Below, piece after piece: positions 1 to 61,409 of a stretch of DNA of 61,409 nucleotides. Under the pieces are notes generated by a model. It was not told the origin of the DNA and did no database searches. It saw only the letters and a program-made list of their open reading frames with translations. The translations under genes and the position numbers were made by a program. Position 1 is the first letter of the stretch; every line of letters starts with the position of its first letter. Origin of the DNA: Candidatus Proruminimicrobium quisquiliarum (GTDB taxonomy: Bacteria; Elusimicrobiota; Endomicrobiia; Endomicrobiales; Endomicrobiaceae); NCBI GenBank assembly GCA_018433245.1, contig JAHDRN010000008.1, positions 1-61,409 on the forward strand, given 5' to 3'.

Positions 1-3000
1 AAATTAATAAGCGGCAGCTACCAGCAGAAATTCGCGGCAACAGAAAGCTATGACGAAAACGGAATAAAATGGACTTCAGAATCGGTAATAGAAGTAACAG
101 TAGTAGACGGCGAGGCAGCCCAGAAATTGATAAGCGGCAGCTACCAGCAGAAGTTTGCGGCAACAGAAAGCTATGACGAAAACGGAATAAAATGGACTTC
201 AGAATCGGTAATAGAAGTAACGGTAGTAGACGGCGAGGCAGCCCAGAAATTGATAAGCGGCAGCTACCAGCAGAAGTTTGCGGCAACAGAAAGCTATGAT
301 GAGAACGGAATCAAATGGACGAGTGAATCAGTAATAGAAGTAACAGTAGTAGACGGCGAAGCGGCCCAGAAATTGATAAGCGGCAGCTACCAGCAGAAAT
401 TCGCGGCAACAGAAAGCTATGATGAGAACGGAATCAAATGGACGAGTGAATCGGTAATAGAAGTAACAGTAGTAGACGGCGAAGCGGCCCAGAAATTGAT
501 AAGCGGTGGGTATGCGCAAAAAACTGTAAATGACAATGGCGATACTGAGATTGTTGAAACTGTATATGATAACGGAAGCCCTATAAGTCAGACAACAACA
601 ATTATATTGTCAGAAGAGAATGCAAGCAAAGCTGGACTTTTGAAAGAAGGCGATACATATAATCCTGATAATTTTACATACACAAGTACCGCGGGTATAT
701 ATAAAAGAGGAGAAGAAACCATATATGTATATTCGGAAAATAGTCAGGTAGTAAATTATTCAAACGGAATAGTAAATATAGATGATATATCAAATATTGT
801 AGTGATATATGATGCAGAAGGTAATTTTAAAACTTCTACAAAATTATGGGCTGATGCGACAATTGACGGTAAATCTGTCATGGCTTTTGTTGAAGATATT
901 ATAAATGATGACGGCACTGTAACAAGCAAAGCTTTCATTATTGATGGGAGGACAATAACAGAATTTACGGATCCAAACGGAGAATTGATTTTAGAGCCTC
1001 AATATTTGATAAAAGGCGCAGAAACGGATGATCAGTCTCAGGGGATAGTCATTTCGTTCAAAGATGGCGCTTTACATGCCGAAGGCAGTCTTATTATGCC
1101 TTGCGCAGAGTATGAATATGACGGCAAGACTTATAATAAAGTCAGAATTTCTTATTCCGATGAAACAGGATTTTCTTTAGTCAGTTTAATTAATGGTGAC
1201 ATTGAAACAAATGCCGAAGAAATAGAAATAAACTATACAATGACAAACGATGAATATTTTAGCAGGTTGTATGGTGAATACGGTGGAGAAAGAATAGATA
1301 CCCCTCTTCTGACAGATTATTCTTGTGATTTAAGTGATGAAGAAAGCGTCAGACAGGCCTATTACAGATATTTGGGTGATCTATCCGGCGTTGATACCGG
1401 AACAACGGAAGATGCCGATAATGCTTATGGTTATGAATATTCTGTAACAGAAAAAAATATTGAAACATATATTGCAAATAATCAATATATCTGGGAATTA
1501 GTCGGTTGGAAATCTAATCTTTACGGTCAAACGGTTGATGAATTCTTAGAAGATAACGAATTGATGACTTATGAACAATTTAAACAGGCAAAAGAAAACA
1601 ATTCAAGATATGCGTTTTTAGCCTCGGAAGAAGACAGAAGTTCTACCAGGGCAATTTCTTTGGAAGATATCAAAATAAACGGATTTGTCGGAGCCCAGGA
1701 TAGTAACGGGAATGAAGTATTATCTACGTTTACTATAAAGGATTCATCGTTATCGTCAAACGGGATTAATATCTTAGCGAATGTCACATTAAAAAATGTC
1801 GGCGATAACGTAACAATGGGATATACGGCATCCGGAGAAGTCCCTCCAAGTTCGGAAGCAGATAGCACCGATATAGTTTTATATGAATTAGACGTGACAA
1901 TTAATTCTGATATTACAATAACAAAATCAAATGCAAACGAAAATTCAACGACTTTTGAAGCAAATATAAATGCCGAAACATTTGATATGACTTTTTCGCA
2001 ATTCTTATCAGGCTCAAGAGTAACTATAAAAAATTCGAGTTTCAGTACCGGAAGCGAACAAACTTTGTCGAATAATCAGGATTTAGAAAAAATAAATGTA
2101 AATCATGATATTAGTATTGAAGGAGAAGCAACAGTTTTCTGTTCAAGCGATACCGGTATTATGGGCTTAGGATCATTATTAGTACAGAGGATGCAAGAAA
2201 TAAATAATATATATGATACAAATACGCATCCGTTAGAAGTAACCGGATCTGTTGAAATCAAAAAAGTTTTAACTGATGAGGCAGGAAGTACTATTACGAC
2301 AAATTATACCTGCACAGGCGCAAAATATACTTTGGGTGAAACGGTTTATGCAGGTACTGAAGATAAGATATTTGCAAATCATGATTTTAAACAAGGTGTT
2401 ACTTGGTACGGAAAAGAATATAACGAAATAGACTTCGGATTCTGGTCCGGTAAAGCTGACGTTACGGCTTCGAATATAGCAATAACTAAAAATATTATAG
2501 CTGGAACACTTGAAAATATAGGCGGAATGTTTGTAGCTATCGGCGGAGCTGTTGAAGGCATATGGCACGGCTGGGGTATGGATAATGCCGCATTAAAATT
2601 GGCTACAACTATGATTACCGGAAAACATGTAACGCAAATTACTCAAAAAGATTTAACGGCAACAGCGTGGGCCGGAGTAGGAGCTATTGCCGCAATAGCA
2701 ATTACGGTGGCTACCGGCGGTATGGGTATAGCTGCATTTGTGCCTGCGTTAGGAGGAACTTCTGCCGGAGTAGGAGCAGTATTGGCTGCCTCATGGGCAA
2801 CAATCACATCAGGATTAAGCGCGGCTTTGTCTATAACGGCATCTGCTCTTGTGACGGCGTATTTCGTAAGTCAGGCGGCAATGAATGCCAGTTATGCAAT
2901 CAGTAACGGAGACGGATGGAGCGCTTTTACAAACATAGCAGCCGGTTTAGTAGCCCTGGCTTTCCCTGTCAGAATAGGCAATGCTGCAAAGACTACTTCT

Positions 3001-6000
3001 TTTGCTTTAACATCTGGCGCAACTAACATATCCCAAGCAAGAGCGGCAATAAATGTTATGAAGGCTGCTCAAAATTTACAAAAAGCCGCGAAAGCAGCAG
3101 GTTCTATGGAAGGATTGGCTGAATTAACAAAGTTTGAAAATGCCGTTAAATCAGCCGAAGGATTGGGATTAACAAATGTGGGAAATGCCTTAAATAATTT
3201 TGGTTTATCTGCAGATGTTATAAAAGCAGGTTTGGAAGTTACCGGCGGAGCTGCAAAGAACGCGGTAAAAATAAGTATTGGGAAAAGAGCATCTAATTTT
3301 TTCAAGAGCATTTGGGGTAATGCAGGAGTATTGAAAGACGGCGTTATCCGAGGACAATCCGGTATTTTGGGTGCTTTGAGAAATATGCAGACATTATTGC
3401 TTGGCGGCGGAGTAGGCGGCAGAGTCAGTTCAAGTTTAACTGCTTGGCTTGGTGCATTACAGGGATTTTCAGGACATATGTATTCGATGTTTGGTCTTAA
3501 CGCCGCTATGAACGGGATGGGGGCGCTTGCCGGAGATTGGTTGGTTTATGTAGCGGATCCGTGGCTTCACAAAACTTTTGGCTCTAATGGATTTACAAAT
3601 TTCTTTGGAAATACTTTTCAGGATATTCAATCTGCCGGACAACAAGGCAATCTTTTAGCGGTTAATCCGGGACAAAGTTTACAATTTGGTGTTATTATGT
3701 TTTTAGGCATGCCTATTGCCCAAGGAGTGGCAGGAGGGATAAAAGGACTGTTTAGCGGGGCAACCGCTAAAATCGGAAGCACTGCAATAGGAAAAGGCTT
3801 TAAAAGTGTAATGGAAAAAATTCAGCAGCTTGGAAATAATGAAATCTTTAACGTTGCCCAGAGAATTGGGCATGGAGCTTTTGAAGAATGGTTTAAAGAA
3901 GGAGCTATTAAACAATTTGTATTAATTCCGTTTGGTGTAAGCCCGGAAATGGCCGAAGTTTGGGTTGAATTCTTAACGCCTGACGGCGCAGGAGCCGATT
4001 TTACAAATAACAACTATACTAAAAATATACAAAATATCAATAATACCCAAAATACTGCCGGACGTATAAGCAATACGGTAAACGGTATAAATAATATGTT
4101 GGAGGCGAACGGTTTAAATATTCAGGTAAATTATCAGATGTTAAATAACAGAGAAACAGGTTTTGTGCTTACTCAAAACGGCAATACGATTTATGAGCAA
4201 AGCGTTGCAAGCGACGTATCTTCTTTACAGAATTTTATGATTGCAATGGGTGCGGTGGCTCAAATTTCAAACAGTCAGAATTTCGGTGAAATTATCAGCA
4301 GTAATATGCCGGCGCTTGCAAGCTATAAAACAGATTCTGCCGCAAACATACAAAATTTAATGTTGGCATATAATGCTGCAATACAAATCGGTTTTTCGGA
4401 TACCACAACCGCCGAAGGTGTCGCAACAAATAATGCATTTATATTGAGTTTATACAATACTGCGCAAAACTATAACGGGTTACGGCAAAATACGTGGAGT
4501 AATATAAAGCAGGCAATAACGGCAAGAAACACAACGTTAAATATGCAGACTAAAGCAAGTATTATTTCGTTTATAGCAAAATACAGCGATTCGAACGGGC
4601 AATTTAATGTCCAACAGGTAATCGATACAATCGCTTCAAGAAGTAACAGCGAAGGATTAAATGCGACGTTTAATGATTTATCAACTTTGATAATACTTGT
4701 AAATAGTCAGCTATTAAATAATCTTAACAATGTTCCTGTTACAAGTTTTGATGTTGTTAATATTATCAACAAAATGAATATCAGTGCATCAAGTACGGAA
4801 CAACTTTCGCAGTTGGCAAGTTTAGCTGCCAATTATGCCGCCGGTAATGAACCGATAATCCAAGCGATTGTTAAAAAAATGAATGCCAATTTTACCGTAA
4901 ATGACGTTTATAATATGAGTAATTCAGTTAATGATATAACGGGTTTGTTTATAAATTTGAACAAAATATCACAATCCGGAATACAGTTAGGCGCTAATTT
5001 GAACGGTATATTTTCGGAAATTAAAAACTATATGGTCAGTAAAGATCAAATTATAAGTGAATTAAGTAAACGTTCCGATAAAGTACAGTATCTTAATGAA
5101 CAATCAACTAAGTTCCAAAACAATAAACTTATAAGCACGTTTATAAATAATCAAATATTTAATGAAAATAGAAGATTGCAAACTGAACCTATAAGAAACT
5201 TGTTGGAAACTGCTCAAGAATTGTTATCGGAAACAGAAACAACGCCGGATAAAGCAAAAGAGATTGCCGACAAAATAAATGAATTACTGATGAGTGCCGA
5301 TGCGGAGCAAAGAGGTCTTGCTGCTTTAATGTTGTTTAACCAGAGGGATTTATTAACTTCTGGCCTTTTGAGCAATCAAACGATGCAGCAGATGATAAAA
5401 GACGTATTAAGCGGCAAATCAGCGATGAAAAACGGCACTTTGAATGATGAATATATTATAGGCAGCAACATTGAATCTAATTATTTGAAATATATAAATT
5501 ATGACGCTGCATTTAATGCGCTGGCTGAGGTTGTCGAATTGGCTGAAAAATCATTTACGGAATACACGAAAGGGTTTACTTATAAAACGGAAGGCGGCAG
5601 TTTAGGACAAGTCGGCGCTTTAATAGATGTTTTATCGGGCGGCAGTTTGGGTATATTTGCGGAAGTAGGTTTTGGTAAAACTTATATAGCCGGGTCAATA
5701 GGCTGGATAAGATCATATATGGGCCAAGCCGATATGGATATTATTGTGCAGAATGATTCTGAATTGAATAATCATATGAAAAATATATCATTTATACAGC
5801 AAAATGGAGCAAATGTTTACAAAATGGGTGAAATAGTAGATGCCGCCCAGAACAGGCCTATGTCTACCGTTGAATTCCAAGGCGAACAAATTACGGCTGT
5901 CGAACGTTTTAGAAGAGTTATGGCTGACGAAAATGCCATACGTCTGTGGCTTGATCAGGAATATGGATTCCTCAGAACTACTGCGGAAGAAAATGCGATA

Positions 6001-9000
6001 AACAACAATGATGCTTTAAAGGCAATAAAAGACAAACATCAGGAAAGAACATCAAGGCTTACGTTGGCGGATGAAATACATAAATTTATGGAAAGCGCAA
6101 TGAGTTATATCAAGAGCAGCGGCGAGGCCGCCACATTAATGGAAACATTTAATGCCGAACAAAAGGAAGCTATGAAACAGTTGTATGAAATTGCTTCCAA
6201 ATTGCAAAAAGGAATAGATTTTAACGTTGATACAGTAAGCGGCAAAGTTATTTTTACGGAAAAAGGAAAGGCAAAAGCGGAAAGACAAATTAAAAATATA
6301 AAAGACGGAACGACAGGTAAAATCCAGTCTATGGTACAAGCGATACAGGATAACGGACAAAGTAAATATATGCTTACCGACGATGCAAGTCTTGTCGGAC
6401 AAGATGCCGTAGGAAAATTGGTAACTATGGGCGGCGGACAAGCCCAGCCAAGCATGATATTACAGGATTACAGTTACGCTTATGCGGCTTCAATACAATG
6501 CTTAATGCCGTTGTATACGGGCGACGTATTGTACCAGAAAGCTTTGGAAAGTGTCAGAAAAAGCAATACTACTTACGGCACATCCAGAAGCGGTTTATTT
6601 TACGGCAAAGGCCAGTATGTCGGAATGTCCGGTACATTGTCGCATGTTAATATCTTGTCAGATGTATACGGTATGCCTGTAGAAAGATTTGGAACGCAAA
6701 AGAATTTTGAACTAAGAGAATTTAATATTGAAGAGACATTAGAAAGTTTTAAAGAAACCATAAACGGATTAAAGAGTGATTTGGAATCTATTGAAGGGAA
6801 AGGTTCCGGTTTAATATATGAAAAACTTGTACAAGCAAGACAAACGGCATTAAATGATGCAATAGCCGGACTGGAAGAATTGAATGAAGCTATGAAAAAG
6901 GCAGGCTATACAATTAACAATAATGAAAATAAAGCTGAAGAAGTTTTAAAAATTCTTCAAGAAGGAATGAAAAGCACAAAAGCCGCATTAGCAAACACTA
7001 AAGGCGGAACATCTAAACAAAAATTAAATAATAAGTTAAAAGCTTATGTATCGGCATACGAGGCTTTGAACACAATTGAAATTGTAGAGTTTAATTCGCA
7101 ATCGGGTTATATTGATTCAAATAACGGAACAATTACCGAAAAAGGAATAGAAAAGATAGCTGAAGATATTTTAAGAGACGCAAATAGAGGATTAAACCAA
7201 TTGTTCGTATCTTTAAATGGCGAAACCCTTGAGGCGGTCAGAAAAAAGATTGAACAGCTTATGGCACAGCAGGGGAATAACCAATTTGAAATTGCCGATA
7301 TAAACGGAACCGCTTCCGCAAATGATATATATAACAAAAATAATGGTAAAGAAACAGGTTATATAATAAGCGGAGCGAAAGCCAGAATAGTTTTGGCAAA
7401 TGAACGCGGCGGTATGGGCCTTGATTATACTGGCAATTGGTCAGTAAAATCTGACAGTACAAATGCGGTATATTCATTTATGCATCAGACATTCGGCAGA
7501 AACGGCAGGCATATGAATGATGCTGAAAGTTTTACGAGAACTATTTATGCAAACATGGATGAAATAGACATATTATTAAACGATATTAAAACAGAAGAAG
7601 GATTATTTAAATGGCTGCAGAATAAATTTACCGGAGAACAGAATATTGAATTCAGCAAATACGGTATTTTCAAAGGTATAAAAACAGTTCAGGATATAGA
7701 CAGCTTGTCTGTCGCAAAAAAGATACAGCTTGCAAAAATGTATAAGGGACTTATGCAGTCTAATTCTTCTTTGATATTCGGAATGATAGATACATTAAAT
7801 GACGTTGCGGTAACCAGCGCTTTGGCTGATTTAATAAATATGGACGGAATATCAGAACTGGATAAAGCCGTAATAAGAAAAATTCAGGATTCAGTATTTA
7901 ACAATCATACGGACGGAGACATAAATGTCGGCAGGGGAGAACTGTTAAGCGGCAAAGATCAGGTTACCAATAGTTTGGAAGGACAAAAACAGAAAGCTAT
8001 ACAGATATTTAATCAGGTTGTCAATTCCGTTAAAGACGGTTCAGCCGTTCAGAAAGCGGCGCAGGATTGGCTTAATTCATGGGAAAATGCAACATATAGA
8101 GAACAGCAATCGGCAAATAATACAAATGCAATAGTTGATTTGGAAATTAACAGCGGCTCAGTTCAAAAAGCTTTTGATATTATTTACGGGCGCGCTAATC
8201 AGATAATGCCTTATTTCGGCCCCTATGCAAGAAGCAGTGCAAGCGATATAAGAACTCTTGCACAGGTTAAAGAGGCTTTGGCAACGGAAAATACTTCCGG
8301 TAAACAATTGCTGGAAGTTTTGCAGGCCGCAGGTTCGCCTTATGTCATAGGGGATAATTTAACTTTTGACGGCAGAAAATTAGTAAGCAATTATATGCTT
8401 TTAACCGGTAAAACAAAAACAAAACAAAATGTATATGTGGATGATGATTTGGCAAAAGCGTTAATGTTGCTGCTTATGAAGGCGCTTGGTATTGAATTTG
8501 GCGTTGTTGCCGTAAGCGGTGCATCTGCAACGGGGGCAGTTGATAATCAAGGAAACGTAAATAATATTGAAGCGGCCAAATTATTAACGGCAAATAATAT
8601 TTCTCTGGAAAGTTTAATGGAATTAAACGGTTATGTTTCCGATTTGGGCATTAATTTGACCGGCATGAGCTCCGAGAATCTTTTAGAAATATTACATGCG
8701 CAGTATGACATAAATATCGCAAAAAACATTAAAGGAACTTTGCCGAGCGCGATTATGATAAAACTTATAGAATTAAACGGCACGGAAAACTCTGAAGCGA
8801 CAGCTGAAAGTATAAAAAAGATAATGACGTCTGCAAGCGATAAATTCTCGGCAGATTTGGCAAAACAGTATAATCTGTTTAAAACAATTGAACAGCAGAC
8901 AAAAGAGGCTGTATACAAACAACGGTTAACCGCCAAGGAAATAGTTGCAACGGGCATCAATAAATTTAAAAATAAATATCCTATGATTGCCGAAATGCTG

Positions 9001-11454
9001 GGCAATACAGGAAGATTTATAAAAGGGACATTGGGGTATATGTTATTTAGAGCGCCTGCCGTAACTACGCTTGGGAATGCTTTTGGCGCAACTTCCGGAA
9101 TGCAAAAAACTTGGCAGGTTCAAAGTTTTTCAAATGCGTTGGCTCAGGCTTTTGCTTTTATGACTGTAAATGTCATCGGAGATCTTGCAAAATTTTTCGG
9201 CGCTAAATTGCCGGGAATGAAAAATAAAGAAGCAGATACACAACTCGGGCTTATCGGAAATGTTGCTGCCGTTTCAATGTCGGTTTGGAATTTGGGCAGT
9301 CAGGTTGTCAAAGGAATATTAAGAACAAATAATGCAAAAAAACTTGATAAGCTGATGAACCCTAACATCAGCGAAATTACAAACGGTAATGAAAAAGAAA
9401 TTAAAGTAAGAATTGAAATGGCGGGAATGAAATTAACGGAAGAAATCGAAACCGCGATTTCTAATTTAAGATGGATGGAAAATAATATGCCGGCTCTTTT
9501 TGCCAAGATAAAACTTGCCGATCTCAACGGGCTTGAAAAAATTAACGGATTAATAGAAATAGCAAAAGCAGATGAAAATTTCGGTATAGGTCTTGATTAT
9601 GACAGTTTAAAAGAAATAATAAGCGGTAATAGAACTGTAATCGAAATGCTCGCTCCTGATTTTTCGGATAAACTCGGATTTAAAGACATCGGGAATATAG
9701 AAAAAATATCAGATAAATATGATGCGATAGTCGAAAACAATAATATATTAAAAAATACCACGGTATATAAATTGAACGGCATCATAGAAGAACTCGGATT
9801 AGACACCGAATATGCCATGGCATTATTGTATCCTACAAAAAATCCGGCTGACATGGCTGCCAGATACAATAGTGTTTTAAAAACACCGGCGTATGCTAAA
9901 ACAATAAAAATAATTGATATAAGAAACGATAATAATTTTGTTGTCAGCGGAGATAAAGTGGAATTGTCCGGCGCATTAAAGAAAAAAGCGGCTTTAAGTG
10001 TTTCTTACGGAGAAACACCGAATAAAGACAGAGGGCCAATAGCTGTATCAAATGCTAATAGAATATTGAAAATATCCGGCGGTCAGGAAACTGAAAAATT
10101 TGTAAATCAATTGGATATAGGCGTTCTTGCAGATAAAGAATTTGCAGCAGGGCTTATAAGTATTATTTCAAAGAAGCATAAAGATAATACAATAACTGCA
10201 GCCAAAGACCTTGCGGAAAAAATCAATGCGATTTATGAAGATGATGCAAAAAATGTTGCCGATAAGATTTCTGAAACCGTAACATTATTTGAATCGATAA
10301 CGGAAGAAAGAATAGATGTTGTTCAAACTTCCGATTCGGGTAAAGTTTCTGAAGTTATAAGCAAATGCATGAAAGCTTCAATAGATACGGTAGGCAAGAT
10401 AATTCCTCTGGAACCTCTTACAAGAAAAGCCGTTGAAATGAATCCGTATGCTCAAGATGAACTTTTGGTAGCCGGATTGAATGAAACTCTCGATAAAGCC
10501 ACAACTATGGGGACGATAAGAGAAAAAACCGGATTTGAATACAGAACCGTTACATCGGATGAGTTTTCTTCTCTTGATACTCCGTTTATAGTCTATATAG
10601 GAAGTAAAGAACCGTATAAAGCCGGACATGTTATTACAATAACTAATGTAAACAACGGAATTTTAACGTTTACAGACGACAATGTAACGGATGGGCTTAT
10701 GTCTATTGAAGCATTATATGAATCCGGATTTGAAGGGCTTGTTCTTGCTTCATCAAAATCAAAAGTCGGAACGAAAGTGGCTTCTGTTTCAGATATTGCC
10801 GAGAAGACAATAGGAAAAGAAACTTATGAAAGTCTGTCCGCGGATGCAAAAAAACTCGTAACGGAAATAATAACGGGAGTAACTAAACCGAAGGATATAA
10901 ACACGACGTTGTCCGCACTTCTTGCTGTATGTAAAGATGCCGATGCAATAGCGGCAATGCTTGGTTTTGCATCAATGTCGGAAGTTAAAGATAAAGGGCT
11001 GAAAGAAATAAATTCTAAATATTCTCAGCAGATAAGCAGAGTTCTTGCGTTTGAGGGAGCGAGCGGTGCCGACAAACAGGTATCAGTTGCTCTTCTTGCA
11101 ATGGCAAAAGATGTTATGATTATGGCCGTAAAAAATCCTCAGACTATAACAATGCTGGACAGCAGCAGTTTGACAGCTGACGAAATAATGCCAATCCTTG
11201 TAATAAGCAAGGCTGTAAATCAGAACGTGGCATTTGCCGCAGATAATTCTATCGTAAACGGCGACACTGAAGATTTTGTTATAGATATCGTTAAACTTCA
11301 GAGTCTTGTAAAAACAAAAATAAATATAACGAACGCTAAAAAGGAATTGGAAGATTTAGCTTCCATGCTGAGTTCCGGAGGCAGAGGCTCTGCAAGCATG
11401 CCTTTTTCTCTTATGAAACTGTCTGATATTAAAGCAGTTTCGCAGGCGGCTTAA
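1..11454 (+). CDS. Giant multidomain protein with SecA-like helicase and C39-like peptidase domain (5' partial)
   Basis: The frame is open from base 1, so the true start lies upstream; 3817 residues are visible (numbered here from base 1). Order: four 41-residue tandem repeats (1-165); YD-like and beta-rich sequence to about 780; a Gly/Ala-rich hydrophobic stretch (about 880-965); an Asn-rich helical region; then a SecA-like ATPase core. Core motifs are AEVGFGKT at 1887 (Walker A), DEIH at 2024 (Walker B), GMSGT at 2208, ANERGGMGLDY at 2466 and QTFGRNGRH at 2496. These parallel SecA's GEGKT, DExD, MTGT, AGRGTD and QLRGRAGR motifs. A second hydrophobic block lies near 3015-3110. A C39-like domain follows, with candidate Cys3456, His3543 and Asp3559. 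Seen: motifs and repeats. Known: SecA couples ATP hydrolysis to protein export; C39 peptidases cleave Gly-Gly leaders. Inferred: a giant export- or surface-related protein. It is far too large to be housekeeping SecA. Confidence 0.8.
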   Translation, partial: KLISGSYQQKFAATESYDENGIKWTSESVIEVTVVDGEAAQKLISGSYQQKFAATESYDENGIKWTSESVIEVTVVDGEAAQKLISGSYQQKFAATESYDENGIKWTSESVIEVTVVDGEAAQKLISGSYQQKFAATESYDENGIKWTSESVIEVTVVDGEAAQKLISGGYAQKTVNDNGDTEIVETVYDNGSPISQTTTIILSEENASKAGLLKEGDTYNPDNFTYTSTAGIYKRGEETIYVYSENSQVVNYSNGIVNIDDISNIVVIYDAEGNFKTSTKLWADATIDGKSVMAFVEDIINDDGTVTSKAFIIDGRTITEFTDPNGELILEPQYLIKGAETDDQSQGIVISFKDGALHAEGSLIMPCAEYEYDGKTYNKVRISYSDETGFSLVSLINGDIETNAEEIEINYTMTNDEYFSRLYGEYGGERIDTPLLTDYSCDLSDEESVRQAYYRYLGDLSGVDTGTTEDADNAYGYEYSVTEKNIETYIANNQYIWELVGWKSNLYGQTVDEFLEDNELMTYEQFKQAKENNSRYAFLASEEDRSSTRAISLEDIKINGFVGAQDSNGNEVLSTFTIKDSSLSSNGINILANVTLKNVGDNVTMGYTASGEVPPSSEADSTDIVLYELDVTINSDITITKSNANENSTTFEANINAETFDMTFSQFLSGSRVTIKNSSFSTGSEQTLSNNQDLEKINVNHDISIEGEATVFCSSDTGIMGLGSLLVQRMQEINNIYDTNTHPLEVTGSVEIKKVLTDEAGSTITTNYTCTGAKYTLGETVYAGTEDKIFANHDFKQGVTWYGKEYNEIDFGFWSGKADVTASNIAITKNIIAGTLENIGGMFVAIGGAVEGIWHGWGMDNAALKLATTMITGKHVTQITQKDLTATAWAGVGAIAAIAITVATGGMGIAAFVPALGGTSAGVGAVLAASWATITSGLSAALSITASALVTAYFVSQAAMNASYAISNGDGWSAFTNIAAGLVALAFPVRIGNAAKTTSFALTSGATNISQARAAINVMKAAQNLQKAAKAAGSMEGLAELTKFENAVKSAEGLGLTNVGNALNNFGLSADVIKAGLEVTGGAAKNAVKISIGKRASNFFKSIWGNAGVLKDGVIRGQSGILGALRNMQTLLLGGGVGGRVSSSLTAWLGALQGFSGHMYSMFGLNAAMNGMGALAGDWLVYVADPWLHKTFGSNGFTNFFGNTFQDIQSAGQQGNLLAVNPGQSLQFGVIMFLGMPIAQGVAGGIKGLFSGATAKIGSTAIGKGFKSVMEKIQQLGNNEIFNVAQRIGHGAFEEWFKEGAIKQFVLIPFGVSPEMAEVWVEFLTPDGAGADFTNNNYTKNIQNINNTQNTAGRISNTVNGINNMLEANGLNIQVNYQMLNNRETGFVLTQNGNTIYEQSVASDVSSLQNFMIAMGAVAQISNSQNFGEIISSNMPALASYKTDSAANIQNLMLAYNAAIQIGFSDTTTAEGVATNNAFILSLYNTAQNYNGLRQNTWSNIKQAITARNTTLNMQTKASIISFIAKYSDSNGQFNVQQVIDTIASRSNSEGLNATFNDLSTLIILVNSQLLNNLNNVPVTSFDVVNIINKMNISASSTEQLSQLASLAANYAAGNEPIIQAIVKKMNANFTVNDVYNMSNSVNDITGLFINLNKISQSGIQLGANLNGIFSEIKNYMVSKDQIISELSKRSDKVQYLNEQSTKFQNNKLISTFINNQIFNENRRLQTEPIRNLLETAQELLSETETTPDKAKEIADKINELLMSADAEQRGLAALMLFNQRDLLTSGLLSNQTMQQMIKDVLSGKSAMKNGTLNDEYIIGSNIESNYLKYINYDAAFNALAEVVELAEKSFTEYTKGFTYKTEGGSLGQVGALIDVLSGGSLGIFAEVGFGKTYIAGSIGWIRSYMGQADMDIIVQNDSELNNHMKNISFIQQNGANVYKMGEIVDAAQNRPMSTVEFQGEQITAVERFRRVMADENAIRLWLDQEYGFLRTTAEENAINNNDALKAIKDKHQERTSRLTLADEIHKFMESAMSYIKSSGEAATLMETFNAEQKEAMKQLYEIASKLQKGIDFNVDTVSGKVIFTEKGKAKAERQIKNIKDGTTGKIQSMVQAIQDNGQSKYMLTDDASLVGQDAVGKLVTMGGGQAQPSMILQDYSYAYAASIQCLMPLYTGDVLYQKALESVRKSNTTYGTSRSGLFYGKGQYVGMSGTLSHVNILSDVYGMPVERFGTQKNFELREFNIEETLESFKETINGLKSDLESIEGKGSGLIYEKLVQARQTALNDAIAGLEELNEAMKKAGYTINNNENKAEEVLKILQEGMKSTKAALANTKGGTSKQKLNNKLKAYVSAYEALNTIEIVEFNSQSGYIDSNNGTITEKGIEKIAEDILRDANRGLNQLFVSLNGETLEAVRKKIEQLMAQQGNNQFEIADINGTASANDIYNKNNGKETGYIISGAKARIVLANERGGMGLDYTGNWSVKSDSTNAVYSFMHQTFGRNGRHMNDAESFTRTIYANMDEIDILLNDIKTEEGLFKWLQNKFTGEQNIEFSKYGIFKGIKTVQDIDSLSVAKKIQLAKMYKGLMQSNSSLIFGMIDTLNDVAVTSALADLINMDGISELDKAVIRKIQDSVFNNHTDGDINVGRGELLSGKDQVTNSLEGQKQKAIQIFNQVVNSVKDGSAVQKAAQDWLNSWENATYREQQSANNTNAIVDLEINSGSVQKAFDIIYGRANQIMPYFGPYARSSASDIRTLAQVKEALATENTSGKQLLEVLQAAGSPYVIGDNLTFDGRKLVSNYMLLTGKTKTKQNVYVDDDLAKALMLLLMKALGIEFGVVAVSGASATGAVDNQGNVNNIEAAKLLTANNISLESLMELNGYVSDLGINLTGMSSENLLEILHAQYDINIAKNIKGTLPSAIMIKLIELNGTENSEATAESIKKIMTSASDKFSADLAKQYNLFKTIEQQTKEAVYKQRLTAKEIVATGINKFKNKYPMIAEMLGNTGRFIKGTLGYMLFRAPAVTTLGNAFGATSGMQKTWQVQSFSNALAQAFAFMTVNVIGDLAKFFGAKLPGMKNKEADTQLGLIGNVAAVSMSVWNLGSQVVKGILRTNNAKKLDKLMNPNISEITNGNEKEIKVRIEMAGMKLTEEIETAISNLRWMENNMPALFAKIKLADLNGLEKINGLIEIAKADENFGIGLDYDSLKEIISGNRTVIEMLAPDFSDKLGFKDIGNIEKISDKYDAIVENNNILKNTTVYKLNGIIEELGLDTEYAMALLYPTKNPADMAARYNSVLKTPAYAKTIKIIDIRNDNNFVVSGDKVELSGALKKKAALSVSYGETPNKDRGPIAVSNANRILKISGGQETEKFVNQLDIGVLADKEFAAGLISIISKKHKDNTITAAKDLAEKINAIYEDDAKNVADKISETVTLFESITEERIDVVQTSDSGKVSEVISKCMKASIDTVGKIIPLEPLTRKAVEMNPYAQDELLVAGLNETLDKATTMGTIREKTGFEYRTVTSDEFSSLDTPFIVYIGSKEPYKAGHVITITNVNNGILTFTDDNVTDGLMSIEALYESGFEGLVLASSKSKVGTKVASVSDIAEKTIGKETYESLSADAKKLVTEIITGVTKPKDINTTLSALLAVCKDADAIAAMLGFASMSEVKDKGLKEINSKYSQQISRVLAFEGASGADKQVSVALLAMAKDVMIMAVKNPQTITMLDSSSLTADEIMPILVISKAVNQNVAFAADNSIVNGDTEDFVIDIVKLQSLVKTKINITNAKKELEDLASMLSSGGRGSASMPFSLMKLSDIKAVSQAA
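4..495 (+). repeat. 123-bp tandem repeats (four copies in window)
   Basis: Four in-frame copies start at 4, 127, 250 and 373, and a fifth, degenerate copy begins at 496. Each encodes 41 residues beginning LISGSYQQKF and ending VVDGEAAQK. Copies 1-2 share one set of synonymous codons and copies 3-4 another, which fits expansion by duplication of units. The array continues upstream of the window, so the total number is unknown. The unit is rich in Tyr, Gly and short beta-prone runs, consistent with a surface-exposed repeat stalk. Confidence 0.95.
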
Positions 11455-11499
11455 TTTAAAAAAAGACATAGAGACATTACTATAAGCCTAAAAACAAAT

Positions 11500-11531
11500 A
11501 AAAAGCAGACAATATCAATTGCCTGCTTTTT
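11500..11531. terminator. Bidirectional intrinsic terminator
   Basis: An 11-bp stem (AAAAAGCAG..C and its near complement) flanks a 10-base loop, with A and T runs on either side. The single mismatch is a G-U pair when read on the minus strand. It lies between the end of the giant gene and the convergent small minus-strand gene, so it can serve both. Confidence 0.7.
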
Positions 11532-11547
11532 ATTTAATCTGCATAAA

Positions 11548-11805
11548 TTATTTTTTTATGTTTTTAGGATTAATTTTTACATTAGGAATCTTTTTCGGTA
11601 TGTTCTCAGTAGGTTTTGGTACGTAATTTACCTTTTTAATGGTTTTTGTCAAAGGAATGTCTGGTGTTCTTCGTTGCATTTTAATAGGAGGTATTTTATA
11701 AGGGTTAATAAGTCTTTTGTGAACAGGTTTTGATTTTATCCCTGTTATATAACCGGCAAAAAAACAAATAATGGCGATTAACAGCATAAGTAAAACTTTT
11801 TTCAT
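11548..11805 (-). CDS. Small single-pass membrane protein, paralogue 1
   Basis: This is an 85-residue protein. Residues 3-23 form a hydrophobic segment (LLMLLIAIICFFAGYITG). A very basic, Pro- and Lys-rich tail follows, with no negative domain. I do not recognise the family. It is paralogous to the next minus-strand gene: both share the pattern CFF.GY..G.KSKPV.KR..NPY. The start follows a good AGGAGA ribosome-binding site, and a TTGATT-N17-TATAAT promoter lies just upstream. The topology suggests an inner-membrane anchor with a basic extension that could bind nucleic acid, peptidoglycan or acidic polymers; that is speculation. It is convergent with the giant gene and shares its terminator. 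Confidence 0.75.
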   Translation of the reverse strand: MKKVLLMLLIAIICFFAGYITGIKSKPVHKRLINPYKIPPIKMQRRTPDIPLTKTIKKVNYVPKPTENIPKKIPNVKINPKNIKK

Positions 11806-11843
11806 TTACATTCTCCTTTTTATAAGGATTCAAACTTGACAGT

Positions 11844-11872
11844 ATTATATAAACTAGTTTAATAAAAATCAA
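11844..11872 (-). promoter_or_regulatory. Sigma-70-type promoter for small membrane protein 1
   Basis: Read on the minus strand: TTGATT (11872-11867), a 17-base spacer, then TATAAT (11849-11844). It lies about 40 bases upstream of the start codon. Confidence 0.7.
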
Positions 11873-11996
11873 TTGCGCATATTTATAAATTTAAAAAAAA
11901 TTTAAAAATCTTTGTACTTTGTAAAATGTAATTATATCTGCGGCAAATGTCGGCGGAATAAGGATTTATTTGTCGGCGTATAATTTGAAACAAAAA

Positions 11997-12029
11997 CAAA
12001 AGGCAGATATAGAAAATCTGCCCTTTGTT
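11997..12029 (-). terminator. Intrinsic terminator of small membrane protein 2
   Basis: Read on the minus strand, a stem GGGCAGAT...ATCTGCCTTTT is followed by a T-rich run just past the stop of the second small gene. The stem is at least 7 bp and perfect at its GC core. Confidence 0.65.
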
Positions 12030-12049
12030 TTTATTCTTTAAAAAACATT

Positions 12050-12286
12050 TTATTTTTTAGCTTGCGGCGCTGTCTTGATTTTTGGCTGCTTAATTTTGTT
12101 TTTAGGCGTAATTGTTGCCGGAAGTTTATTTAAATTTTTAATAGCAGGTATAGTTCTTTTCGGCATTGTGCCCATTCTGTACGGATTGTTGAAACGTTTA
12201 TTAACCGGTTTTGATTTGCCGCCCGCATAATAACCTATAAAAAAACACAACAGACACGCCAATACTATCAACAAGGGCTTCTTCAT
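12050..12286 (-). CDS. Small single-pass membrane protein, paralogue 2
   Basis: This is a 78-residue protein starting MKKPLLIVLACLLCFFIGYY. A longer frame reaches 12358, but the ATG at 12286 has a GAGGAGA ribosome-binding site directly upstream and matches the start of its paralogue, so it is preferred. One N-terminal membrane segment is followed by a Lys/Pro-rich tail ending in KTAPQAKK. About 30 N-terminal residues align clearly with paralogue 1; the tails differ in sequence but keep the same basic composition. Its promoter has the same layout as that of paralogue 1, so the two are likely co-regulated duplicates. Function unknown. Confidence 0.75.
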   Translation of the reverse strand: MKKPLLIVLACLLCFFIGYYAGGKSKPVNKRFNNPYRMGTMPKRTIPAIKNLNKLPATITPKNKIKQPKIKTAPQAKK

Positions 12287-12329
12287 TCTTTTCTCCTCAC
12301 CATTATAGTGAAAATCTATTGACAGCCGT

Positions 12330-12358
12330 ATTATATAAACTCGTATGCTAAAAATCAA
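12330..12358 (-). promoter_or_regulatory. Sigma-70-type promoter for small membrane protein 2
   Basis: Read on the minus strand: TTGATT (12358-12353), a 17-base spacer, then TATAAT (12335-12330). The boxes and spacing are the same as in the promoter of its paralogue. Confidence 0.7.
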
Positions 12359-12441
12359 TAACTGATTGTCAAATATATAGTGCGCTTCGTTGACTTGTAT
12401 TATATAAAAAAGTTAAAATCTTCTTTATAAGAGGTGATTTT

Positions 12442-13242
12442 ATGCGTAAAAACATATATGCCGATTTAATAAATATGAAAAAAGGCAATGAAAAGATTGC
12501 CATGATTACATGTTACGACGCTTCCATGTCAAAACTGTTTTCTGTTTCTTCAGTTGATATTTTGCTTGTCGGAGACACGCTCGGAATGGTAAAGCTCGGG
12601 TATGAGAATACTTTGAGCGTTACAATTGACGATATGATACATCATACGAAAGCCGTAAAAAGAGGCAATAAAGGCGGCAAAATAATAGTTACCGATATGT
12701 CTTATAAAACATATGAAGATAATCCGCGGGAAGCCGTTATAAATGCAAAAAAACTTATGGATGCCGGAGCGGATGCAGTAAAAGTTGAAGGCGGACTTGA
12801 AATTCTTCCTTCAATAAAAGAAATATTAAAAGCGGGGATTCCCGTTATGGGACATCTGGGGCTTCTTCCTCAGTCAGTTGAAAAAACCGGCGGTTTTAAA
12901 GTTCAGTGCAGAGATAAAGAATCAATCAAAAAATTACATGATGATTCGCTTATTTTGCAGGATGCTGGCGTATTTTCCATCGTTTTTGAATGTATCCCGG
13001 AAAATGTGGCAAAAGACGTCGTTAGCAAACTTGACGTGCCTGTAATAGGCATAGGAGCCGGGAGATATTGCGACGGACAGGTTTTGGTAAGCGATGATAT
13101 GCTCGGTATGTTTGAAGATTTTACTCCGAAATTCGTAAAAAAATACGCAAATCTTTCTAAAACGATAAAAGAAGCGGTAAATTTATACGCCGCAGAAGTC
13201 AAAAACGGAAAATTTCCAAAAGAAGAGAATACATATAAATGA
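12442..13242 (+). CDS. panB: 3-methyl-2-oxobutanoate hydroxymethyltransferase
   Basis: This 266-residue protein is the usual length for PanB. It transfers a hydroxymethyl group from 5,10-methylene-THF to alpha-ketoisovalerate, giving ketopantoate in the cytosol (first step of pantothenate/CoA synthesis). Visible family motifs: MITCYDASM near the N terminus, LLVGDTLGM (metal-binding Asp), KVEGG, MGHLGLLPQS, and FECIPE carrying the catalytic Glu. The start follows an AGAGGTGA ribosome-binding site. Its stop overlaps the panC start (ATGA), so the two are translationally coupled. I could not assign a convincing promoter in the 155 bases upstream. Confidence 0.96.
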   Translation: MRKNIYADLINMKKGNEKIAMITCYDASMSKLFSVSSVDILLVGDTLGMVKLGYENTLSVTIDDMIHHTKAVKRGNKGGKIIVTDMSYKTYEDNPREAVINAKKLMDAGADAVKVEGGLEILPSIKEILKAGIPVMGHLGLLPQSVEKTGGFKVQCRDKESIKKLHDDSLILQDAGVFSIVFECIPENVAKDVVSKLDVPVIGIGAGRYCDGQVLVSDDMLGMFEDFTPKFVKKYANLSKTIKEAVNLYAAEVKNGKFPKEENTYK

Positions 13243-14081
13243 AAGTAATTAAGAATCCTTTGCAGATGCAAAAAATAGCGTTGTTGACGGCAAAAAAAGG
13301 GAAATCAATAGGTTTTGTTCCTACGATGGGCGCATTGCACGAAGGACATATATCTTTAATAAAAAAATCGGTAAAATCAAACGACATAACGGTAGTTTCA
13401 ATATTCGTAAATCCTATACAATTCGGTCCGAAAGAAGATTTTTCAAAATATCCAAGACCCATACTCAACGATAAAAATATATGCAAAAAAAACAAAGTTG
13501 ATTTTTTATTTTTGCCGGATGCCGATAATCTGTACGATAAAAATTATTCAACATACGTTGAAGTAAATAAATATTCGCAATTTATGTGCGCAGTATCAAG
13601 ACCGGGACATTTTAAAGGAGTGACGACTGTCGTATCAAAATTGTTAAATATAGTAATGCCGGATAATGCGTATTTCGGACTTAAAGATTACCAGCAGTAC
13701 GTAATTATAAAAAAGATGTCCGCCGATTTAAATTTTAAAACAAAAATTACGGGCTGTCCGATAGTCAGAGAGAAAAACGGCCTTGCGATGTCCAGCAGGA
13801 ATAAATATCTTACGCCTGAATATAAGGAAAAAGCCGGCAATATTTTCAAAAGTCTTCTTAAGGCAAAACAAGATTTTAAATCAAATAAAAATATCAAATC
13901 AATAGCGGCCGATATAAAAAAATCGTTAAATAAAATTGAAACTGCTATAATAGATTACGTTGAAATACGCGACTGGCAAACGCTTGAAGCGGCAAAGCAA
14001 AGCACAAAAACTGTCGTTATCGCCGTTGCCGTTAAAATACAAAATGTAAGACTGATAGATAATATAGTTTGTTCAAAGTAA
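13239..14081 (+). CDS. panC: Pantothenate synthetase
   Basis: This 280-residue protein is typical for PanC. It condenses pantoate and beta-alanine using ATP, via a pantoyl-adenylate intermediate. Visible motifs: PTMGALHEGH (the HIGH-like nucleotide-binding motif), VSIFVNPIQF, FGLKDYQQ, and the KMSKS-like MSSRNKYL. The start overlaps the panB stop by four bases. No panD is seen nearby, so beta-alanine must come from elsewhere. The order panB-panC is common, so this is a secure call. Confidence 0.96.
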   Translation: MKVIKNPLQMQKIALLTAKKGKSIGFVPTMGALHEGHISLIKKSVKSNDITVVSIFVNPIQFGPKEDFSKYPRPILNDKNICKKNKVDFLFLPDADNLYDKNYSTYVEVNKYSQFMCAVSRPGHFKGVTTVVSKLLNIVMPDNAYFGLKDYQQYVIIKKMSADLNFKTKITGCPIVREKNGLAMSSRNKYLTPEYKEKAGNIFKSLLKAKQDFKSNKNIKSIAADIKKSLNKIETAIIDYVEIRDWQTLEAAKQSTKTVVIAVAVKIQNVRLIDNIVCSK

Positions 14082-14095
14082 ACTACGGGGGATTT

Positions 14096-14629
14096 ATGAT
14101 TAAAAAAAGAAGACAATATTTAGTTAAACCTAAACTACAGTTGAAGTATTTGACGATTCTCGGATTTATTATTTTAATTTCGGCTGTTTTAATTTATTAC
14201 GTCTTTCTTGATACGCTTTTAAGTTCTCCCGGTATGGACCAGCTCAGCGCAGGCGCCGTCAAACATTTTGTAAATTCATATACCAGCGGTTTTTTCTGGG
14301 CGGTATTGATATTTATGGCTATTATATTAATTGAAAGTATTTTTTATTTTCACAGGCTTGTCGGACCTATTTTCTTTTTTGAAAAAGTAATGAGACAGGT
14401 CGGCGAAGGCAATTTCGTGCAGAAAGTCCATTTCAGAAAAAAAGACGAAACAAAAGAACTTGCGACTTTAATGGATCAGGCGCTTTCAAACGTAAAAAAC
14501 GCCGTGCTTGACGATAGGAAAAAAATAGAGGAAATAAAAATTGCCGTTACCGACGGAAATATAGAAAAAGCAAGACAATTGCTTTGCGAACTTACTCAAT
14601 GGTTTAAAATAGAAGACAATCAAAAATGA
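14096..14629 (+). CDS. Two-TM membrane protein with HAMP-like domain, no output domain
   Basis: This is a 177-residue protein. I chose the ATG at 14096 because GGGGGA precedes it; an ATG 27 bases upstream lies inside panC and lacks such a site. Membrane segments lie at about 20-40 (TILGFIILISAVLIYYVFL) and about 68-88, flanking a short external loop. A HAMP-like linker follows (VGPIFFFEKVMRQVGEGNF), then a helical tail. There is no kinase, cyclase or methyl-accepting domain. It sits between panC and nadB with the downstream start overlapping its stop (ATGA). Proteins of this shape may relay a periplasmic signal to a partner. The function is unassigned. Confidence 0.7.
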   Translation: MIKKRRQYLVKPKLQLKYLTILGFIILISAVLIYYVFLDTLLSSPGMDQLSAGAVKHFVNSYTSGFFWAVLIFMAIILIESIFYFHRLVGPIFFFEKVMRQVGEGNFVQKVHFRKKDETKELATLMDQALSNVKNAVLDDRKKIEEIKIAVTDGNIEKARQLLCELTQWFKIEDNQK

Positions 14630-16206
14630 TAAAAACGGATTATTTGGTTATCGGAAGCGGCATTGCCGGTTTAAGTTTTGTTTTAAAAGCCTGCAAAACC
14701 GGAACGGTTTCTCTTATCACAAAAAGAAAATTGTTTGACGGCTCAACCGGCAGGGCGCAGGGCGGAGTCGCCTGCGTATCCACTAAACAGGATTCTTTTG
14801 AAGAGCATATAAACGATACTTTGACGGCCGGCGACGGTTTGTGCAACAGGCAAAACGTTGAGCTTCTCGTAAAGTCTGCTCCGGCAAGAATAAAGGAACT
14901 CATTTCGCTCGGCGTTAAATTTTCAAAAAGAGATTATAAAAGTTCCGAATTTGAGCTCGGTCTTGAAGGCGGACACAGCAGAAGAAGGATACTGCACGCC
15001 GGAGATATAACTGGCAACGAACTTGAACGCGTTTTAATTGAAAATATAAGTAAAAACGAAAATATAACCGTTTATGAAGATTTTATGGCCGTTGATTTGA
15101 TTCTTGACGATAATAAAAAATGCTGCGGCGCATACGTTTATGACGTTCAAAATGAAAAAGTTGAAATATTTTTGGCTAAAGTAGTGATTCTTGCAACCGG
15201 CGGCGCAAGCAAAGTTTATTTATACACTTCAAATCCGAATGTCTCTACAGGCGACGGCGTAGCCATGGCTTACAGAGCCGGAGCCGATATCGCAAATATG
15301 GAATTTATACAATTTCATCCCACGTGTCTTTATCATCCGTTGGCAAAATCATTTTTAATTTCCGAAGCCGTCAGAGGAGAGGGCGGAGTTCTGAAAAATA
15401 AAGACGGCGTCGCTTTTATGGAGAAATATCATCCGTTAAAGGATTTGGCGCCCAGGGATATTGTGGCAAGAGCCATAGATACCGAATTAAAAAAATCCGG
15501 CGAGGATTTTGTTTATTTGGATATTACCCATAAATCACAGGCATTTTTCTTTAAAAGGTTTCCTAATATTTATCAGAAATGCCTTGAATACGGCATTGAT
15601 ATGGCAAAAGATATGATACCGGTAATACCTGCGGCGCATTACTGCTGCGGAGGCGTTTCGGTAGATAAAGACGCGCAGACTACAATTGAAAATTTATTCG
15701 CTATAGGCGAAGTTGCCTGCAACGGCGTGCACGGCGCAAACAGGCTTGCATCAAATTCTCTGCTTGAAGGGCTTGTCTTTGCCGAATTTGCTTATCAGAA
15801 AGCAAAAGAGATCGTTTCCAACAGCCGTTATAACGATAAAATAAGTGATTTTATAAATGACAGCACAGGAAACGGGGATCCGACCATAATGCTTCAAAAC
15901 TGGAATGAAATAAGGCGCATAATGTGGGATTATGTAGGCATTGTAAGAAGTCAGGAAAGATTATTAATGGCGTTAAAAAGAATCCAGATTATAAAAGATG
16001 AAGTAATACAGCATTTTAAAGATTTTAAGGTCAGCATGGAACTGCTTGAGCTGAGAAATATTCTTAATGTAGCCGAAATAATAATAATGGCGGCTCTTTG
16101 CAGAAAAGAGAGCAGAGGTCTTCACTATATTACCGATTATCCTGAAAAATCAGGCGAAATAAAAAATACGATTATAAATATATACAATCCTTCCGACAAT
16201 ATATAA
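14626..16206 (+). CDS. nadB: L-aspartate oxidase
   Basis: This is a 526-residue FAD flavoprotein that oxidises L-aspartate to iminoaspartate, the first step of de novo NAD synthesis. Visible: the N-terminal dinucleotide motif GSGIAGLSF, GRAQGGVACV, HSRRRILHAGD, the active-site regions FHPTCL and SEAVRGEGG, the arginine motif PRDIVARAID, and the FAD-contacting GANRLASNSLLEG. The C-terminal helical domain is present. The length is normal. No nadA or nadC is adjacent. The start overlaps the preceding HAMP-like gene, making a four-gene cofactor operon with panB and panC. Succinate dehydrogenase and fumarate reductase flavoproteins are relatives, but the HGANRLASNSLLEG context and the lack of partner subunits favour NadB. 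Confidence 0.93.
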   Translation: MIKTDYLVIGSGIAGLSFVLKACKTGTVSLITKRKLFDGSTGRAQGGVACVSTKQDSFEEHINDTLTAGDGLCNRQNVELLVKSAPARIKELISLGVKFSKRDYKSSEFELGLEGGHSRRRILHAGDITGNELERVLIENISKNENITVYEDFMAVDLILDDNKKCCGAYVYDVQNEKVEIFLAKVVILATGGASKVYLYTSNPNVSTGDGVAMAYRAGADIANMEFIQFHPTCLYHPLAKSFLISEAVRGEGGVLKNKDGVAFMEKYHPLKDLAPRDIVARAIDTELKKSGEDFVYLDITHKSQAFFFKRFPNIYQKCLEYGIDMAKDMIPVIPAAHYCCGGVSVDKDAQTTIENLFAIGEVACNGVHGANRLASNSLLEGLVFAEFAYQKAKEIVSNSRYNDKISDFINDSTGNGDPTIMLQNWNEIRRIMWDYVGIVRSQERLLMALKRIQIIKDEVIQHFKDFKVSMELLELRNILNVAEIIIMAALCRKESRGLHYITDYPEKSGEIKNTIINIYNPSDNI

Positions 16207-16221
16207 TCATAACCGGCATAA

Positions 16222-16251
16222 TTGTTGAATCATATACAAATTTGATAAAAT
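16222..16251 (+). promoter_or_regulatory. Possible promoter for uvrA
   Basis: TTGTTG (16222-16227), an 18-base spacer, then TAAAAT (16246-16251), about 36 bases before the uvrA start. No LexA-type palindrome was recognised around it. Confidence 0.45.
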
Positions 16252-16287
16252 ACTCAGTTAATAAAACATTCAATAAAAGAGGCCGCA

Positions 16288-19095
16288 ATGGATATAATTA
16301 AAATCAGAGGCGCAAGACAGCACAACTTAAAAAATATAGACGTAGACATACCTAAAAATAAACTTGTCGTAATAACAGGTTTATCAGGTTCGGGAAAATC
16401 ATCCCTTGCTTTTGACACGATATACGCCGAAGGTCAGCGCAGATACGTAGAGTCTCTTTCCGCCTATGCAAGACAGTTTCTTGAACTTATGGAAAAACCG
16501 GACGTTGATATTATAGAAGGCTTGTCGCCGGCAATATCCATAGAACAGCGAAACCCTTCTCATAATCCGCGCTCTACGGTCGGAACGGTTACCGAAATTT
16601 ACGATTATTTAAGATTATTGTTTGCCAGAGTCGGGATCGTCCACTGTCCGCAGTGCGGCAAACAGGTAAAACCTCAAAGTTCGCAGCAAATTATAGACGA
16701 TATAATGAAATTGGAAAATCAAACAATGATTTATATTCTGGCTCCGTTGGTTAAAGGCAGAACCGGAACTTACGAAGAATTATTTTCAAGGCTTTTAAAA
16801 GAGGGATTTACAAGAGTAAGAATAGACAATAAAATTTATGAACTTGAAGAATCAATAAAACTGGACAGATATAAAAAACACTCCATAGATATTCTGGTTG
16901 ACAGAATAAAAGTTTTTCAGGAATCAAAATCAAGAATCGCAGATTCGGTTGAAACGTCGTTAAAACAGTCAAAAGGACTGGTTGCAATCGCGGTTGTTGA
17001 CGACAATAAAAATGTTAAAAAAGAAACGGTTTACAGCGAACATTACGCCTGTACCGACTGCGGAATAAGCATTCCGGAAATAGAACCAAGGCTTTTTTCG
17101 TTTAATTCTCCTTTCGGAGCATGTCCAGAATGCGGAGGGCTTGGGAATAAAATAGAAGTTGACGAGGATTTGGTAGTGCCTGATAAAACAAGAACAATCA
17201 ACGAAGGCGTAATAAGGGCATGGTCTGAACCTATAACTACAAGAACGCACAGATGGAAAAACGCATGGGGCGGCTATTATAACGAGATATTGGAAGGCGT
17301 CTGTAAAGAAAACAAAATACCGATGAATAAACCTTGGACGGAACTTACTTCACAGCAAAAGAATATTGTCTTATACGGCAAAGATGATTTTGAGGGTGTA
17401 ATGACGAATTTACAGAGAAGATATTCCGAAACCGAATCGGATTTTGTAAAAAACGAAATATATTCAAAATATATGTCAAAAAAGTTATGCCCGTCGTGTA
17501 AAGGCGCAAGATTAAAAAAAGAAGCTCTGTCTGTTTTAATAAACGACAAGTCAATTTTAGACATAACGTCATTATCCGTTTTAAAAGCATGCGAATTTTT
17601 TGATAATATAAAATTTAACGAAAAAGAAAAAATTATCGCAAAAGCGATTTTAAAGGAAATAAAGGCCAGACTTTCGTTTTTGAATAATGTCGGGTTGGGA
17701 TATTTAAATATTGACAGAGAAAGTTCAACTTTGTCAGGCGGAGAAGCCCAAAGAATACATCTGGCAACGCAAATCGGTTCGGGGTTAACGGGCGTTTTGT
17801 ATGTTTTAGACGAACCTTCCATAGGTCTTCATCAGAAAGACAACCAAAAACTGATTCAGACGTTAATAACTCTCAGAAATTTGGGAAATACTTTGATCGT
17901 TGTTGAGCATGACGAAGAGACTATGAGACAGTCGGATTATTTAATAGATTTGGGCCCCGGCGCAGGCATCCACGGCGGTAAAATTGTTGCGCAGGGGAAC
18001 ATTGATGAAGTTTTAAAAAACAATAAATCTCTGACCGCCCAGTATCTCAACGGTAAATTATTTATTCCGGTTCCCGCAAAAAGAAGAAAAACAAACAGCA
18101 AATGGCTTTCAATCAAAGGGGCGGAACAGTTTAATTTAAAAAAAATAGACGCTGATATTCCGCTCGGTCTTTTTGTATGTGTTACGGGCGTTTCAGGTTC
18201 CGGAAAATCAACGCTTGTCCATGAAATAATTTATAAAGCTTTGGCAAACAGGCTATACGGTTCCAAAGATATACCCGGCAAACATAAAGAAATAGAGGGT
18301 TTGGAAAATATAGACAAGGTTATAATTGTAGACCAGTCTCCGATAGGAAGAACTCCGAGGTCAAATCCGGTCACATATACAGGAGCGTGGGCGATAATAA
18401 GAGATTTGTTCGCTCAGACTCCTCAGGCAAAAGCAAGAGGATATATGCCGGGAAGATTTTCTTTTAATGTTAAAGGCGGAAGATGCGAAAATTGTCAGGG
18501 CGACGGCACATTGCAGATAGAAATGCAGTTTTTGCCTGATATATTTGTAAAATGCGACGTTTGCGGCGGTAAAAGATTTAACGAAGAAACATTACAGATT
18601 AAGTATAAAGATAAAAACATTTCTGAAGTTTTGGATATGACCGTTGAAGAAGCCGTTAAATTTTTTGAGAATATTCCAAAACTGCAAAAGATACTTGCGA
18701 CTTTAAATGACGTTGGGCTCGGATATATAAGAATAGGACAGTCTTCAACTACTCTTTCAGGCGGAGAAGCCCAAAGAATAAAACTTGCGACGGAATTATC
18801 AAAGAGAGGAACCGGCAGAACATTGTATATTTTAGACGAACCCACGACCGGTCTTCATTTTGCCGATATAGGAAAACTTTTGGAAGTTTTGCATAAATTG
18901 GTTTATGCCGGAAACAGCGTGTTGGTTATAGAACACAACATTGATGTTATTAAGACGGCTGACTGGATTATTGATTTGGGTCCTGACGGCGGCGACGGCG
19001 GAGGAAAAATTGTCGCCTGCGGAACTCCGGAAGAAGTCGTTAAAAATCAAAAATCGTATACAGGCCGGTTTTTAAAAAAATACATTGTAAAATAA
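16288..19095 (+). CDS. uvrA: Excinuclease ABC subunit A
   Basis: This 935-residue protein is the standard UvrA length. It is the damage-sensing ATPase of nucleotide excision repair and loads UvrB on lesions. Two ABC ATPase modules are complete: Walker A sites GLSGSGKSS (about 31) and GVSGSGKST (about 635), and two signatures LSGGEAQRI. The zinc-binding CxxC pairs are visible in both halves (CTDCG with [14 protein letters not shown] with CDVCGG). The start follows an AAAGAGG site. It ends 26 bases before the glycosyltransferase array, with no terminator seen between, so read-through is possible. Confidence 0.98.
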
Positions 19096-19121
19096 AAAAT
19101 TAGGACCGAGAATTTTATTGT

Positions 19122-20687
19122 ATGAATAAAAAACAGCTTGACCTGAGTTTTTCAATATTTGTTATAATCGCGTTCTCGTATGCCGTTTTTAATTTTACCT
19201 GGTGGTCATTTTACAATCCTGTTATACCATACGGCAGCTCAGCCTCACATTTTCTTGATATTTTTCAAAAAAGTTTTTTGTTACATAATGCTCCGCTTTT
19301 AACATATATAATGCGGTTTATGTTTTTTATATTCGGCAAAGAATATTACGATTTGATAGTAATATTTGTCAATTATATTTTTTTTCTTATACCCTTATAT
19401 TTTATATACAAAATAGGAGTAGAATTAAAAGACAAAGAAACCGGCAACATAGCGATGATATTGTTTGCGCTTGTGCCGGCAGTATACGGGATGAGCCGGC
19501 AGTACGGGCATCAGGATTATCATATAATAGCCGGAATAACGTTTAACATATACTGTTTGATAAAGAGTGATTATTTCAGAGACAGGAAATGGACAATATG
19601 GTACGGGATATCTGTAGGATTGGGATTAATGATAAAAGACGCATTTTTGGCGTATTTTTTTGTACCGTTTGTATATATAGTTATAGCAGGCTTGAGAGAT
19701 AAATTCGAAAAAAGAAAGATAATAAATATTTTGATTACAATTGCGATAAGCAGTTTAATAGTCGGCTGGCATTATTTCAGACCTGGAATTATACAGAAAA
19801 TTTGGTATGAACCTGTAACGGACGTTTTTTACCCTATAGTTTCTTTTGAAAGTATAAGAGTAACGACGATAGGCTTATGGGAAGAACTTTTATCGCCTCC
19901 TTTCTTTATAATATTTATAATCGGATTAGTTTATTTTGTTCGTAAATATCATGATAAATATAAAATAGTAATTTTATTATGGTTTTTTGTGCCTTGGTCG
20001 ATAATAACGTTTATGCCGCATTCAAAACTAATTGAATATTGCATGGGTTTTATACCTGCAATAATATTGATATCTTCTTTTTTTATAACATCTTTAAATA
20101 AAATTTATATAAAAAAAATAATATTAATATTATTAATAATTATAGGTTTTTTGCAGTATGTTGATTTTTCTTACGGAAGCACAATTAATTTATTTAATAT
20201 GCAGTTTAAATATAAAAACAATATTATTCAGTATTACAACAATAAGAACAATACGTTAATATCATATAATCAGAAGGAATCAAAATTGGTTTTAAATTTG
20301 ATAAAATATTTAAAGAAAAATTATACTCATAATACGTTTTATATTGAAGAATTTTGCGAAATTGATTCGGCTTCAATAGCAGCCCAGATGTATTTAAATA
20401 ATATGTATTGTGTTCGCGGGAATTATGATACGGAAGATGTTTTGTCGTCAGGTATAATTATAATTATAGGCAAGCCTAAAACAATTCAAAAAATAGTTCA
20501 GTTAAAAATAAATAAAATGCTTAAAAATAACGTTAATGCTAAAATGATTACGGAAACAATTAATATCATAGTAAATAATTTTAATGAAATCAGAGAGGGT
20601 TATAATATTATTGATATTTTTTATGTAGACCAAAATCATAATAATAATTTAAAAGTAACCCTTTTAAGTAAAAAAATAAATTTTTGA
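19122..20687 (+). CDS. GT39/ArnT-like membrane glycosyltransferase, array copy 1
   Basis: This 521-residue polytopic membrane protein has about ten hydrophobic segments in the first 350 residues and a soluble C-terminal third. The first external loop carries SASHFLDIF followed by NAPLLTYIM. This matches the acidic residue and the (H/N)xPL motif of GT-C enzymes of the PMT/ArnT group, which transfer a sugar from a polyprenyl-phosphate donor on the periplasmic face. A later loop (PHSKLIEYCMGFIPA) resembles the second conserved loop of the family. The donor and acceptor cannot be read from sequence. It is the first gene of the array, 26 bases after uvrA, and retains both 9-bp CCGGCAGTA repeats in its core. 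Confidence 0.8.
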   Translation: MNKKQLDLSFSIFVIIAFSYAVFNFTWWSFYNPVIPYGSSASHFLDIFQKSFLLHNAPLLTYIMRFMFFIFGKEYYDLIVIFVNYIFFLIPLYFIYKIGVELKDKETGNIAMILFALVPAVYGMSRQYGHQDYHIIAGITFNIYCLIKSDYFRDRKWTIWYGISVGLGLMIKDAFLAYFFVPFVYIVIAGLRDKFEKRKIINILITIAISSLIVGWHYFRPGIIQKIWYEPVTDVFYPIVSFESIRVTTIGLWEELLSPPFFIIFIIGLVYFVRKYHDKYKIVILLWFFVPWSIITFMPHSKLIEYCMGFIPAIILISSFFITSLNKIYIKKIILILLIIIGFLQYVDFSYGSTINLFNMQFKYKNNIIQYYNNKNNTLISYNQKESKLVLNLIKYLKKNYTHNTFYIEEFCEIDSASIAAQMYLNNMYCVRGNYDTEDVLSSGIIIIIGKPKTIQKIVQLKINKMLKNNVNAKMITETINIIVNNFNEIREGYNIIDIFYVDQNHNNNLKVTLLSKKINF

Positions 20688-20755
20688 ATTTTGTTTAATA
20701 ATATTGATGTGTATTGCAAAAGGATTATATTTTTATTTTATAGAGTATAAACATT

Positions 20756-22351
20756 ATGAAATTTAGTAAAAGAATATTTAACAGTACGTTTGGCATATTT
20801 TTAGTTATAGCCGTATTATATGCAGTCGGGAATTATATTTGGTGGATGATTAATACTCCGATTATTCCTGGTGAAATGTCGGCTTTACATTTTCTTGATA
20901 TTTTTACAAATGAAAATTTGTTTTACAATGCCCCATTACTTACATGGATAATGAAGGGAATGTTTTTTATATTTGGCAAAGAGTATTATGATTTAATAGT
21001 CATCTTCGTTAACTACATATTCTTTTTAATTCCGTTATATTTTATATACAAACTGGGAGTAGAATTAAAAGACAAAGAGACCGGCAATATAGCGATGATA
21101 CTGTTTGCGCTGGTGCCGGCAGTATACGGGATGAGCCGGCAGTACGGGCATCAGGATTATCATATAATAGCTGGAATAACGTTTAATATATACTGTTTGA
21201 TAAAGACAGATTATTTCAGAGACAGAAAGTGGACGATATGGTACGGGATATCGGTTGGTTTGGGATTAATGATAAAAGACGCGTTTTTGGCGTATTTTTT
21301 TGTACCGTTTATTTATATAGTGATAAAGGGATTAAAAGAGAAGACAGATAGAGCAAAAGTAATCAATGTTTTCATGTCTATATTATCAGGAAGTTTGATA
21401 GCCGGCTGGCATTATTTCAGACCTGATATAATACAAAAAATTTGGTACGAACCGGTTACGGATGTTTATTTTTCAATAATAACTTTTGAAAGTTTAAGGG
21501 TAATGACGATAGGCTTGTGGGAAGATTTATTATCGCCGCCGATATTTATAATATTTGTGATAGCATTGATATTTTTTATTTTCAAATACAAAGGAAGATA
21601 TAAGAATGTAATTTTAATGTGGTTTTTTGTTCCTTGGTCAATAATAATGTTTATGCCGCATTATAAAGTGCCTGAATACGGAGCCGGTTTTATTCCCGCG
21701 ATGATATTGATGGGAGCAGTTTTCATATCACAAATTCAAAAGAAGTATGTTAAAAGAATTATTTTAATATTATTGATTGCAATAGGTTTTTTGCAATATA
21801 TTGATTTTTCTTATGTTCGAAGTAAAAATTTATTTAATATGTGGTTTAAATGTAATACTTATTTTATAGGATATTATAATAAGTATAATACTCTAATATC
21901 ACATAAAAAAAAACATAACAAACAAATCTCAAATTTAGTCAAATATTTGAAGAATAATTATTCTGGCAATGAGTTTTATTTTGTTGAGAAATACGGATAC
22001 GATTTTTATTCCATAACCATTCAATTAAGATTAAATAATATAAATTTTGAGCAGGGATATTATGATAACAGAAATATGCTATTGTATCCCATAATTTTAC
22101 TTATTGGACAACCAGAAAGATTGAAAGAAGCAATAGATAATAAAATAAATATAATATTTAAAAAGCCAGTAGATGCAAAAATATTTAATGAAGAATCAAA
22201 AAATAAAATGATAAGAGACATGGAATATATTTTTAATGAATTAGAAAATAACTATTACATAATTGATATATTTTGTTTAGATAAAAAAAACAATACAAAT
22301 ATAACCTTACTTGGGAGAAAGGATAAATTTCTTAAATATAAGCGATTTTAG
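20756..22351 (+). CDS. GT39/ArnT-like membrane glycosyltransferase, array copy 2
   Basis: This 531-residue paralogue is intact. It has the same N-terminal loop (SALHFLDIF, NAPLLTWIM) and core. Its segment from DAFLAYFFVPF through TDRAKVINV is almost base-identical to copy 7. Its GFIPAMILMGAVFISQIQ segment is almost base-identical to copy 3. The C-terminal region (about 370-531) is unique and very AT-rich, ending in TNITLLGRKDKFLKY. The 68 bases before it are AT-rich with no clear promoter. It keeps both CCGGCAGTA repeats. Confidence 0.8.
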   Translation: MKFSKRIFNSTFGIFLVIAVLYAVGNYIWWMINTPIIPGEMSALHFLDIFTNENLFYNAPLLTWIMKGMFFIFGKEYYDLIVIFVNYIFFLIPLYFIYKLGVELKDKETGNIAMILFALVPAVYGMSRQYGHQDYHIIAGITFNIYCLIKTDYFRDRKWTIWYGISVGLGLMIKDAFLAYFFVPFIYIVIKGLKEKTDRAKVINVFMSILSGSLIAGWHYFRPDIIQKIWYEPVTDVYFSIITFESLRVMTIGLWEDLLSPPIFIIFVIALIFFIFKYKGRYKNVILMWFFVPWSIIMFMPHYKVPEYGAGFIPAMILMGAVFISQIQKKYVKRIILILLIAIGFLQYIDFSYVRSKNLFNMWFKCNTYFIGYYNKYNTLISHKKKHNKQISNLVKYLKNNYSGNEFYFVEKYGYDFYSITIQLRLNNINFEQGYYDNRNMLLYPIILLIGQPERLKEAIDNKINIIFKKPVDAKIFNEESKNKMIRDMEYIFNELENNYYIIDIFCLDKKNNTNITLLGRKDKFLKYKRF

Positions 22352-22366
22352 TTTTTTATAAAAAAT

Positions 22367-23983
22367 ATGAATTTTAAAAGAAAAACATTTAACAGTACGG
22401 CTGCTATATTTTTAATTATAGCTGTAATATATGCGATTGGGAATTATATTTGGTGGACAATTAATACTCCCGTCGTTTTTGTATGGTATTCGTCTGTACA
22501 TTTCTATGATATTTTTCGTGATGGATATTTGTTTTACAATGCCCCACTACTTACCTGGATAATGAGATTAATGTTTTATGTATTTGGCAAAGAACATTAC
22601 GATTTGATAGTTATAATTGTAAATTACATATTTTTTTTAATATCGTTATATTTCATATACAAACTGGGAGTTGAATTAAAAGACAAAGAGACCGGCAATA
22701 TAGCGATGATATTGTTTGCGCTTGTTCCGGCAGTATACGGAATGAGTCGTCAGTACGGACATCAGGATTACCATACAATAACGGCGATAACGTTTAATAT
22801 ATACTGTTTGATAAAGACAGATTATTTCAGAGATAGGAAATGGAGCATATGGTATGGGGTATCTGTAGGATTGGGATTAATGATAAAGGATACTTTTGTA
22901 GGATATTTTATTCCTCCTTTCGTATATGTTCTCATATCCGGATTAAGAGAGAAAATAGACAAGACAAAGATAATAAATGTTTTAATAGCAATAGTAATAG
23001 GCAGTTTAATAGCAGGATGTCATTATTTTAGAACTGATATAATACAAAAAATTTGGTATGGGCCGGTAACTCAAACACAATCTGTGTTTGCTTTTGAAAG
23101 TTTAAGAGTAATGACGATAGGATTATGGGAAGAATTACTATCACCTCCTATATTTATAATATTTTTGGCTGGATTAATATATTTCATTTGGGGATACAGT
23201 AACAAATATAGAAATATAATTTTATTGTGGTTCTTAATTCCATGGATGATTATAACATTTATGTCTGAGATAAAAGTAGCCGCATATGGCGCCGGTTTTA
23301 TCCCCGCGATGATATTGATGGGAGCAGTTTTTATATCACAAATTCAAAAGAAGTATGTTAAAAGAATTATTTTAATATTATTGATTGTAATAGGTTCTTT
23401 ACAATATATTGATTATTCTTATATTCCGTATATTAAATTTTTTAATACAAAATTTCAATTTAAAGAATATAATGCAGGATATTATAATAGATATAACAAT
23501 TTAATGTCTTGTAATTCAAAGCAAACTAAATTAATTTTAAAATTGGTAAAGTATTTAAAAAATAAATATCCTTATGAAAAATTTACTATTCATTCCAGTC
23601 TTGGATTAGAACTATCTGCTATAATACCTCAGATGAATTGTAATAGAATTTACTGCAGACAATGGGATGGCAATGAAGATATATTGTTTTTTGATATTTT
23701 TATAATTATTGGTAAGCCTATGAAACTTGAAGAAACGATAGAGTTTAAAATCGATAAAATGCTTGAGAATCCGTTAAATGCCAAAATGGTTACGAACGAG
23801 TTAAGAAATGAATTGTTTAGAAAGGCTCAATATGTTTTCAGTGAACTAGAAATAAATTACCATATAATTGATATTTTTTATTTAAACGACAACAAAACTA
23901 ATGATACAAAAGTAACATTACTGGGCAGGAAATATAAATTTTCTGAATTTAATGAAAAACATGCCATTTTGGATGTAAAATGA
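22367..23983 (+). CDS. GT39/ArnT-like membrane glycosyltransferase, array copy 3
   Basis: This 538-residue paralogue is intact. The catalytic-type loop reads SSVHFYDIF, keeping the Asp. The core is diverged at DNA level relative to copies 1, 2, 4 and 7 (for example, the second CCGGCAGTA repeat is changed to GTCGTCAGTA). It follows copy 2 by only 15 bases. The C terminus ends SEFNEKHAILDVK, the same ending as copy 7, and its stop overlaps the start of copy 4 (ATGA). Confidence 0.8.
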   Translation: MNFKRKTFNSTAAIFLIIAVIYAIGNYIWWTINTPVVFVWYSSVHFYDIFRDGYLFYNAPLLTWIMRLMFYVFGKEHYDLIVIIVNYIFFLISLYFIYKLGVELKDKETGNIAMILFALVPAVYGMSRQYGHQDYHTITAITFNIYCLIKTDYFRDRKWSIWYGVSVGLGLMIKDTFVGYFIPPFVYVLISGLREKIDKTKIINVLIAIVIGSLIAGCHYFRTDIIQKIWYGPVTQTQSVFAFESLRVMTIGLWEELLSPPIFIIFLAGLIYFIWGYSNKYRNIILLWFLIPWMIITFMSEIKVAAYGAGFIPAMILMGAVFISQIQKKYVKRIILILLIVIGSLQYIDYSYIPYIKFFNTKFQFKEYNAGYYNRYNNLMSCNSKQTKLILKLVKYLKNKYPYEKFTIHSSLGLELSAIIPQMNCNRIYCRQWDGNEDILFFDIFIIIGKPMKLEETIEFKIDKMLENPLNAKMVTNELRNELFRKAQYVFSELEINYHIIDIFYLNDNKTNDTKVTLLGRKYKFSEFNEKHAILDVK

Positions 23984-25602
23984 ATTCTAATAAAAAACAA
24001 TTTGACTCTGCATTTGTCATATTTTTAACAATTGCTGCATTGTATGCGATTGGTAATTTTATTTGGTGGCAGATAAATACTCCTATTATTCCAATAAGTT
24101 CTACAGCTGTGCATTTTATGGATATTTTTAGCGATGGGTATCTGTATTATAATGCACCTTTGCTTACCTGGATAATGAAAGGAATGTTTTTTATATTCGG
24201 CAAAGAGTACTACGATTTAATAGTAATATTTGTTAGTTATGTATTTTTTCTGATACCGTTATATTTCATATATAAGATAGGAGTTGAATTAAAGGACAAA
24301 GAGACCGGCAATATAGCGATGATACTGTTTGCGCTGGTGCCGGCAGTATACGGGATGAGCCGGCAGTACGGGCATCAGGATTACCACATAATAGCGCCAA
24401 TGACTTTTAACATATATTGTTTAATAAAAACAGATTATTTTAAAAATATGAAATGGACGATATTTTATGGGATATCAGTAGGTTTGGGGTTAATGATAAA
24501 GGATACTTTTTTGGCATTCTTTTTTGCTCCATATGTTTATATAACTGTGGTAGGATTAAGAGAAAAACCTGATAAGGCAAAAATCATAAATATTTTAATG
24601 GCAACAATATTGGGAAGTTTAATAGCCGGATGGCATTACTTCAGAAATACAGTAATAATGAAAATTATACAAGAGCCGATAATGGACAGATATTCAATAT
24701 TTGCTTTTGACAATTTCAGAGTAATGACAATAGGACTATGGGAAGAGTTATTGGCACCTCCTATCTTTATATTATTTGTGATAGGATTGGTATTTTTTAT
24801 ACGCAGATACAGAGGCGCATATAAAAATATAATTTTATTATGGTTCATTATTCCATGGGCAATAATAATGGCTATGCCACAGAGAAAACTACCCGAACAC
24901 GGAGCATGTTTAATCCCCGCAATGATATTAATTTGTGCGGTTTTTATATCAAATGTCCGCAATAAATACAAAAAAAATTTTATTTTAATATTTTTGATAA
25001 TTATAGGATGTTTGCAGTATATTGATTTCTCATATGTTTCATATATTAAGTTTTTTGACATGGGGATTAAGATTAAAAAATATTTTGTCGGCTATTACAA
25101 CAGATATAACAATTTAGTATCATGTGATAAAAAACAAACGGATTTGGTTTTAAAATTAGTAAAGTATTTAAATTGTCATTATCCCGATCATACATTTTAT
25201 ATCGATGACCGCTGTATTCTTTTGGATACGACTGCGATATTGTTCCAGATGTTTTTAAATAACAGTTCATATAGGCAATGGCAATATAGTACTGAAGATG
25301 TGTTGTCGTCAGATATCATTGTTATTATAGGTAAGCCGCAAACACCTGAAGAAGCTGCCTGGTTGAAACTTAAAAAGATAAGTGGTAATCCGTCACAGGC
25401 AAAAATGGTTACGCATAAGTTTAAAAATGAATTATCGAAACAAGTTGAAAATATGTTCAATGAAATAAAGAAAAATTATGAAATAATCGATGTTTTTCAT
25501 TTGGATGAAAGTAAAAATGAAGATACAAAAGTAACTTTGTTGAGTCGGAAAGATAAATTCCCTAAATTTAACGGAGAATCGGTGATTTCAGAGACAAAAT
25601 GA
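23980..25602 (+). CDS. GT39/ArnT-like membrane glycosyltransferase, array copy 4
   Basis: This 540-residue paralogue is intact. The first 20 residues (MNSNKKQFDSAFVIF) nearly match those of copy 8, while the segment PPIFILFVIGLVFFI matches copy 7 at base level. The loop reads TAVHFMDIF then NAPLLTWIM. Both CCGGCAGTA repeats are retained. Its start overlaps copy 3 and its stop overlaps copy 5, each by ATGA, so copies 3-5 are likely one translationally coupled transcript. Confidence 0.8.
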   Translation: MNSNKKQFDSAFVIFLTIAALYAIGNFIWWQINTPIIPISSTAVHFMDIFSDGYLYYNAPLLTWIMKGMFFIFGKEYYDLIVIFVSYVFFLIPLYFIYKIGVELKDKETGNIAMILFALVPAVYGMSRQYGHQDYHIIAPMTFNIYCLIKTDYFKNMKWTIFYGISVGLGLMIKDTFLAFFFAPYVYITVVGLREKPDKAKIINILMATILGSLIAGWHYFRNTVIMKIIQEPIMDRYSIFAFDNFRVMTIGLWEELLAPPIFILFVIGLVFFIRRYRGAYKNIILLWFIIPWAIIMAMPQRKLPEHGACLIPAMILICAVFISNVRNKYKKNFILIFLIIIGCLQYIDFSYVSYIKFFDMGIKIKKYFVGYYNRYNNLVSCDKKQTDLVLKLVKYLNCHYPDHTFYIDDRCILLDTTAILFQMFLNNSSYRQWQYSTEDVLSSDIIVIIGKPQTPEEAAWLKLKKISGNPSQAKMVTHKFKNELSKQVENMFNEIKKNYEIIDVFHLDESKNEDTKVTLLSRKDKFPKFNGESVISETK

Positions 25603-26593
25603 GTTTTAATAAAAAACCATTTAACGCTACTTTTTTTGTATTTTTGATTCTGTCCGTATTGTACGCGGCAGGCAATTTTATTTGGTGGACAATCAATACT
25701 CCTGTTATTCCTATGTGGATTTCAGCGGTGCATTTTATTGATATTTTCAGAGAAGGCAATCTGTTTCACAATGCCCCATTACTTACATGGATAATGAAGG
25801 GAATGTTTTTTATATTTGGCAAAGAGTATTATGATTTAATAGTCATCTTCGTTAACTACATATTCTTTTTAATACCGTTATATTTTATATATAAGATAGG
25901 AGTAGAATTAAAAGACAAAGAGACCGGCAATATAGCGATGATATTGTTTGCGCTGGTGCCGGCAGTACGGGCATCAGGATTATCATATAATAGCGGGAAT
26001 AACGTTTAATATATACTGTTTGATAAAGACGGATTATTTCAGAGACAGAAAGTGGACGATATGGTACGGGATATCGGTTGGATTAGGATTAATGATAAAA
26101 GATGCTTTTCTAGCATATTTTTTTGTCCCGTTTTTATACATAGTTATATCGGGTTTAATAGAAAAGACAGATAAGATAAAGATAATAAATATTTTAACGG
26201 CAACAGCGATAGGAAGTTTAATCGCAGGCTGGCATTATTTTAAAATAGATGTTATTAAAAATTTTTTATTTGAACCGACGACTGAAACGACAAGTATATT
26301 TGCTTTTGAAAGTTTAAGGGTAATGACAACCCGATTATGGGAAGACTTGCTTTCTCCCCCGATATTTTTGATTTTTATAATCGGGTTAATATTTTTTATT
26401 TTAAAATATAAAGGCAAATATAAAAATGTAGTTTTATTATGGTTTTTTGTACCGTGGGTAATAATAATGCTGATGTCTCATAATAAACGGCCGGAATATG
26501 GATTGGGTTTTATACCTAGAAAGAAGTAAGGCTGAAGATACAAAAGTGACTTTGTTGGGCAAAAAATATAAATTTTTTCAGTTGTTTGAATAA
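25599..26593 (+). pseudogene. GT39/ArnT-like array copy 5, inactivated by two deletions
   Basis: The N-terminal 117 residues are normal (loop SAVHFIDIF, NAPLLTWIM). At about 25965 the sequence jumps from the first to the second CCGGCAGTA, losing exactly 20 bases that intact copies 1, 2, 4 and 7 have there; the frame then shifts. The rest of the core continues in another frame from about 25965 to 26529. At 26517 a second deletion removes the C-terminal third and leaves a remnant EDTKVTLLG.KYKF tail ending at the stop at 26591-26593. Translation from the original start would end soon after the shift (at 26007-26009), so no full enzyme can be made. Confidence 0.9.
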
Positions 26594-26625
26594 TATATAA
26601 CAGGCAAATAATTTGAGTAAAACTT

Positions 26626-28125
26626 ATGAATTTAAATAAAAAAAGATTTGATAGTACTTACTTCGTATTTTTTGCTATTGCGGTAATATATGCAATAGGT
26701 AATTTTATTTGGTGGCAAATGAATACTCCTATTATTCCAATGCATATTTCAGCACTCCATTTTCTTGATATTTTAAGAGAAGGTTGGTTATTTCGCAATG
26801 CCCCTTTGCTCACTTGGATAATGAGGGGAATGTTCTATATATTCGGCAAAGAGTATTATGATTTGATAGTGATATTTGTTAATTATATATTCTTTTTAAT
26901 TCCGTTATATTTCATATATAAGATAGGAGTAGAATTAAAGGACAAAGAGACCGGCAACATAGCGATGATACTATTTGCACTTGTTCCTGCAATATATGGG
27001 ATGAGTCGTCAGTATGGTCACAAAGATTACCATATAATAGCCGGAATAACTTTTAACATATATTGTTTGATAAAGACGGATTATTTTAAAAATAGAAAGT
27101 GGGCAATATGGTACGGTATTTCAGTAGGATTGGGCTTGATGATAAAGGATTCATTCCTTGCATATTTTTTTATTCCGTTTGCATACATAGTAATAGTTGG
27201 ACTAAAAGAAAAGACCGATAAGACAAAGATAATCAATATTTTAACTGCAATAGCATTAGGTTGTTTAATCGCAGGTTGGCATTATTTTAAAATAGATATT
27301 ATTAAAAAAATTTGGTATGAACCTGTTACAGAAACAGTTCCGGTCTTTATTTTTGATAGTTTAAGGGTAATGACGATAGGCTTGTGGGAAGATTTATTAT
27401 CGCCGCCGATATTTATAATATTTATAATTGGATTAATATTTTTTATTTGGAAATATAGGGGTAAGTATAAATATATAATTTTATTATGGTTTTTTGTTCC
27501 TTGGAGCATAATAATGTTAATGCCTCATCATAAACTACCTGAATACGGTGTAGGATTTATTCCTGCGATTATATTGATAAGTGTAATTTGGATATCAAAT
27601 ATGAAATACAAATATATAAAAAAAATAATATTTTTATTATTGATTGTTGTTGGAATTTTACAATATGTTAATTTTTCTTACGGGATATTAGATTTAAAAT
27701 TATTCAAAATGAGATCAGATTGTAAATATATAAAACCTAGTTTAAAATATTATAACAGAAAAAACTCTTTAATCGTTTGCAATAAAGAAGAGAATCGCAA
27801 TTTTTCAAGTTTTATTAAATATATGAAAGATCAATACTATGATTATAAATTATGTATCATTTATAAAAAAGATTTAGATTATTTTCCTTTAGCAGTTCAA
27901 TTTACTTTAAATAAAATGTCTCACTATTTTAGTGATTTTGATGAGAGCATTTTATTATCCGATATAATTGTAATTTTTGAAAAAAAATTAACAATAGAGC
28001 AAAAAATCGGAAGCATTGAAAATAAATATTATATAATTGACACTTTCTATTTAAATGCTTTTAATTCGGATAGAGTTCTTTTGCTTGGGAGAAAAGATAA
28101 ATTTCCACAGTTTTCGAAATTCTAA
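26626..28125 (+). CDS. GT39/ArnT-like membrane glycosyltransferase, array copy 6
   Basis: This 499-residue paralogue is intact and the shortest full copy, because the C-terminal soluble region is about 30-40 residues shorter. The loop reads SALHFLDIL with NAPLLTWIM. The core is the most diverged in the array at synonymous sites (CCTGCAATATATGGG in place of the usual repeat), so it has escaped recent homogenisation there. It ends VLLLGRKDKFPQFSKF. Confidence 0.8.
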   Translation: MNLNKKRFDSTYFVFFAIAVIYAIGNFIWWQMNTPIIPMHISALHFLDILREGWLFRNAPLLTWIMRGMFYIFGKEYYDLIVIFVNYIFFLIPLYFIYKIGVELKDKETGNIAMILFALVPAIYGMSRQYGHKDYHIIAGITFNIYCLIKTDYFKNRKWAIWYGISVGLGLMIKDSFLAYFFIPFAYIVIVGLKEKTDKTKIINILTAIALGCLIAGWHYFKIDIIKKIWYEPVTETVPVFIFDSLRVMTIGLWEDLLSPPIFIIFIIGLIFFIWKYRGKYKYIILLWFFVPWSIIMLMPHHKLPEYGVGFIPAIILISVIWISNMKYKYIKKIIFLLLIVVGILQYVNFSYGILDLKLFKMRSDCKYIKPSLKYYNRKNSLIVCNKEENRNFSSFIKYMKDQYYDYKLCIIYKKDLDYFPLAVQFTLNKMSHYFSDFDESILLSDIIVIFEKKLTIEQKIGSIENKYYIIDTFYLNAFNSDRVLLLGRKDKFPQFSKF

Positions 28126-28174
28126 AAGGTATGTAATAAAAAATATTATGTTTAAATTTTTAAATTTAAAGATT

Positions 28175-29782
28175 ATGGTATTTAAGAATAAAAAAATTGA
28201 TAATACTGCTATCATATTTCTAACTATCGCAATAATGTATGCAATAGGCAATTTTATTTGGTGGACAATCAATACTCCTGTTATTCCTATGTGGATTTCA
28301 GCGGTGCATTTTATTGATATTTTCAGAGAAGGAAATCTGTTCCACAATGCCCCATTACTTACTTGGGTAATGAGATTGATGTTCTTGACATTTGGGAATG
28401 GAAGTTACGATTTACAGATTATATTCGTAAATTATGTATTTTTTTTAATACCGTTGTATTTTGTATATAAGATAGGAGTAGAATTAAAAGACAAAGAGAC
28501 CGGCAATATAGCGATGATATTGTTTGCGCTGGTGCCGGCAGTATACGGGATGAGCCGGCAGTACGGGCATCAGGATTATCATATAATAGCGGGAATAACG
28601 TTTAATATATACTGTTTGATAAAGACAGATTATTTCAGAGACAGAAAGTGGACGATATGGTACGGGATATCGGTTGGATTAGGATTAATGATAAAAGACG
28701 CGTTTTTGGCGTATTTTTTTGTACCGTTTATTTATATAGTGATAAAGGGATTAAAAGAGAAGACAGATAGAGCAAAAGTAATCAATGTTTGCATGTCTAT
28801 AGTATTAGGAAGTTTAATAGCCGGCTGGCATTATTTCAGACCTGAAATTTTTATGAAGGTCATTCAAGAACCTATCATAGAGCAGCAGCCTGTATTTTCT
28901 TTTGAAAGTTTAAGGGTAATGACAATAGGATTATGGGAAGAGTTATTGTCTCCTCCTATCTTTATATTATTTGTGATAGGATTGGTATTTTTTATTTTCA
29001 AATACAGGGGAAAATATAAAAATGTAGTTTTATTATGGTTTTTTGTGCCTTGGTCAGTAATAACATTTATGCCTCATTACAAAGTTTCAGAATATGGGGC
29101 GGGTTTTATTCCCGCTGTTATTCTTTTTGCATCTTTATTTCTGACAAATATTAAGAGTAAATATACAAAAGCGGTAATAATTACATTTTTAACAGGACTT
29201 CTTTTTTTTCAATATATTGATTTTTCATATGCGCCTTACCACACTTTGCTGGATATAAAATTAAAATATAAAAACTCTTTTATCATGTATTACAATAAAT
29301 TTTATTCAATAATGTTCTATGATATAAGAAAATCTGATTTCACATTAAAACTTATCAAATATTTAAAAAATAATTATCCCAACAATTCAATTTATATTGA
29401 AGAATATTTTATAAGCGATCCTGCTTGCTTAGTGGCACAGATGTATTTAAATAATATTAATTTTAAAAATAGTGAAGGCATATTATCATCTGATATAATT
29501 CTAATTATGAATAAAATGAAAACGACACAGGATATAGTAGAATTTATGATTAAAAAAATTTTAGAAAATCCTTTAAATTCTAAAATAATAACACGAGATT
29601 TTAAAGATGAACTTTCATTAAAAATGAAAAGAATTTTCAAGCTGGTCAATCAGAACTATAATATAATAAAAGAATTTAGTCTTAATGAAATAAATAATGA
29701 AGATACAAAAGTAACATTGCTAGGCAGAAAAGATAAATTTTCTGAATTTAATGAAAAACATGCCATTTTGGATGTAAAATGA
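28175..29782 (+). CDS. GT39/ArnT-like membrane glycosyltransferase, array copy 7
   Basis: This 535-residue paralogue is intact. The frame is open from 28055, overlapping copy 6. I chose the ATG at 28175 because MVFKNKKIDNTA aligns with the starts of the other copies; 28148 is the alternative. The N-terminal loop region is identical in sequence to copy 5 (PVIPMWISAVHFIDIF), the core matches copy 2, and the end SEFNEKHAILDVK matches copy 3. It is therefore the clearest mosaic. The stop overlaps copy 8 by ATGA. Confidence 0.8.
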   Translation: MVFKNKKIDNTAIIFLTIAIMYAIGNFIWWTINTPVIPMWISAVHFIDIFREGNLFHNAPLLTWVMRLMFLTFGNGSYDLQIIFVNYVFFLIPLYFVYKIGVELKDKETGNIAMILFALVPAVYGMSRQYGHQDYHIIAGITFNIYCLIKTDYFRDRKWTIWYGISVGLGLMIKDAFLAYFFVPFIYIVIKGLKEKTDRAKVINVCMSIVLGSLIAGWHYFRPEIFMKVIQEPIIEQQPVFSFESLRVMTIGLWEELLSPPIFILFVIGLVFFIFKYRGKYKNVVLLWFFVPWSVITFMPHYKVSEYGAGFIPAVILFASLFLTNIKSKYTKAVIITFLTGLLFFQYIDFSYAPYHTLLDIKLKYKNSFIMYYNKFYSIMFYDIRKSDFTLKLIKYLKNNYPNNSIYIEEYFISDPACLVAQMYLNNINFKNSEGILSSDIILIMNKMKTTQDIVEFMIKKILENPLNSKIITRDFKDELSLKMKRIFKLVNQNYNIIKEFSLNEINNEDTKVTLLGRKDKFSEFNEKHAILDVK

Positions 29783-31298
29783 ATTCTAATAACAAACAAT
29801 TTGACTCTGCATTTGTCATATTTTTAATAATTGCAATTATATATGCAATTGGCAACTTAATTTGGTGGAGCATTAATACTCCAATTGTCCCGATGTTCGA
29901 TTCGGCTGTACATTTTACTGATATTTTCATAAATGGCTGGTTGTTCTACAATGCTCCGCTTGTGACTTATATCATGCGGTTTATGTTTTATATATTTGGC
30001 AGAGAGTCGTTTGATTTAATAATAATATTTGTCAATTATATATTTTTTTAATCCCGTTATATTTTATATACAAAATAGGAGTTGAATTGAAGGATGAAGA
30101 AACCGGCAATATAGCGATGATACTGTTTGCATTAGTGCCGGCAGTATACGGAATGAGTCGTCAATACGGGCACAAGGATTATCATATAATAGCAGCAATA
30201 ACATTTAATATATATTGTTTGATAAAGACAGATTATTTCAAAGACAGGAAATGGACGATATGGTACGGAATATCGGTAGGATTAGGGTTGATGATAAAAA
30301 ATGCATTTCTGGCATATTTTTTCATGCCGTTTTTGTATATAGCATTAGTAAGTTTAATAGAAAAGATAGAAAGTAATAGAATAATAAATATTACAATTGC
30401 CATATGTATAGGCAGTTTAATAGCTGGTTGGCATTATTTCAGACCAATAATTATTGAAAAAATTTTATATGATGGTATTAAAGAATCAGACAGTATATTT
30501 AAATTTGAAAGTTTAAGGATAATGACGATAGGGTTATGGGAAGAAATACTGTCACCGCCGATATTTATAATATTTGTAATAGGTTTAATATTTTTTATAT
30601 GGAAATATAATGGTAGATATAAATATATAATTTTATTATGGTTTTTTGTTCCTTGGGCAATCATAACATTTATGCCTCATAGAAAAAAACCTGAATACGG
30701 ATCGGGATTTATACCTGCAATTGCATTGATCGGTGCCATGTTTATATCAAATATAAAAAAAAGAAATATTAAAGAAACAGTAGTGATAGTATTAATTATT
30801 ATCGGTTTTGTGCAATATTTAGATTTTTCCTATAAAATATTAAATGCAGATTTATTTAATAAATTAAGATTAAAATATAAACAACATTACATAAGTTATT
30901 TCAATCATAATGGTTGTTTAATGTTATTAGATTTTAAACAAATACAATTAATTCTTGGTTTAATGAACCATTTAAAAAATAAGTATCCCAACGAGAAATT
31001 TTCGATTATTTCAAATTCAATATTGGATACATTTGCGTTGGAAAGTCAGATATTATATCATGGAATGACCTATGGTAAAGAAAATAAAACAATCTTGATA
31101 TTTATTGGTAATATTAATTTTATAGGAGACAAGTTCAATGAAGAATTGAAAAAAATTGGATTAACAACAGATGAGATTTTTGAAATAGAGCAAAAATATT
31201 GTTTAATTGATGTTTTTTATCTTGATGAAAACAAAAATGAAAATACAAAAGTTACATTATTCGGCAGGAAAGATAAATTTCCGCAATTTTCACAATAA
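29779..31298 (+). pseudogene. GT39/ArnT-like array copy 8, frameshifted in a T tract
   Basis: The first 90 codons are normal (loop SAVHFTDIF, NAPLVTYIM). The frame then ends at 30051 after a run of seven T. Copy 3 has eight T at the same place and stays in frame. Adding one base restores the reading into LIPLYFIYK and gives a 506-residue protein ending at 31298, the usual length. It may be a true mutation, a reversible slippage site, or a sequencing error; the sequence cannot decide. The rest of the frame shows no other lesion, which favours a recent or reversible event. Confidence 0.8.
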
Positions 31299-31310
31299 TT
31301 TCAAATTTTG

Positions 31311-31316
31311 TATAAT
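31311..31316 (+). promoter_or_regulatory. Possible -10 box for the PPi-phosphofructokinase gene
   Basis: TATAAT lies in TTTTGTATAATACC about 50 bases before the start codon. The -35 region (around 31287-31294, TTTTCACA) is weak. Confidence 0.45.
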
Positions 31317-31366
31317 ACCGAAATTGCATATCTATAATATAAATTAATTTATATACGGAGGCTGTT

Positions 31367-33043
31367 ATGGCAGACAAGTGTCAAGTTTCAGAGTTGCACG
31401 CAGAGAGGCTAAAATTTAAACCGGTGTTGCCTAATGTTTTGAAAAAGGGCGTTGCTTCGGTAAAACCTGTTTTCGGCAAAGCAACAAAATCAATAGCGGA
31501 TTATGATACGGTAAAAAGTATTTTTTCCCATACCTACGGTATGCCCGTAGTAAGTTTTCAGTCCGGCAGCAACAATGCGGTGTCCAAAAAAACGGTAAAT
31601 ATCGGAGTAGTTCTTTCAGGAGGTCAGGCTCCCGGCGGACATAACGTAATATACGGTCTGTTTGAAGGGCTTAAAAGCGCTAACAGGAAAAATAAATTGT
31701 TCGGTTTTTTAGGCGGACCTTCGGGGATACTTGATAATAAAACTATGGAAATTAACGACAAGGTGATAAATGATTATAAAAATACCGGCGGTTTTGACAT
31801 GATTCAGTCAGGAAGAACAAAAATTGAAACTCCGGAGCAGTTTGCGCAGGCGAAAGCGACTTTGCTGAAAAACAAAATGGACGCTCTTGTTTTTATCGGA
31901 GGAGACGATTCAAACACAAACGCAGGGCTTCTTGCGGAATATCTTAAAAAAGAAAACGTTCCGGTAAACGTCATAGGCGTTCCTAAAACTATTGACGGCG
32001 ATTTAAAAAACGAACATATTGAAGCTTCTTTCGGTTTTGATACTGCGACTAAAATATATGCGGAACTTGTCGGAAATATCTGCAGAGACGTAAATTCCGC
32101 CAGAAAATACTGGCATTTCATAAGGCTTATGGGCAGAAGCGCTTCTCATATTACGCTTGAAGTCGGATTTAAAACTCAGCCGAATATGGTTTTGATAGGC
32201 GAAGAAGTTCTTGCAAAAAAAATGACTCTTTCGGATATTATAAATCAGATAACAGAAGTAATCGTAAAAAGATCCGAAATGAAAAAGAATTTCGGCATGA
32301 TTCTCATACCGGAAGGACTTATAGAATTTATTCCGGAAATGAAAGAGTTAATATCTGCTCTTAACGACGCATTGGCTGAACATGAAGACCATATTCTTAC
32401 TCTTAAAGAAATAGAAGAAAAAAGAGATTTTATTCTGTCAAAACTTCCTTCAAAACTTTCAAAACTTATGCAGTCGCTTCCTTTGGATATCGCTTGCCAG
32501 CTGATGCTTGACAGAGATCCTCACGGAAATGTACAGGTTTCGCTTATTGAAACGGAAAAACTTCTTATTGAAATGGTAAGCGAGAAATTAAAAGAACTTA
32601 AAAAAGCCGGAAAATTTAACGGAAAGTTTTCAAGCATAAGCCATTTCTTCGGATATGAAGGAAGATGCGGAATGCCTTCCAATTTTGACGCAAATTATAC
32701 GTTTGCTCTGGGGTATAATGCGGCGGCTTTGGTATTAAACGGTTTGTCCGGATATCTTTCGTCGGTTAAAAATCTTACCGCAAAATCTCAGGACTGGAAA
32801 TGCGGGGGAGTTCCTTTAACTATGATGATGAATATAGAAAGAAGAAAAGGAAAAGAAAAACCGGTAATCCAGAAAGCTCTTGTAAAACTTGAAGACAGAC
32901 CTTTCAAAGAATTTGCCAAGCAGAGAGACAAATGGGCGATTAATGACTGTTATATGTTTCCAGGCCCGATTCAGTTTTTCGGACCTGCAAGCGTTACCGA
33001 TATAACAACAAAAACATTGCAATACGAACAGAAGAAAAAGTAA
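31367..33043 (+). CDS. pfp: Diphosphate-fructose-6-phosphate 1-phosphotransferase
   Basis: This 558-residue protein is the length of the long PPi-dependent phosphofructokinase class. It phosphorylates fructose 6-phosphate reversibly with pyrophosphate in glycolysis. Visible: SGGQAPGGHNVIYG near 85, GGPSG, and FIGGDDSNTNA, where the second Asp of GGDD marks PPi in place of ATP use. PKTIDGDLKNE (catalytic TIDxD-type motif) and MGRSASHITLE are also present. The start follows ACGGAGGC. It is a single-gene unit after the array and ends at a strong bidirectional terminator. An ATP-type PfkA is encoded 9 kb away. Confidence 0.93.
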   Translation: MADKCQVSELHAERLKFKPVLPNVLKKGVASVKPVFGKATKSIADYDTVKSIFSHTYGMPVVSFQSGSNNAVSKKTVNIGVVLSGGQAPGGHNVIYGLFEGLKSANRKNKLFGFLGGPSGILDNKTMEINDKVINDYKNTGGFDMIQSGRTKIETPEQFAQAKATLLKNKMDALVFIGGDDSNTNAGLLAEYLKKENVPVNVIGVPKTIDGDLKNEHIEASFGFDTATKIYAELVGNICRDVNSARKYWHFIRLMGRSASHITLEVGFKTQPNMVLIGEEVLAKKMTLSDIINQITEVIVKRSEMKKNFGMILIPEGLIEFIPEMKELISALNDALAEHEDHILTLKEIEEKRDFILSKLPSKLSKLMQSLPLDIACQLMLDRDPHGNVQVSLIETEKLLIEMVSEKLKELKKAGKFNGKFSSISHFFGYEGRCGMPSNFDANYTFALGYNAAALVLNGLSGYLSSVKNLTAKSQDWKCGGVPLTMMMNIERRKGKEKPVIQKALVKLEDRPFKEFAKQRDKWAINDCYMFPGPIQFFGPASVTDITTKTLQYEQKKK

Positions 33044-33061
33044 TTTTATTAAATAAAAAAT

Positions 33062-33096
33062 AAAACGGCGTTTTTAAATTTTAAAACGCCGTTTTT
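33062..33096. terminator. Bidirectional intrinsic terminator
   Basis: A perfect 13-bp inverted repeat (AAAACGGCGTTTT / AAAACGCCGTTTT) flanks an 8-base loop and lies between the convergent pfp and the last gene of the long minus-strand run. Confidence 0.9.
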
Positions 33097-33688
33097 ATTT
33101 TAAAGGAATAAGTCCGATTATCGCCGAGACTGATTTTCTCGGGCTCATTTGGAATGTTTCCGAAAGGGTGATTCCTATTTTTTCTGCTCCCAACCATTTT
33201 AAAAAACCTTTCTGGTTTTCTATTTTCCAATCGCCGTAGCCTACTGAAAATCTTTTCGTCAAAATAAAATCGGGATTTGAATTTTTAATTTCATTGTTAA
33301 CGGCCGTTACCAGCTGTTCTATTGCAACCGAGCCAGCAGCGTCATAAATAAAAGCGGTTGTTTTATCGTTTTTTTGCAACAGTTCTATTTTCTGGTCCAG
33401 AGCGTTTCCTATCGTAGCGACAAATCCGCATAGTTTTTGTGAATTATTGAGAAGTTTCATAATATCGGAGCTTTCTATTATCAAACCGTCAGCGTTTATT
33501 TTACCGTCTGATATTACTTTATCCGCATAAGCTATGGCGTATCCGGGCTGAAGCAGTTTCTGCACGTTATCCAGAGTTTCTTTAATTGCCGATTCGGTTT
33601 TTTCATCAATGCGCGTTTTAAATTTATTTGCACCCATTCTCGCCAAAACCTGTTCGTAATTGATTTTAAAATTATATATTTGCGACAT
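33095..33688 (-). CDS. Stand-alone methionine synthase reactivation-domain protein
   Basis: This 197-residue protein matches the C-terminal AdoMet-binding (activation) domain of B12-dependent methionine synthase. The signature RFSVGYGDWKIENQ and the final SPRKSVSAIIGLIP are plain. In MetH this domain rebinds SAM to repair oxidised cobalamin. Here it is separate from the catalytic, folate and B12 domains, as in bacteria with split methionine synthases. None of the other domains is encoded in the window. Its start overlaps the end of the radical SAM gene by 17 bases, and it is the last gene of the minus-strand run. Confidence 0.88.
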   Translation of the reverse strand: MSQIYNFKINYEQVLARMGANKFKTRIDEKTESAIKETLDNVQKLLQPGYAIAYADKVISDGKINADGLIIESSDIMKLLNNSQKLCGFVATIGNALDQKIELLQKNDKTTAFIYDAAGSVAIEQLVTAVNNEIKNSNPDFILTKRFSVGYGDWKIENQKGFLKWLGAEKIGITLSETFQMSPRKSVSAIIGLIPLK

Positions 33689-34583
33689 CGGTATACCCGT
33701 TGTTTTTATATACCGGACAATTTATGCACGGTACTTTAACGTCATTTATTTTATTTTTTAAAAAAAGCCTTAAGTTATTCAATTCGCTTCCGTTCCATAT
33801 TTTATCAAAACTCGTTTCAAATACGTTGCCGAATTTAAATTCAAGAGCTTCATCGGCGCAGCAGGGGAAAACATTGCCGTCAACGTCAATTGTGGCTTTT
33901 CGCCACGGGAGTATGCAAAAACTTGAAGTCTGCTCGGTATTTTTTTCCTCTATAATAATGTTTTTTGTAAATTTTTCAGGCAGCCACTGTTCGCATCCGT
34001 CATAAAGGTCGGTGCGTTTAAAATCAATACGCACGTCAAGAGCCTCAAATAAAGTCTTAGCTTTTTCAATAAGATGTTCGTTATGTTTGAATACGATAAA
34101 CATTATTGAAAGAACCGGAAACTGCAAATTATTGTTTTTTTTGTATTCCTGTATTTTTTTTATTGAGTTTAATACTCTGTCAAAATCGCCGCCTTTTCTG
34201 TATTGTGTATAAGAATTTTGGTCAATGCCGTCAAGACCGATTATAAATTGCTTTATTCCGGAATTAAAAATATCGTCAATTAAAAAAGTATCAATTAGAT
34301 TAAAATTTGTAAACATTAATGTAAAAATGCTGTTTTTTGAATTGACCAGTTTAATCATTTCAAAAACCGATTTATTTAAAAGAGGTTCGCATTTGTTGCC
34401 GAACACAAAAAGTTCCGGAATTATTTTTAATCCGCAGACAAAATTTTGAAAAGTTTCAAAAGACATATTTTTATGCGCGATTTTTTCTTTCTTTCGGATT
34501 TTTCCGTTCGGACAAAGCGGACATGAAAGGTTGCAGTAATTTGTAACGTCTATCATTATTTCACGGCATATAGGAATATTCAT
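33672..34583 (-). CDS. Radical SAM protein with SPASM-like C-terminal cysteines
   Basis: This is a 303-residue protein. The N terminus has the radical SAM cluster motif CNLSCPLC (CxxxCxxC), preceded by MIDVT. A C-terminal Cys-rich region (FCILPW, DGNVFPCC, CINCPVY) resembles SPASM domains that hold extra iron-sulfur clusters. Such enzymes usually modify peptides or small molecules; the substrate here is unknown. It starts three bases after the upstream lipoprotein gene stops, with AGGAAA as ribosome-binding site. Its overlap with the MetH-reactivation protein suggests co-expression, and perhaps a role in cobalamin or methionine metabolism, but that is inference. Confidence 0.85.
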   Translation of the reverse strand: MNIPICREIMIDVTNYCNLSCPLCPNGKIRKKEKIAHKNMSFETFQNFVCGLKIIPELFVFGNKCEPLLNKSVFEMIKLVNSKNSIFTLMFTNFNLIDTFLIDDIFNSGIKQFIIGLDGIDQNSYTQYRKGGDFDRVLNSIKKIQEYKKNNNLQFPVLSIMFIVFKHNEHLIEKAKTLFEALDVRIDFKRTDLYDGCEQWLPEKFTKNIIIEEKNTEQTSSFCILPWRKATIDVDGNVFPCCADEALEFKFGNVFETSFDKIWNGSELNNLRLFLKNKINDVKVPCINCPVYKNNGYTDVANI

Positions 34584-35981
34584 TTAGTTTCCTAAGGAAT
34601 TAATTATAATAAAAGTTTTCTTGTTTGAAATTATTTTTGCCTTAATGTTTTTTGTTTTAACTATGTTTGAATTTTTGTCGTAAAATTCCAACGTCAGGTT
34701 GTGATCTCCCGGCTCCAGTGGCATTTTTAATATGTTTATGTTTTCCGGAAGGCTTCTCCATGAACGGGTATCGGCTTTTTCTATAAGTGAATTTGCAACG
34801 TTAAACAGTGTGTTTACGATAGAACCGGTTTTTTCTCCTGAGTTTTTTTCAACATTATTTGTTATTTGTTTTGATATTATGTATCGTCCGACCGCTCTTG
34901 CTATGGTTCTGGCGTATATTGTCGTATTATAATGGGTTAGGTAATTTTCCATCATTGTTGCCATATCCTGCGCCATAAAACTTTTTCCGTCGTTATTTTT
35001 TATTGAAAATGAAGTTATTGAATTTGGAATTCTGACATACTTGGGAAATGAAAATTTAATTGTGTCTTTAGAAAGCCCCGCTATTGCCGCTGAAGTGATT
35101 CTCTGAGCCTCTTCCTGATCTTCTTGAATCATATCGGCATTTACATAATAAAGCCATGCTTTATCAAAAGAAAGCTGAAGGAAGTACTCGGTTTTTTTAG
35201 GCGAAATACCGTTGTAATTTACTACTATCAATTCTCCTTTGTTTGCGAAATTGTTTTTTTTGACAAACGGATATTTGTCTTTCAGGTTTTTTGCTTCCTC
35301 ATACATTGACAATGAAAGATAAGCGTTATATAGAGAATTGATTAAATCGTCAGGCGCGGGAGTTTTTGATATGGTGTTTGGATAAGCTTTTAACGCAAGT
35401 TTATAAGAGATAAGCGCATCGTTTATATATCCGGCGTTTTCATATATGAGACCCATTAAATATCTCACAAATCCGTCGTCGCGGTAAAAAGCTTTGCCGG
35501 TTGAATCGGCAACCAGTTTTTTAAATAAATTATCGGCTTGTCTGGCCTCAACTACCGATTCGTTTATTTTGCCGAGCATTACATAATTTAAAGAACAAAA
35601 AACGTTTATGTATGCGGCTTCATAGGGCAGTCCGTAATAAGGAACGGCGTTATCGTTTGTAAAAAGCGAAAAAAGGCCGGCCGATATGCTTTTGGTATAG
35701 TTTTGCGAATATAATTGTTTTGCTTTTTCAAACTCTAAATTGCTTTTTTCATAACTGCCGTTTAAATGCGCAAGCATTCCGGTGTCAAGATAATAGAGGA
35801 AAAGATTTTTGTCTCCGTATTTGCTTTGAGAGTCTTCGGCAAGCGCAAGAGCCTGTCCAAAATCTTCTTTTTCCATAGATGATTGCAACTGGCTGTAATA
35901 TCTGCCGGTAGCGCACGACGATAAGAAAAAAATTAAACACGGGAAAAAACAAACATAAAAAATATATTTAATTCTTGTCAA
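34584..35981 (-). CDS. COG3014-like lipoprotein with TPR-like N-terminal half
   Basis: This is a 465-residue protein beginning at a TTG codon placed after AGAGGTTT; no in-frame ATG fits as well. A signal peptide ends in a lipobox LSSC with the lipidated Cys at about 23. Residues about 30-230 are helical and TPR-like; the rest is beta-rich. The family resemblance is to uncharacterised COG3014 lipoproteins, often found beside LpoB-like genes, as here. It is likely outer-membrane anchored and periplasmic, perhaps assisting cell-wall synthesis. The gap to lpoB holds an inverted repeat. Confidence 0.75.
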   Translation of the reverse strand: MTRIKYIFYVCFFPCLIFFLSSCATGRYYSQLQSSMEKEDFGQALALAEDSQSKYGDKNLFLYYLDTGMLAHLNGSYEKSNLEFEKAKQLYSQNYTKSISAGLFSLFTNDNAVPYYGLPYEAAYINVFCSLNYVMLGKINESVVEARQADNLFKKLVADSTGKAFYRDDGFVRYLMGLIYENAGYINDALISYKLALKAYPNTISKTPAPDDLINSLYNAYLSLSMYEEAKNLKDKYPFVKKNNFANKGELIVVNYNGISPKKTEYFLQLSFDKAWLYYVNADMIQEDQEEAQRITSAAIAGLSKDTIKFSFPKYVRIPNSITSFSIKNNDGKSFMAQDMATMMENYLTHYNTTIYARTIARAVGRYIISKQITNNVEKNSGEKTGSIVNTLFNVANSLIEKADTRSWRSLPENINILKMPLEPGDHNLTLEFYDKNSNIVKTKNIKAKIISNKKTFIIINSLGN

Positions 35982-36013
35982 CTTAAACCTCTGATAACGA
36001 GAGTCATATAAAC

Positions 36014-36060
36014 CTGAAAGTCCGGAAACGCCGTGTAAAACAGAATTGCCGAACTTTCAG
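36014..36060 (-). other. Intercistronic hairpin between lpoB and the COG3014-like gene
   Basis: A 12-bp inverted repeat (CTGAAAGTCCGG with CCGAACTTTCAG, one G-U pair) has a 23-base loop. The T run after it on the minus strand is poor, so partial termination or RNA processing is as likely as full termination. Confidence 0.45.
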
Positions 36061-36077
36061 TTTTCAAATTTTATTTT

Positions 36078-36680
36078 TTATGCTTTATATTTTTTCTTAG
36101 CTACGTATTTTTTTATTTTCTTTTGTCCTATCCATACCTTTTCGTTTGTTTCAACATCAACTAATTCCAGTTCAACCTGATAATATTTTACTGTCTTACC
36201 GCCTAAAGAATCGGTGATAGTATTTATCTGTCCTCTTAACATGTAGTCGGCGCCTTTTTCTTTGCCGAAATCTTTAACCGTTGATTTTTCGGCAAATTGA
36301 GCCTGATCGGTTCTTTCATCCCTTATTTCGGTTCTTTGTTCTTTTGAAGCGACAAATGTGGCTTTACCTGTATTTGTAAGCGCTCTTTGTAAATCGTTTA
36401 CAAAAGTTTCCGTATTAATATGTTCATCGCTTTTATTTAAAACAGTCCCTACAATGATTCTCGGGTTTTTCTGGGTTGCTCTTAAGAAATTATCATACCA
36501 TGGTCTTGTTATTGAATCGTTAATCATTTCGTCGGCTACAAGTTTTGAGTCCGTATCGTTCCAGTTGCCGCTTAAATCAATCTGTTCGTCAACTTCTACT
36601 CTTGTAACTTTTGTTGAACATGAAAACAAAAACAATCCGCAGCTTAACATACATACAAACATCAACAGTTTTTTCATCAT
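36078..36680 (-). CDS. lpoB: LpoB-like penicillin-binding protein activator lipoprotein
   Basis: This 200-residue lipoprotein has a signal peptide with lipobox LFSC (Cys about 21). LpoB is an outer-membrane lipoprotein that reaches through the periplasm to activate PBP1b-type peptidoglycan synthases. Family features seen: the segment NPRIIVGTVLNKSDEHINTE, the ADYMLRGQI strand and the closing ELELVDVETNEKVWIGQ. Two adjacent ATG codons occur; the second (36677) is better spaced from GGGGG. The tyrS stop TAA shares its last base with the first ATG. The E. coli protein is similar in length. Confidence 0.85.
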   Translation of the reverse strand: MMKKLLMFVCMLSCGLFLFSCSTKVTRVEVDEQIDLSGNWNDTDSKLVADEMINDSITRPWYDNFLRATQKNPRIIVGTVLNKSDEHINTETFVNDLQRALTNTGKATFVASKEQRTEIRDERTDQAQFAEKSTVKDFGKEKGADYMLRGQINTITDSLGGKTVKYYQVELELVDVETNEKVWIGQKKIKKYVAKKKYKA

Positions 36681-37840
36681 TAACCCCCGTATACTATTTT
36701 TCTGAATTTTCTTTTTCCGGCCTGCATAATAATTTCGTTTTTGATTTCTATTTCTTCGTCTGAATTTATTTTTTCCGAATTAATTTTTACGCCGCCCTGC
36801 TCTATAAGCCTTCTTGCTTCATTTTTGCTTGAAACCATTGAAGAATCAATCAACAGCTGCGATATTTTTATTTTATTTGTTTTGCACGCATATTTTTCAA
36901 TATCCGTCGGCAGGTCTTTTTTTGCAAAAATTTTATTAAACTCTTCTTCCGCTTTTTGAGCATCCTGTGCGGTCCAGTATCTTTCAACTATCTGTTTTGC
37001 CAATGAAACTTTTGCTTCTTTCGGATGCATTTTTTTTACGGTTTCAAGATCGTCCTGAGTAAGAAGTTCGTAGTATCTGTACATAAGTTCGTCGGATATT
37101 GACATTATTTTTCCGAACATTTCATTCGGCGCGTCATTTAAAGATATATAGTTGTTGTAAGATTTTGACATTTTTCTTACGCCGTCGGTTCCTTCAAGAA
37201 GAGGCATTGTTATTACGATCTGCGGTTCCTGCCCGTCATCGCGCTGCATGTCTCTTCCCAACAGCAAATTAAATTTCTGGTCGTTTCCTCCGAGTTCAAC
37301 ATCGGCTTTCAAAACGACAGAATCATAAGCCTGCAAAAGAGGATACATAAATTCCACTATGCTGATAGGCACGTCGTTTTTATATCTTTTTTCAAAATCG
37401 TCTCTTACAAGCATCTGCGCTACGGTATGTTTTGAGGCAAGTTTTAACAAACCTTCAATGCCGAGAGCCGAGAGCCATTTGCCGTTAAACACGACTTCCG
37501 TTTTTGATTTATCAAGAATCTTAAAAACCTGATCCTGATAAGTTTTTACGTTTTTCATTATCTGTTCTTCCGTCATCATCGGCCTTGTCGCGGATCTGCC
37601 GGAAGGATCGCCTATTCTAGCGGTAAAATCGCCTATGAGAAATACAACCTGATGTCCCAGGTCCTGAAAAGTTTTTAATTTGTTTATAATTACGCTGTGT
37701 CCGAGATGTAAATCGGGTGCGGTAGGATCCACGCCCAGCTTTATTCTCAGTTTTTTGCCCGAAGAAAGTTTCTTTTTTAATTCTTCCTCTGAAATTATTT
37801 CATTTGTTCCGCGTCTGATTTTTGAAAGCGCTTCTAGCAT
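36680..37840 (-). CDS. tyrS: Tyrosyl-tRNA synthetase
   Basis: This is a 386-residue class I aminoacyl-tRNA synthetase. Visible: the HIGH motif as HLGH (DLHLGHSVI), [17 protein letters not shown], the KMSKS loop ([11 protein letters not shown]) and a C-terminal S4-type RNA-binding domain ([18 protein letters not shown]). It charges tRNA-Tyr. The length fits the roughly 400-residue bacterial subgroup. It lies inside the long minus-strand run, 66 bases after the glycosyltransferase gene; no T-box leader is visible in that gap. Confidence 0.96.
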
Positions 37841-37906
37841 TTATTAGCTCCGAAAAAATATATATTGTCAGATAATATTACTAAATTCTTGTTTTGTTTG
37901 TAAACT

Positions 37907-39277
37907 TTATTGTATCAATTTTCTGTGCATATTTTTTACGGTTTCAATATTATATTCCGATATATAATGTTTTTGGACGGCTAAACATATTTTTTCATAT
38001 TCTGTTTTATCGGTTATGAGCTTTGATATTTTTTCAAACATTTCAGAATCATCGCAACAGGTATAAGGGTATTCTTCAAAAAGATACAGTTCAAAACTTT
38101 TCAGGGAATTTTTAAAATTTTTCTTTATAACGACCGGTTTTGAGTGTTTTATAAAATCAACCAGAGTAAGAGCCGATCCCTGAGGAAAGCTGTCTATATA
38201 TAAATCAGATATTTCGGCAAACATATTAAAATCGGCGACAGGCGGAGTTATAATAAATCTGTCTTTGTTGGCGCCTGCAAAAGAGGAAATCGTTTTTGTC
38301 ATTTGGGCGTTTGCTTTTGCCGCAAGAATATGACAGACATTTTTATGTTCCGAAAGAATTTTTGAAATCATTTTAAAATAGCCGGTATCTGTTTTATGCA
38401 GCGGAGCGCCGGTTAAAGTGACAAAAGCGCCGTTTTTAATATTTAATCTTTTTTTAAAATTTTCTATTTCTTTTTGCGAATATTTTTTTTGTTCCGGTTC
38501 GGACATAAACGGTATGTACAGCGCGTTTGTTTTATTTTTCAAATAAGGCGTAATTGGTTTTGAATTTCTGCACCGTGTAAGAATGACATCGGCAAATTCC
38601 GTGCCGAGTGAAAAACAGTGGCTTGCATGATTGTAAAAAATTATTTTTATGCCGGTATTTTTTTTGATAAGGCCCATAACAGCGCAGCATATTGAATCGG
38701 CAGGATTGATTATCGCATATAAAGTGGTTATTTTGTTTGCAATTATATTATTGTAAATAAAAGTTATTTTTTCGCGCGGCGTCATTTCTTGTCCGGCTTC
38801 AAAATAACCGCCGCATAAACTTTTTATTAAGTCTGATTTTACGTGCACTTTTTTACAGGATGAACCGTCTAAGGCGGAAAGACAGAAATAAACCGGGAAT
38901 TCGTTTTTGAAAGCTTTTATATAACGCAGAGCCACTTCCGTATGTCCGCCGCTGTCATAGATATCGGACATTAATAACATTATTTTTGGCTGATGCGGAT
39001 TTTCAGGCAAATGTTTGAGTATGTCTAATTTAAATTTTTTGGCAGTTTTCAATATAAAAAGATCATGATTTATTGATTTTTTGTACGGTGCCAAATTGTT
39101 TCTTATCAATAAACAATGGTTTTTCAAAATGCCTTCGTAATCTTTTTTTAAATATAAAAAAGATAATTTTAAAAAATATATAGTTTTTAAAATCAAGCGT
39201 ATATTTTTTTTAAAAGGCTGAACAAATAAAAAACAATGTAAACATAGAGCGGATGCAAAATCGTTGATTTTATTCAT
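37907..39277 (-). CDS. GT-B-type glycosyltransferase
   Basis: This is a 456-residue protein. After an N-terminal helical region, a Rossmann-like half begins at about 105 (MSDIYDSGGHTEVALRY, a glycine-rich acceptor loop). A second Rossmann-like half (about 280-450) ends in YIDSFPQGSALTLVDF, the position where GT-B enzymes bind the nucleotide-sugar. I cannot name the family or sugar. It begins one base after the WecE-like frame ends and forms part of a sugar-modification cluster with it and the PglD-like and BKACE genes. Confidence 0.75.
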   Translation of the reverse strand: MNKINDFASALCLHCFLFVQPFKKNIRLILKTIYFLKLSFLYLKKDYEGILKNHCLLIRNNLAPYKKSINHDLFILKTAKKFKLDILKHLPENPHQPKIMLLMSDIYDSGGHTEVALRYIKAFKNEFPVYFCLSALDGSSCKKVHVKSDLIKSLCGGYFEAGQEMTPREKITFIYNNIIANKITTLYAIINPADSICCAVMGLIKKNTGIKIIFYNHASHCFSLGTEFADVILTRCRNSKPITPYLKNKTNALYIPFMSEPEQKKYSQKEIENFKKRLNIKNGAFVTLTGAPLHKTDTGYFKMISKILSEHKNVCHILAAKANAQMTKTISSFAGANKDRFIITPPVADFNMFAEISDLYIDSFPQGSALTLVDFIKHSKPVVIKKNFKNSLKSFELYLFEEYPYTCCDDSEMFEKISKLITDKTEYEKICLAVQKHYISEYNIETVKNMHRKLIQ

Positions 39278-39278
39278 T

Positions 39279-40416
39279 TTATATTTCTTTAGTTAAAAAT
39301 TTTTCTGTTATTTTAAGTATACGGTCGGTCTGTTTTTTTGTAATTGAATAAAATAGCGGAAGTCTTACTATTGTATCTGAAATTTTATCGGTAATTTTCA
39401 TTGAATACGGTGTTTTTGCGTATTTTAAACCTCCGGGTGAAGAGTGAAGCGGTATATAATGGAACGGTGCGGCAATATTATTTTTTTTTCATGTATTCCA
39501 TAAATTTTGCGCGGGTTTTTAAATCATTGAATAAAATATAATAAAGAGAACCGTTATTTTGACAGTATTTGGGAATAAAAGGACGCCTTAATATTCCTTT
39601 TTGTTCGTATTTTGCAAAGAAATCATTATATTTTTTACATACGGAAAGTCTTTTTTTTGTTATTTCTTTTACAAGTTCAAGCTGAGAGTTCAAAAAAGCG
39701 GCAATCATATCGCTCGGCAGATATGACGAACCTTTATCAACCCATGTATATTTGTCAACTTCGCCTCTGAAAAATTTTGAGCGGCTAGTTCCCTTTTCTC
39801 TGATTATTTCTGCGCGTTCTAAAAAATTCTTATTGTTTATTGAAAGAGCTCCGCCTTCTCCTGATACAATGCTTTTTGTTTCATGGAAACTGTACGTTCC
39901 CAGATCGCCTATAGTGCCAAGAAACTTATCCTTATATTTTGCGTAAAAACCGAGCGCCGCATCCTCAAAAAGATATAAGCCGTGTTTTTTTGCAATTTGC
40001 GTAAGTTTGTCCATTTCGCATCCGACGCCTGCATAATGAACCGCAACGATTGCTTTTGTTTTTTTTGTTATCGCCCGTTCAATAAGATCTTCGTTAATAT
40101 TTAAAGTATCCGGTTTTATATCTACAAAAACTGGTTTTGCTCCTGCCAGTACAAAAGCGTTTGCGGTTGAAACGAACGAATAAGAAGGCATTATGACTTC
40201 ATCTTCAGGTTTTAACCCTGCAAGAATTGCCGCCATTTCAATTGCGCATGTGCATGAATGGGTTAGAAGAGTCCGTCTTTTAAAGTTTTTTAAAAACCAC
40301 TTGTTGCATAAGATTGTATAAATGCCGTCTCCGGCGATATGCCCTTTTTTTATGCAGTTTTCAATGTTTTTTAATTCTTGTTTTGCAAAATTAATTTTAT
40401 TGAACGGTATTTTCAA
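39279..40416 (-). pseudogene. DegT/WecE-like PLP sugar aminotransferase, frameshifted near the C terminus
   Basis: The first 312 codons encode a DegT/DnrJ/EryC1/StrS aminotransferase closest in pattern to WecE (dTDP-4-keto-6-deoxyhexose transaminase). The PLP-binding Lys sits in SFHETKSIVSGEGG and the ring-contacting Asp in FEDAALGF. The frame ends in a run of nine A (39481-39489). Reading with eight A continues NNIAAPFHYIPLHSSP for about 67 more residues to a stop at 39279-39281, giving 378 residues, the family's usual length. The tail is well preserved, so the shift is recent, reversible or a sequencing error. A protein ending at 39478 would lack the C-terminal part of the small domain. Confidence 0.85.
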
Positions 40417-40427
40417 TCATAACCTCG

Positions 40428-41297
40428 TTATAAACAGCCGTATTTGCTGCGGCCCGGTTTAAGGTTTAATATTTTTCTAAATTCGGCGGGGGTCATTATG
40501 GCTCTTTCGTTTGCGCCGGCTATTGCATGAATTCTTTTTAATAAATCCGAATTTTTAGCCGGTTTTGATTTATTTTTATCATACCATATATTGTCTTCAA
40601 GTCCTACTCTTACTCCTCCTCCGAAAGATATCGCCGCAGAATTTATTTTTAACTGGTTTAAACCTATTCCGGCAAGAGTCCAAACAGAGTTTTCCGGAAG
40701 ATCATTTATCATTATGCCGGCATGCAGTAAATCTGCCTGCGCGCATGCTATGTTTCCAAGGATTAAATTAAAATAATACGGTGGTTTAAGAATATTTTTC
40801 TTGATAAGATATTTCGCATAGTTTATCATTCCTGCGTCAAAAGCTTCAAGTTCCGGTTTTATTTTTCTTTTTGCCATTTCAACGGCAAGGTCATAAATCA
40901 TCTGAGGCGAATTTATGCTTGCCTGTTTGTTGAAATTAAGAGAACTGAGAGTAAGGCTTCCCATATCCGGTTTTAAATTGCCGTTAAGAGTCAGCGGATT
41001 TGATCTTTTTTCAAATTCATTGAAATTTCTGCCGCTGAGCGATACGCAAATTACAAGTTCTTTTTCGTATTTTCTTATTCCTGATATTATTTCTGCGTAT
41101 AATTCGGCTTTATAGTCGGGTTCCTGAGAAACGGGATTTCTGGCGTGAAGATGCACCGAAGTTATTCCGATGCGGCAGGCTTCAAGCACGTCGTCTATTA
41201 TTTCATTTGGCTTTACCGGCACGAAAGGATTTTGTTCTTTTACGGGTATCATTCCCGTAGGAGTAAAATTTATTATTAGATTGTCAGTTTTAATCAT
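40428..41297 (-). CDS. BKACE-family (DUF849) beta-keto acid cleavage enzyme
   Basis: This 289-residue protein is a complete family member. The zinc-binding pair lies in HLHAR, and the signature GGGVRVGLEDN carries the Glu ligand. CAQADLLHAGIM is the family's mid-domain strand. Known members exchange an acyl group between a beta-keto acid and acetyl-CoA; the best known is 3-keto-5-aminohexanoate cleavage enzyme of lysine fermentation. No other lysine-fermentation gene is here. Its start overlaps the PglD-like gene by ATGA and it ends 11 bases before the WecE-like gene, placing it in a sugar-modification operon. The substrate is unknown. Confidence 0.88.
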   Translation of the reverse strand: MIKTDNLIINFTPTGMIPVKEQNPFVPVKPNEIIDDVLEACRIGITSVHLHARNPVSQEPDYKAELYAEIISGIRKYEKELVICVSLSGRNFNEFEKRSNPLTLNGNLKPDMGSLTLSSLNFNKQASINSPQMIYDLAVEMAKRKIKPELEAFDAGMINYAKYLIKKNILKPPYYFNLILGNIACAQADLLHAGIMINDLPENSVWTLAGIGLNQLKINSAAISFGGGVRVGLEDNIWYDKNKSKPAKNSDLLKRIHAIAGANERAIMTPAEFRKILNLKPGRSKYGCL

Positions 41298-41950
41298 AAA
41301 ATTATTCCGGTTTCTTTATGTTCTCCTATTTTTTTTGCGGGAGTGCCGGCGTATTTTGAAAAAGGTTTCGTATCTTTTATTACAAGAGAAGCCGCTCCGA
41401 TAAGAGTTTCTTCGGAAACGATCTTTTTTTCAATTACGGTGGAGCCTATTCCTATAAAAGACAGATTTTTTATTTTACAATAGCCGGCTATATTGCAGCC
41501 CGGAGAAATATAAACGCCGTTTTCTATTTCAAAGTTATGCCCGATATATGTATTTGGCCTTATTACGTTATTATTTCCGATAGTTCCGTAAAAATCAAGA
41601 TATACTCCGCCGTATATTACGTTGTTTTCTCCTATTTTTAAATCTTTTTGAATTATGGCGTTTTTACTTATAAAATTTATAAATTTATATCCTTTCTTTT
41701 TAATGTTTAAATATGAAGTATAACGTTTTCTGGGGGATGAAAAAAGTCCGAGAGATAAAACAAAAGTGTTTTTGGGGTTAAAAATTTTTTCAATGCCGGA
41801 TATTTTAAAAACTTTTTTGCCCATAAAAGCAGCGTCTTTAAAAAACTCGTCGTCGCACGTAAAACCTACTACTCTGTATTTTTTATCGCGGCTGATTTCT
41901 CCGTAGACAAGCTGCGCCTGTTTCCCTGTACCGTGTATAAGAAGATTCAT
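41294..41950 (-). CDS. PglD/NeuD-like sugar acyltransferase
   Basis: This is a 218-residue protein. The N-terminal Rossmann-like segment (LIHGTGKQAQLVYG) and the C-terminal left-handed beta-helix hexapeptides (IGENNVIYGGVYL, IGNNNVIRPNTYIGHN) match PglD-type acyltransferases, which N-acylate UDP- or dTDP-amino sugars. The His in YIGHNFEI is the likely catalytic base. With the WecE-like aminotransferase downstream, the pair would make an amino sugar and acylate it. It starts four bases after pfkA ends. Confidence 0.85.
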   Translation of the reverse strand: MNLLIHGTGKQAQLVYGEISRDKKYRVVGFTCDDEFFKDAAFMGKKVFKISGIEKIFNPKNTFVLSLGLFSSPRKRYTSYLNIKKKGYKFINFISKNAIIQKDLKIGENNVIYGGVYLDFYGTIGNNNVIRPNTYIGHNFEIENGVYISPGCNIAGYCKIKNLSFIGIGSTVIEKKIVSEETLIGAASLVIKDTKPFSKYAGTPAKKIGEHKETGIIL

Positions 41951-41954
41951 AATT

Positions 41955-42920
41955 TTATATAGACAGTTTTTTTAATATGTTATAACTCTCAATATCAAAA
42001 GTTTTTTCGGAAGATATCGCCGTTTTTATCGGAGTATATGAAATTTTGCCGTTTGTAATGCCGACAAGCAGATTTGATTTGCCTTCTTTTAAGAGTTTTA
42101 CCGCATGAGCTCCGAAGACTGACGCTAAAATTCTTGTTCTTGCCGTAGGCGTTCCGCCTCTTTGAATATAGCCGAGATTGCTTACTCTTACGTCCATTCC
42201 CGTGTTTTTTGCAACTTCCTGCGCAAACTGCACTGAACTCCCGCAGCCTTCGGCGTAAGCTATTATCAGAGAAGTTTTTCCGTTTATGAATCCCTGCTTG
42301 AGCTGCATATATAATTCTTTGCGGTTTATTTTAACTTCAGGCACTATTATTACTTCAACTCCGGCGGCCATTCCTACGGCCAAAGTCAAAAAACCGTGTT
42401 CTCTTCCCATTATTTCAACTACAAAAACTCTGTCATGGCTGTTTGCGGTGTCTCTTATTTTGTCTATTGCCTCAACAGCGGTGTTTAACGCCGTATCATA
42501 TCCTATCGTTTCGTCTGTTCCGAATACATCGTTATCTATTGAAGCCGGAATTGATATTGCTTTGATTCCGTGTTTGCTTAAAGCGTTTGCCGCGGCAAGA
42601 GATCCGTCTCCGCCTATTACGACAAGCCCTTCAAGATTCATTTCTTTTATTATTTTTACGGCTTTATTTAAGCCTATGCTTGTTTTCATTTCGGGGCATC
42701 TTCCGGTATGAAGTTTTGTTCCGCCCAGATTTATTGTTCCGCTTACGGATCTTACGGTAAGATTTGAATATTCTCCGTCAAGAAGTCCTTTAAAACCCCT
42801 TTTGAAACCTATGAGATCAAAACCGTTATATATGCCGGTTCTGACTATAGATCTGACGGCCGCATTCATTCCCGGAGCATCCCCGCCGGATGTTATAATG
42901 CCGATTTTTTTGTTAGCCAT
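41955..42920 (-). CDS. pfkA: ATP-dependent 6-phosphofructokinase
   Basis: This is a 321-residue protein of standard PfkA length. I chose the ATG at 42920 (MANKKIGIITSGGDAPGMN) because AGGGGAG precedes it; an open frame extends 60 bases upstream without family similarity. VIGGDGSLAAA has Gly where PPi enzymes have Asp, which marks ATP use. SIDNDVFGTDETIGYDTA carries the catalytic Asp region, and MGREHGFL is intact. It heads the long minus-strand run and is divergent from rho. Confidence 0.95.
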   Translation of the reverse strand: MANKKIGIITSGGDAPGMNAAVRSIVRTGIYNGFDLIGFKRGFKGLLDGEYSNLTVRSVSGTINLGGTKLHTGRCPEMKTSIGLNKAVKIIKEMNLEGLVVIGGDGSLAAANALSKHGIKAISIPASIDNDVFGTDETIGYDTALNTAVEAIDKIRDTANSHDRVFVVEIMGREHGFLTLAVGMAAGVEVIIVPEVKINRKELYMQLKQGFINGKTSLIIAYAEGCGSSVQFAQEVAKNTGMDVRVSNLGYIQRGGTPTARTRILASVFGAHAVKLLKEGKSNLLVGITNGKISYTPIKTAISSEKTFDIESYNILKKLSI

Positions 42921-43026
42921 AAGTTCTCCCCTGCTTGTATATATTTGTGACATTTTACACTTTTGAGCCTTATTTTGCAATAAAACAGGCGAGCCTGTTT
43001 TATGTTTTTATCGTAAAACCGGGATA

Positions 43027-43055
43027 TTGACATTAAAAAATAAAAAGTATACAAT
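43027..43055 (+). promoter_or_regulatory. Distal rho promoter
   Basis: TTGACA (43027-43032), a 17-base spacer, then TACAAT (43050-43055): near-consensus. Transcription from it would give a leader of about 175 bases before rho. Confidence 0.7.
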
Positions 43056-43178
43056 ACTGAAAATTCGAGAAATGTTTTATCGGTACAAAAATCAGAAAAA
43101 TACTTTTATTATTTTGTAAAGCTTATCCATATGTAAAACCTTCTTAAAACAAGTATGCAAATCAAAAAAAAACAAAGA

Positions 43179-43207
43179 TTGAACAGCGGCAAATCAAAAA
43201 ATATAAT
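43179..43207 (+). promoter_or_regulatory. Proximal rho promoter
   Basis: TTGAAC (43179-43184), a 17-base spacer, then TATAAT (43202-43207), giving a short leader of about 22 bases that includes the AGGAGA ribosome-binding site. Confidence 0.7.
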
Positions 43208-43236
43208 GGGAAAATTATATTACAGGAGATATTTTA

Positions 43237-44544
43237 ATGTCTGAAGAAAAAGAAAAAAAATCAGAACAGTCGGATCAGGTTATGGAACAGACCGTATTGT
43301 CTAAAAAAACAATGGTAGAGCTTGTTAAAATGGCGAAATCTATGAATTTAGAGACGATAACCGGCTTAAAAAAACAGGAATTGATAGCCAAAATTCTTGA
43401 AGCCGAAATGAAGGAAAAAGGTCAGGCTTACGATGAAGGCGTTTTGGAAATCAAACATGACGGTTTCGGTTTTTTGAGATCCGCCGATTACAATTATCTT
43501 TCCGGTCCGGACGATATATATATAGCTCCTCCTCAAATTAAAAAATTCGCGTTAAGAAAAGGAGATACTGTCGGAGGCTATGTAAGACCTCCGCAGAATC
43601 ATGAAAAATATTTCGCGCTTCTGAAAATAGTTTCGGTTAACGGCGAAAAAGATTTGGATAAAATCAGAGAAAGGCCTCTTTTTGATAATTTAACTCCTTT
43701 GTATCCTGATAAAAAAATAATTTTGGAAACGACAACAAATGAAATATCAACAAGAATTATAGATATGTTTATTCCGATAGGAAAAGGACAAAGAGTGTTG
43801 TTAAATGCTCCTCCGAAAACAGGAAAAACCGTTTTATTGCAGAAAATTGCAAATTCCATAACCGAAAATAATCCCGAGATAGTTCTTTTAGTTTTGCTGA
43901 TAGATGAAAGACCTGAGGAAGTAACCGATATGCAAAGATCGGTAAAAGGCGAAGTCGTTTCCTCAACTTTTGACGAACCTTCCGACAGGCATATTCAGGT
44001 TGCCGAAATGGTTTTAGAAAAAGCCAAAAGGCTTGTTGAACACGGGAAAGACGTCGTTATACTTTTGGATTCGGTAACAAGGCTTGCAAGGGCTTATAAC
44101 GCGGCAATACCTTCAAGCGGAAGAGTTTTGTCGGGAGGTCTTGATTCAAACGCTTTGCAAAAACCTAAAAGATTTTTCGGAGCTGCAAGAAATATTGAAG
44201 AAGGCGGAAGTTTAACCATTATAGCGACAGCTCTTATTGAAACGGGAAGCAGAATGGATGACGTTATATTTGAAGAATTTAAAGGAACCGGCAACTGCGA
44301 AGTTTATCTTGACAGAAAATTGGCGGACAGAAGACTTTATCCTGCCATTGACCTGTTGAGATCCGGAACGAGAAAAGAAGAATTGCTTCTTACGGAAGAT
44401 GAAAAAAATAAAATGTGGATTATGAGAAACGTGATGAGCAATATGAATACGATAGAAGTGATAGAAGAGTTAACCAAAAGGATGAAGGCTTCAAAATCAA
44501 ATAAAGATTTCTTGAAGCAGATGGAATTTGCCGGCAAGGAATAA
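43237..44544 (+). CDS. rho: Transcription termination factor Rho
   Basis: This 435-residue hexameric RNA helicase is of typical length, without the large N-terminal insertions of some phyla. It has a short acidic/basic leader, the Rho N-terminal helical domain (about 25-60), the cold-shock-like RNA-binding fold ([15 protein letters not shown]), Walker A ([10 protein letters not shown]), Walker B ([16 protein letters not shown]) and the Q/R-loop region ([21 protein letters not shown]). The start follows ACAGGAGA. Downstream, 18 bases separate it from the cupin regulator. Confidence 0.97.
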
Positions 44545-44562
44545 AATAACCGGAGGGTAAAT

Positions 44563-45114
44563 ATGCAGGATGATATAAAAGATATAGGGCAAAGAATAAA
44601 AACTTTAAGGGATATCTCCGATATTTCTCCCGAAACGCTGGCAAAAGAGTTAAATATTGATAAAGAAACGTATGAAAAATACGAAAACGGTCAGCTTGAT
44701 ATTCCGATAGGCATACTTAAGAAAATAGCGGAAAAATTCCGCGTTGAATTTATTACGCTTGCAACAGGGCAGAACCCGCATCTTAACAGATACAGCATCG
44801 TAAGAAAAGGAAAAGGCGTTTCCGTAGAGAGAAGGAAAGAATACGATTATCAGGATATAGCTTACGGTTTTACAAATAAAAAAGCACAGATATTTTTGGT
44901 TACCGCAAAAGATAAAAAAGACGGACAAGTACAGCCGTACTCCCATGACGGGCAGGAATTTACTTACGTTTTGGAAGGGACTTTAAAAGTTTATCTTGAC
45001 GGTAATGAAGTTGTTTTAAATGAAGGCGATTCTTTATATTTTGATTCAAACTGCAAACACTATGTTACCGCTGTCGGATGCGAAACAACAAAATTTATCG
45101 CCGTAGTTTTTTAA
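44563..45114 (+). CDS. XRE-type regulator with C-terminal cupin domain
   Basis: This is a 183-residue protein. Residues 8-62 form a helix-turn-helix of the XRE class ([13 protein letters not shown] ... [15 protein letters not shown]). Residues about 110-180 form a cupin barrel ([19 protein letters not shown], with metal-type His and Glu positions). This architecture commonly regulates, and is encoded beside, a small-molecule pathway gene, here the acyl-CoA synthetase that begins 14 bases later. The ligand is unknown. The start follows a strong GGAGGG site. Confidence 0.88.
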
Positions 45115-45128
45115 GGGGAAGAATTACG

Positions 45129-46790
45129 ATGTTACTTGACAGGTTTCTTAAAAAGAAAGTTTTTTCTTCTTACGATGATTTTTTAGCAAATTATGAAGTT
45201 AAAGTGCCGGAAAATTTTAATTTTGGTTTTGATGTCGTTGACGAGACGGCTTTGCTTGAACCGGACAAAAAATGTTTAATCTGGTGTAACGATAAAGGCC
45301 TTGAAAAAACTTTTACTTTTTCCGATATGAAAAAGTACAGCAACAAAACGGCAAATTTTTTTAAATCGCTCGGAATCAAAAAAGGCGATTTTGTGATGCT
45401 GATTTTAAAAAGACGGTTTGAATATTGGTTTTGCGCCGTCGCTTTGCATAAAATAGGCGCGGTTGTTATCCCCGCTACTCATCTTCTTACGGAAAAAGAT
45501 ATTGTTTACAGAAATAACGCAGCCGACGTAAAAATGATAGTTTCGGTCGGCGAATCAGAAGTCGTGGAACATATTAATAAAGCCGAAAAAAATTCTCCGA
45601 CGTTAAAAATTAAAGTTTCGGTTGACAGAAAAATTGACGGCTGGCATTTTTTTGACGAAGGGATAGAAAAACAGTCCGACGTTTTTGAAAGACCTGCCGG
45701 AGATCTGGCGACAAAAAACAACGATAAATTTTTAATTTATTTTACTTCGGGAACAACTAGTATGCCCAAAATGGCGCTGCACGATTTTACATATCCTTTG
45801 GGGCATATAACCACGGCAAAATACTGGCAGAATGTTCATGATAACGGCTTTCATTTAACCGTGGCCGATACAGGCTGGGCAAAATCCGGCTGGGGAAAGA
45901 TTTACGGACAATGGATATCCGGAAGCGCCGTTTTTGTATACGATCACGAAAAATTTACGCCTATAGATATAGTCGGAGTGATAACAAAACATAATGTTAC
46001 GACTTTTTGCGCGCCTCCAACCGTTTACAGATATTTGATCAAGGAAGATTTGTCAAAATATGATTTTTCAAAATTAAAATACTGCGCCGTCGCGGGCGAA
46101 CCTTTAAATCCGGAAGTTTTGCAGCAGTGGAAAAAACTTACCGGACATACTATAATGGAAGGATTCGGGCAAAGCGAAAGCGCGGTTATGGTAGGAAACT
46201 TTATCTGGATAAAACCCAAACCAGGTTCCATGGGAAAGCCTTCGCCGGCGTATAAAATTGATATACTTGACGATGAAGGAAATTCATGCGAACCCGGCAA
46301 AGAAGGCGTTTTGGCTATAGACGTAAGCAGAGGAAAACCTCTCGGGCTTTTCTGCGGATATTACAAAAATAAAGAAATTACGGATTCCGTATGGAAAAAC
46401 GGATATTACTATACCGGAGACGTCGTATATAAAGACGAAGACGGTTATTTTTGGTTTGTCGGAAGGGCCGACGATGTTATCAAAAGTTCGGGATACAGAA
46501 TCGGACCTTTTGAGGTTGAAAGCGCTCTTCTTGAACATCCCTCGGTTCTTGAATGCGCCATAACCGCCGTACCGGATTCTGACAGAGGACAGATCGTAAA
46601 AGCCACGGTTGTTCTTGCAAAAGGATACCAGCCAAGCGATTCTCTCGTAGTAGAACTTCAAAATCACGTTAAGAAAGTAACGGCGCCGTATAAATATCCC
46701 AGAGTTGTTGAATTTGTCAAAGAACTTCCAAAGACAATAAGCGGCAAAATAAGAAAAGTGCAAATAAGAGAGAATGATAAAAAACAATGA
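45129..46790 (+). CDS. AMP-forming acyl-CoA synthetase
   Basis: This 553-residue protein is of the ANL superfamily. I chose the ATG at 45129 because AGGGGAAGA precedes it and it follows the regulator's stop; an open frame begins inside the regulator gene. Visible: the P-loop-like [36 protein letters not shown], the hinge-region YTGDV and the C-terminal catalytic Lys in TISGKIRK. It activates a carboxylate to acyl-AMP and then acyl-CoA. The sequence resembles acetyl/medium-chain acyl-CoA synthetases, but the substrate is not certain. It is paired with the cupin regulator. Confidence 0.9.
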
Positions 46791-46821
46791 GTTTTGGTTT
46801 ATAAAAAAAATATTTTTTTGG

Positions 46822-46827
46822 TATAAT
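46822..46827 (+). promoter_or_regulatory. Likely -10 box for the barrel-OmpA gene
   Basis: TATAAT within TTTGGTATAATAAC, 37 bases before the start codon. The -35 region is weak, with TTTATA 18 bases upstream as the best guess. Confidence 0.45.
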
Positions 46828-46863
46828 AACTATCATTCATTAAAAAAATTGTGAGGAGATTTT

Positions 46864-48396
46864 ATGATTTGGTTCAGAAAAAACAATTTGACAGGTCTTG
46901 TTGCAATAGCGGCAGTTTTAATTTTTACGGTATGTTTTTCAAAAAACACATCGGCGGCGGACACATCAATATATGCAAATTCGTTGTTAACTCCTTTTTT
47001 AAATGCAAAATCGGAACATGTTTATGACAAAATACAAAGGCAAAATAACGGATGTCCGAAAGAACACACTGCTGTTTGGGCTGAATATTATTTTAACAGT
47101 ATTGAATTTGACGCAAGCAACGACTCGGCAGGGTACAAAAATGTAATTAACGGGATTTTGGCAGGTTTTAATATTTTTGAAACTAAATCGTGGACTCTTG
47201 GAATTATGGCAGGATACGGAGATTCAAAACTTGAACAGGAACAAAACAGCACAGAATCCGATAATTTAAATTTTGGTTTATACGGCGGTTATCAAACCGG
47301 AAACTGGCAGATGAAAAGCATGTTTTTCGGAGGTTATGAAAAGTATAAAACAAAAAGAGCCGGCAATGAAAGCGAATATAACGGATACAGCGCATCTTTG
47401 GATTTGGAATTAGGATATAAAATTGCATTAAACGAAACAAAAGATTTCTTTTTAAAACCTTTTGCCGGAGTTTTAGGTTCATATGTCACTATTGAAGAAG
47501 CAAAAGAAGAAGGAGCAGGCGCTCTAACGATAGGGTCTGACAGTTTAACAATGGCACAGGCAAGAGCAGGGTTGGAATTAAACGGACAAATACAGAAATT
47601 TTCTTGGTATGCAAATGCCGGTATTAGACGCATTTTGACTCCTGATAATACGGAAATAGAAGTATTGACTACGGATACAAAATCAAAAAGCGTTGAAATG
47701 GAATCGGATTTATCATTTTCGGGTGCTTTGGGTGTTGACTATCTGCTTACAGAACATTTAACTTTGTTTGCAAACGGACAAACTTGTTATTCCGACAGGA
47801 CTGACGATTCAAGATCTTATTATTTTAATATCGGTGCTTTGTATAAATTTGGCTGTAAAGATTCTAAAACAAATGAAGAGCCTGTTGCTGAAACAATTGC
47901 GGAACCTGAACAGCCTGTTGCTGAAACAAATGCAGAACCTGCGAAGGTTGTTGAGGAAGAAGTTCAAGAAGCGGATAAAACCGAAATTTTAAATGATGAA
48001 CCGGTTGTGGTAAACAAAGAGGAAGCCGACCTGTTAAAATCAAAACAAACGGCAAAAATTAAATTATATGAAATGCCTCAATTTGAAACGAACAGCGATA
48101 AATTGACGCCGAAAAGCAGAGAGATTGTAAAGCAAATAGCCTCGGCTTTGGAACAATATCCCGGCTCTGAAGTTTTGATAGAGGGACATACCGACAGTTT
48201 GGGAGATGAAGCTGCCAATCAAAAACTGTCTGAAAAAAGAGCGCAAAAAATAGCTCAGACATTAAAAGACGAATATAAAGTTTCAAACAGTTTTGCCGTT
48301 ATAGGCAAAGGAGAAACAGAACCGATAGCCGCTAATGACACTAAGGAAAACAGAGCAAAAAACAGAAGAGTTGAAGTGATTGTTATAAGCAAATAA
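46864..48396 (+). CDS. Outer-membrane beta-barrel fused to an OmpA peptidoglycan-binding domain
   Basis: This is a 510-residue protein. A signal peptide (about 1-32, ending TSAA) precedes an autotransporter-like beta-barrel (about 60-335) of alternating aromatic strands (SMFFGGYEKYKT, YYFNIGALYKF). A Pro/Glu-rich linker (EPVAETIAEPEQPVAETNAE) follows, then an OmpA C-terminal domain (about 400-510). The OmpA signature LIEGHTDSLGDEAANQKLSE and NRRVEVIVI are clear. It likely ties the outer membrane to peptidoglycan. In true autotransporters the barrel is C-terminal and a passenger is N-terminal; here there is no passenger. The start follows GTGAGGAG. Confidence 0.88.
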   Translation: MIWFRKNNLTGLVAIAAVLIFTVCFSKNTSAADTSIYANSLLTPFLNAKSEHVYDKIQRQNNGCPKEHTAVWAEYYFNSIEFDASNDSAGYKNVINGILAGFNIFETKSWTLGIMAGYGDSKLEQEQNSTESDNLNFGLYGGYQTGNWQMKSMFFGGYEKYKTKRAGNESEYNGYSASLDLELGYKIALNETKDFFLKPFAGVLGSYVTIEEAKEEGAGALTIGSDSLTMAQARAGLELNGQIQKFSWYANAGIRRILTPDNTEIEVLTTDTKSKSVEMESDLSFSGALGVDYLLTEHLTLFANGQTCYSDRTDDSRSYYFNIGALYKFGCKDSKTNEEPVAETIAEPEQPVAETNAEPAKVVEEEVQEADKTEILNDEPVVVNKEEADLLKSKQTAKIKLYEMPQFETNSDKLTPKSREIVKQIASALEQYPGSEVLIEGHTDSLGDEAANQKLSEKRAQKIAQTLKDEYKVSNSFAVIGKGETEPIAANDTKENRAKNRRVEVIVISK

Positions 48397-48415
48397 AAAT
48401 ATTTTTTATGATTGT

Positions 48416-48455
48416 AACGGGCTTTCGAAATTTTATTTTTGAAAGTCCGTTTTAT
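48416..48455 (+). terminator. Intrinsic terminator after the barrel-OmpA gene
   Basis: An 11-bp stem (AACGGGCTTTC with GAAAGTCCGTT, one G-U pair) is followed by TTTATTT. Confidence 0.8.
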
Positions 48456-48477
48456 TTGAAAAACAATTTAATTTATA

Positions 48478-48506
48478 TTGAAAAAACAAAAATATAGTGC
48501 TATAAT
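48478..48506 (+). promoter_or_regulatory. Sigma-70-type promoter for the membrane-anchored unknown
   Basis: TTGAAA (48478-48483), a 17-base spacer, then TATAAT (48501-48506), just after the preceding terminator and 47 bases before the start. Confidence 0.7.
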
Positions 48507-48553
48507 AACAATGGAATATTTTCAGTCATATTTTAAAAATGGGAGAATTTTTC

Positions 48554-49333
48554 ATGGAAACAAAATCCGGTGCAAACAAAAAATGGTTTATATTCGGAAG
48601 CATTGTTGTTATTATCGCTATTTCAATTGCGGTTACTCCTATTTTGGTGTCAAAATATATGAAAGCGAAATGGCAGGACGGACCTAAATATAAAGTTAAA
48701 AATCTTCTTATGAATGTTGACGGCAAACTTAAACTTTCAAAAAATGACTCCGTATATTTATCCGGCAGCAACGAATTTTATTATTTTATTGAAAATCCCG
48801 AAAAATTTGATATGAAAAATTATATTGAGAAACAAGTCAGCGTAATAGGAAAAATGAGGATTCCCAAAGAAGGCGACAACGTTGACGGACATCCGATAAG
48901 ACTTTATCTGACGGTTGAAAAATTTATACCGAAAGAAGGATATTCCCGTGAGGCGGGTGCCGTTGACGCTGAAAAAATCTCGCAGGAACTGCAGGAAAAA
49001 TTAAAACAGAAAACATTGAAAAAAATTAAGGCAAGACTTGCCGTAAACGCCATTTTAAATAAACCTGTGCTTTTTGACGTTGTAGAAGGCAAAGTTTCTT
49101 TTGAAACAAGAAAAAATTTGAAAGGAATTGAAGTGCCTATTGTTATAATAACGGATGAATTCGGAGACCGTTTTATGATGCTTGACAAAAATAAAAAATT
49201 AAAACAATTTGAGGGTCAGCATCTTATTTGTTTGGGCAGAGAAGTTTTGCCTCCGGAGAATATGCCGCTTGTTGTTGACGAACTGACTTTTGAAATTTAT
49301 GAGGTTTATAATACAGAGTACAAAAAGCTATGA
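48554..49333 (+). CDS. Membrane-anchored protein of unknown function
   Basis: This is a 259-residue protein. I prefer the ATG at 48554 (METKSGANKK) because GGGAGA lies eight bases upstream; an ATG at 48539 is possible. One membrane segment at about 14-36 (FIFGSIVVIIAISIAVTPIL) is followed by an external domain with two OB-like beta stretches (YIEKQVSVIGKMRIPKE and FEGQHLICLGREVLP). A charged helical linker lies between them. I do not recognise the family. It is a single-gene unit with its own promoter. Confidence 0.7.
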   Translation: METKSGANKKWFIFGSIVVIIAISIAVTPILVSKYMKAKWQDGPKYKVKNLLMNVDGKLKLSKNDSVYLSGSNEFYYFIENPEKFDMKNYIEKQVSVIGKMRIPKEGDNVDGHPIRLYLTVEKFIPKEGYSREAGAVDAEKISQELQEKLKQKTLKKIKARLAVNAILNKPVLFDVVEGKVSFETRKNLKGIEVPIVIITDEFGDRFMMLDKNKKLKQFEGQHLICLGREVLPPENMPLVVDELTFEIYEVYNTEYKKL

Positions 49334-49384
49334 AATTTCACAAATTTTTCACAATTTTTTCTATTATTTTTCAGACAGAGTTTG

Positions 49385-49390
49385 TATAAT
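49385..49390 (+). promoter_or_regulatory. Possible -10 box for the YD-repeat/giant cassette
   Basis: TATAAT in GTTTGTATAATTTG, 36 bases before the start of the YD-like gene. The -35 box is not clear. Confidence 0.45.
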
Positions 49391-49425
49391 TTGTTTGAGG
49401 GGAAAATAGGGAGGAGGTAAAAAAG

Positions 49426-51063
49426 ATGAAAAATATGATTGTTTTGGTATTATCTCTTGTGTTAACGACAGGTAACGCAGGGGCATCTTTTTTAGAAGCG
49501 CCTTCTCCGTATACGTTCGGCCCAGAAGGCAGGACTGTTGCCGATTTGAGAAATTTTGCAACGCCTAAAATGATGGTTAATATACTTCCAAACAGACCGG
49601 TTGTCGCAACAGATTCTTCAGGCAACAGGTTATATTATACTCCCGACGGTAAAATGTCATTAAGCATATCAAAAGACGGTTCAATGAGTTTTTCATTGGG
49701 CGGGACGACAAAAAGTATTGACGCCGAAGGTAATTTAACAAGCATAAGCACCAAAATTTCAGGAACCGATATCGCTGAAGTCAAAAATGAATTCGGAGAA
49801 CTTTTAGGATACAGACAATACAATGCCTCGGGATCTGTTTCAAAAGAATACGACAATCAGGGAAATCTTACAAGAACTTACAATTACGACAAATACGGCA
49901 AAACATTGAGTTATATTACCGATGAAATGTCAAAAACAAAAACAACATACGACGAATTTGGCAGAGAAGTCGCCGTTTATGACGCGGACGGATATATATT
50001 ATCGGCATGCCAGTATCAGGATATAAGCTACGAAAGAGGCGAAGACGGAAAAACTTTAACGGTAATCCAGAAAGACAAAACAGGCAGCCACGGTCTTTTA
50101 GTTTCCAGAGAAAATTACCAGTACAAAAGAGACAGCCTTGATTCTCCTCTTGAACTTGTTCATACTACGACTTTTTTTGATGAAAAAGGTTCTGCTACCA
50201 TTACGAAAGATGCAGATGGTTTTGTTATTTCAAGATTTGTGTATAAACAGGATTCAAACGGCAATCAGGTTTTGTCTGAGATAATAAATCCCAGAACCGG
50301 CGAAGTAACTCATTATACGAACGGCAAAGAAGATAAAACGGTGAACGCCGAAGGCACCGTTATAAAACAATGTTTTTGGAACGGCTCAAAACTTATGTTT
50401 TCCGTTACTTTGGGAGAAGACGGCAAATGGTCTACCATAACCAGAGATACTTACACGGAAGACGCAAAAAACAACGTTTATGACGCAACAGGAAATATTT
50501 TAGAATCAAGAGATCAGGACGGCAATCTTTTGGAAACATATGTTTACAGAGAAGGAGAAACAAATCCTGACGGAACAAAAGTTATCGCTTATGTTAAAAA
50601 TGAGCAGGACGGTTCAATAACTTATTACGATGAATTGGGAAGGCAGACTTATACAAAAGATGCAAACGGCGAAACAATAAAAGAATACAACTGGAACGGC
50701 AATACTCTTGTTTTTGTTTTTAACAATACAACACAAACAACGACCTGGTATAACCAGAGCAAAGAAGACGTATATACTACATTTAACGACAGAATAATAA
50801 CAAAAAATATTTATAGTAACGGGCAGTTAATAGGCGTATGGGATGCTACCACAAACAAGCTGACTGTTATGAAAAATCAGACGCAGTGGATAGTCCTTGA
50901 AAGTTACGGGTCTGAACCTTCTGCTGCTGAAATTGTAAAAATTTTATCTTTTTCAAGTCTTATTGAGAAGAGATATGCCGAGGGAACAGAAGGCGATATG
51001 TCGGATCTTGATTTAAATGCGATGTTAGAGGAGTATTTAAATTCGCAAAGTTCGGGGAATTAA
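49426..51063 (+). CDS. Secreted YD-repeat-like protein
   Basis: This 545-residue protein has a Sec signal peptide (LVLSLVLTTGNAGA). The mature part consists of loosely repeated YD/Rhs-like strands: YDNQGNLTRTYNYDKYG, YDEFGREVAVYDADGY, YDATGNILESRDQDGN, YYDELGRQTYTKDANGE. Known YD repeats form extended beta shells in Rhs and teneurin proteins, often wrapping or displaying a cargo. This one has no RHS core box and no toxin-like tail, so it is not a classical Rhs toxin. The ribosome-binding site GGGAGGAGG is unusually strong. It lies 12 bases before the small membrane protein and shares a likely transcript with the second giant. Confidence 0.8.
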   Translation: MKNMIVLVLSLVLTTGNAGASFLEAPSPYTFGPEGRTVADLRNFATPKMMVNILPNRPVVATDSSGNRLYYTPDGKMSLSISKDGSMSFSLGGTTKSIDAEGNLTSISTKISGTDIAEVKNEFGELLGYRQYNASGSVSKEYDNQGNLTRTYNYDKYGKTLSYITDEMSKTKTTYDEFGREVAVYDADGYILSACQYQDISYERGEDGKTLTVIQKDKTGSHGLLVSRENYQYKRDSLDSPLELVHTTTFFDEKGSATITKDADGFVISRFVYKQDSNGNQVLSEIINPRTGEVTHYTNGKEDKTVNAEGTVIKQCFWNGSKLMFSVTLGEDGKWSTITRDTYTEDAKNNVYDATGNILESRDQDGNLLETYVYREGETNPDGTKVIAYVKNEQDGSITYYDELGRQTYTKDANGETIKEYNWNGNTLVFVFNNTTQTTTWYNQSKEDVYTTFNDRIITKNIYSNGQLIGVWDATTNKLTVMKNQTQWIVLESYGSEPSAAEIVKILSFSSLIEKRYAEGTEGDMSDLDLNAMLEEYLNSQSSGN

Positions 51064-51075
51064 AGCAGGAGAGTT

Positions 51076-51678
51076 ATGGACAGATTAACAGTAAACTTTT
51101 CAAAAAGTACTGTGAAATTATTGCACAAGGTTATTGCTTGTGCGGTTCTGTTTTGTATTATAGCAGGTTCGGCTGAATCCGTAACTTTTACAAATATTAA
51201 TTTAACGTTCACCGATTCAATGAGAGTATCGGCCGATACTTTGTTATCTCAATTTTTTTCCGTATCAACATTGCCGGTAAATGCCATATCAAAGATGTTT
51301 ATTGAAACAGTAAATAAAACTAATGTTGCAAAGGATTCTTCTTCACAAAAACATAAAGATAAAAAAGCTAAAGAAGGAAGCAGCGCAAGGGCATCAGCAG
51401 GGTATTCTATAATACCAAACAATATAATAAATTCTCTTAATTTTGTTAATAAAATCAGGTATTTGAATGTATCTGATAATTTTGTAAGCGTTACCTATCA
51501 TAAATTGCTTAATTACAGAATTTTAGAAAGAGATAAAGTGCGATGTCTGGATATGTTTATAAAATTTAATATAATGTTGTTATTACTATATATATTACTT
51601 ACAAGACGTAATATAAGCAGCGATGACAATATTATAAATACAATAAATAAAAATAATATGATAGCTCGGCTTGTATAA
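51076..51678 (+). CDS. Small membrane protein of the giant-protein cassette
   Basis: This is a 200-residue protein. One hydrophobic segment lies at about 15-33 (LLHKVIACAVLFCIIAGSA) and a second near 150-175 (FIKFNIMLLLLYILL), with a Ser/Lys-rich external stretch (SSQKHKDKKAKEGSSARA) between. I know no family match. The start follows CAGGAGAG. Its stop codon lies in the loop of the first of two hairpins that separate it from the giant gene. Its position suggests a partner or anchor for the flanking secreted and giant proteins. Confidence 0.65.
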   Translation: MDRLTVNFSKSTVKLLHKVIACAVLFCIIAGSAESVTFTNINLTFTDSMRVSADTLLSQFFSVSTLPVNAISKMFIETVNKTNVAKDSSSQKHKDKKAKEGSSARASAGYSIIPNNIINSLNFVNKIRYLNVSDNFVSVTYHKLLNYRILERDKVRCLDMFIKFNIMLLLLYILLTRRNISSDDNIINTINKNNMIARLV

Positions 51679-51713
51679 AGCCGAGCTATTTTGCGTTTTA
51701 TATAACGCAAAAT
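51661..51713 (+). promoter_or_regulatory. Twin perfect hairpins ahead of the second giant gene
   Basis: Hairpin 1 (51661-51689) has a 12-bp stem ATAGCTCGGCTT/AAGCCGAGCTAT with a 5-base loop that holds the stop codon of the previous gene. Hairpin 2 (51688-51713) has a 10-bp stem ATTTTGCGTT/AACGCAAAAT. Hairpin 2 abuts the GGGGG ribosome-binding site of the giant gene. Neither has a long T run, so attenuation, processing or translational control is possible. Confidence 0.7.
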
Positions 51714-51722
51714 GGGGGTAAA

Positions 51723-54700
51723 ATGAATATATTTAAAAATCTTTTAAAGGAAATAACAAAAGAAAAAATTTCTCTTGTTTATTCTCAGGCAAGAGAATTG
51801 ATTCTTTCCATGACATTTATGAAAATTACGGCGATAGTCGTAGTTAACTGTTTCCTTTTAACATCCGTGTACGGACAGGCCGTTGCTTCCGTTATGGATA
51901 ATAACAGGGCAACTGCTCAATTTAAACAGATTTTTCAGGATTTTGAACTCCCGTACAGTTACGGTAAAATCACAACCGCAGATTACAGAGGCAGTGACAA
52001 AGTGGTTGTTAATATTCAGGATCTGCACAGCCATCCGGAAGTTCAAAGAAATATCAGCAGAATTATTGACCTTTTTGATTCAAAATACGGCGTTAAAAAT
52101 ATTTATCTTGAAGGCGCTTACGGACAGGTAAGCACAAAATGGCTTACCGATGCCAAAGAAGAAAACGTAAGAAACGCTATAATGGATAAGCTTATAGATA
52201 CAGGCCGTTTAACCGGTGCCGAGTATTATTCGGCATTAAAAAATAAAACAGAGATTATAAAAGGACTTGAAAATAAAGAACAATATTTTGACAATTTAAA
52301 AAGATTCGGAACTCTTTTAGATAATCAGAACAATATAAATTTCTTATTGGATGAGATTCAAAAAACCGTAAAGACATTACAAAATAATTATTACAACAGG
52401 CAGCAGAAGAAGATTGAAGAATTATCGGCAAGTTATGTTTCCGGAAATACCGACCCGAAGAAATATTTTGTATTAATGGCAAAGCATGCCGAAAAGCTGG
52501 GTGTTGACATAAATAATTATGAAAATCTTGCATTGTATATGCGTTTGATGGAGAGCCAGAAAAATATTGATTATACGAGAACAACGCAGGAATTGCAGAT
52601 GTTTGTCATTAAATTAAAAGAAGTTCTTCCGTATAATGCGTATAAAATGCTGGTTGATTCAACGCAGAATTTTCAGCAGATGGATAAACTTTACGGATAT
52701 ATCATAAAACTTTCAAGACAATATAACTTAAATCTTTCTGTTAATTTTCCGGAATTGGAAAAGTTTTTTGCTTATATGGAATTAAGTCAGAAAATAAATC
52801 CTCTGCAGCTGATAAAAGAAGAACAGAATTTTAAAGATGAAATTAACGATAAATTTGCGGCAAACAAAGCCGAAGAAGAAGTTGTATTTATAAGCAATTT
52901 TATTAAATATTACAGAGACTACCTTACAAGCAAGATAACTTCCGACGACTGCAAGTATTATCAGGCTAATATTGATAAATTTAAATATTTATGGGTTAAA
53001 TATATTGATGACAAACAGATTGTAGCAATGGCTGAATATGAGGAAATATCAGACAAATTTTATGCTATTAACTTAGCCAGAAACAACTACTTTTTGGCAA
53101 ATATTGACGGCATTGCAAATACAAATAAACTTACCGTAAATGTCACAGGAACAAGCGAACTTGAAAAAGTAATGTCCTCTCTGAAAGACGCAAAAGAAAT
53201 ATACATAGTTATTACCGGCGGTTTTCATACGCAGGGAGTATCTGATTTGCTGGCTCAGAAAAATATAACAAATATTGTAATTACACCTAACGTAACCGGT
53301 GATACTAAAGCGGCGGAAGAAACTTATTACAAAATAGCGCAGGAACAAAGCAAGATTAGTTTTCAGGCTTTGGCGACGCTTCCCATGACGTTATTAAATC
53401 CGAAGATAACAGATATAGTATCTCTCGGGAACAATAAATTTTCTTTTACCGTAACTGATGATGCCGATAAATACGTCGGTGAAATGACAATAGAAGGGAA
53501 CAAAGGAATAATAACAAGTTTTGAAAAAGTAGCCGATAGCGGAAAAACTGAATCGCGTACCGAATCACAGCAAAAATCAGTTGATTCAGTTAAAAAATCT
53601 TTAAGAGCCGCAACGGGATTATCGGCGTTTTTTGCTATTGCAACTTTAGTTACGCTTCCTATACTTATATTCACAGGGACTTTACCTATTGTTATTGTTG
53701 TTACAGGATTGCTTACTACTACAAGTTCATTAGCATTTCTTGGGATAAAAAGAAATCTTACCGACCAGCAGAAAGTATTGCTTGAAGCGCAGCAGCAAGC
53801 GGCTGAAAATCAGGCAATTATGTCCGATGCTGCTGACAAAAGAGAATTGTTAAAGACTGTTTTAAATTCGGTATCTGAGAAAACAAGAAACAGCATCCTT
53901 AAAGTTTTGGGTTTATCAAGTATGGAGGGTATAGACGGCTTGGATGAAACCGGAATCAATAATATTTTTTCACTTAAAGGAGAAGGAGAACTTTTTGAAG
54001 TTTTAAAAGAAGAAAAAAAGATTGTAATGAATCCTTTTCTGCTGAAAGCTTTTTTGGATTATGATAAAAATATCAAAAATCAATATTTGCTTGAAACTTT
54101 TTTGCTGCACGAATTGAGACATATAAACCATAAATGGATGCCTGAATTTATGGTAGGGTTTGGAGATTTGGGCAGTTATTTTGCGTCCGTGTGGATGAGT
54201 TTGAAAAATGAAAAAACGCGTGAAAAAATAAAAATATTTATACAGAAAATATTTAATAAAGACGCTCTTAGTAAACAGGAAAGACTTGAGTACGGAAAAA
54301 CTTTGGAATGGGCGACTCAGGTTCTCGGCGCAGATTATGTTGAAATGTTCCAAAACAGACAGGAACGTATATATAAGAAAGGTGCCGGCACAAGCAATAA
54401 AACGACAAGACAGATAATAAGCGCAGCTGTGATGGTTAAAAACGGCATTGTTGAACTCGGTACGGGAGCAGGAAAATCAGACGCTTTCAAATTGGCTGTT
54501 GTCAAATTGCTTGCCGAAGGCAAAGATATTTTGTTTTTGACTAATACGGCGGATTTGGCAAAAAGAGATATTGAAGCGATGTTCCGCTTTGTATATGACA
54601 ATGAAGAGGAAATGATCAAACTCGGAGTTATAAAAACAGATGCCCAAACAAAAAAGCCTTTGCCTCTTCAGTTCGGTTTTGTGCATGAATCCGATGACTC

Positions 54701-57700
54701 TAAAAACGTGCTTTACAGCTGGGATTCAAAAAATAAAACTGTTATAACTGAAAATACGACTAAAAAAGACGTTTACAGACGGGCAAGAGTCGTTGCCGGT
54801 TCGTCAATGTCAGCTTTTGTATGGGACAGACAAAAAGATTTGAAAGCAAATGCCGATGAAAAAACAATAACGCAGAAAAAGTGGAGACTTCTTATAGATG
54901 AAATCCACAGACCTTTGATACAAGGCGCAAACGATACGTTTACAATTTCCGAAGGCAACAGAGATAATTTTATAGAAAGCGCGCTGTTCCAGAGATTAGC
55001 CGGCGATGTTGCCGGAATATTGGACGGCAGTTATTATACTATAGAGGGAAGAAAAGTCAAAATAAATACAAGTAAAAAAGCGGAAATAGTTTCCAAATTC
55101 CGTAAACTTTTGCCAAATAGCGCTTTAAGTGACGATGAAATTTTAGCGTTTGTTGAAAATGCGCTTATTGCTATGTATGTATATAAACCCGGAAGAGATT
55201 ATTTAATTTCAGTAACTCATATAGCTGAAAAGCCCGATTCAAAATTTATAAAAATAGTTCTTCTTGACCAGACTACTATGGAAACAAGAGAAAGCGTAAA
55301 AATGAGCAATAATCTGCATTTGGCTGTTGAATTCATTGTTCAGAGAGAAATTGCCGCGTCAAAAAAAGAATTTTTGCCTTATAAAGGCCATCAGATAATA
55401 TGGTCATTTGAAACAAAACAAGATTTATCTATGACAGTAAATGCATTCCTTGAAGATAAAGAAGTTATAGAAGGATATGCCGGCGCGACGGGAACGATAG
55501 ATGCCTATGCGGTACACTCTCTTTACGGCAAAGACGTCATATCTTTAGGTTCAGAAGGCGGTTCTAAACCGGTAATGATTGCTCAGTTTTTAACCGAAAA
55601 TAGAGAAAAACAGCTTGAAAAAGTATTTGAAACGGTAAATAAAATTGATGCTATAGACGGTAAACCCGAGGATACAAAAACAGTCACGTTTATAAGAGTT
55701 TCAAATCCTGCGGAAGCTTTGGTACAGAAAGAAAATTTGGAAAAATTACTGCCGCAGGCAAGAACCGAAAATAAAATATATGTCATAACAGATCCTGACA
55801 ATCTGCCTGTTATTCCGGGTAAAGACAAAAAACCTGCAACAATAGAGGAAGCTTTGGAAATATTAACCGCTATTCCGGGAATGATTATAATAGGAACAAA
55901 TCTTATAGCAACCGGTATAGACCCCAAACCTCAAGGAACGGTAGAAAGACTGGTCAGCATAAATACGGTATTTGACAGAGATCAGTCAATATGGAATCAG
56001 TTTAAAGCAAGAATCGGAAGAAGCGGAACAAAAGGTTTTTTCATAGATATATTGAATTTAAGTGAAATAGACCGTGAAGAAATGACGGAAGAAGATTTGG
56101 CTATTCTTAAATCTAAAATATCACAAAAACATAGTATCGTAACGGACTCTCAGGAACAACAGCAAAGAACGGAACAACTGGTATACGGAATTGAAAACGT
56201 ATCGGATGCGGAAAAAGGGTTTATCTCTTCTTTCATGTCGGACTATTCAAACATATTTAACGATGCCGCCGTGGAAAACGGTGAAATAAAATCTTACGGA
56301 AAATCACAGTCTATAATTGACAGTATCGTACAGATAAGAGACAGTTTCACGAACAGCGAATTGTCAGGCATTATGCAGATACAAAGATACGGTAAAGATT
56401 ACTGGAATGTAATAAAACAGTATGCCGATTCAAGAAAAGCGTATGATTCGGATCAGTGGATTATAACATTATTCGGAATGACCAGAGAAGAATTCAAAAA
56501 AGCACATGAAGGCATTACAGATGAAGATATAGAAAATTTGAGATTGAAAATGGTTGGAAGTTTTGATAAGGAATGGAGCGATTTGGCCGTTGCTTTGTCT
56601 GATGCGAATTACAATTTAGGCAATGTTTTTAAAAATGAAATTTTCCAAAGTTTTTTACAATTTGCCGAACTTGACCAGGAAACCGAAAAAGTCGCTTTAT
56701 TGGCCAAAGTAACCGACAATTTTGCGGTAAAAGCGCAGTTGGCGGCGTATGAGCAAGCCAAAGGTGAAAAATTCAAAGATATAGAAATAACGCTTACTCA
56801 AAAACAGACTGCGAAAAATATATCCAAAACAGCAAATAAAGTGATTGGTAATGTTTTAAAATATTCAATTATGCTTGTAAAAGGTCTTATAATAGGTTTT
56901 GCAGGCGTGGCATTGATGAAAATATTTACCGGCGCTGTAGTTATAGGTATTTCTTTTACGCCCGCGGCTCTTGTAATAGCCGCCATAGTATTCTTCATAG
57001 TATTATTTAATTTTGCGATAAAACCTCTTATTAATAAAATAAATTCCGAATTACAGAGAAACGGTTTAAATTCTGCTTTGGGTAAATATGCCGGAACAGG
57101 CGATTCAAAATACAGAAGAGACGCTTTTAAATCTTATTTGAATAAACTTTTATCTTCCGTAATACAAATTTCTTCAATTACGGCGTTAGGCATTCTTATT
57201 ATGGCAATAGCTTTTGGAACGCCGACTCTTATTGTGACTGCGTTAATAAGCGCCGTTGTGTCTGTTATCACCGCAATTGTTTTTATCGTTTCAAACAGAA
57301 GTATCGTTCCTAATTTACAAACAGTTAAAAATATAAAAACCACGTCAAGTTCGCAGCAGTCAAAGACCTCGGCTGTTACTACAGGCTTTATGATCGGTAT
57401 TATAGGACTTATTTCGTTTATATTTCTGCCGGCTGTTTTCCCGGCGGTCAGCTTGCTTATTTCGGCCGTTTTGGCGGTTGCAGGTATGGGTTCATTCATC
57501 GCGGCAAAATATGTATTGCCTAAAAAATTATTTAATGAAAGAGAATCCGCTTCAAGAAAAACATTTTTTACTTATGCAGGTATTACTCTCGGATGCATTC
57601 TGCCTGCCTTTATATTGGTAAAACTTGGAATAATAACTTTGCCTATAATAGGAGTTGCATTAAGTTCTCTATTTCCGTTAATGCTGATATTGGGCGTTGT

Positions 57701-60700
57701 CGGGGTTTCTTTTTATATGTATAAAATGAAATACATAAATAAACCGGTTAAAAATATAACAAAAACAAACAAAGTAGTAAATTTTTTAAAGATATTTTCG
57801 CCTCTCGCCGCGGTAAGCGTTGCGATACTTTTTTCTGTAATCAAAGGAGCGGCATTAATAACGGCAGTAACTTCCATGATATCACCCGTCGGGTTAATGA
57901 TAGGAGTCGCTCTTGCAGTTGTCTTCATTGCCTTATTATATTTTGAAAAAACAAGACCTGTGGCTAAATTATTATTATCCGTTATAGGATTTGCCACTCC
58001 GTTAGCCGGTTCTGCGGGGCAGGTGGAGCGTGTAAAAACAACGCAGGATTATATTGAATTAAACCAACTTTTAGCGGAAATTCAGACAAATGCAAGTATA
58101 ACTGAACAGCAGAAAACAAGACTGGAAGAATTATTGAATCTATCTGCAATGCCTTTGACTGACAGAAAAAATTTATTTGATTTTATCAAAAACGGCGGCG
58201 ATATATTTAACTGCGCAAGCGATGCTGTTTCAAAAGTGTTAAAAACAAGTTTTTCAGGCTCAGTATCAGGCGCTCTGTATTTGACTGATGCTATAGCCAA
58301 AAATCTTTTTATGACGGATGAAAATATTTATACAAGTATGCAGGCCATTAAAGACATTTTGGAACAAAAAACGAATAAAACTTATAACGGATATAATGTA
58401 ACTATAACGGGAATGTTGGAAGCTTTATCAAAACCGGGAGATCAGGTTATAGCGCTTGTTCAGGGCGGCGCTGTTTTAAATAACGGCGAAGACCATTATA
58501 TATATCTTGAAGTAACTGCCGCCGGAACTATATCTATAAGCGACGGCTATAATGTAAATGAAGTTTCAAAAGAAGGATTGGAAGAATATCTTAAAAACAC
58601 ATATAACGGTTGGTCGGAAGGTTCAATTTTAACTTCCAAAAATATAACTAACGGACGAGCTTTAAGTAAAGAAGAAATGTTTGCTGAAAAAGGCGCTGAA
58701 GGAGAAACACCGGCAACGGAAGAAGCGGCAGATCAGGCAGCAGCCGAGCAAGCAGCGGCCGAGAAAGCAGCAGCCGAACAAGCGGCAGAAGAAGCAAGGA
58801 TAGCAGAAGAAGCAAGAGTAGCAGAAGAAGCAAGAGTAGCAGAAGAAGCAAGAGTAGCAGAAGAAGCAAGAGTAGCAGAAGAAGCAAGAGTAGCAGAAGA
58901 AGCAAGAGTAGCAGAAGAAGCAAGAGTAGCAGAAGAAGCAAGGATAGCAGAAGAAGCAAGGATAGCAGAAGAAGCAAGGATAGCAGAAGAAGCAAGAGTA
59001 GCAGAAGAAGCAAGGATAGCAGAAGAAGCAAGGATAGCAGAAGAGGCAAGGATAGCAGAAGAGGCAAGGATAGCAGAAGAAGCAAGAGTAGCCGAGCAAG
59101 CAGCGGCCGAACAAGCGGCGGCAGATCAAGCAGCGGCAGCAACTCCTACTCCTACAGAAGTAGCTATAGAGACAGTAATAGATGTAGTGGCTCCTGTTGA
59201 TGCTATTGCTGATATTGCAGTAGAATTAACGGAAGAAGAGTCAGCGCCAGCACCAGTAGTAGAAACACCGGTAGTAGAAACGCCGGAACCGGTTGAGGAA
59301 ACACCGGTGGTAGAAACGCCGGCAGAACAAACGCCGGAACCGGTTGAGGAAACACCGGTGGTAGAAACGCCGGCAGAACAAACGCCGGAACCGGTTGAGG
59401 AAACACCAGTGGTAGAAACACCGGCCGAAGAAACTCCTACTCCCACGGAAGTAGCAGTAGAAACAGTAGAAGCTACAGTAACTCCAGTTGCTACTATTAC
59501 CGATGTTGCAGTAACTTTAGCGCCTGAAGAAGATCCTTTAGCGTCTGCGAAAGAATCGGCCAAAGGAACGATAGACGGACTTGGTAATTTAAGTTCAGAC
59601 CAGAAGAACGGATATAAATCAAGCATAGACGGAGCGACAAGCCAGTCTGAAATAGACGGTATAGTATCTTCGGCTATTCAAGCAAATAATGACGCAGCCG
59701 CAGCGGAAGAAGCGGCACAGCTTGAAAATGCAAAAACTGCCGCCAAAGCGACGATAGACGGACTTGGTAATTTAAGTTCGGACCAGAAGAGCGGGTATAA
59801 ATCAAGAATAGACGGCGCTGCAAGCCAGTCTGAAATAGACGGCATAGTATCTGAAGCGGTTCAGGCTGATAATGAAGCTGCCGCATCCCAGCTTGCGTCT
59901 GCGAAAGAATCAGCAAAAGGAACTATAGACGGGCTTAATTTAACGACTGACCAGAAGAACGAATATAAGACAAGAATAGATGCTGCTGCAAGCCAGTCTG
60001 AAATAGACGGCGTAGTATCTGAAGCTACACAGGCAAGCACGGCTAATGATCTTGAAAATGCAAAAACTGCCGCAAAAACCGTAATAGACGGACTTAATTT
60101 AACGACTGACCAAAAGAACGAATATAAGACAAGAATAGATGCTGCTGCAAGCCAGTCTGAAATAGACGGCATAGTATCTGAAGCTACACAGGCAAGCACG
60201 GCTAATGATCTTGAAACTGCAAAAACTGCCGCAAAAACCGTAATAGACGGGCTTAATTTAACGACTGACCAGAAGAACGAATATAAGACAAGAATAGATG
60301 CTGCTGCAAGCCAGTCTGAAATAGACGGCATAGTATCTGAAGCTACACAGGCAAGCACGGCTAATGATCTTGAAAATGCAAAAACTGCCGCAAAAACCGT
60401 AATAGACGGGCTTAATTTAACGACTGACCAGAAGAACGAATATAAGACAAGAATAGATGCTGCTGCAAGCCAGTCTGAAATAGATTCTATATTGTCGGAA
60501 GCTAATCAAACACAATTAGCTGCGGCAAAAGAAACGGCGAAAACAACGATAGACGGACTGACATATTTAACTCAGGAACAAAAAGATAATTACAAGATTT
60601 TGATAGACGCGGCAATAAGTCAGACTGAAATAGATGCTATTATAGCTGATGCGCAAGAAAAAAATATTCCTCCGTTTACAAGAAGCATAGATGCGGTTCT

Positions 60701-61409
60701 AAATGCATTGGGAATAGTCTTGCCGCCAGGTTTTTCACTGCCAACTTCATTAACGGAAAGTATTTTAGCTCAGGAAATATTACCGGGCGACACTTTTGAT
60801 ACATGGATAGCAAGATTAATTTCATCAGGTTTTAAAGCTCAAATACAAGCTGAAATTGATGCATATAGTATACAGGAAGAAATAGCAGTGTATGTACAAT
60901 TAATAAATGACAAATTGGCGCAATATTCTTCTTTAAGCGATGCGCAAAAGTATCAAGCAAAGTTAGAGATGAGAGGATGGATAGAGAAATTAAAAGAATT
61001 AGGAGCAGATGCATCAGTAATAGCAGGTTTGGAAGGGCAAATAGACGCATTGGGAGCAACGCAGGTCGAGATAGATGAAGAAATAGCAGTGTATGTACAA
61101 TTAATAAATGACAAATTGGCGCAATATTCTTCTTTAAGCGATGCGCAAAAGTATCAAGCAAAGTTAGAGATGAGAGGATGGATAGAGAAATTAAAAGAAT
61201 TAGGAGCAGATGCGTCAGTAATAGCAGGTTTGGAAGGGCAAATAGACGCATTGGGACTAACGCAGGTCGAGATAGATGAGGCAATAGCAACAAGAGTACA
61301 GTTGATAAATGACAAATTAGCGCAATATCCTTCTTTAAGCGATGCAGATAAATTTTTGGCAAAACAGATGATGTGGGGATGGCTGCAGGAATTGAAAGAT
61401 TTCGGAGCA
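51723..61409 (+). CDS. Giant SecA-like/metallopeptidase/C39-like multidomain surface protein (3' partial)
   Basis: Open from the ATG at 51723 (after GGGGGTAAA) to the window end: 3229 codons with no stop. Order: membrane or signal segment (about 35-58); TraB/ChaN-like domain (DLHSHPE at 100, GGFHTQG at 499); two membrane segments (about 635-678); zinc motif HELRH at 796. The SecA-like core has ELGTGAGKS at 911, DEIH at 1059, GATGT at 1254, GTNLIATGID at 1391 and QFKARIGRSG at 1426. A polytopic membrane block follows (about 1710-2100). A C39-like domain has Cys2164, His2258 and Asp2274. Then come charged-helix, Pro/Glu, three-helix-type and 67-residue repeats. Seen: motifs and order. Known: SecA, C39 and HExxH activities. 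Inferred: a giant envelope protein combining ATP-driven translocation and proteolysis. Confidence 0.8.
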   Translation, partial: MNIFKNLLKEITKEKISLVYSQARELILSMTFMKITAIVVVNCFLLTSVYGQAVASVMDNNRATAQFKQIFQDFELPYSYGKITTADYRGSDKVVVNIQDLHSHPEVQRNISRIIDLFDSKYGVKNIYLEGAYGQVSTKWLTDAKEENVRNAIMDKLIDTGRLTGAEYYSALKNKTEIIKGLENKEQYFDNLKRFGTLLDNQNNINFLLDEIQKTVKTLQNNYYNRQQKKIEELSASYVSGNTDPKKYFVLMAKHAEKLGVDINNYENLALYMRLMESQKNIDYTRTTQELQMFVIKLKEVLPYNAYKMLVDSTQNFQQMDKLYGYIIKLSRQYNLNLSVNFPELEKFFAYMELSQKINPLQLIKEEQNFKDEINDKFAANKAEEEVVFISNFIKYYRDYLTSKITSDDCKYYQANIDKFKYLWVKYIDDKQIVAMAEYEEISDKFYAINLARNNYFLANIDGIANTNKLTVNVTGTSELEKVMSSLKDAKEIYIVITGGFHTQGVSDLLAQKNITNIVITPNVTGDTKAAEETYYKIAQEQSKISFQALATLPMTLLNPKITDIVSLGNNKFSFTVTDDADKYVGEMTIEGNKGIITSFEKVADSGKTESRTESQQKSVDSVKKSLRAATGLSAFFAIATLVTLPILIFTGTLPIVIVVTGLLTTTSSLAFLGIKRNLTDQQKVLLEAQQQAAENQAIMSDAADKRELLKTVLNSVSEKTRNSILKVLGLSSMEGIDGLDETGINNIFSLKGEGELFEVLKEEKKIVMNPFLLKAFLDYDKNIKNQYLLETFLLHELRHINHKWMPEFMVGFGDLGSYFASVWMSLKNEKTREKIKIFIQKIFNKDALSKQERLEYGKTLEWATQVLGADYVEMFQNRQERIYKKGAGTSNKTTRQIISAAVMVKNGIVELGTGAGKSDAFKLAVVKLLAEGKDILFLTNTADLAKRDIEAMFRFVYDNEEEMIKLGVIKTDAQTKKPLPLQFGFVHESDDSKNVLYSWDSKNKTVITENTTKKDVYRRARVVAGSSMSAFVWDRQKDLKANADEKTITQKKWRLLIDEIHRPLIQGANDTFTISEGNRDNFIESALFQRLAGDVAGILDGSYYTIEGRKVKINTSKKAEIVSKFRKLLPNSALSDDEILAFVENALIAMYVYKPGRDYLISVTHIAEKPDSKFIKIVLLDQTTMETRESVKMSNNLHLAVEFIVQREIAASKKEFLPYKGHQIIWSFETKQDLSMTVNAFLEDKEVIEGYAGATGTIDAYAVHSLYGKDVISLGSEGGSKPVMIAQFLTENREKQLEKVFETVNKIDAIDGKPEDTKTVTFIRVSNPAEALVQKENLEKLLPQARTENKIYVITDPDNLPVIPGKDKKPATIEEALEILTAIPGMIIIGTNLIATGIDPKPQGTVERLVSINTVFDRDQSIWNQFKARIGRSGTKGFFIDILNLSEIDREEMTEEDLAILKSKISQKHSIVTDSQEQQQRTEQLVYGIENVSDAEKGFISSFMSDYSNIFNDAAVENGEIKSYGKSQSIIDSIVQIRDSFTNSELSGIMQIQRYGKDYWNVIKQYADSRKAYDSDQWIITLFGMTREEFKKAHEGITDEDIENLRLKMVGSFDKEWSDLAVALSDANYNLGNVFKNEIFQSFLQFAELDQETEKVALLAKVTDNFAVKAQLAAYEQAKGEKFKDIEITLTQKQTAKNISKTANKVIGNVLKYSIMLVKGLIIGFAGVALMKIFTGAVVIGISFTPAALVIAAIVFFIVLFNFAIKPLINKINSELQRNGLNSALGKYAGTGDSKYRRDAFKSYLNKLLSSVIQISSITALGILIMAIAFGTPTLIVTALISAVVSVITAIVFIVSNRSIVPNLQTVKNIKTTSSSQQSKTSAVTTGFMIGIIGLISFIFLPAVFPAVSLLISAVLAVAGMGSFIAAKYVLPKKLFNERESASRKTFFTYAGITLGCILPAFILVKLGIITLPIIGVALSSLFPLMLILGVVGVSFYMYKMKYINKPVKNITKTNKVVNFLKIFSPLAAVSVAILFSVIKGAALITAVTSMISPVGLMIGVALAVVFIALLYFEKTRPVAKLLLSVIGFATPLAGSAGQVERVKTTQDYIELNQLLAEIQTNASITEQQKTRLEELLNLSAMPLTDRKNLFDFIKNGGDIFNCASDAVSKVLKTSFSGSVSGALYLTDAIAKNLFMTDENIYTSMQAIKDILEQKTNKTYNGYNVTITGMLEALSKPGDQVIALVQGGAVLNNGEDHYIYLEVTAAGTISISDGYNVNEVSKEGLEEYLKNTYNGWSEGSILTSKNITNGRALSKEEMFAEKGAEGETPATEEAADQAAAEQAAAEKAAAEQAAEEARIAEEARVAEEARVAEEARVAEEARVAEEARVAEEARVAEEARVAEEARIAEEARIAEEARIAEEARVAEEARIAEEARIAEEARIAEEARIAEEARVAEQAAAEQAAADQAAAATPTPTEVAIETVIDVVAPVDAIADIAVELTEEESAPAPVVETPVVETPEPVEETPVVETPAEQTPEPVEETPVVETPAEQTPEPVEETPVVETPAEETPTPTEVAVETVEATVTPVATITDVAVTLAPEEDPLASAKESAKGTIDGLGNLSSDQKNGYKSSIDGATSQSEIDGIVSSAIQANNDAAAAEEAAQLENAKTAAKATIDGLGNLSSDQKSGYKSRIDGAASQSEIDGIVSEAVQADNEAAASQLASAKESAKGTIDGLNLTTDQKNEYKTRIDAAASQSEIDGVVSEATQASTANDLENAKTAAKTVIDGLNLTTDQKNEYKTRIDAAASQSEIDGIVSEATQASTANDLETAKTAAKTVIDGLNLTTDQKNEYKTRIDAAASQSEIDGIVSEATQASTANDLENAKTAAKTVIDGLNLTTDQKNEYKTRIDAAASQSEIDSILSEANQTQLAAAKETAKTTIDGLTYLTQEQKDNYKILIDAAISQTEIDAIIADAQEKNIPPFTRSIDAVLNALGIVLPPGFSLPTSLTESILAQEILPGDTFDTWIARLISSGFKAQIQAEIDAYSIQEEIAVYVQLINDKLAQYSSLSDAQKYQAKLEMRGWIEKLKELGADASVIAGLEGQIDALGATQVEIDEEIAVYVQLINDKLAQYSSLSDAQKYQAKLEMRGWIEKLKELGADASVIAGLEGQIDALGLTQVEIDEAIATRVQLINDKLAQYPSLSDADKFLAKQMMWGWLQELKDFGA
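58785..59090 (+). repeat. 18-bp tandem repeats (17 copies)
   Basis: Seventeen in-frame units of GCAGAAGAAGCAAGAGTA or the A-to-G/ATA variants encode AEEARV or AEEARI. The product is a roughly 100-residue charged segment expected to form a long single helix. Slippage within the array would keep frame because the unit is a multiple of three. Confidence 0.95.
59280..59432 (+). repeat. 51-bp tandem repeats (three copies)
   Basis: Three units starting at 59280, 59331 and 59382 encode TPEPVEETPVVETPAEQ, an extended Pro/Glu-rich linker. The third has minor changes. Confidence 0.92.
59538..60664 (+). repeat. Seven GA/FIVAR-like three-helix modules
   Basis: Modules start at 59538, 59721, 59892, 60051, 60210, 60369 and 60516. 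Each has the pattern LxxAKxxAKxxIDGL...QK..YK..ID.A.SQ.EID. Modules 3-6 are spaced exactly 159 bp and are nearly identical. The pattern recalls GA/FIVAR modules of large Gram-positive surface proteins, though the assignment is by eye. Confidence 0.75.
60876..61409 (+). repeat. 201-bp tandem repeats running off the window
   Basis: Units begin at 60876, 61077 and 61278 (period 201 bp, 67 residues). The first two are nearly base-identical. They encode a helical unit beginning EEIAVYVQLINDKLAQYSSL, with GWIEKLKELGADASVIAGLE later in the unit. The array continues past the window end. Confidence 0.93.

What the first reader, a model, noticed from the sequence alone, without database searches (positions are those of the whole stretch)
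51723..61409. Giant protein joining SecA-like ATPase, HExxH motif, membrane block and C39-like peptidase in one chain
Seen: SecA-style motifs in order, with a match to the SecA context (RQIISAAVMVKNGIVELG before GAGKS), DEIH, and a GRSG motif VI. They are followed by a polytopic membrane region and a C39-like Cys/His/Asp set. Known: SecA drives export through SecYEG, and C39 domains cleave leaders in ABC exporters. I know of no described protein with this combination. Inference: it may form a self-contained export and processing machine or a giant contact-dependent effector.
Basis: partly seen in the sequence, partly recalled or inferred. Interest (0 to 1): 0.88.

Follow-up and report, generated by a model that had tools for sequence, protein, structure and literature searches.

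The report
SecA-like motor inside giant Endomicrobia proteins
A gut bacterium related to termite symbionts encodes a giant membrane protein carrying a nearly complete copy of the cell's protein-export motor (SecA) between a protease-like motif and ten predicted membrane helices; the same layout recurs in about 28 related genomes next to a conserved small partner gene, but what it does is untested.

Summary
The ORF at 51723 runs 3,229+ aa off the contig end. It joins, in order: a signal peptide, a ~520-aa module, a membrane hairpin, an HExxH motif, a SecA-like ATPase, ten membrane helices, a C39-like triad and a GA-module stalk.

The SecA assignment is strong. A profile of relatives hits solved SecA at 4e-24. 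The AlphaFold model's first 34 PDB matches are all SecA, including one bound to SecY. Homology reaches past the DEAD motor into the cross-linking domain and helical scaffold.

It is not a chimera. The same order recurs in about 28 genomes of one order, with ORFs up to 11,689 aa. A 200-aa membrane gene (window 51076-51678) lies upstream in 13 of 14 loci where sequence is available. HExxH is kept in most members; the C39-like residues are not. The membrane block is not SecY by profile.

The shared N-terminal module also starts eight other loci in this genome.

Most likely it is a membrane-anchored SecA-derived polypeptide-threading machine coupled to a zinc peptidase. That step is inferred, and a topology conflict is unresolved. 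SecA-like domains in very large symbiont proteins are known (Wolbachia, Amoebophilus), as are giant genes in Elusimicrobiota. This is a new variant, not a new category.

The parts
51723..61409 (+). giant ORF, 3,229 aa from ATG, runs off the contig end
51723..51887 (+). extended signal peptide (about 30 aa basic n-region, then MKITAIVVVNCFLLTSVYGQA)
   Evidence: same motif in all relatives with an N terminus
51864..53408 (+). N-terminal module (about 520 aa; QDLH ... EG ... GAEYY ... NxxRNxxF ... GGFHT); shared with other giant ORFs
   Evidence: no Pfam/PDB/Foldseek match
53601..53750 (+). hydrophobic hairpin before the peptidase motif
53970..54302 (+). HExxH region (LLETFLLHELRH ... PEFMVGFGD); HELRH at 54108-54122
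54354..56657 (+). SecA-fold module: NBD1, cross-linking domain, NBD2 and long scaffold-like helices
54459..54479 (+). P-loop GTGAGKS
54897..54908 (+). Walker B DEIH
55305..55331 (+). SNNLHLAVE, counterpart of SecA SDGLHQAVE
55998..56027 (+). motif VI QFKARIGRSG (arginine finger)
56841..58025 (+). membrane block: five hairpins (10 TM) with K/R-rich linkers plus a terminal signal-like segment
   Evidence: no known family
58185..58622 (+). C39-like Cys/His/Asp region (FNCASDAV ... EDHYIYL ... ISDGYN)
   Evidence: membership not supported
58677..61409 (+). low-complexity and repeat tail: EA-rich, PE-rich, about seven GA modules, 67-aa tandem repeats
51076..51678 (+). 200-aa membrane protein (N- and C-terminal hydrophobic segments, LTRRN/LPRG end), conserved partner gene
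49426..51063 (+). secreted RHS/YD-repeat protein; homologue upstream of the same pair in G068 and G098

Best explanation
What it is (shown by computation): a member of an order-wide family of giant Endomicrobia proteins with one fixed scaffold: signal peptide, N-module, membrane hairpin, HExxH, SecA-fold motor, five membrane hairpins, then a variable and often huge C-terminal tail. It is preceded by a conserved small membrane protein. How it works (inferred): the SecA-fold clamp and motor, tethered to the membrane by the hairpins, grips polypeptides and threads them with ATP, as SecA and SecA2 do, and the adjoining HExxH zinc-peptidase-like region acts on the threaded chain. In effect it would be a SecA-driven membrane translocase/protease that handles a dedicated substrate, most plausibly surface giants of the same N-module family or its own exported tail. 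The 200-aa protein is its membrane partner. The GA-module and repeat tail would be the surface-exposed end. Identity and architecture are about 95% secure; the functional reading is the 0.35 given here.
For: SecA homology across NBD1, cross-linking domain and NBD2. AlphaFold model (pLDDT 75, pTM 0.73): the first 34 PDB matches are all SecA, best superposition on SecY-engaged SecA 5eul (TM 0.61 by target length, 6.4 A over 760 columns). Walker B DE, motif V Thr/Gly and motif VI Q-R-R are invariant and the P-loop Gly-Lys is at least 90% conserved in 16 members that are mostly near 20% identical. HExxH lies about 60-200 aa before the motor in nearly all members with that region. Five-hairpin block behind the motor in the members long enough to show it. 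200-aa gene immediately upstream in 13 of 14 loci with upstream sequence; genes first found through it then proved to have SecA-like modules, and it has one copy in this genome, next to this giant. Normal SecA and SecY exist separately, so this is an additional system.
Against: Topology conflict: signal peptide plus an even number of crossings would place the motor outside, where there is no ATP; G038 has no hydrophobic segment between N-module and motor. The membrane block is not SecY and has no known channel relative. In a subclade (G001, G009, G013, G021:C144, G025, G029) the P-loop is GMGKGKQ-like, so ATP hydrolysis may be altered. G038 and G004 lack HExxH. No substrate is known and nothing is tested experimentally.
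Confidence: 0.35

Rival explanations
1. Delivered or surface-exposed effector: the protein is exported by its signal peptide and the motor works in the ATP-rich cytosol of a contacted cell (gut protist, other microbe), the hairpins inserting into that cell's membrane.
For: Signal peptide on all family members. Other N-module giants carry cytosol-type enzymes: PPDK_N, LMW phosphatase and HD domains. Precedents: Amoebophilus effectors with SecA-like domains, thought to be anchored on the symbiont surface inside the host (PMC3482391), and long Wolbachia secA-domain genes with insect and protist relatives (PMC3639933). Resolves the ATP and topology conflict.
Against: Commonest in genera other than the small-genome genus g7: 23 of 35 versus 2 of 42, and named carriers include MAGs whose names suggest higher termites, which lack flagellates (with PMC11257099). 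One member of g7 has a broken remnant (G095). No target or delivery route is known.
Confidence: 0.25
2. FtsH-like housekeeping: a membrane-tethered ATP-dependent protease for membrane or envelope quality control in which a SecA-type motor replaces the AAA+ ring.
For: HExxH is next to the motor and at least as well conserved as the P-loop; hairpin-rich membrane block.
Against: The tail is surface-like and hugely variable; often absent: about 28 of 84 order genomes examined have it. Peptidase family membership of the HExxH region is unsupported by Pfam.
Confidence: 0.15
3. Exapted architecture: the SecA fold serves as a large structural or binding part of a giant adhesin and no longer moves polypeptides.
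For: Altered P-loop in a subclade while fold and HExxH persist; GA-module/repeat stalk; giant ORFs in related phyla have been read as adhesins (PMC10066038).
Against: Catalytic Walker B and arginine-finger residues are invariant in 16 very diverged members, including this one.
Confidence: 0.2

Closest known systems
SecA / SecA2 preprotein translocase ATPase (PF07517, PF01043)
   Same: NBD1, cross-linking domain and NBD2 in order, SDGLHQAVE-like and AGMTGT-like motifs, motif V and VI; model superposes on SecY-bound SecA
   Different: Fused into a giant signal-peptide-bearing membrane protein; about 20% identity; the stretch between scaffold-like helices and membrane block is too short for a full wing domain; no C-terminal zinc-binding tail seen; no SecY fused to it
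Long secA-domain proteins of Wolbachia wBol1 (4,488 and 11,829 nt genes) and their insect/protist relatives (PMC3639933)
   Same: SecA-like domain inside a very large symbiont protein, apart from the housekeeping SecA
   Different: Sequences could not be compared here; the passages read do not mention an N-module, HExxH or hairpin block
Amoebophilus polymorphic effectors with SecA-like helicase-related domains (PMC3482391)
   Same: Conserved exported N-terminal domain expanded in one lineage with varied enzymatic domains behind it, SecA-like among them
   Different: N-terminal domains APD1/APD2 with a lipobox; ubiquitin-system domains; not described as giant multi-hairpin proteins in the passages read
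Giant ORFs of Omnitrophota/Elusimicrobiota (PMC10066038; West-Roberts 2023 preprint, cited in PMC12057145, not readable here)
   Same: Very long membrane/surface proteins in related phyla, repeats, TM helices
   Different: No SecA domain is mentioned in the text I could read; described as poorly conserved with few annotated domains, whereas this scaffold is conserved across an order
FtsH
   Same: membrane segments, ATPase and HExxH in one chain (my knowledge)
   Different: AAA+ ring rather than SecA fold; here HExxH precedes the motor; different sequence and size

Membership tests
SecA family (fold/homology) | DEAD-type NBD1 with SecA P-loop and DExx Walker B | tested here: met
   PF07517 above cut-off; motifs conserved
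SecA family (fold/homology) | preprotein cross-linking domain inserted before NBD2 with SDGLHQAVE junction | tested here: met
   invariant S-N-x-L-H-x-x-x-E columns, hhalign and hmmsearch cover the region
SecA family (fold/homology) | NBD2 with TN..G.. motif V and QxxxRxGR motif VI | tested here: met
   invariant T517, G523, Q551, R555, R558
SecA family (fold/homology) | helical scaffold, wing domain and two-helix finger | tested here: inconclusive
   long helices follow NBD2 in the model and Foldseek aligns most of SecA, but spacing is too short for a full wing domain
SecA preprotein translocase (function) | soluble about 900-aa protein working with SecYEG | tested here: not met
   giant membrane-embedded chain; the genome's canonical SecA is a separate 878-aa ORF
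SecA preprotein translocase (function) | ATP-driven polypeptide translocation | not testable with these tools
   needs biochemistry
SecY channel (membrane block) | SecY sequence profile | tested here: not met
   hhalign probability 0.3%; no PDB or Pfam match
Peptidase C39 | profile match to PF03412 | tested here: not met
   no match in the whole genome at E<=10 while controls ring; none for the segment
Peptidase C39 | conserved catalytic Cys, His, Asp | tested here: not met
   Cys and His present in the window, L010 and G036 by motif; Cys and His lost in G030 and G026, His lost in G021:C150
Zinc metallopeptidase (gluzincin-like) | HExxH plus downstream Glu ligand | tested here: inconclusive
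   HExxH in most members, with a conserved downstream acidic stretch (LEEL.VS.GD), but no Pfam peptidase match
Wolbachia/Amoebophilus large SecA-domain proteins | common ancestry of the SecA-like domain | not tested
Albumin-binding GA-module surface proteins | PF01468 repeats | tested here: met
   E 9.3e-54, seven stretches in the tail; ligand untested

The most novel reading that the evidence does not exclude
A self-contained, one-polypeptide secretion/processing machine in which a SecA-type motor, its own new non-SecY membrane module, a metalloprotease and a giant surface passenger are fused, working with a dedicated 200-aa membrane partner to export or mature the N-module giants that fill these genomes.
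Probability: 0.2. Interest if true: 0.92.

Novelty: new variant of a known kind. Interest (0 to 1): 0.7.

Why it matters
SecA is normally a soluble partner of SecY. A family that keeps the SecA clamp and motor but embeds it in a giant membrane protein with an HExxH motif suggests that SecA-type threading may have been put to another use. Giant genes in Elusimicrobiota and Omnitrophota have few recognised domains; this gives one class of them a fixed, recognisable scaffold, a partner gene and catalytic residues to mutate. Its near-absence from the small-genome genus g7 points to a role in life outside the flagellate host.

Tried and rejected
SecY identity of the ten-helix block: rejected (hhalign 0.3%). 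A weak AopB (type III translocator) hit at 1.5e-4 with the long profile vanished with the membrane-only profile, so treated as chance. TrbL/VirB6 at 0.003 in one member only: not accepted. SUMO matches of the single sequence (E about 0.6): chance. LpxD/LpxA/NeuD matches of NCBIfam to residues 2340-2480 fall on the EA-rich low-complexity tract: compositional. N-module as EreA/ChaN/TIKI-like enzyme: motif resemblance only; Foldseek has nothing below 0.25 (EreA-like 3b55 at 0.86) and PDB profile search nothing, so left open. Viral or plasmid origin: no related loci. Defence system: no PADLOC match. Second SecA-like module in ORF 1-11454: suggestive only (SecA_PP_bind 0.0015; BLASTP to own SecA 2.5e-4; hhalign 16%).

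Full report
Observation. The ORF at 51723 is open to the last base of the window, and the window is an entire contig (C34) of a 1.94-Mb, 35-contig genome. The protein is therefore at least 3,229 aa and its C terminus is missing. Residue numbers below count from the ATG at 51723.

Organism. Relatives of the SecA-like core in named genomes are all Endomicrobium/Endomicrobia MAGs, one of them named Ca. Endomicrobium neocapritermitis. The window genome is therefore from the Endomicrobia lineage of Elusimicrobiota. The family contains free-living gut commensals and the endosymbiotic genus Endomicrobiellum (PMC11257099); that paper contains no mention of SecA, giant genes or effectors.

The motor is SecA. 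The single sequence passes the Pfam SecA_DEAD cut-off (E 6.2e-7). A profile of six relatives hits solved SecA at 3.9e-24 in pieces covering NBD1, the cross-linking domain and NBD2; a 16-member profile aligns as one stretch at 1.6e-26; hhalign with the genome's own 878-aa SecA gives 99.1% over 456 columns. The signature SDGLHQAVE of SecA is SNNLHLAVE here, and S, N, L, H and E are invariant in the six-member set. The AlphaFold model of residues 876-2075 (pLDDT 75, pTM 0.73; membrane part less certain) has SecA structures as its first 34 Foldseek matches. The best E is 1.8e-19, and the best superposition is on SecY-engaged SecA 5eul (TM 0.61 by target length, 6.4 A over 760 columns). Long helices follow NBD2 where SecA has its helical scaffold. 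There is too little sequence before the membrane block for a complete wing domain, so I call it a SecA-fold module rather than a complete SecA.

The architecture is real and conserved. Homologues with the same order (signal peptide, N-module, hairpin, HExxH, SecA-like, five hairpins) were recovered from many genomes. Counting matches of a uniform class-wide search that lie outside canonical-length SecA ORFs gives 27 genomes, and profile search adds G004; all lie in the order, none in other families of the class. In a phylum-wide sample of 295 genomes the remaining listed matches are mostly ORFs of canonical SecA length. Open frames reach 9,048, 10,563 and 11,689 aa.

Partner gene. The 200-aa ORF at 51076-51678 has hydrophobic segments at both ends and an LTRRN/LPRG tail motif. 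A counterpart sits directly upstream of the SecA-like giant in 13 of 14 loci with upstream sequence. Searching the class with this gene led to giants first missed or barely seen by the SecA profile (G001, G009, G011, G025, G029 and others), and these then proved to carry diverged SecA-like and membrane blocks. In the window's genome it has one copy, although nine loci carry the N-module. Weaker relatives also precede some N-module giants without a detectable SecA module (G035, G037:C1, G039, G064). The RHS-repeat gene at 49426-51063 is upstream of the pair in G068 and G098 too.

Catalytic conservation. Walker B DE, motif V Thr/Gly and motif VI Q-R-R are invariant across 16 members that are mostly near 20% identical. 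A subclade has a GMGKGKQ-type P-loop but keeps DEAD/DEVD-like Walker B sequences strikingly like SecA's own DEVDSILIDEARTPLIISG. HExxH is kept in most members including that subclade, and is missing or altered in G038, G004 and G032:C234. The C39-like Cys and His are lost in G030 and G026 and the His in G021:C150; the region matches no C39 profile.

Membrane block and topology. Five hydrophobic hairpins of about 45-95 residues have uncharged turns and K/R-rich linkers; a further signal-like segment follows in many members. It is not SecY and has no known family. The first hairpin also looks like two crossings, and G038 has none between N-module and motor. With a working signal peptide this puts the motor on the outer side; the positive-inside rule and the surface-type tail suggest the opposite. 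I could not resolve this, and it is the chief weakness of every mechanism offered.

Context. The N-module starts nine loci in this genome and many more in the order: 50 of 96 genomes of the class, 15 or more copies in many, and none in the single-contig genome G010. Other members carry PPDK_N and LMW phosphatase (L012) or HD domains (L010). Family-wide, the SecA-like giant is usual in genera other than g7 (23 of 35 genomes) and rare in the large, small-genome genus g7 (2 of 42, Fisher p 9e-9, not corrected for phylogeny). I infer that g7 is the endosymbiotic genus Endomicrobiellum from its size and number of genomes; this was not checked. A member of g7, G095, has a stop-containing remnant of the membrane block.

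Mechanism. Best supported: a membrane-tethered SecA-derived threading motor next to an HExxH peptidase-like region, with a dedicated membrane partner, acting in export or maturation of surface giants or of its own tail. Shown: homology, residue conservation, fixed order, gene pairing. Inferred: activity, substrate, side of the membrane. The main rival, an exported effector whose motor works in another cell's cytosol, is favoured by the signal peptide and by the Amoebophilus and Wolbachia precedents, and disfavoured by the enrichment outside g7.

Novelty. SecA-like domains in very large symbiont proteins and giant ORFs in this part of the bacterial tree are both on record, so the kind is known. 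The scaffold, the membrane block, the N-module family and the partner gene had no match in the libraries each was searched against, among Pfam, PHROGs, NCBIfam, PADLOC and PDB. The preprint most likely to overlap (West-Roberts et al. 2023) was not readable here.

Noticed in passing
window 1-11454 (+): Second giant ORF (3,817+ aa, 5' open, 5' tandem repeats) with a weak SecA-like stretch at residues about 1860-2300 (EVGFGKT, LADEIHKF, GMSGTLSHVNILSDVYGM): SecA_PP_bind 0.0015, BLASTP to own SecA 2.5e-4.
   Followed up: partly
window 19122-29782 (+): Array of six PMT_2-type (dolichyl-phosphate-mannose mannosyltransferase-like) membrane glycosyltransferases of about 500-575 aa in a stretch of mostly 26-31% GC, lower than the rest of the window.
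   Followed up: no
L010-L017 (own genome) and many relatives: N-module family: a conserved exported N-terminal domain in front of varied giant proteins (PPDK_N and LMW phosphatase in L012, HD in L010, HExxH in L011, L014 and L017), 15 or more copies in many genomes, none in the single-contig genome G010.
   Followed up: partly
L012 (2464-16926, -): A signal-peptide-bearing 4,821-aa ORF carrying a PPDK ATP-binding domain and PEP-utiliser domain (6.5e-96), enzymes that need cytosolic substrates.
   Followed up: no
window 46864-48396 (+): Outer-membrane protein joining an autotransporter-type beta-barrel and an OmpA domain, a few genes upstream of the giant.
   Followed up: no
G001, G009, G013, G021:C144, G025, G029 SecA-like modules: Subclade with P-loop GMGKGKQ or similar (Thr/Ser mostly lost) but near-canonical SecA Walker B sequences such as DEVDSALIQGGMTPLIISG.
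   Followed up: partly
G095:C16:27311-27790 and G063:C20:17138-18676: Broken remnants in genus g7: a membrane-block fragment with a stop, and an N-module with five stops, fitting decay in a reduced-genome genus.
   Followed up: no
L010 about residue 699 and G036:C126 about residue 2499: The same NCA...HY/HF C39-like motif unit occurs in other giants, in L010 without a SecA module, so it looks like a mobile unit of the family.
   Followed up: partly
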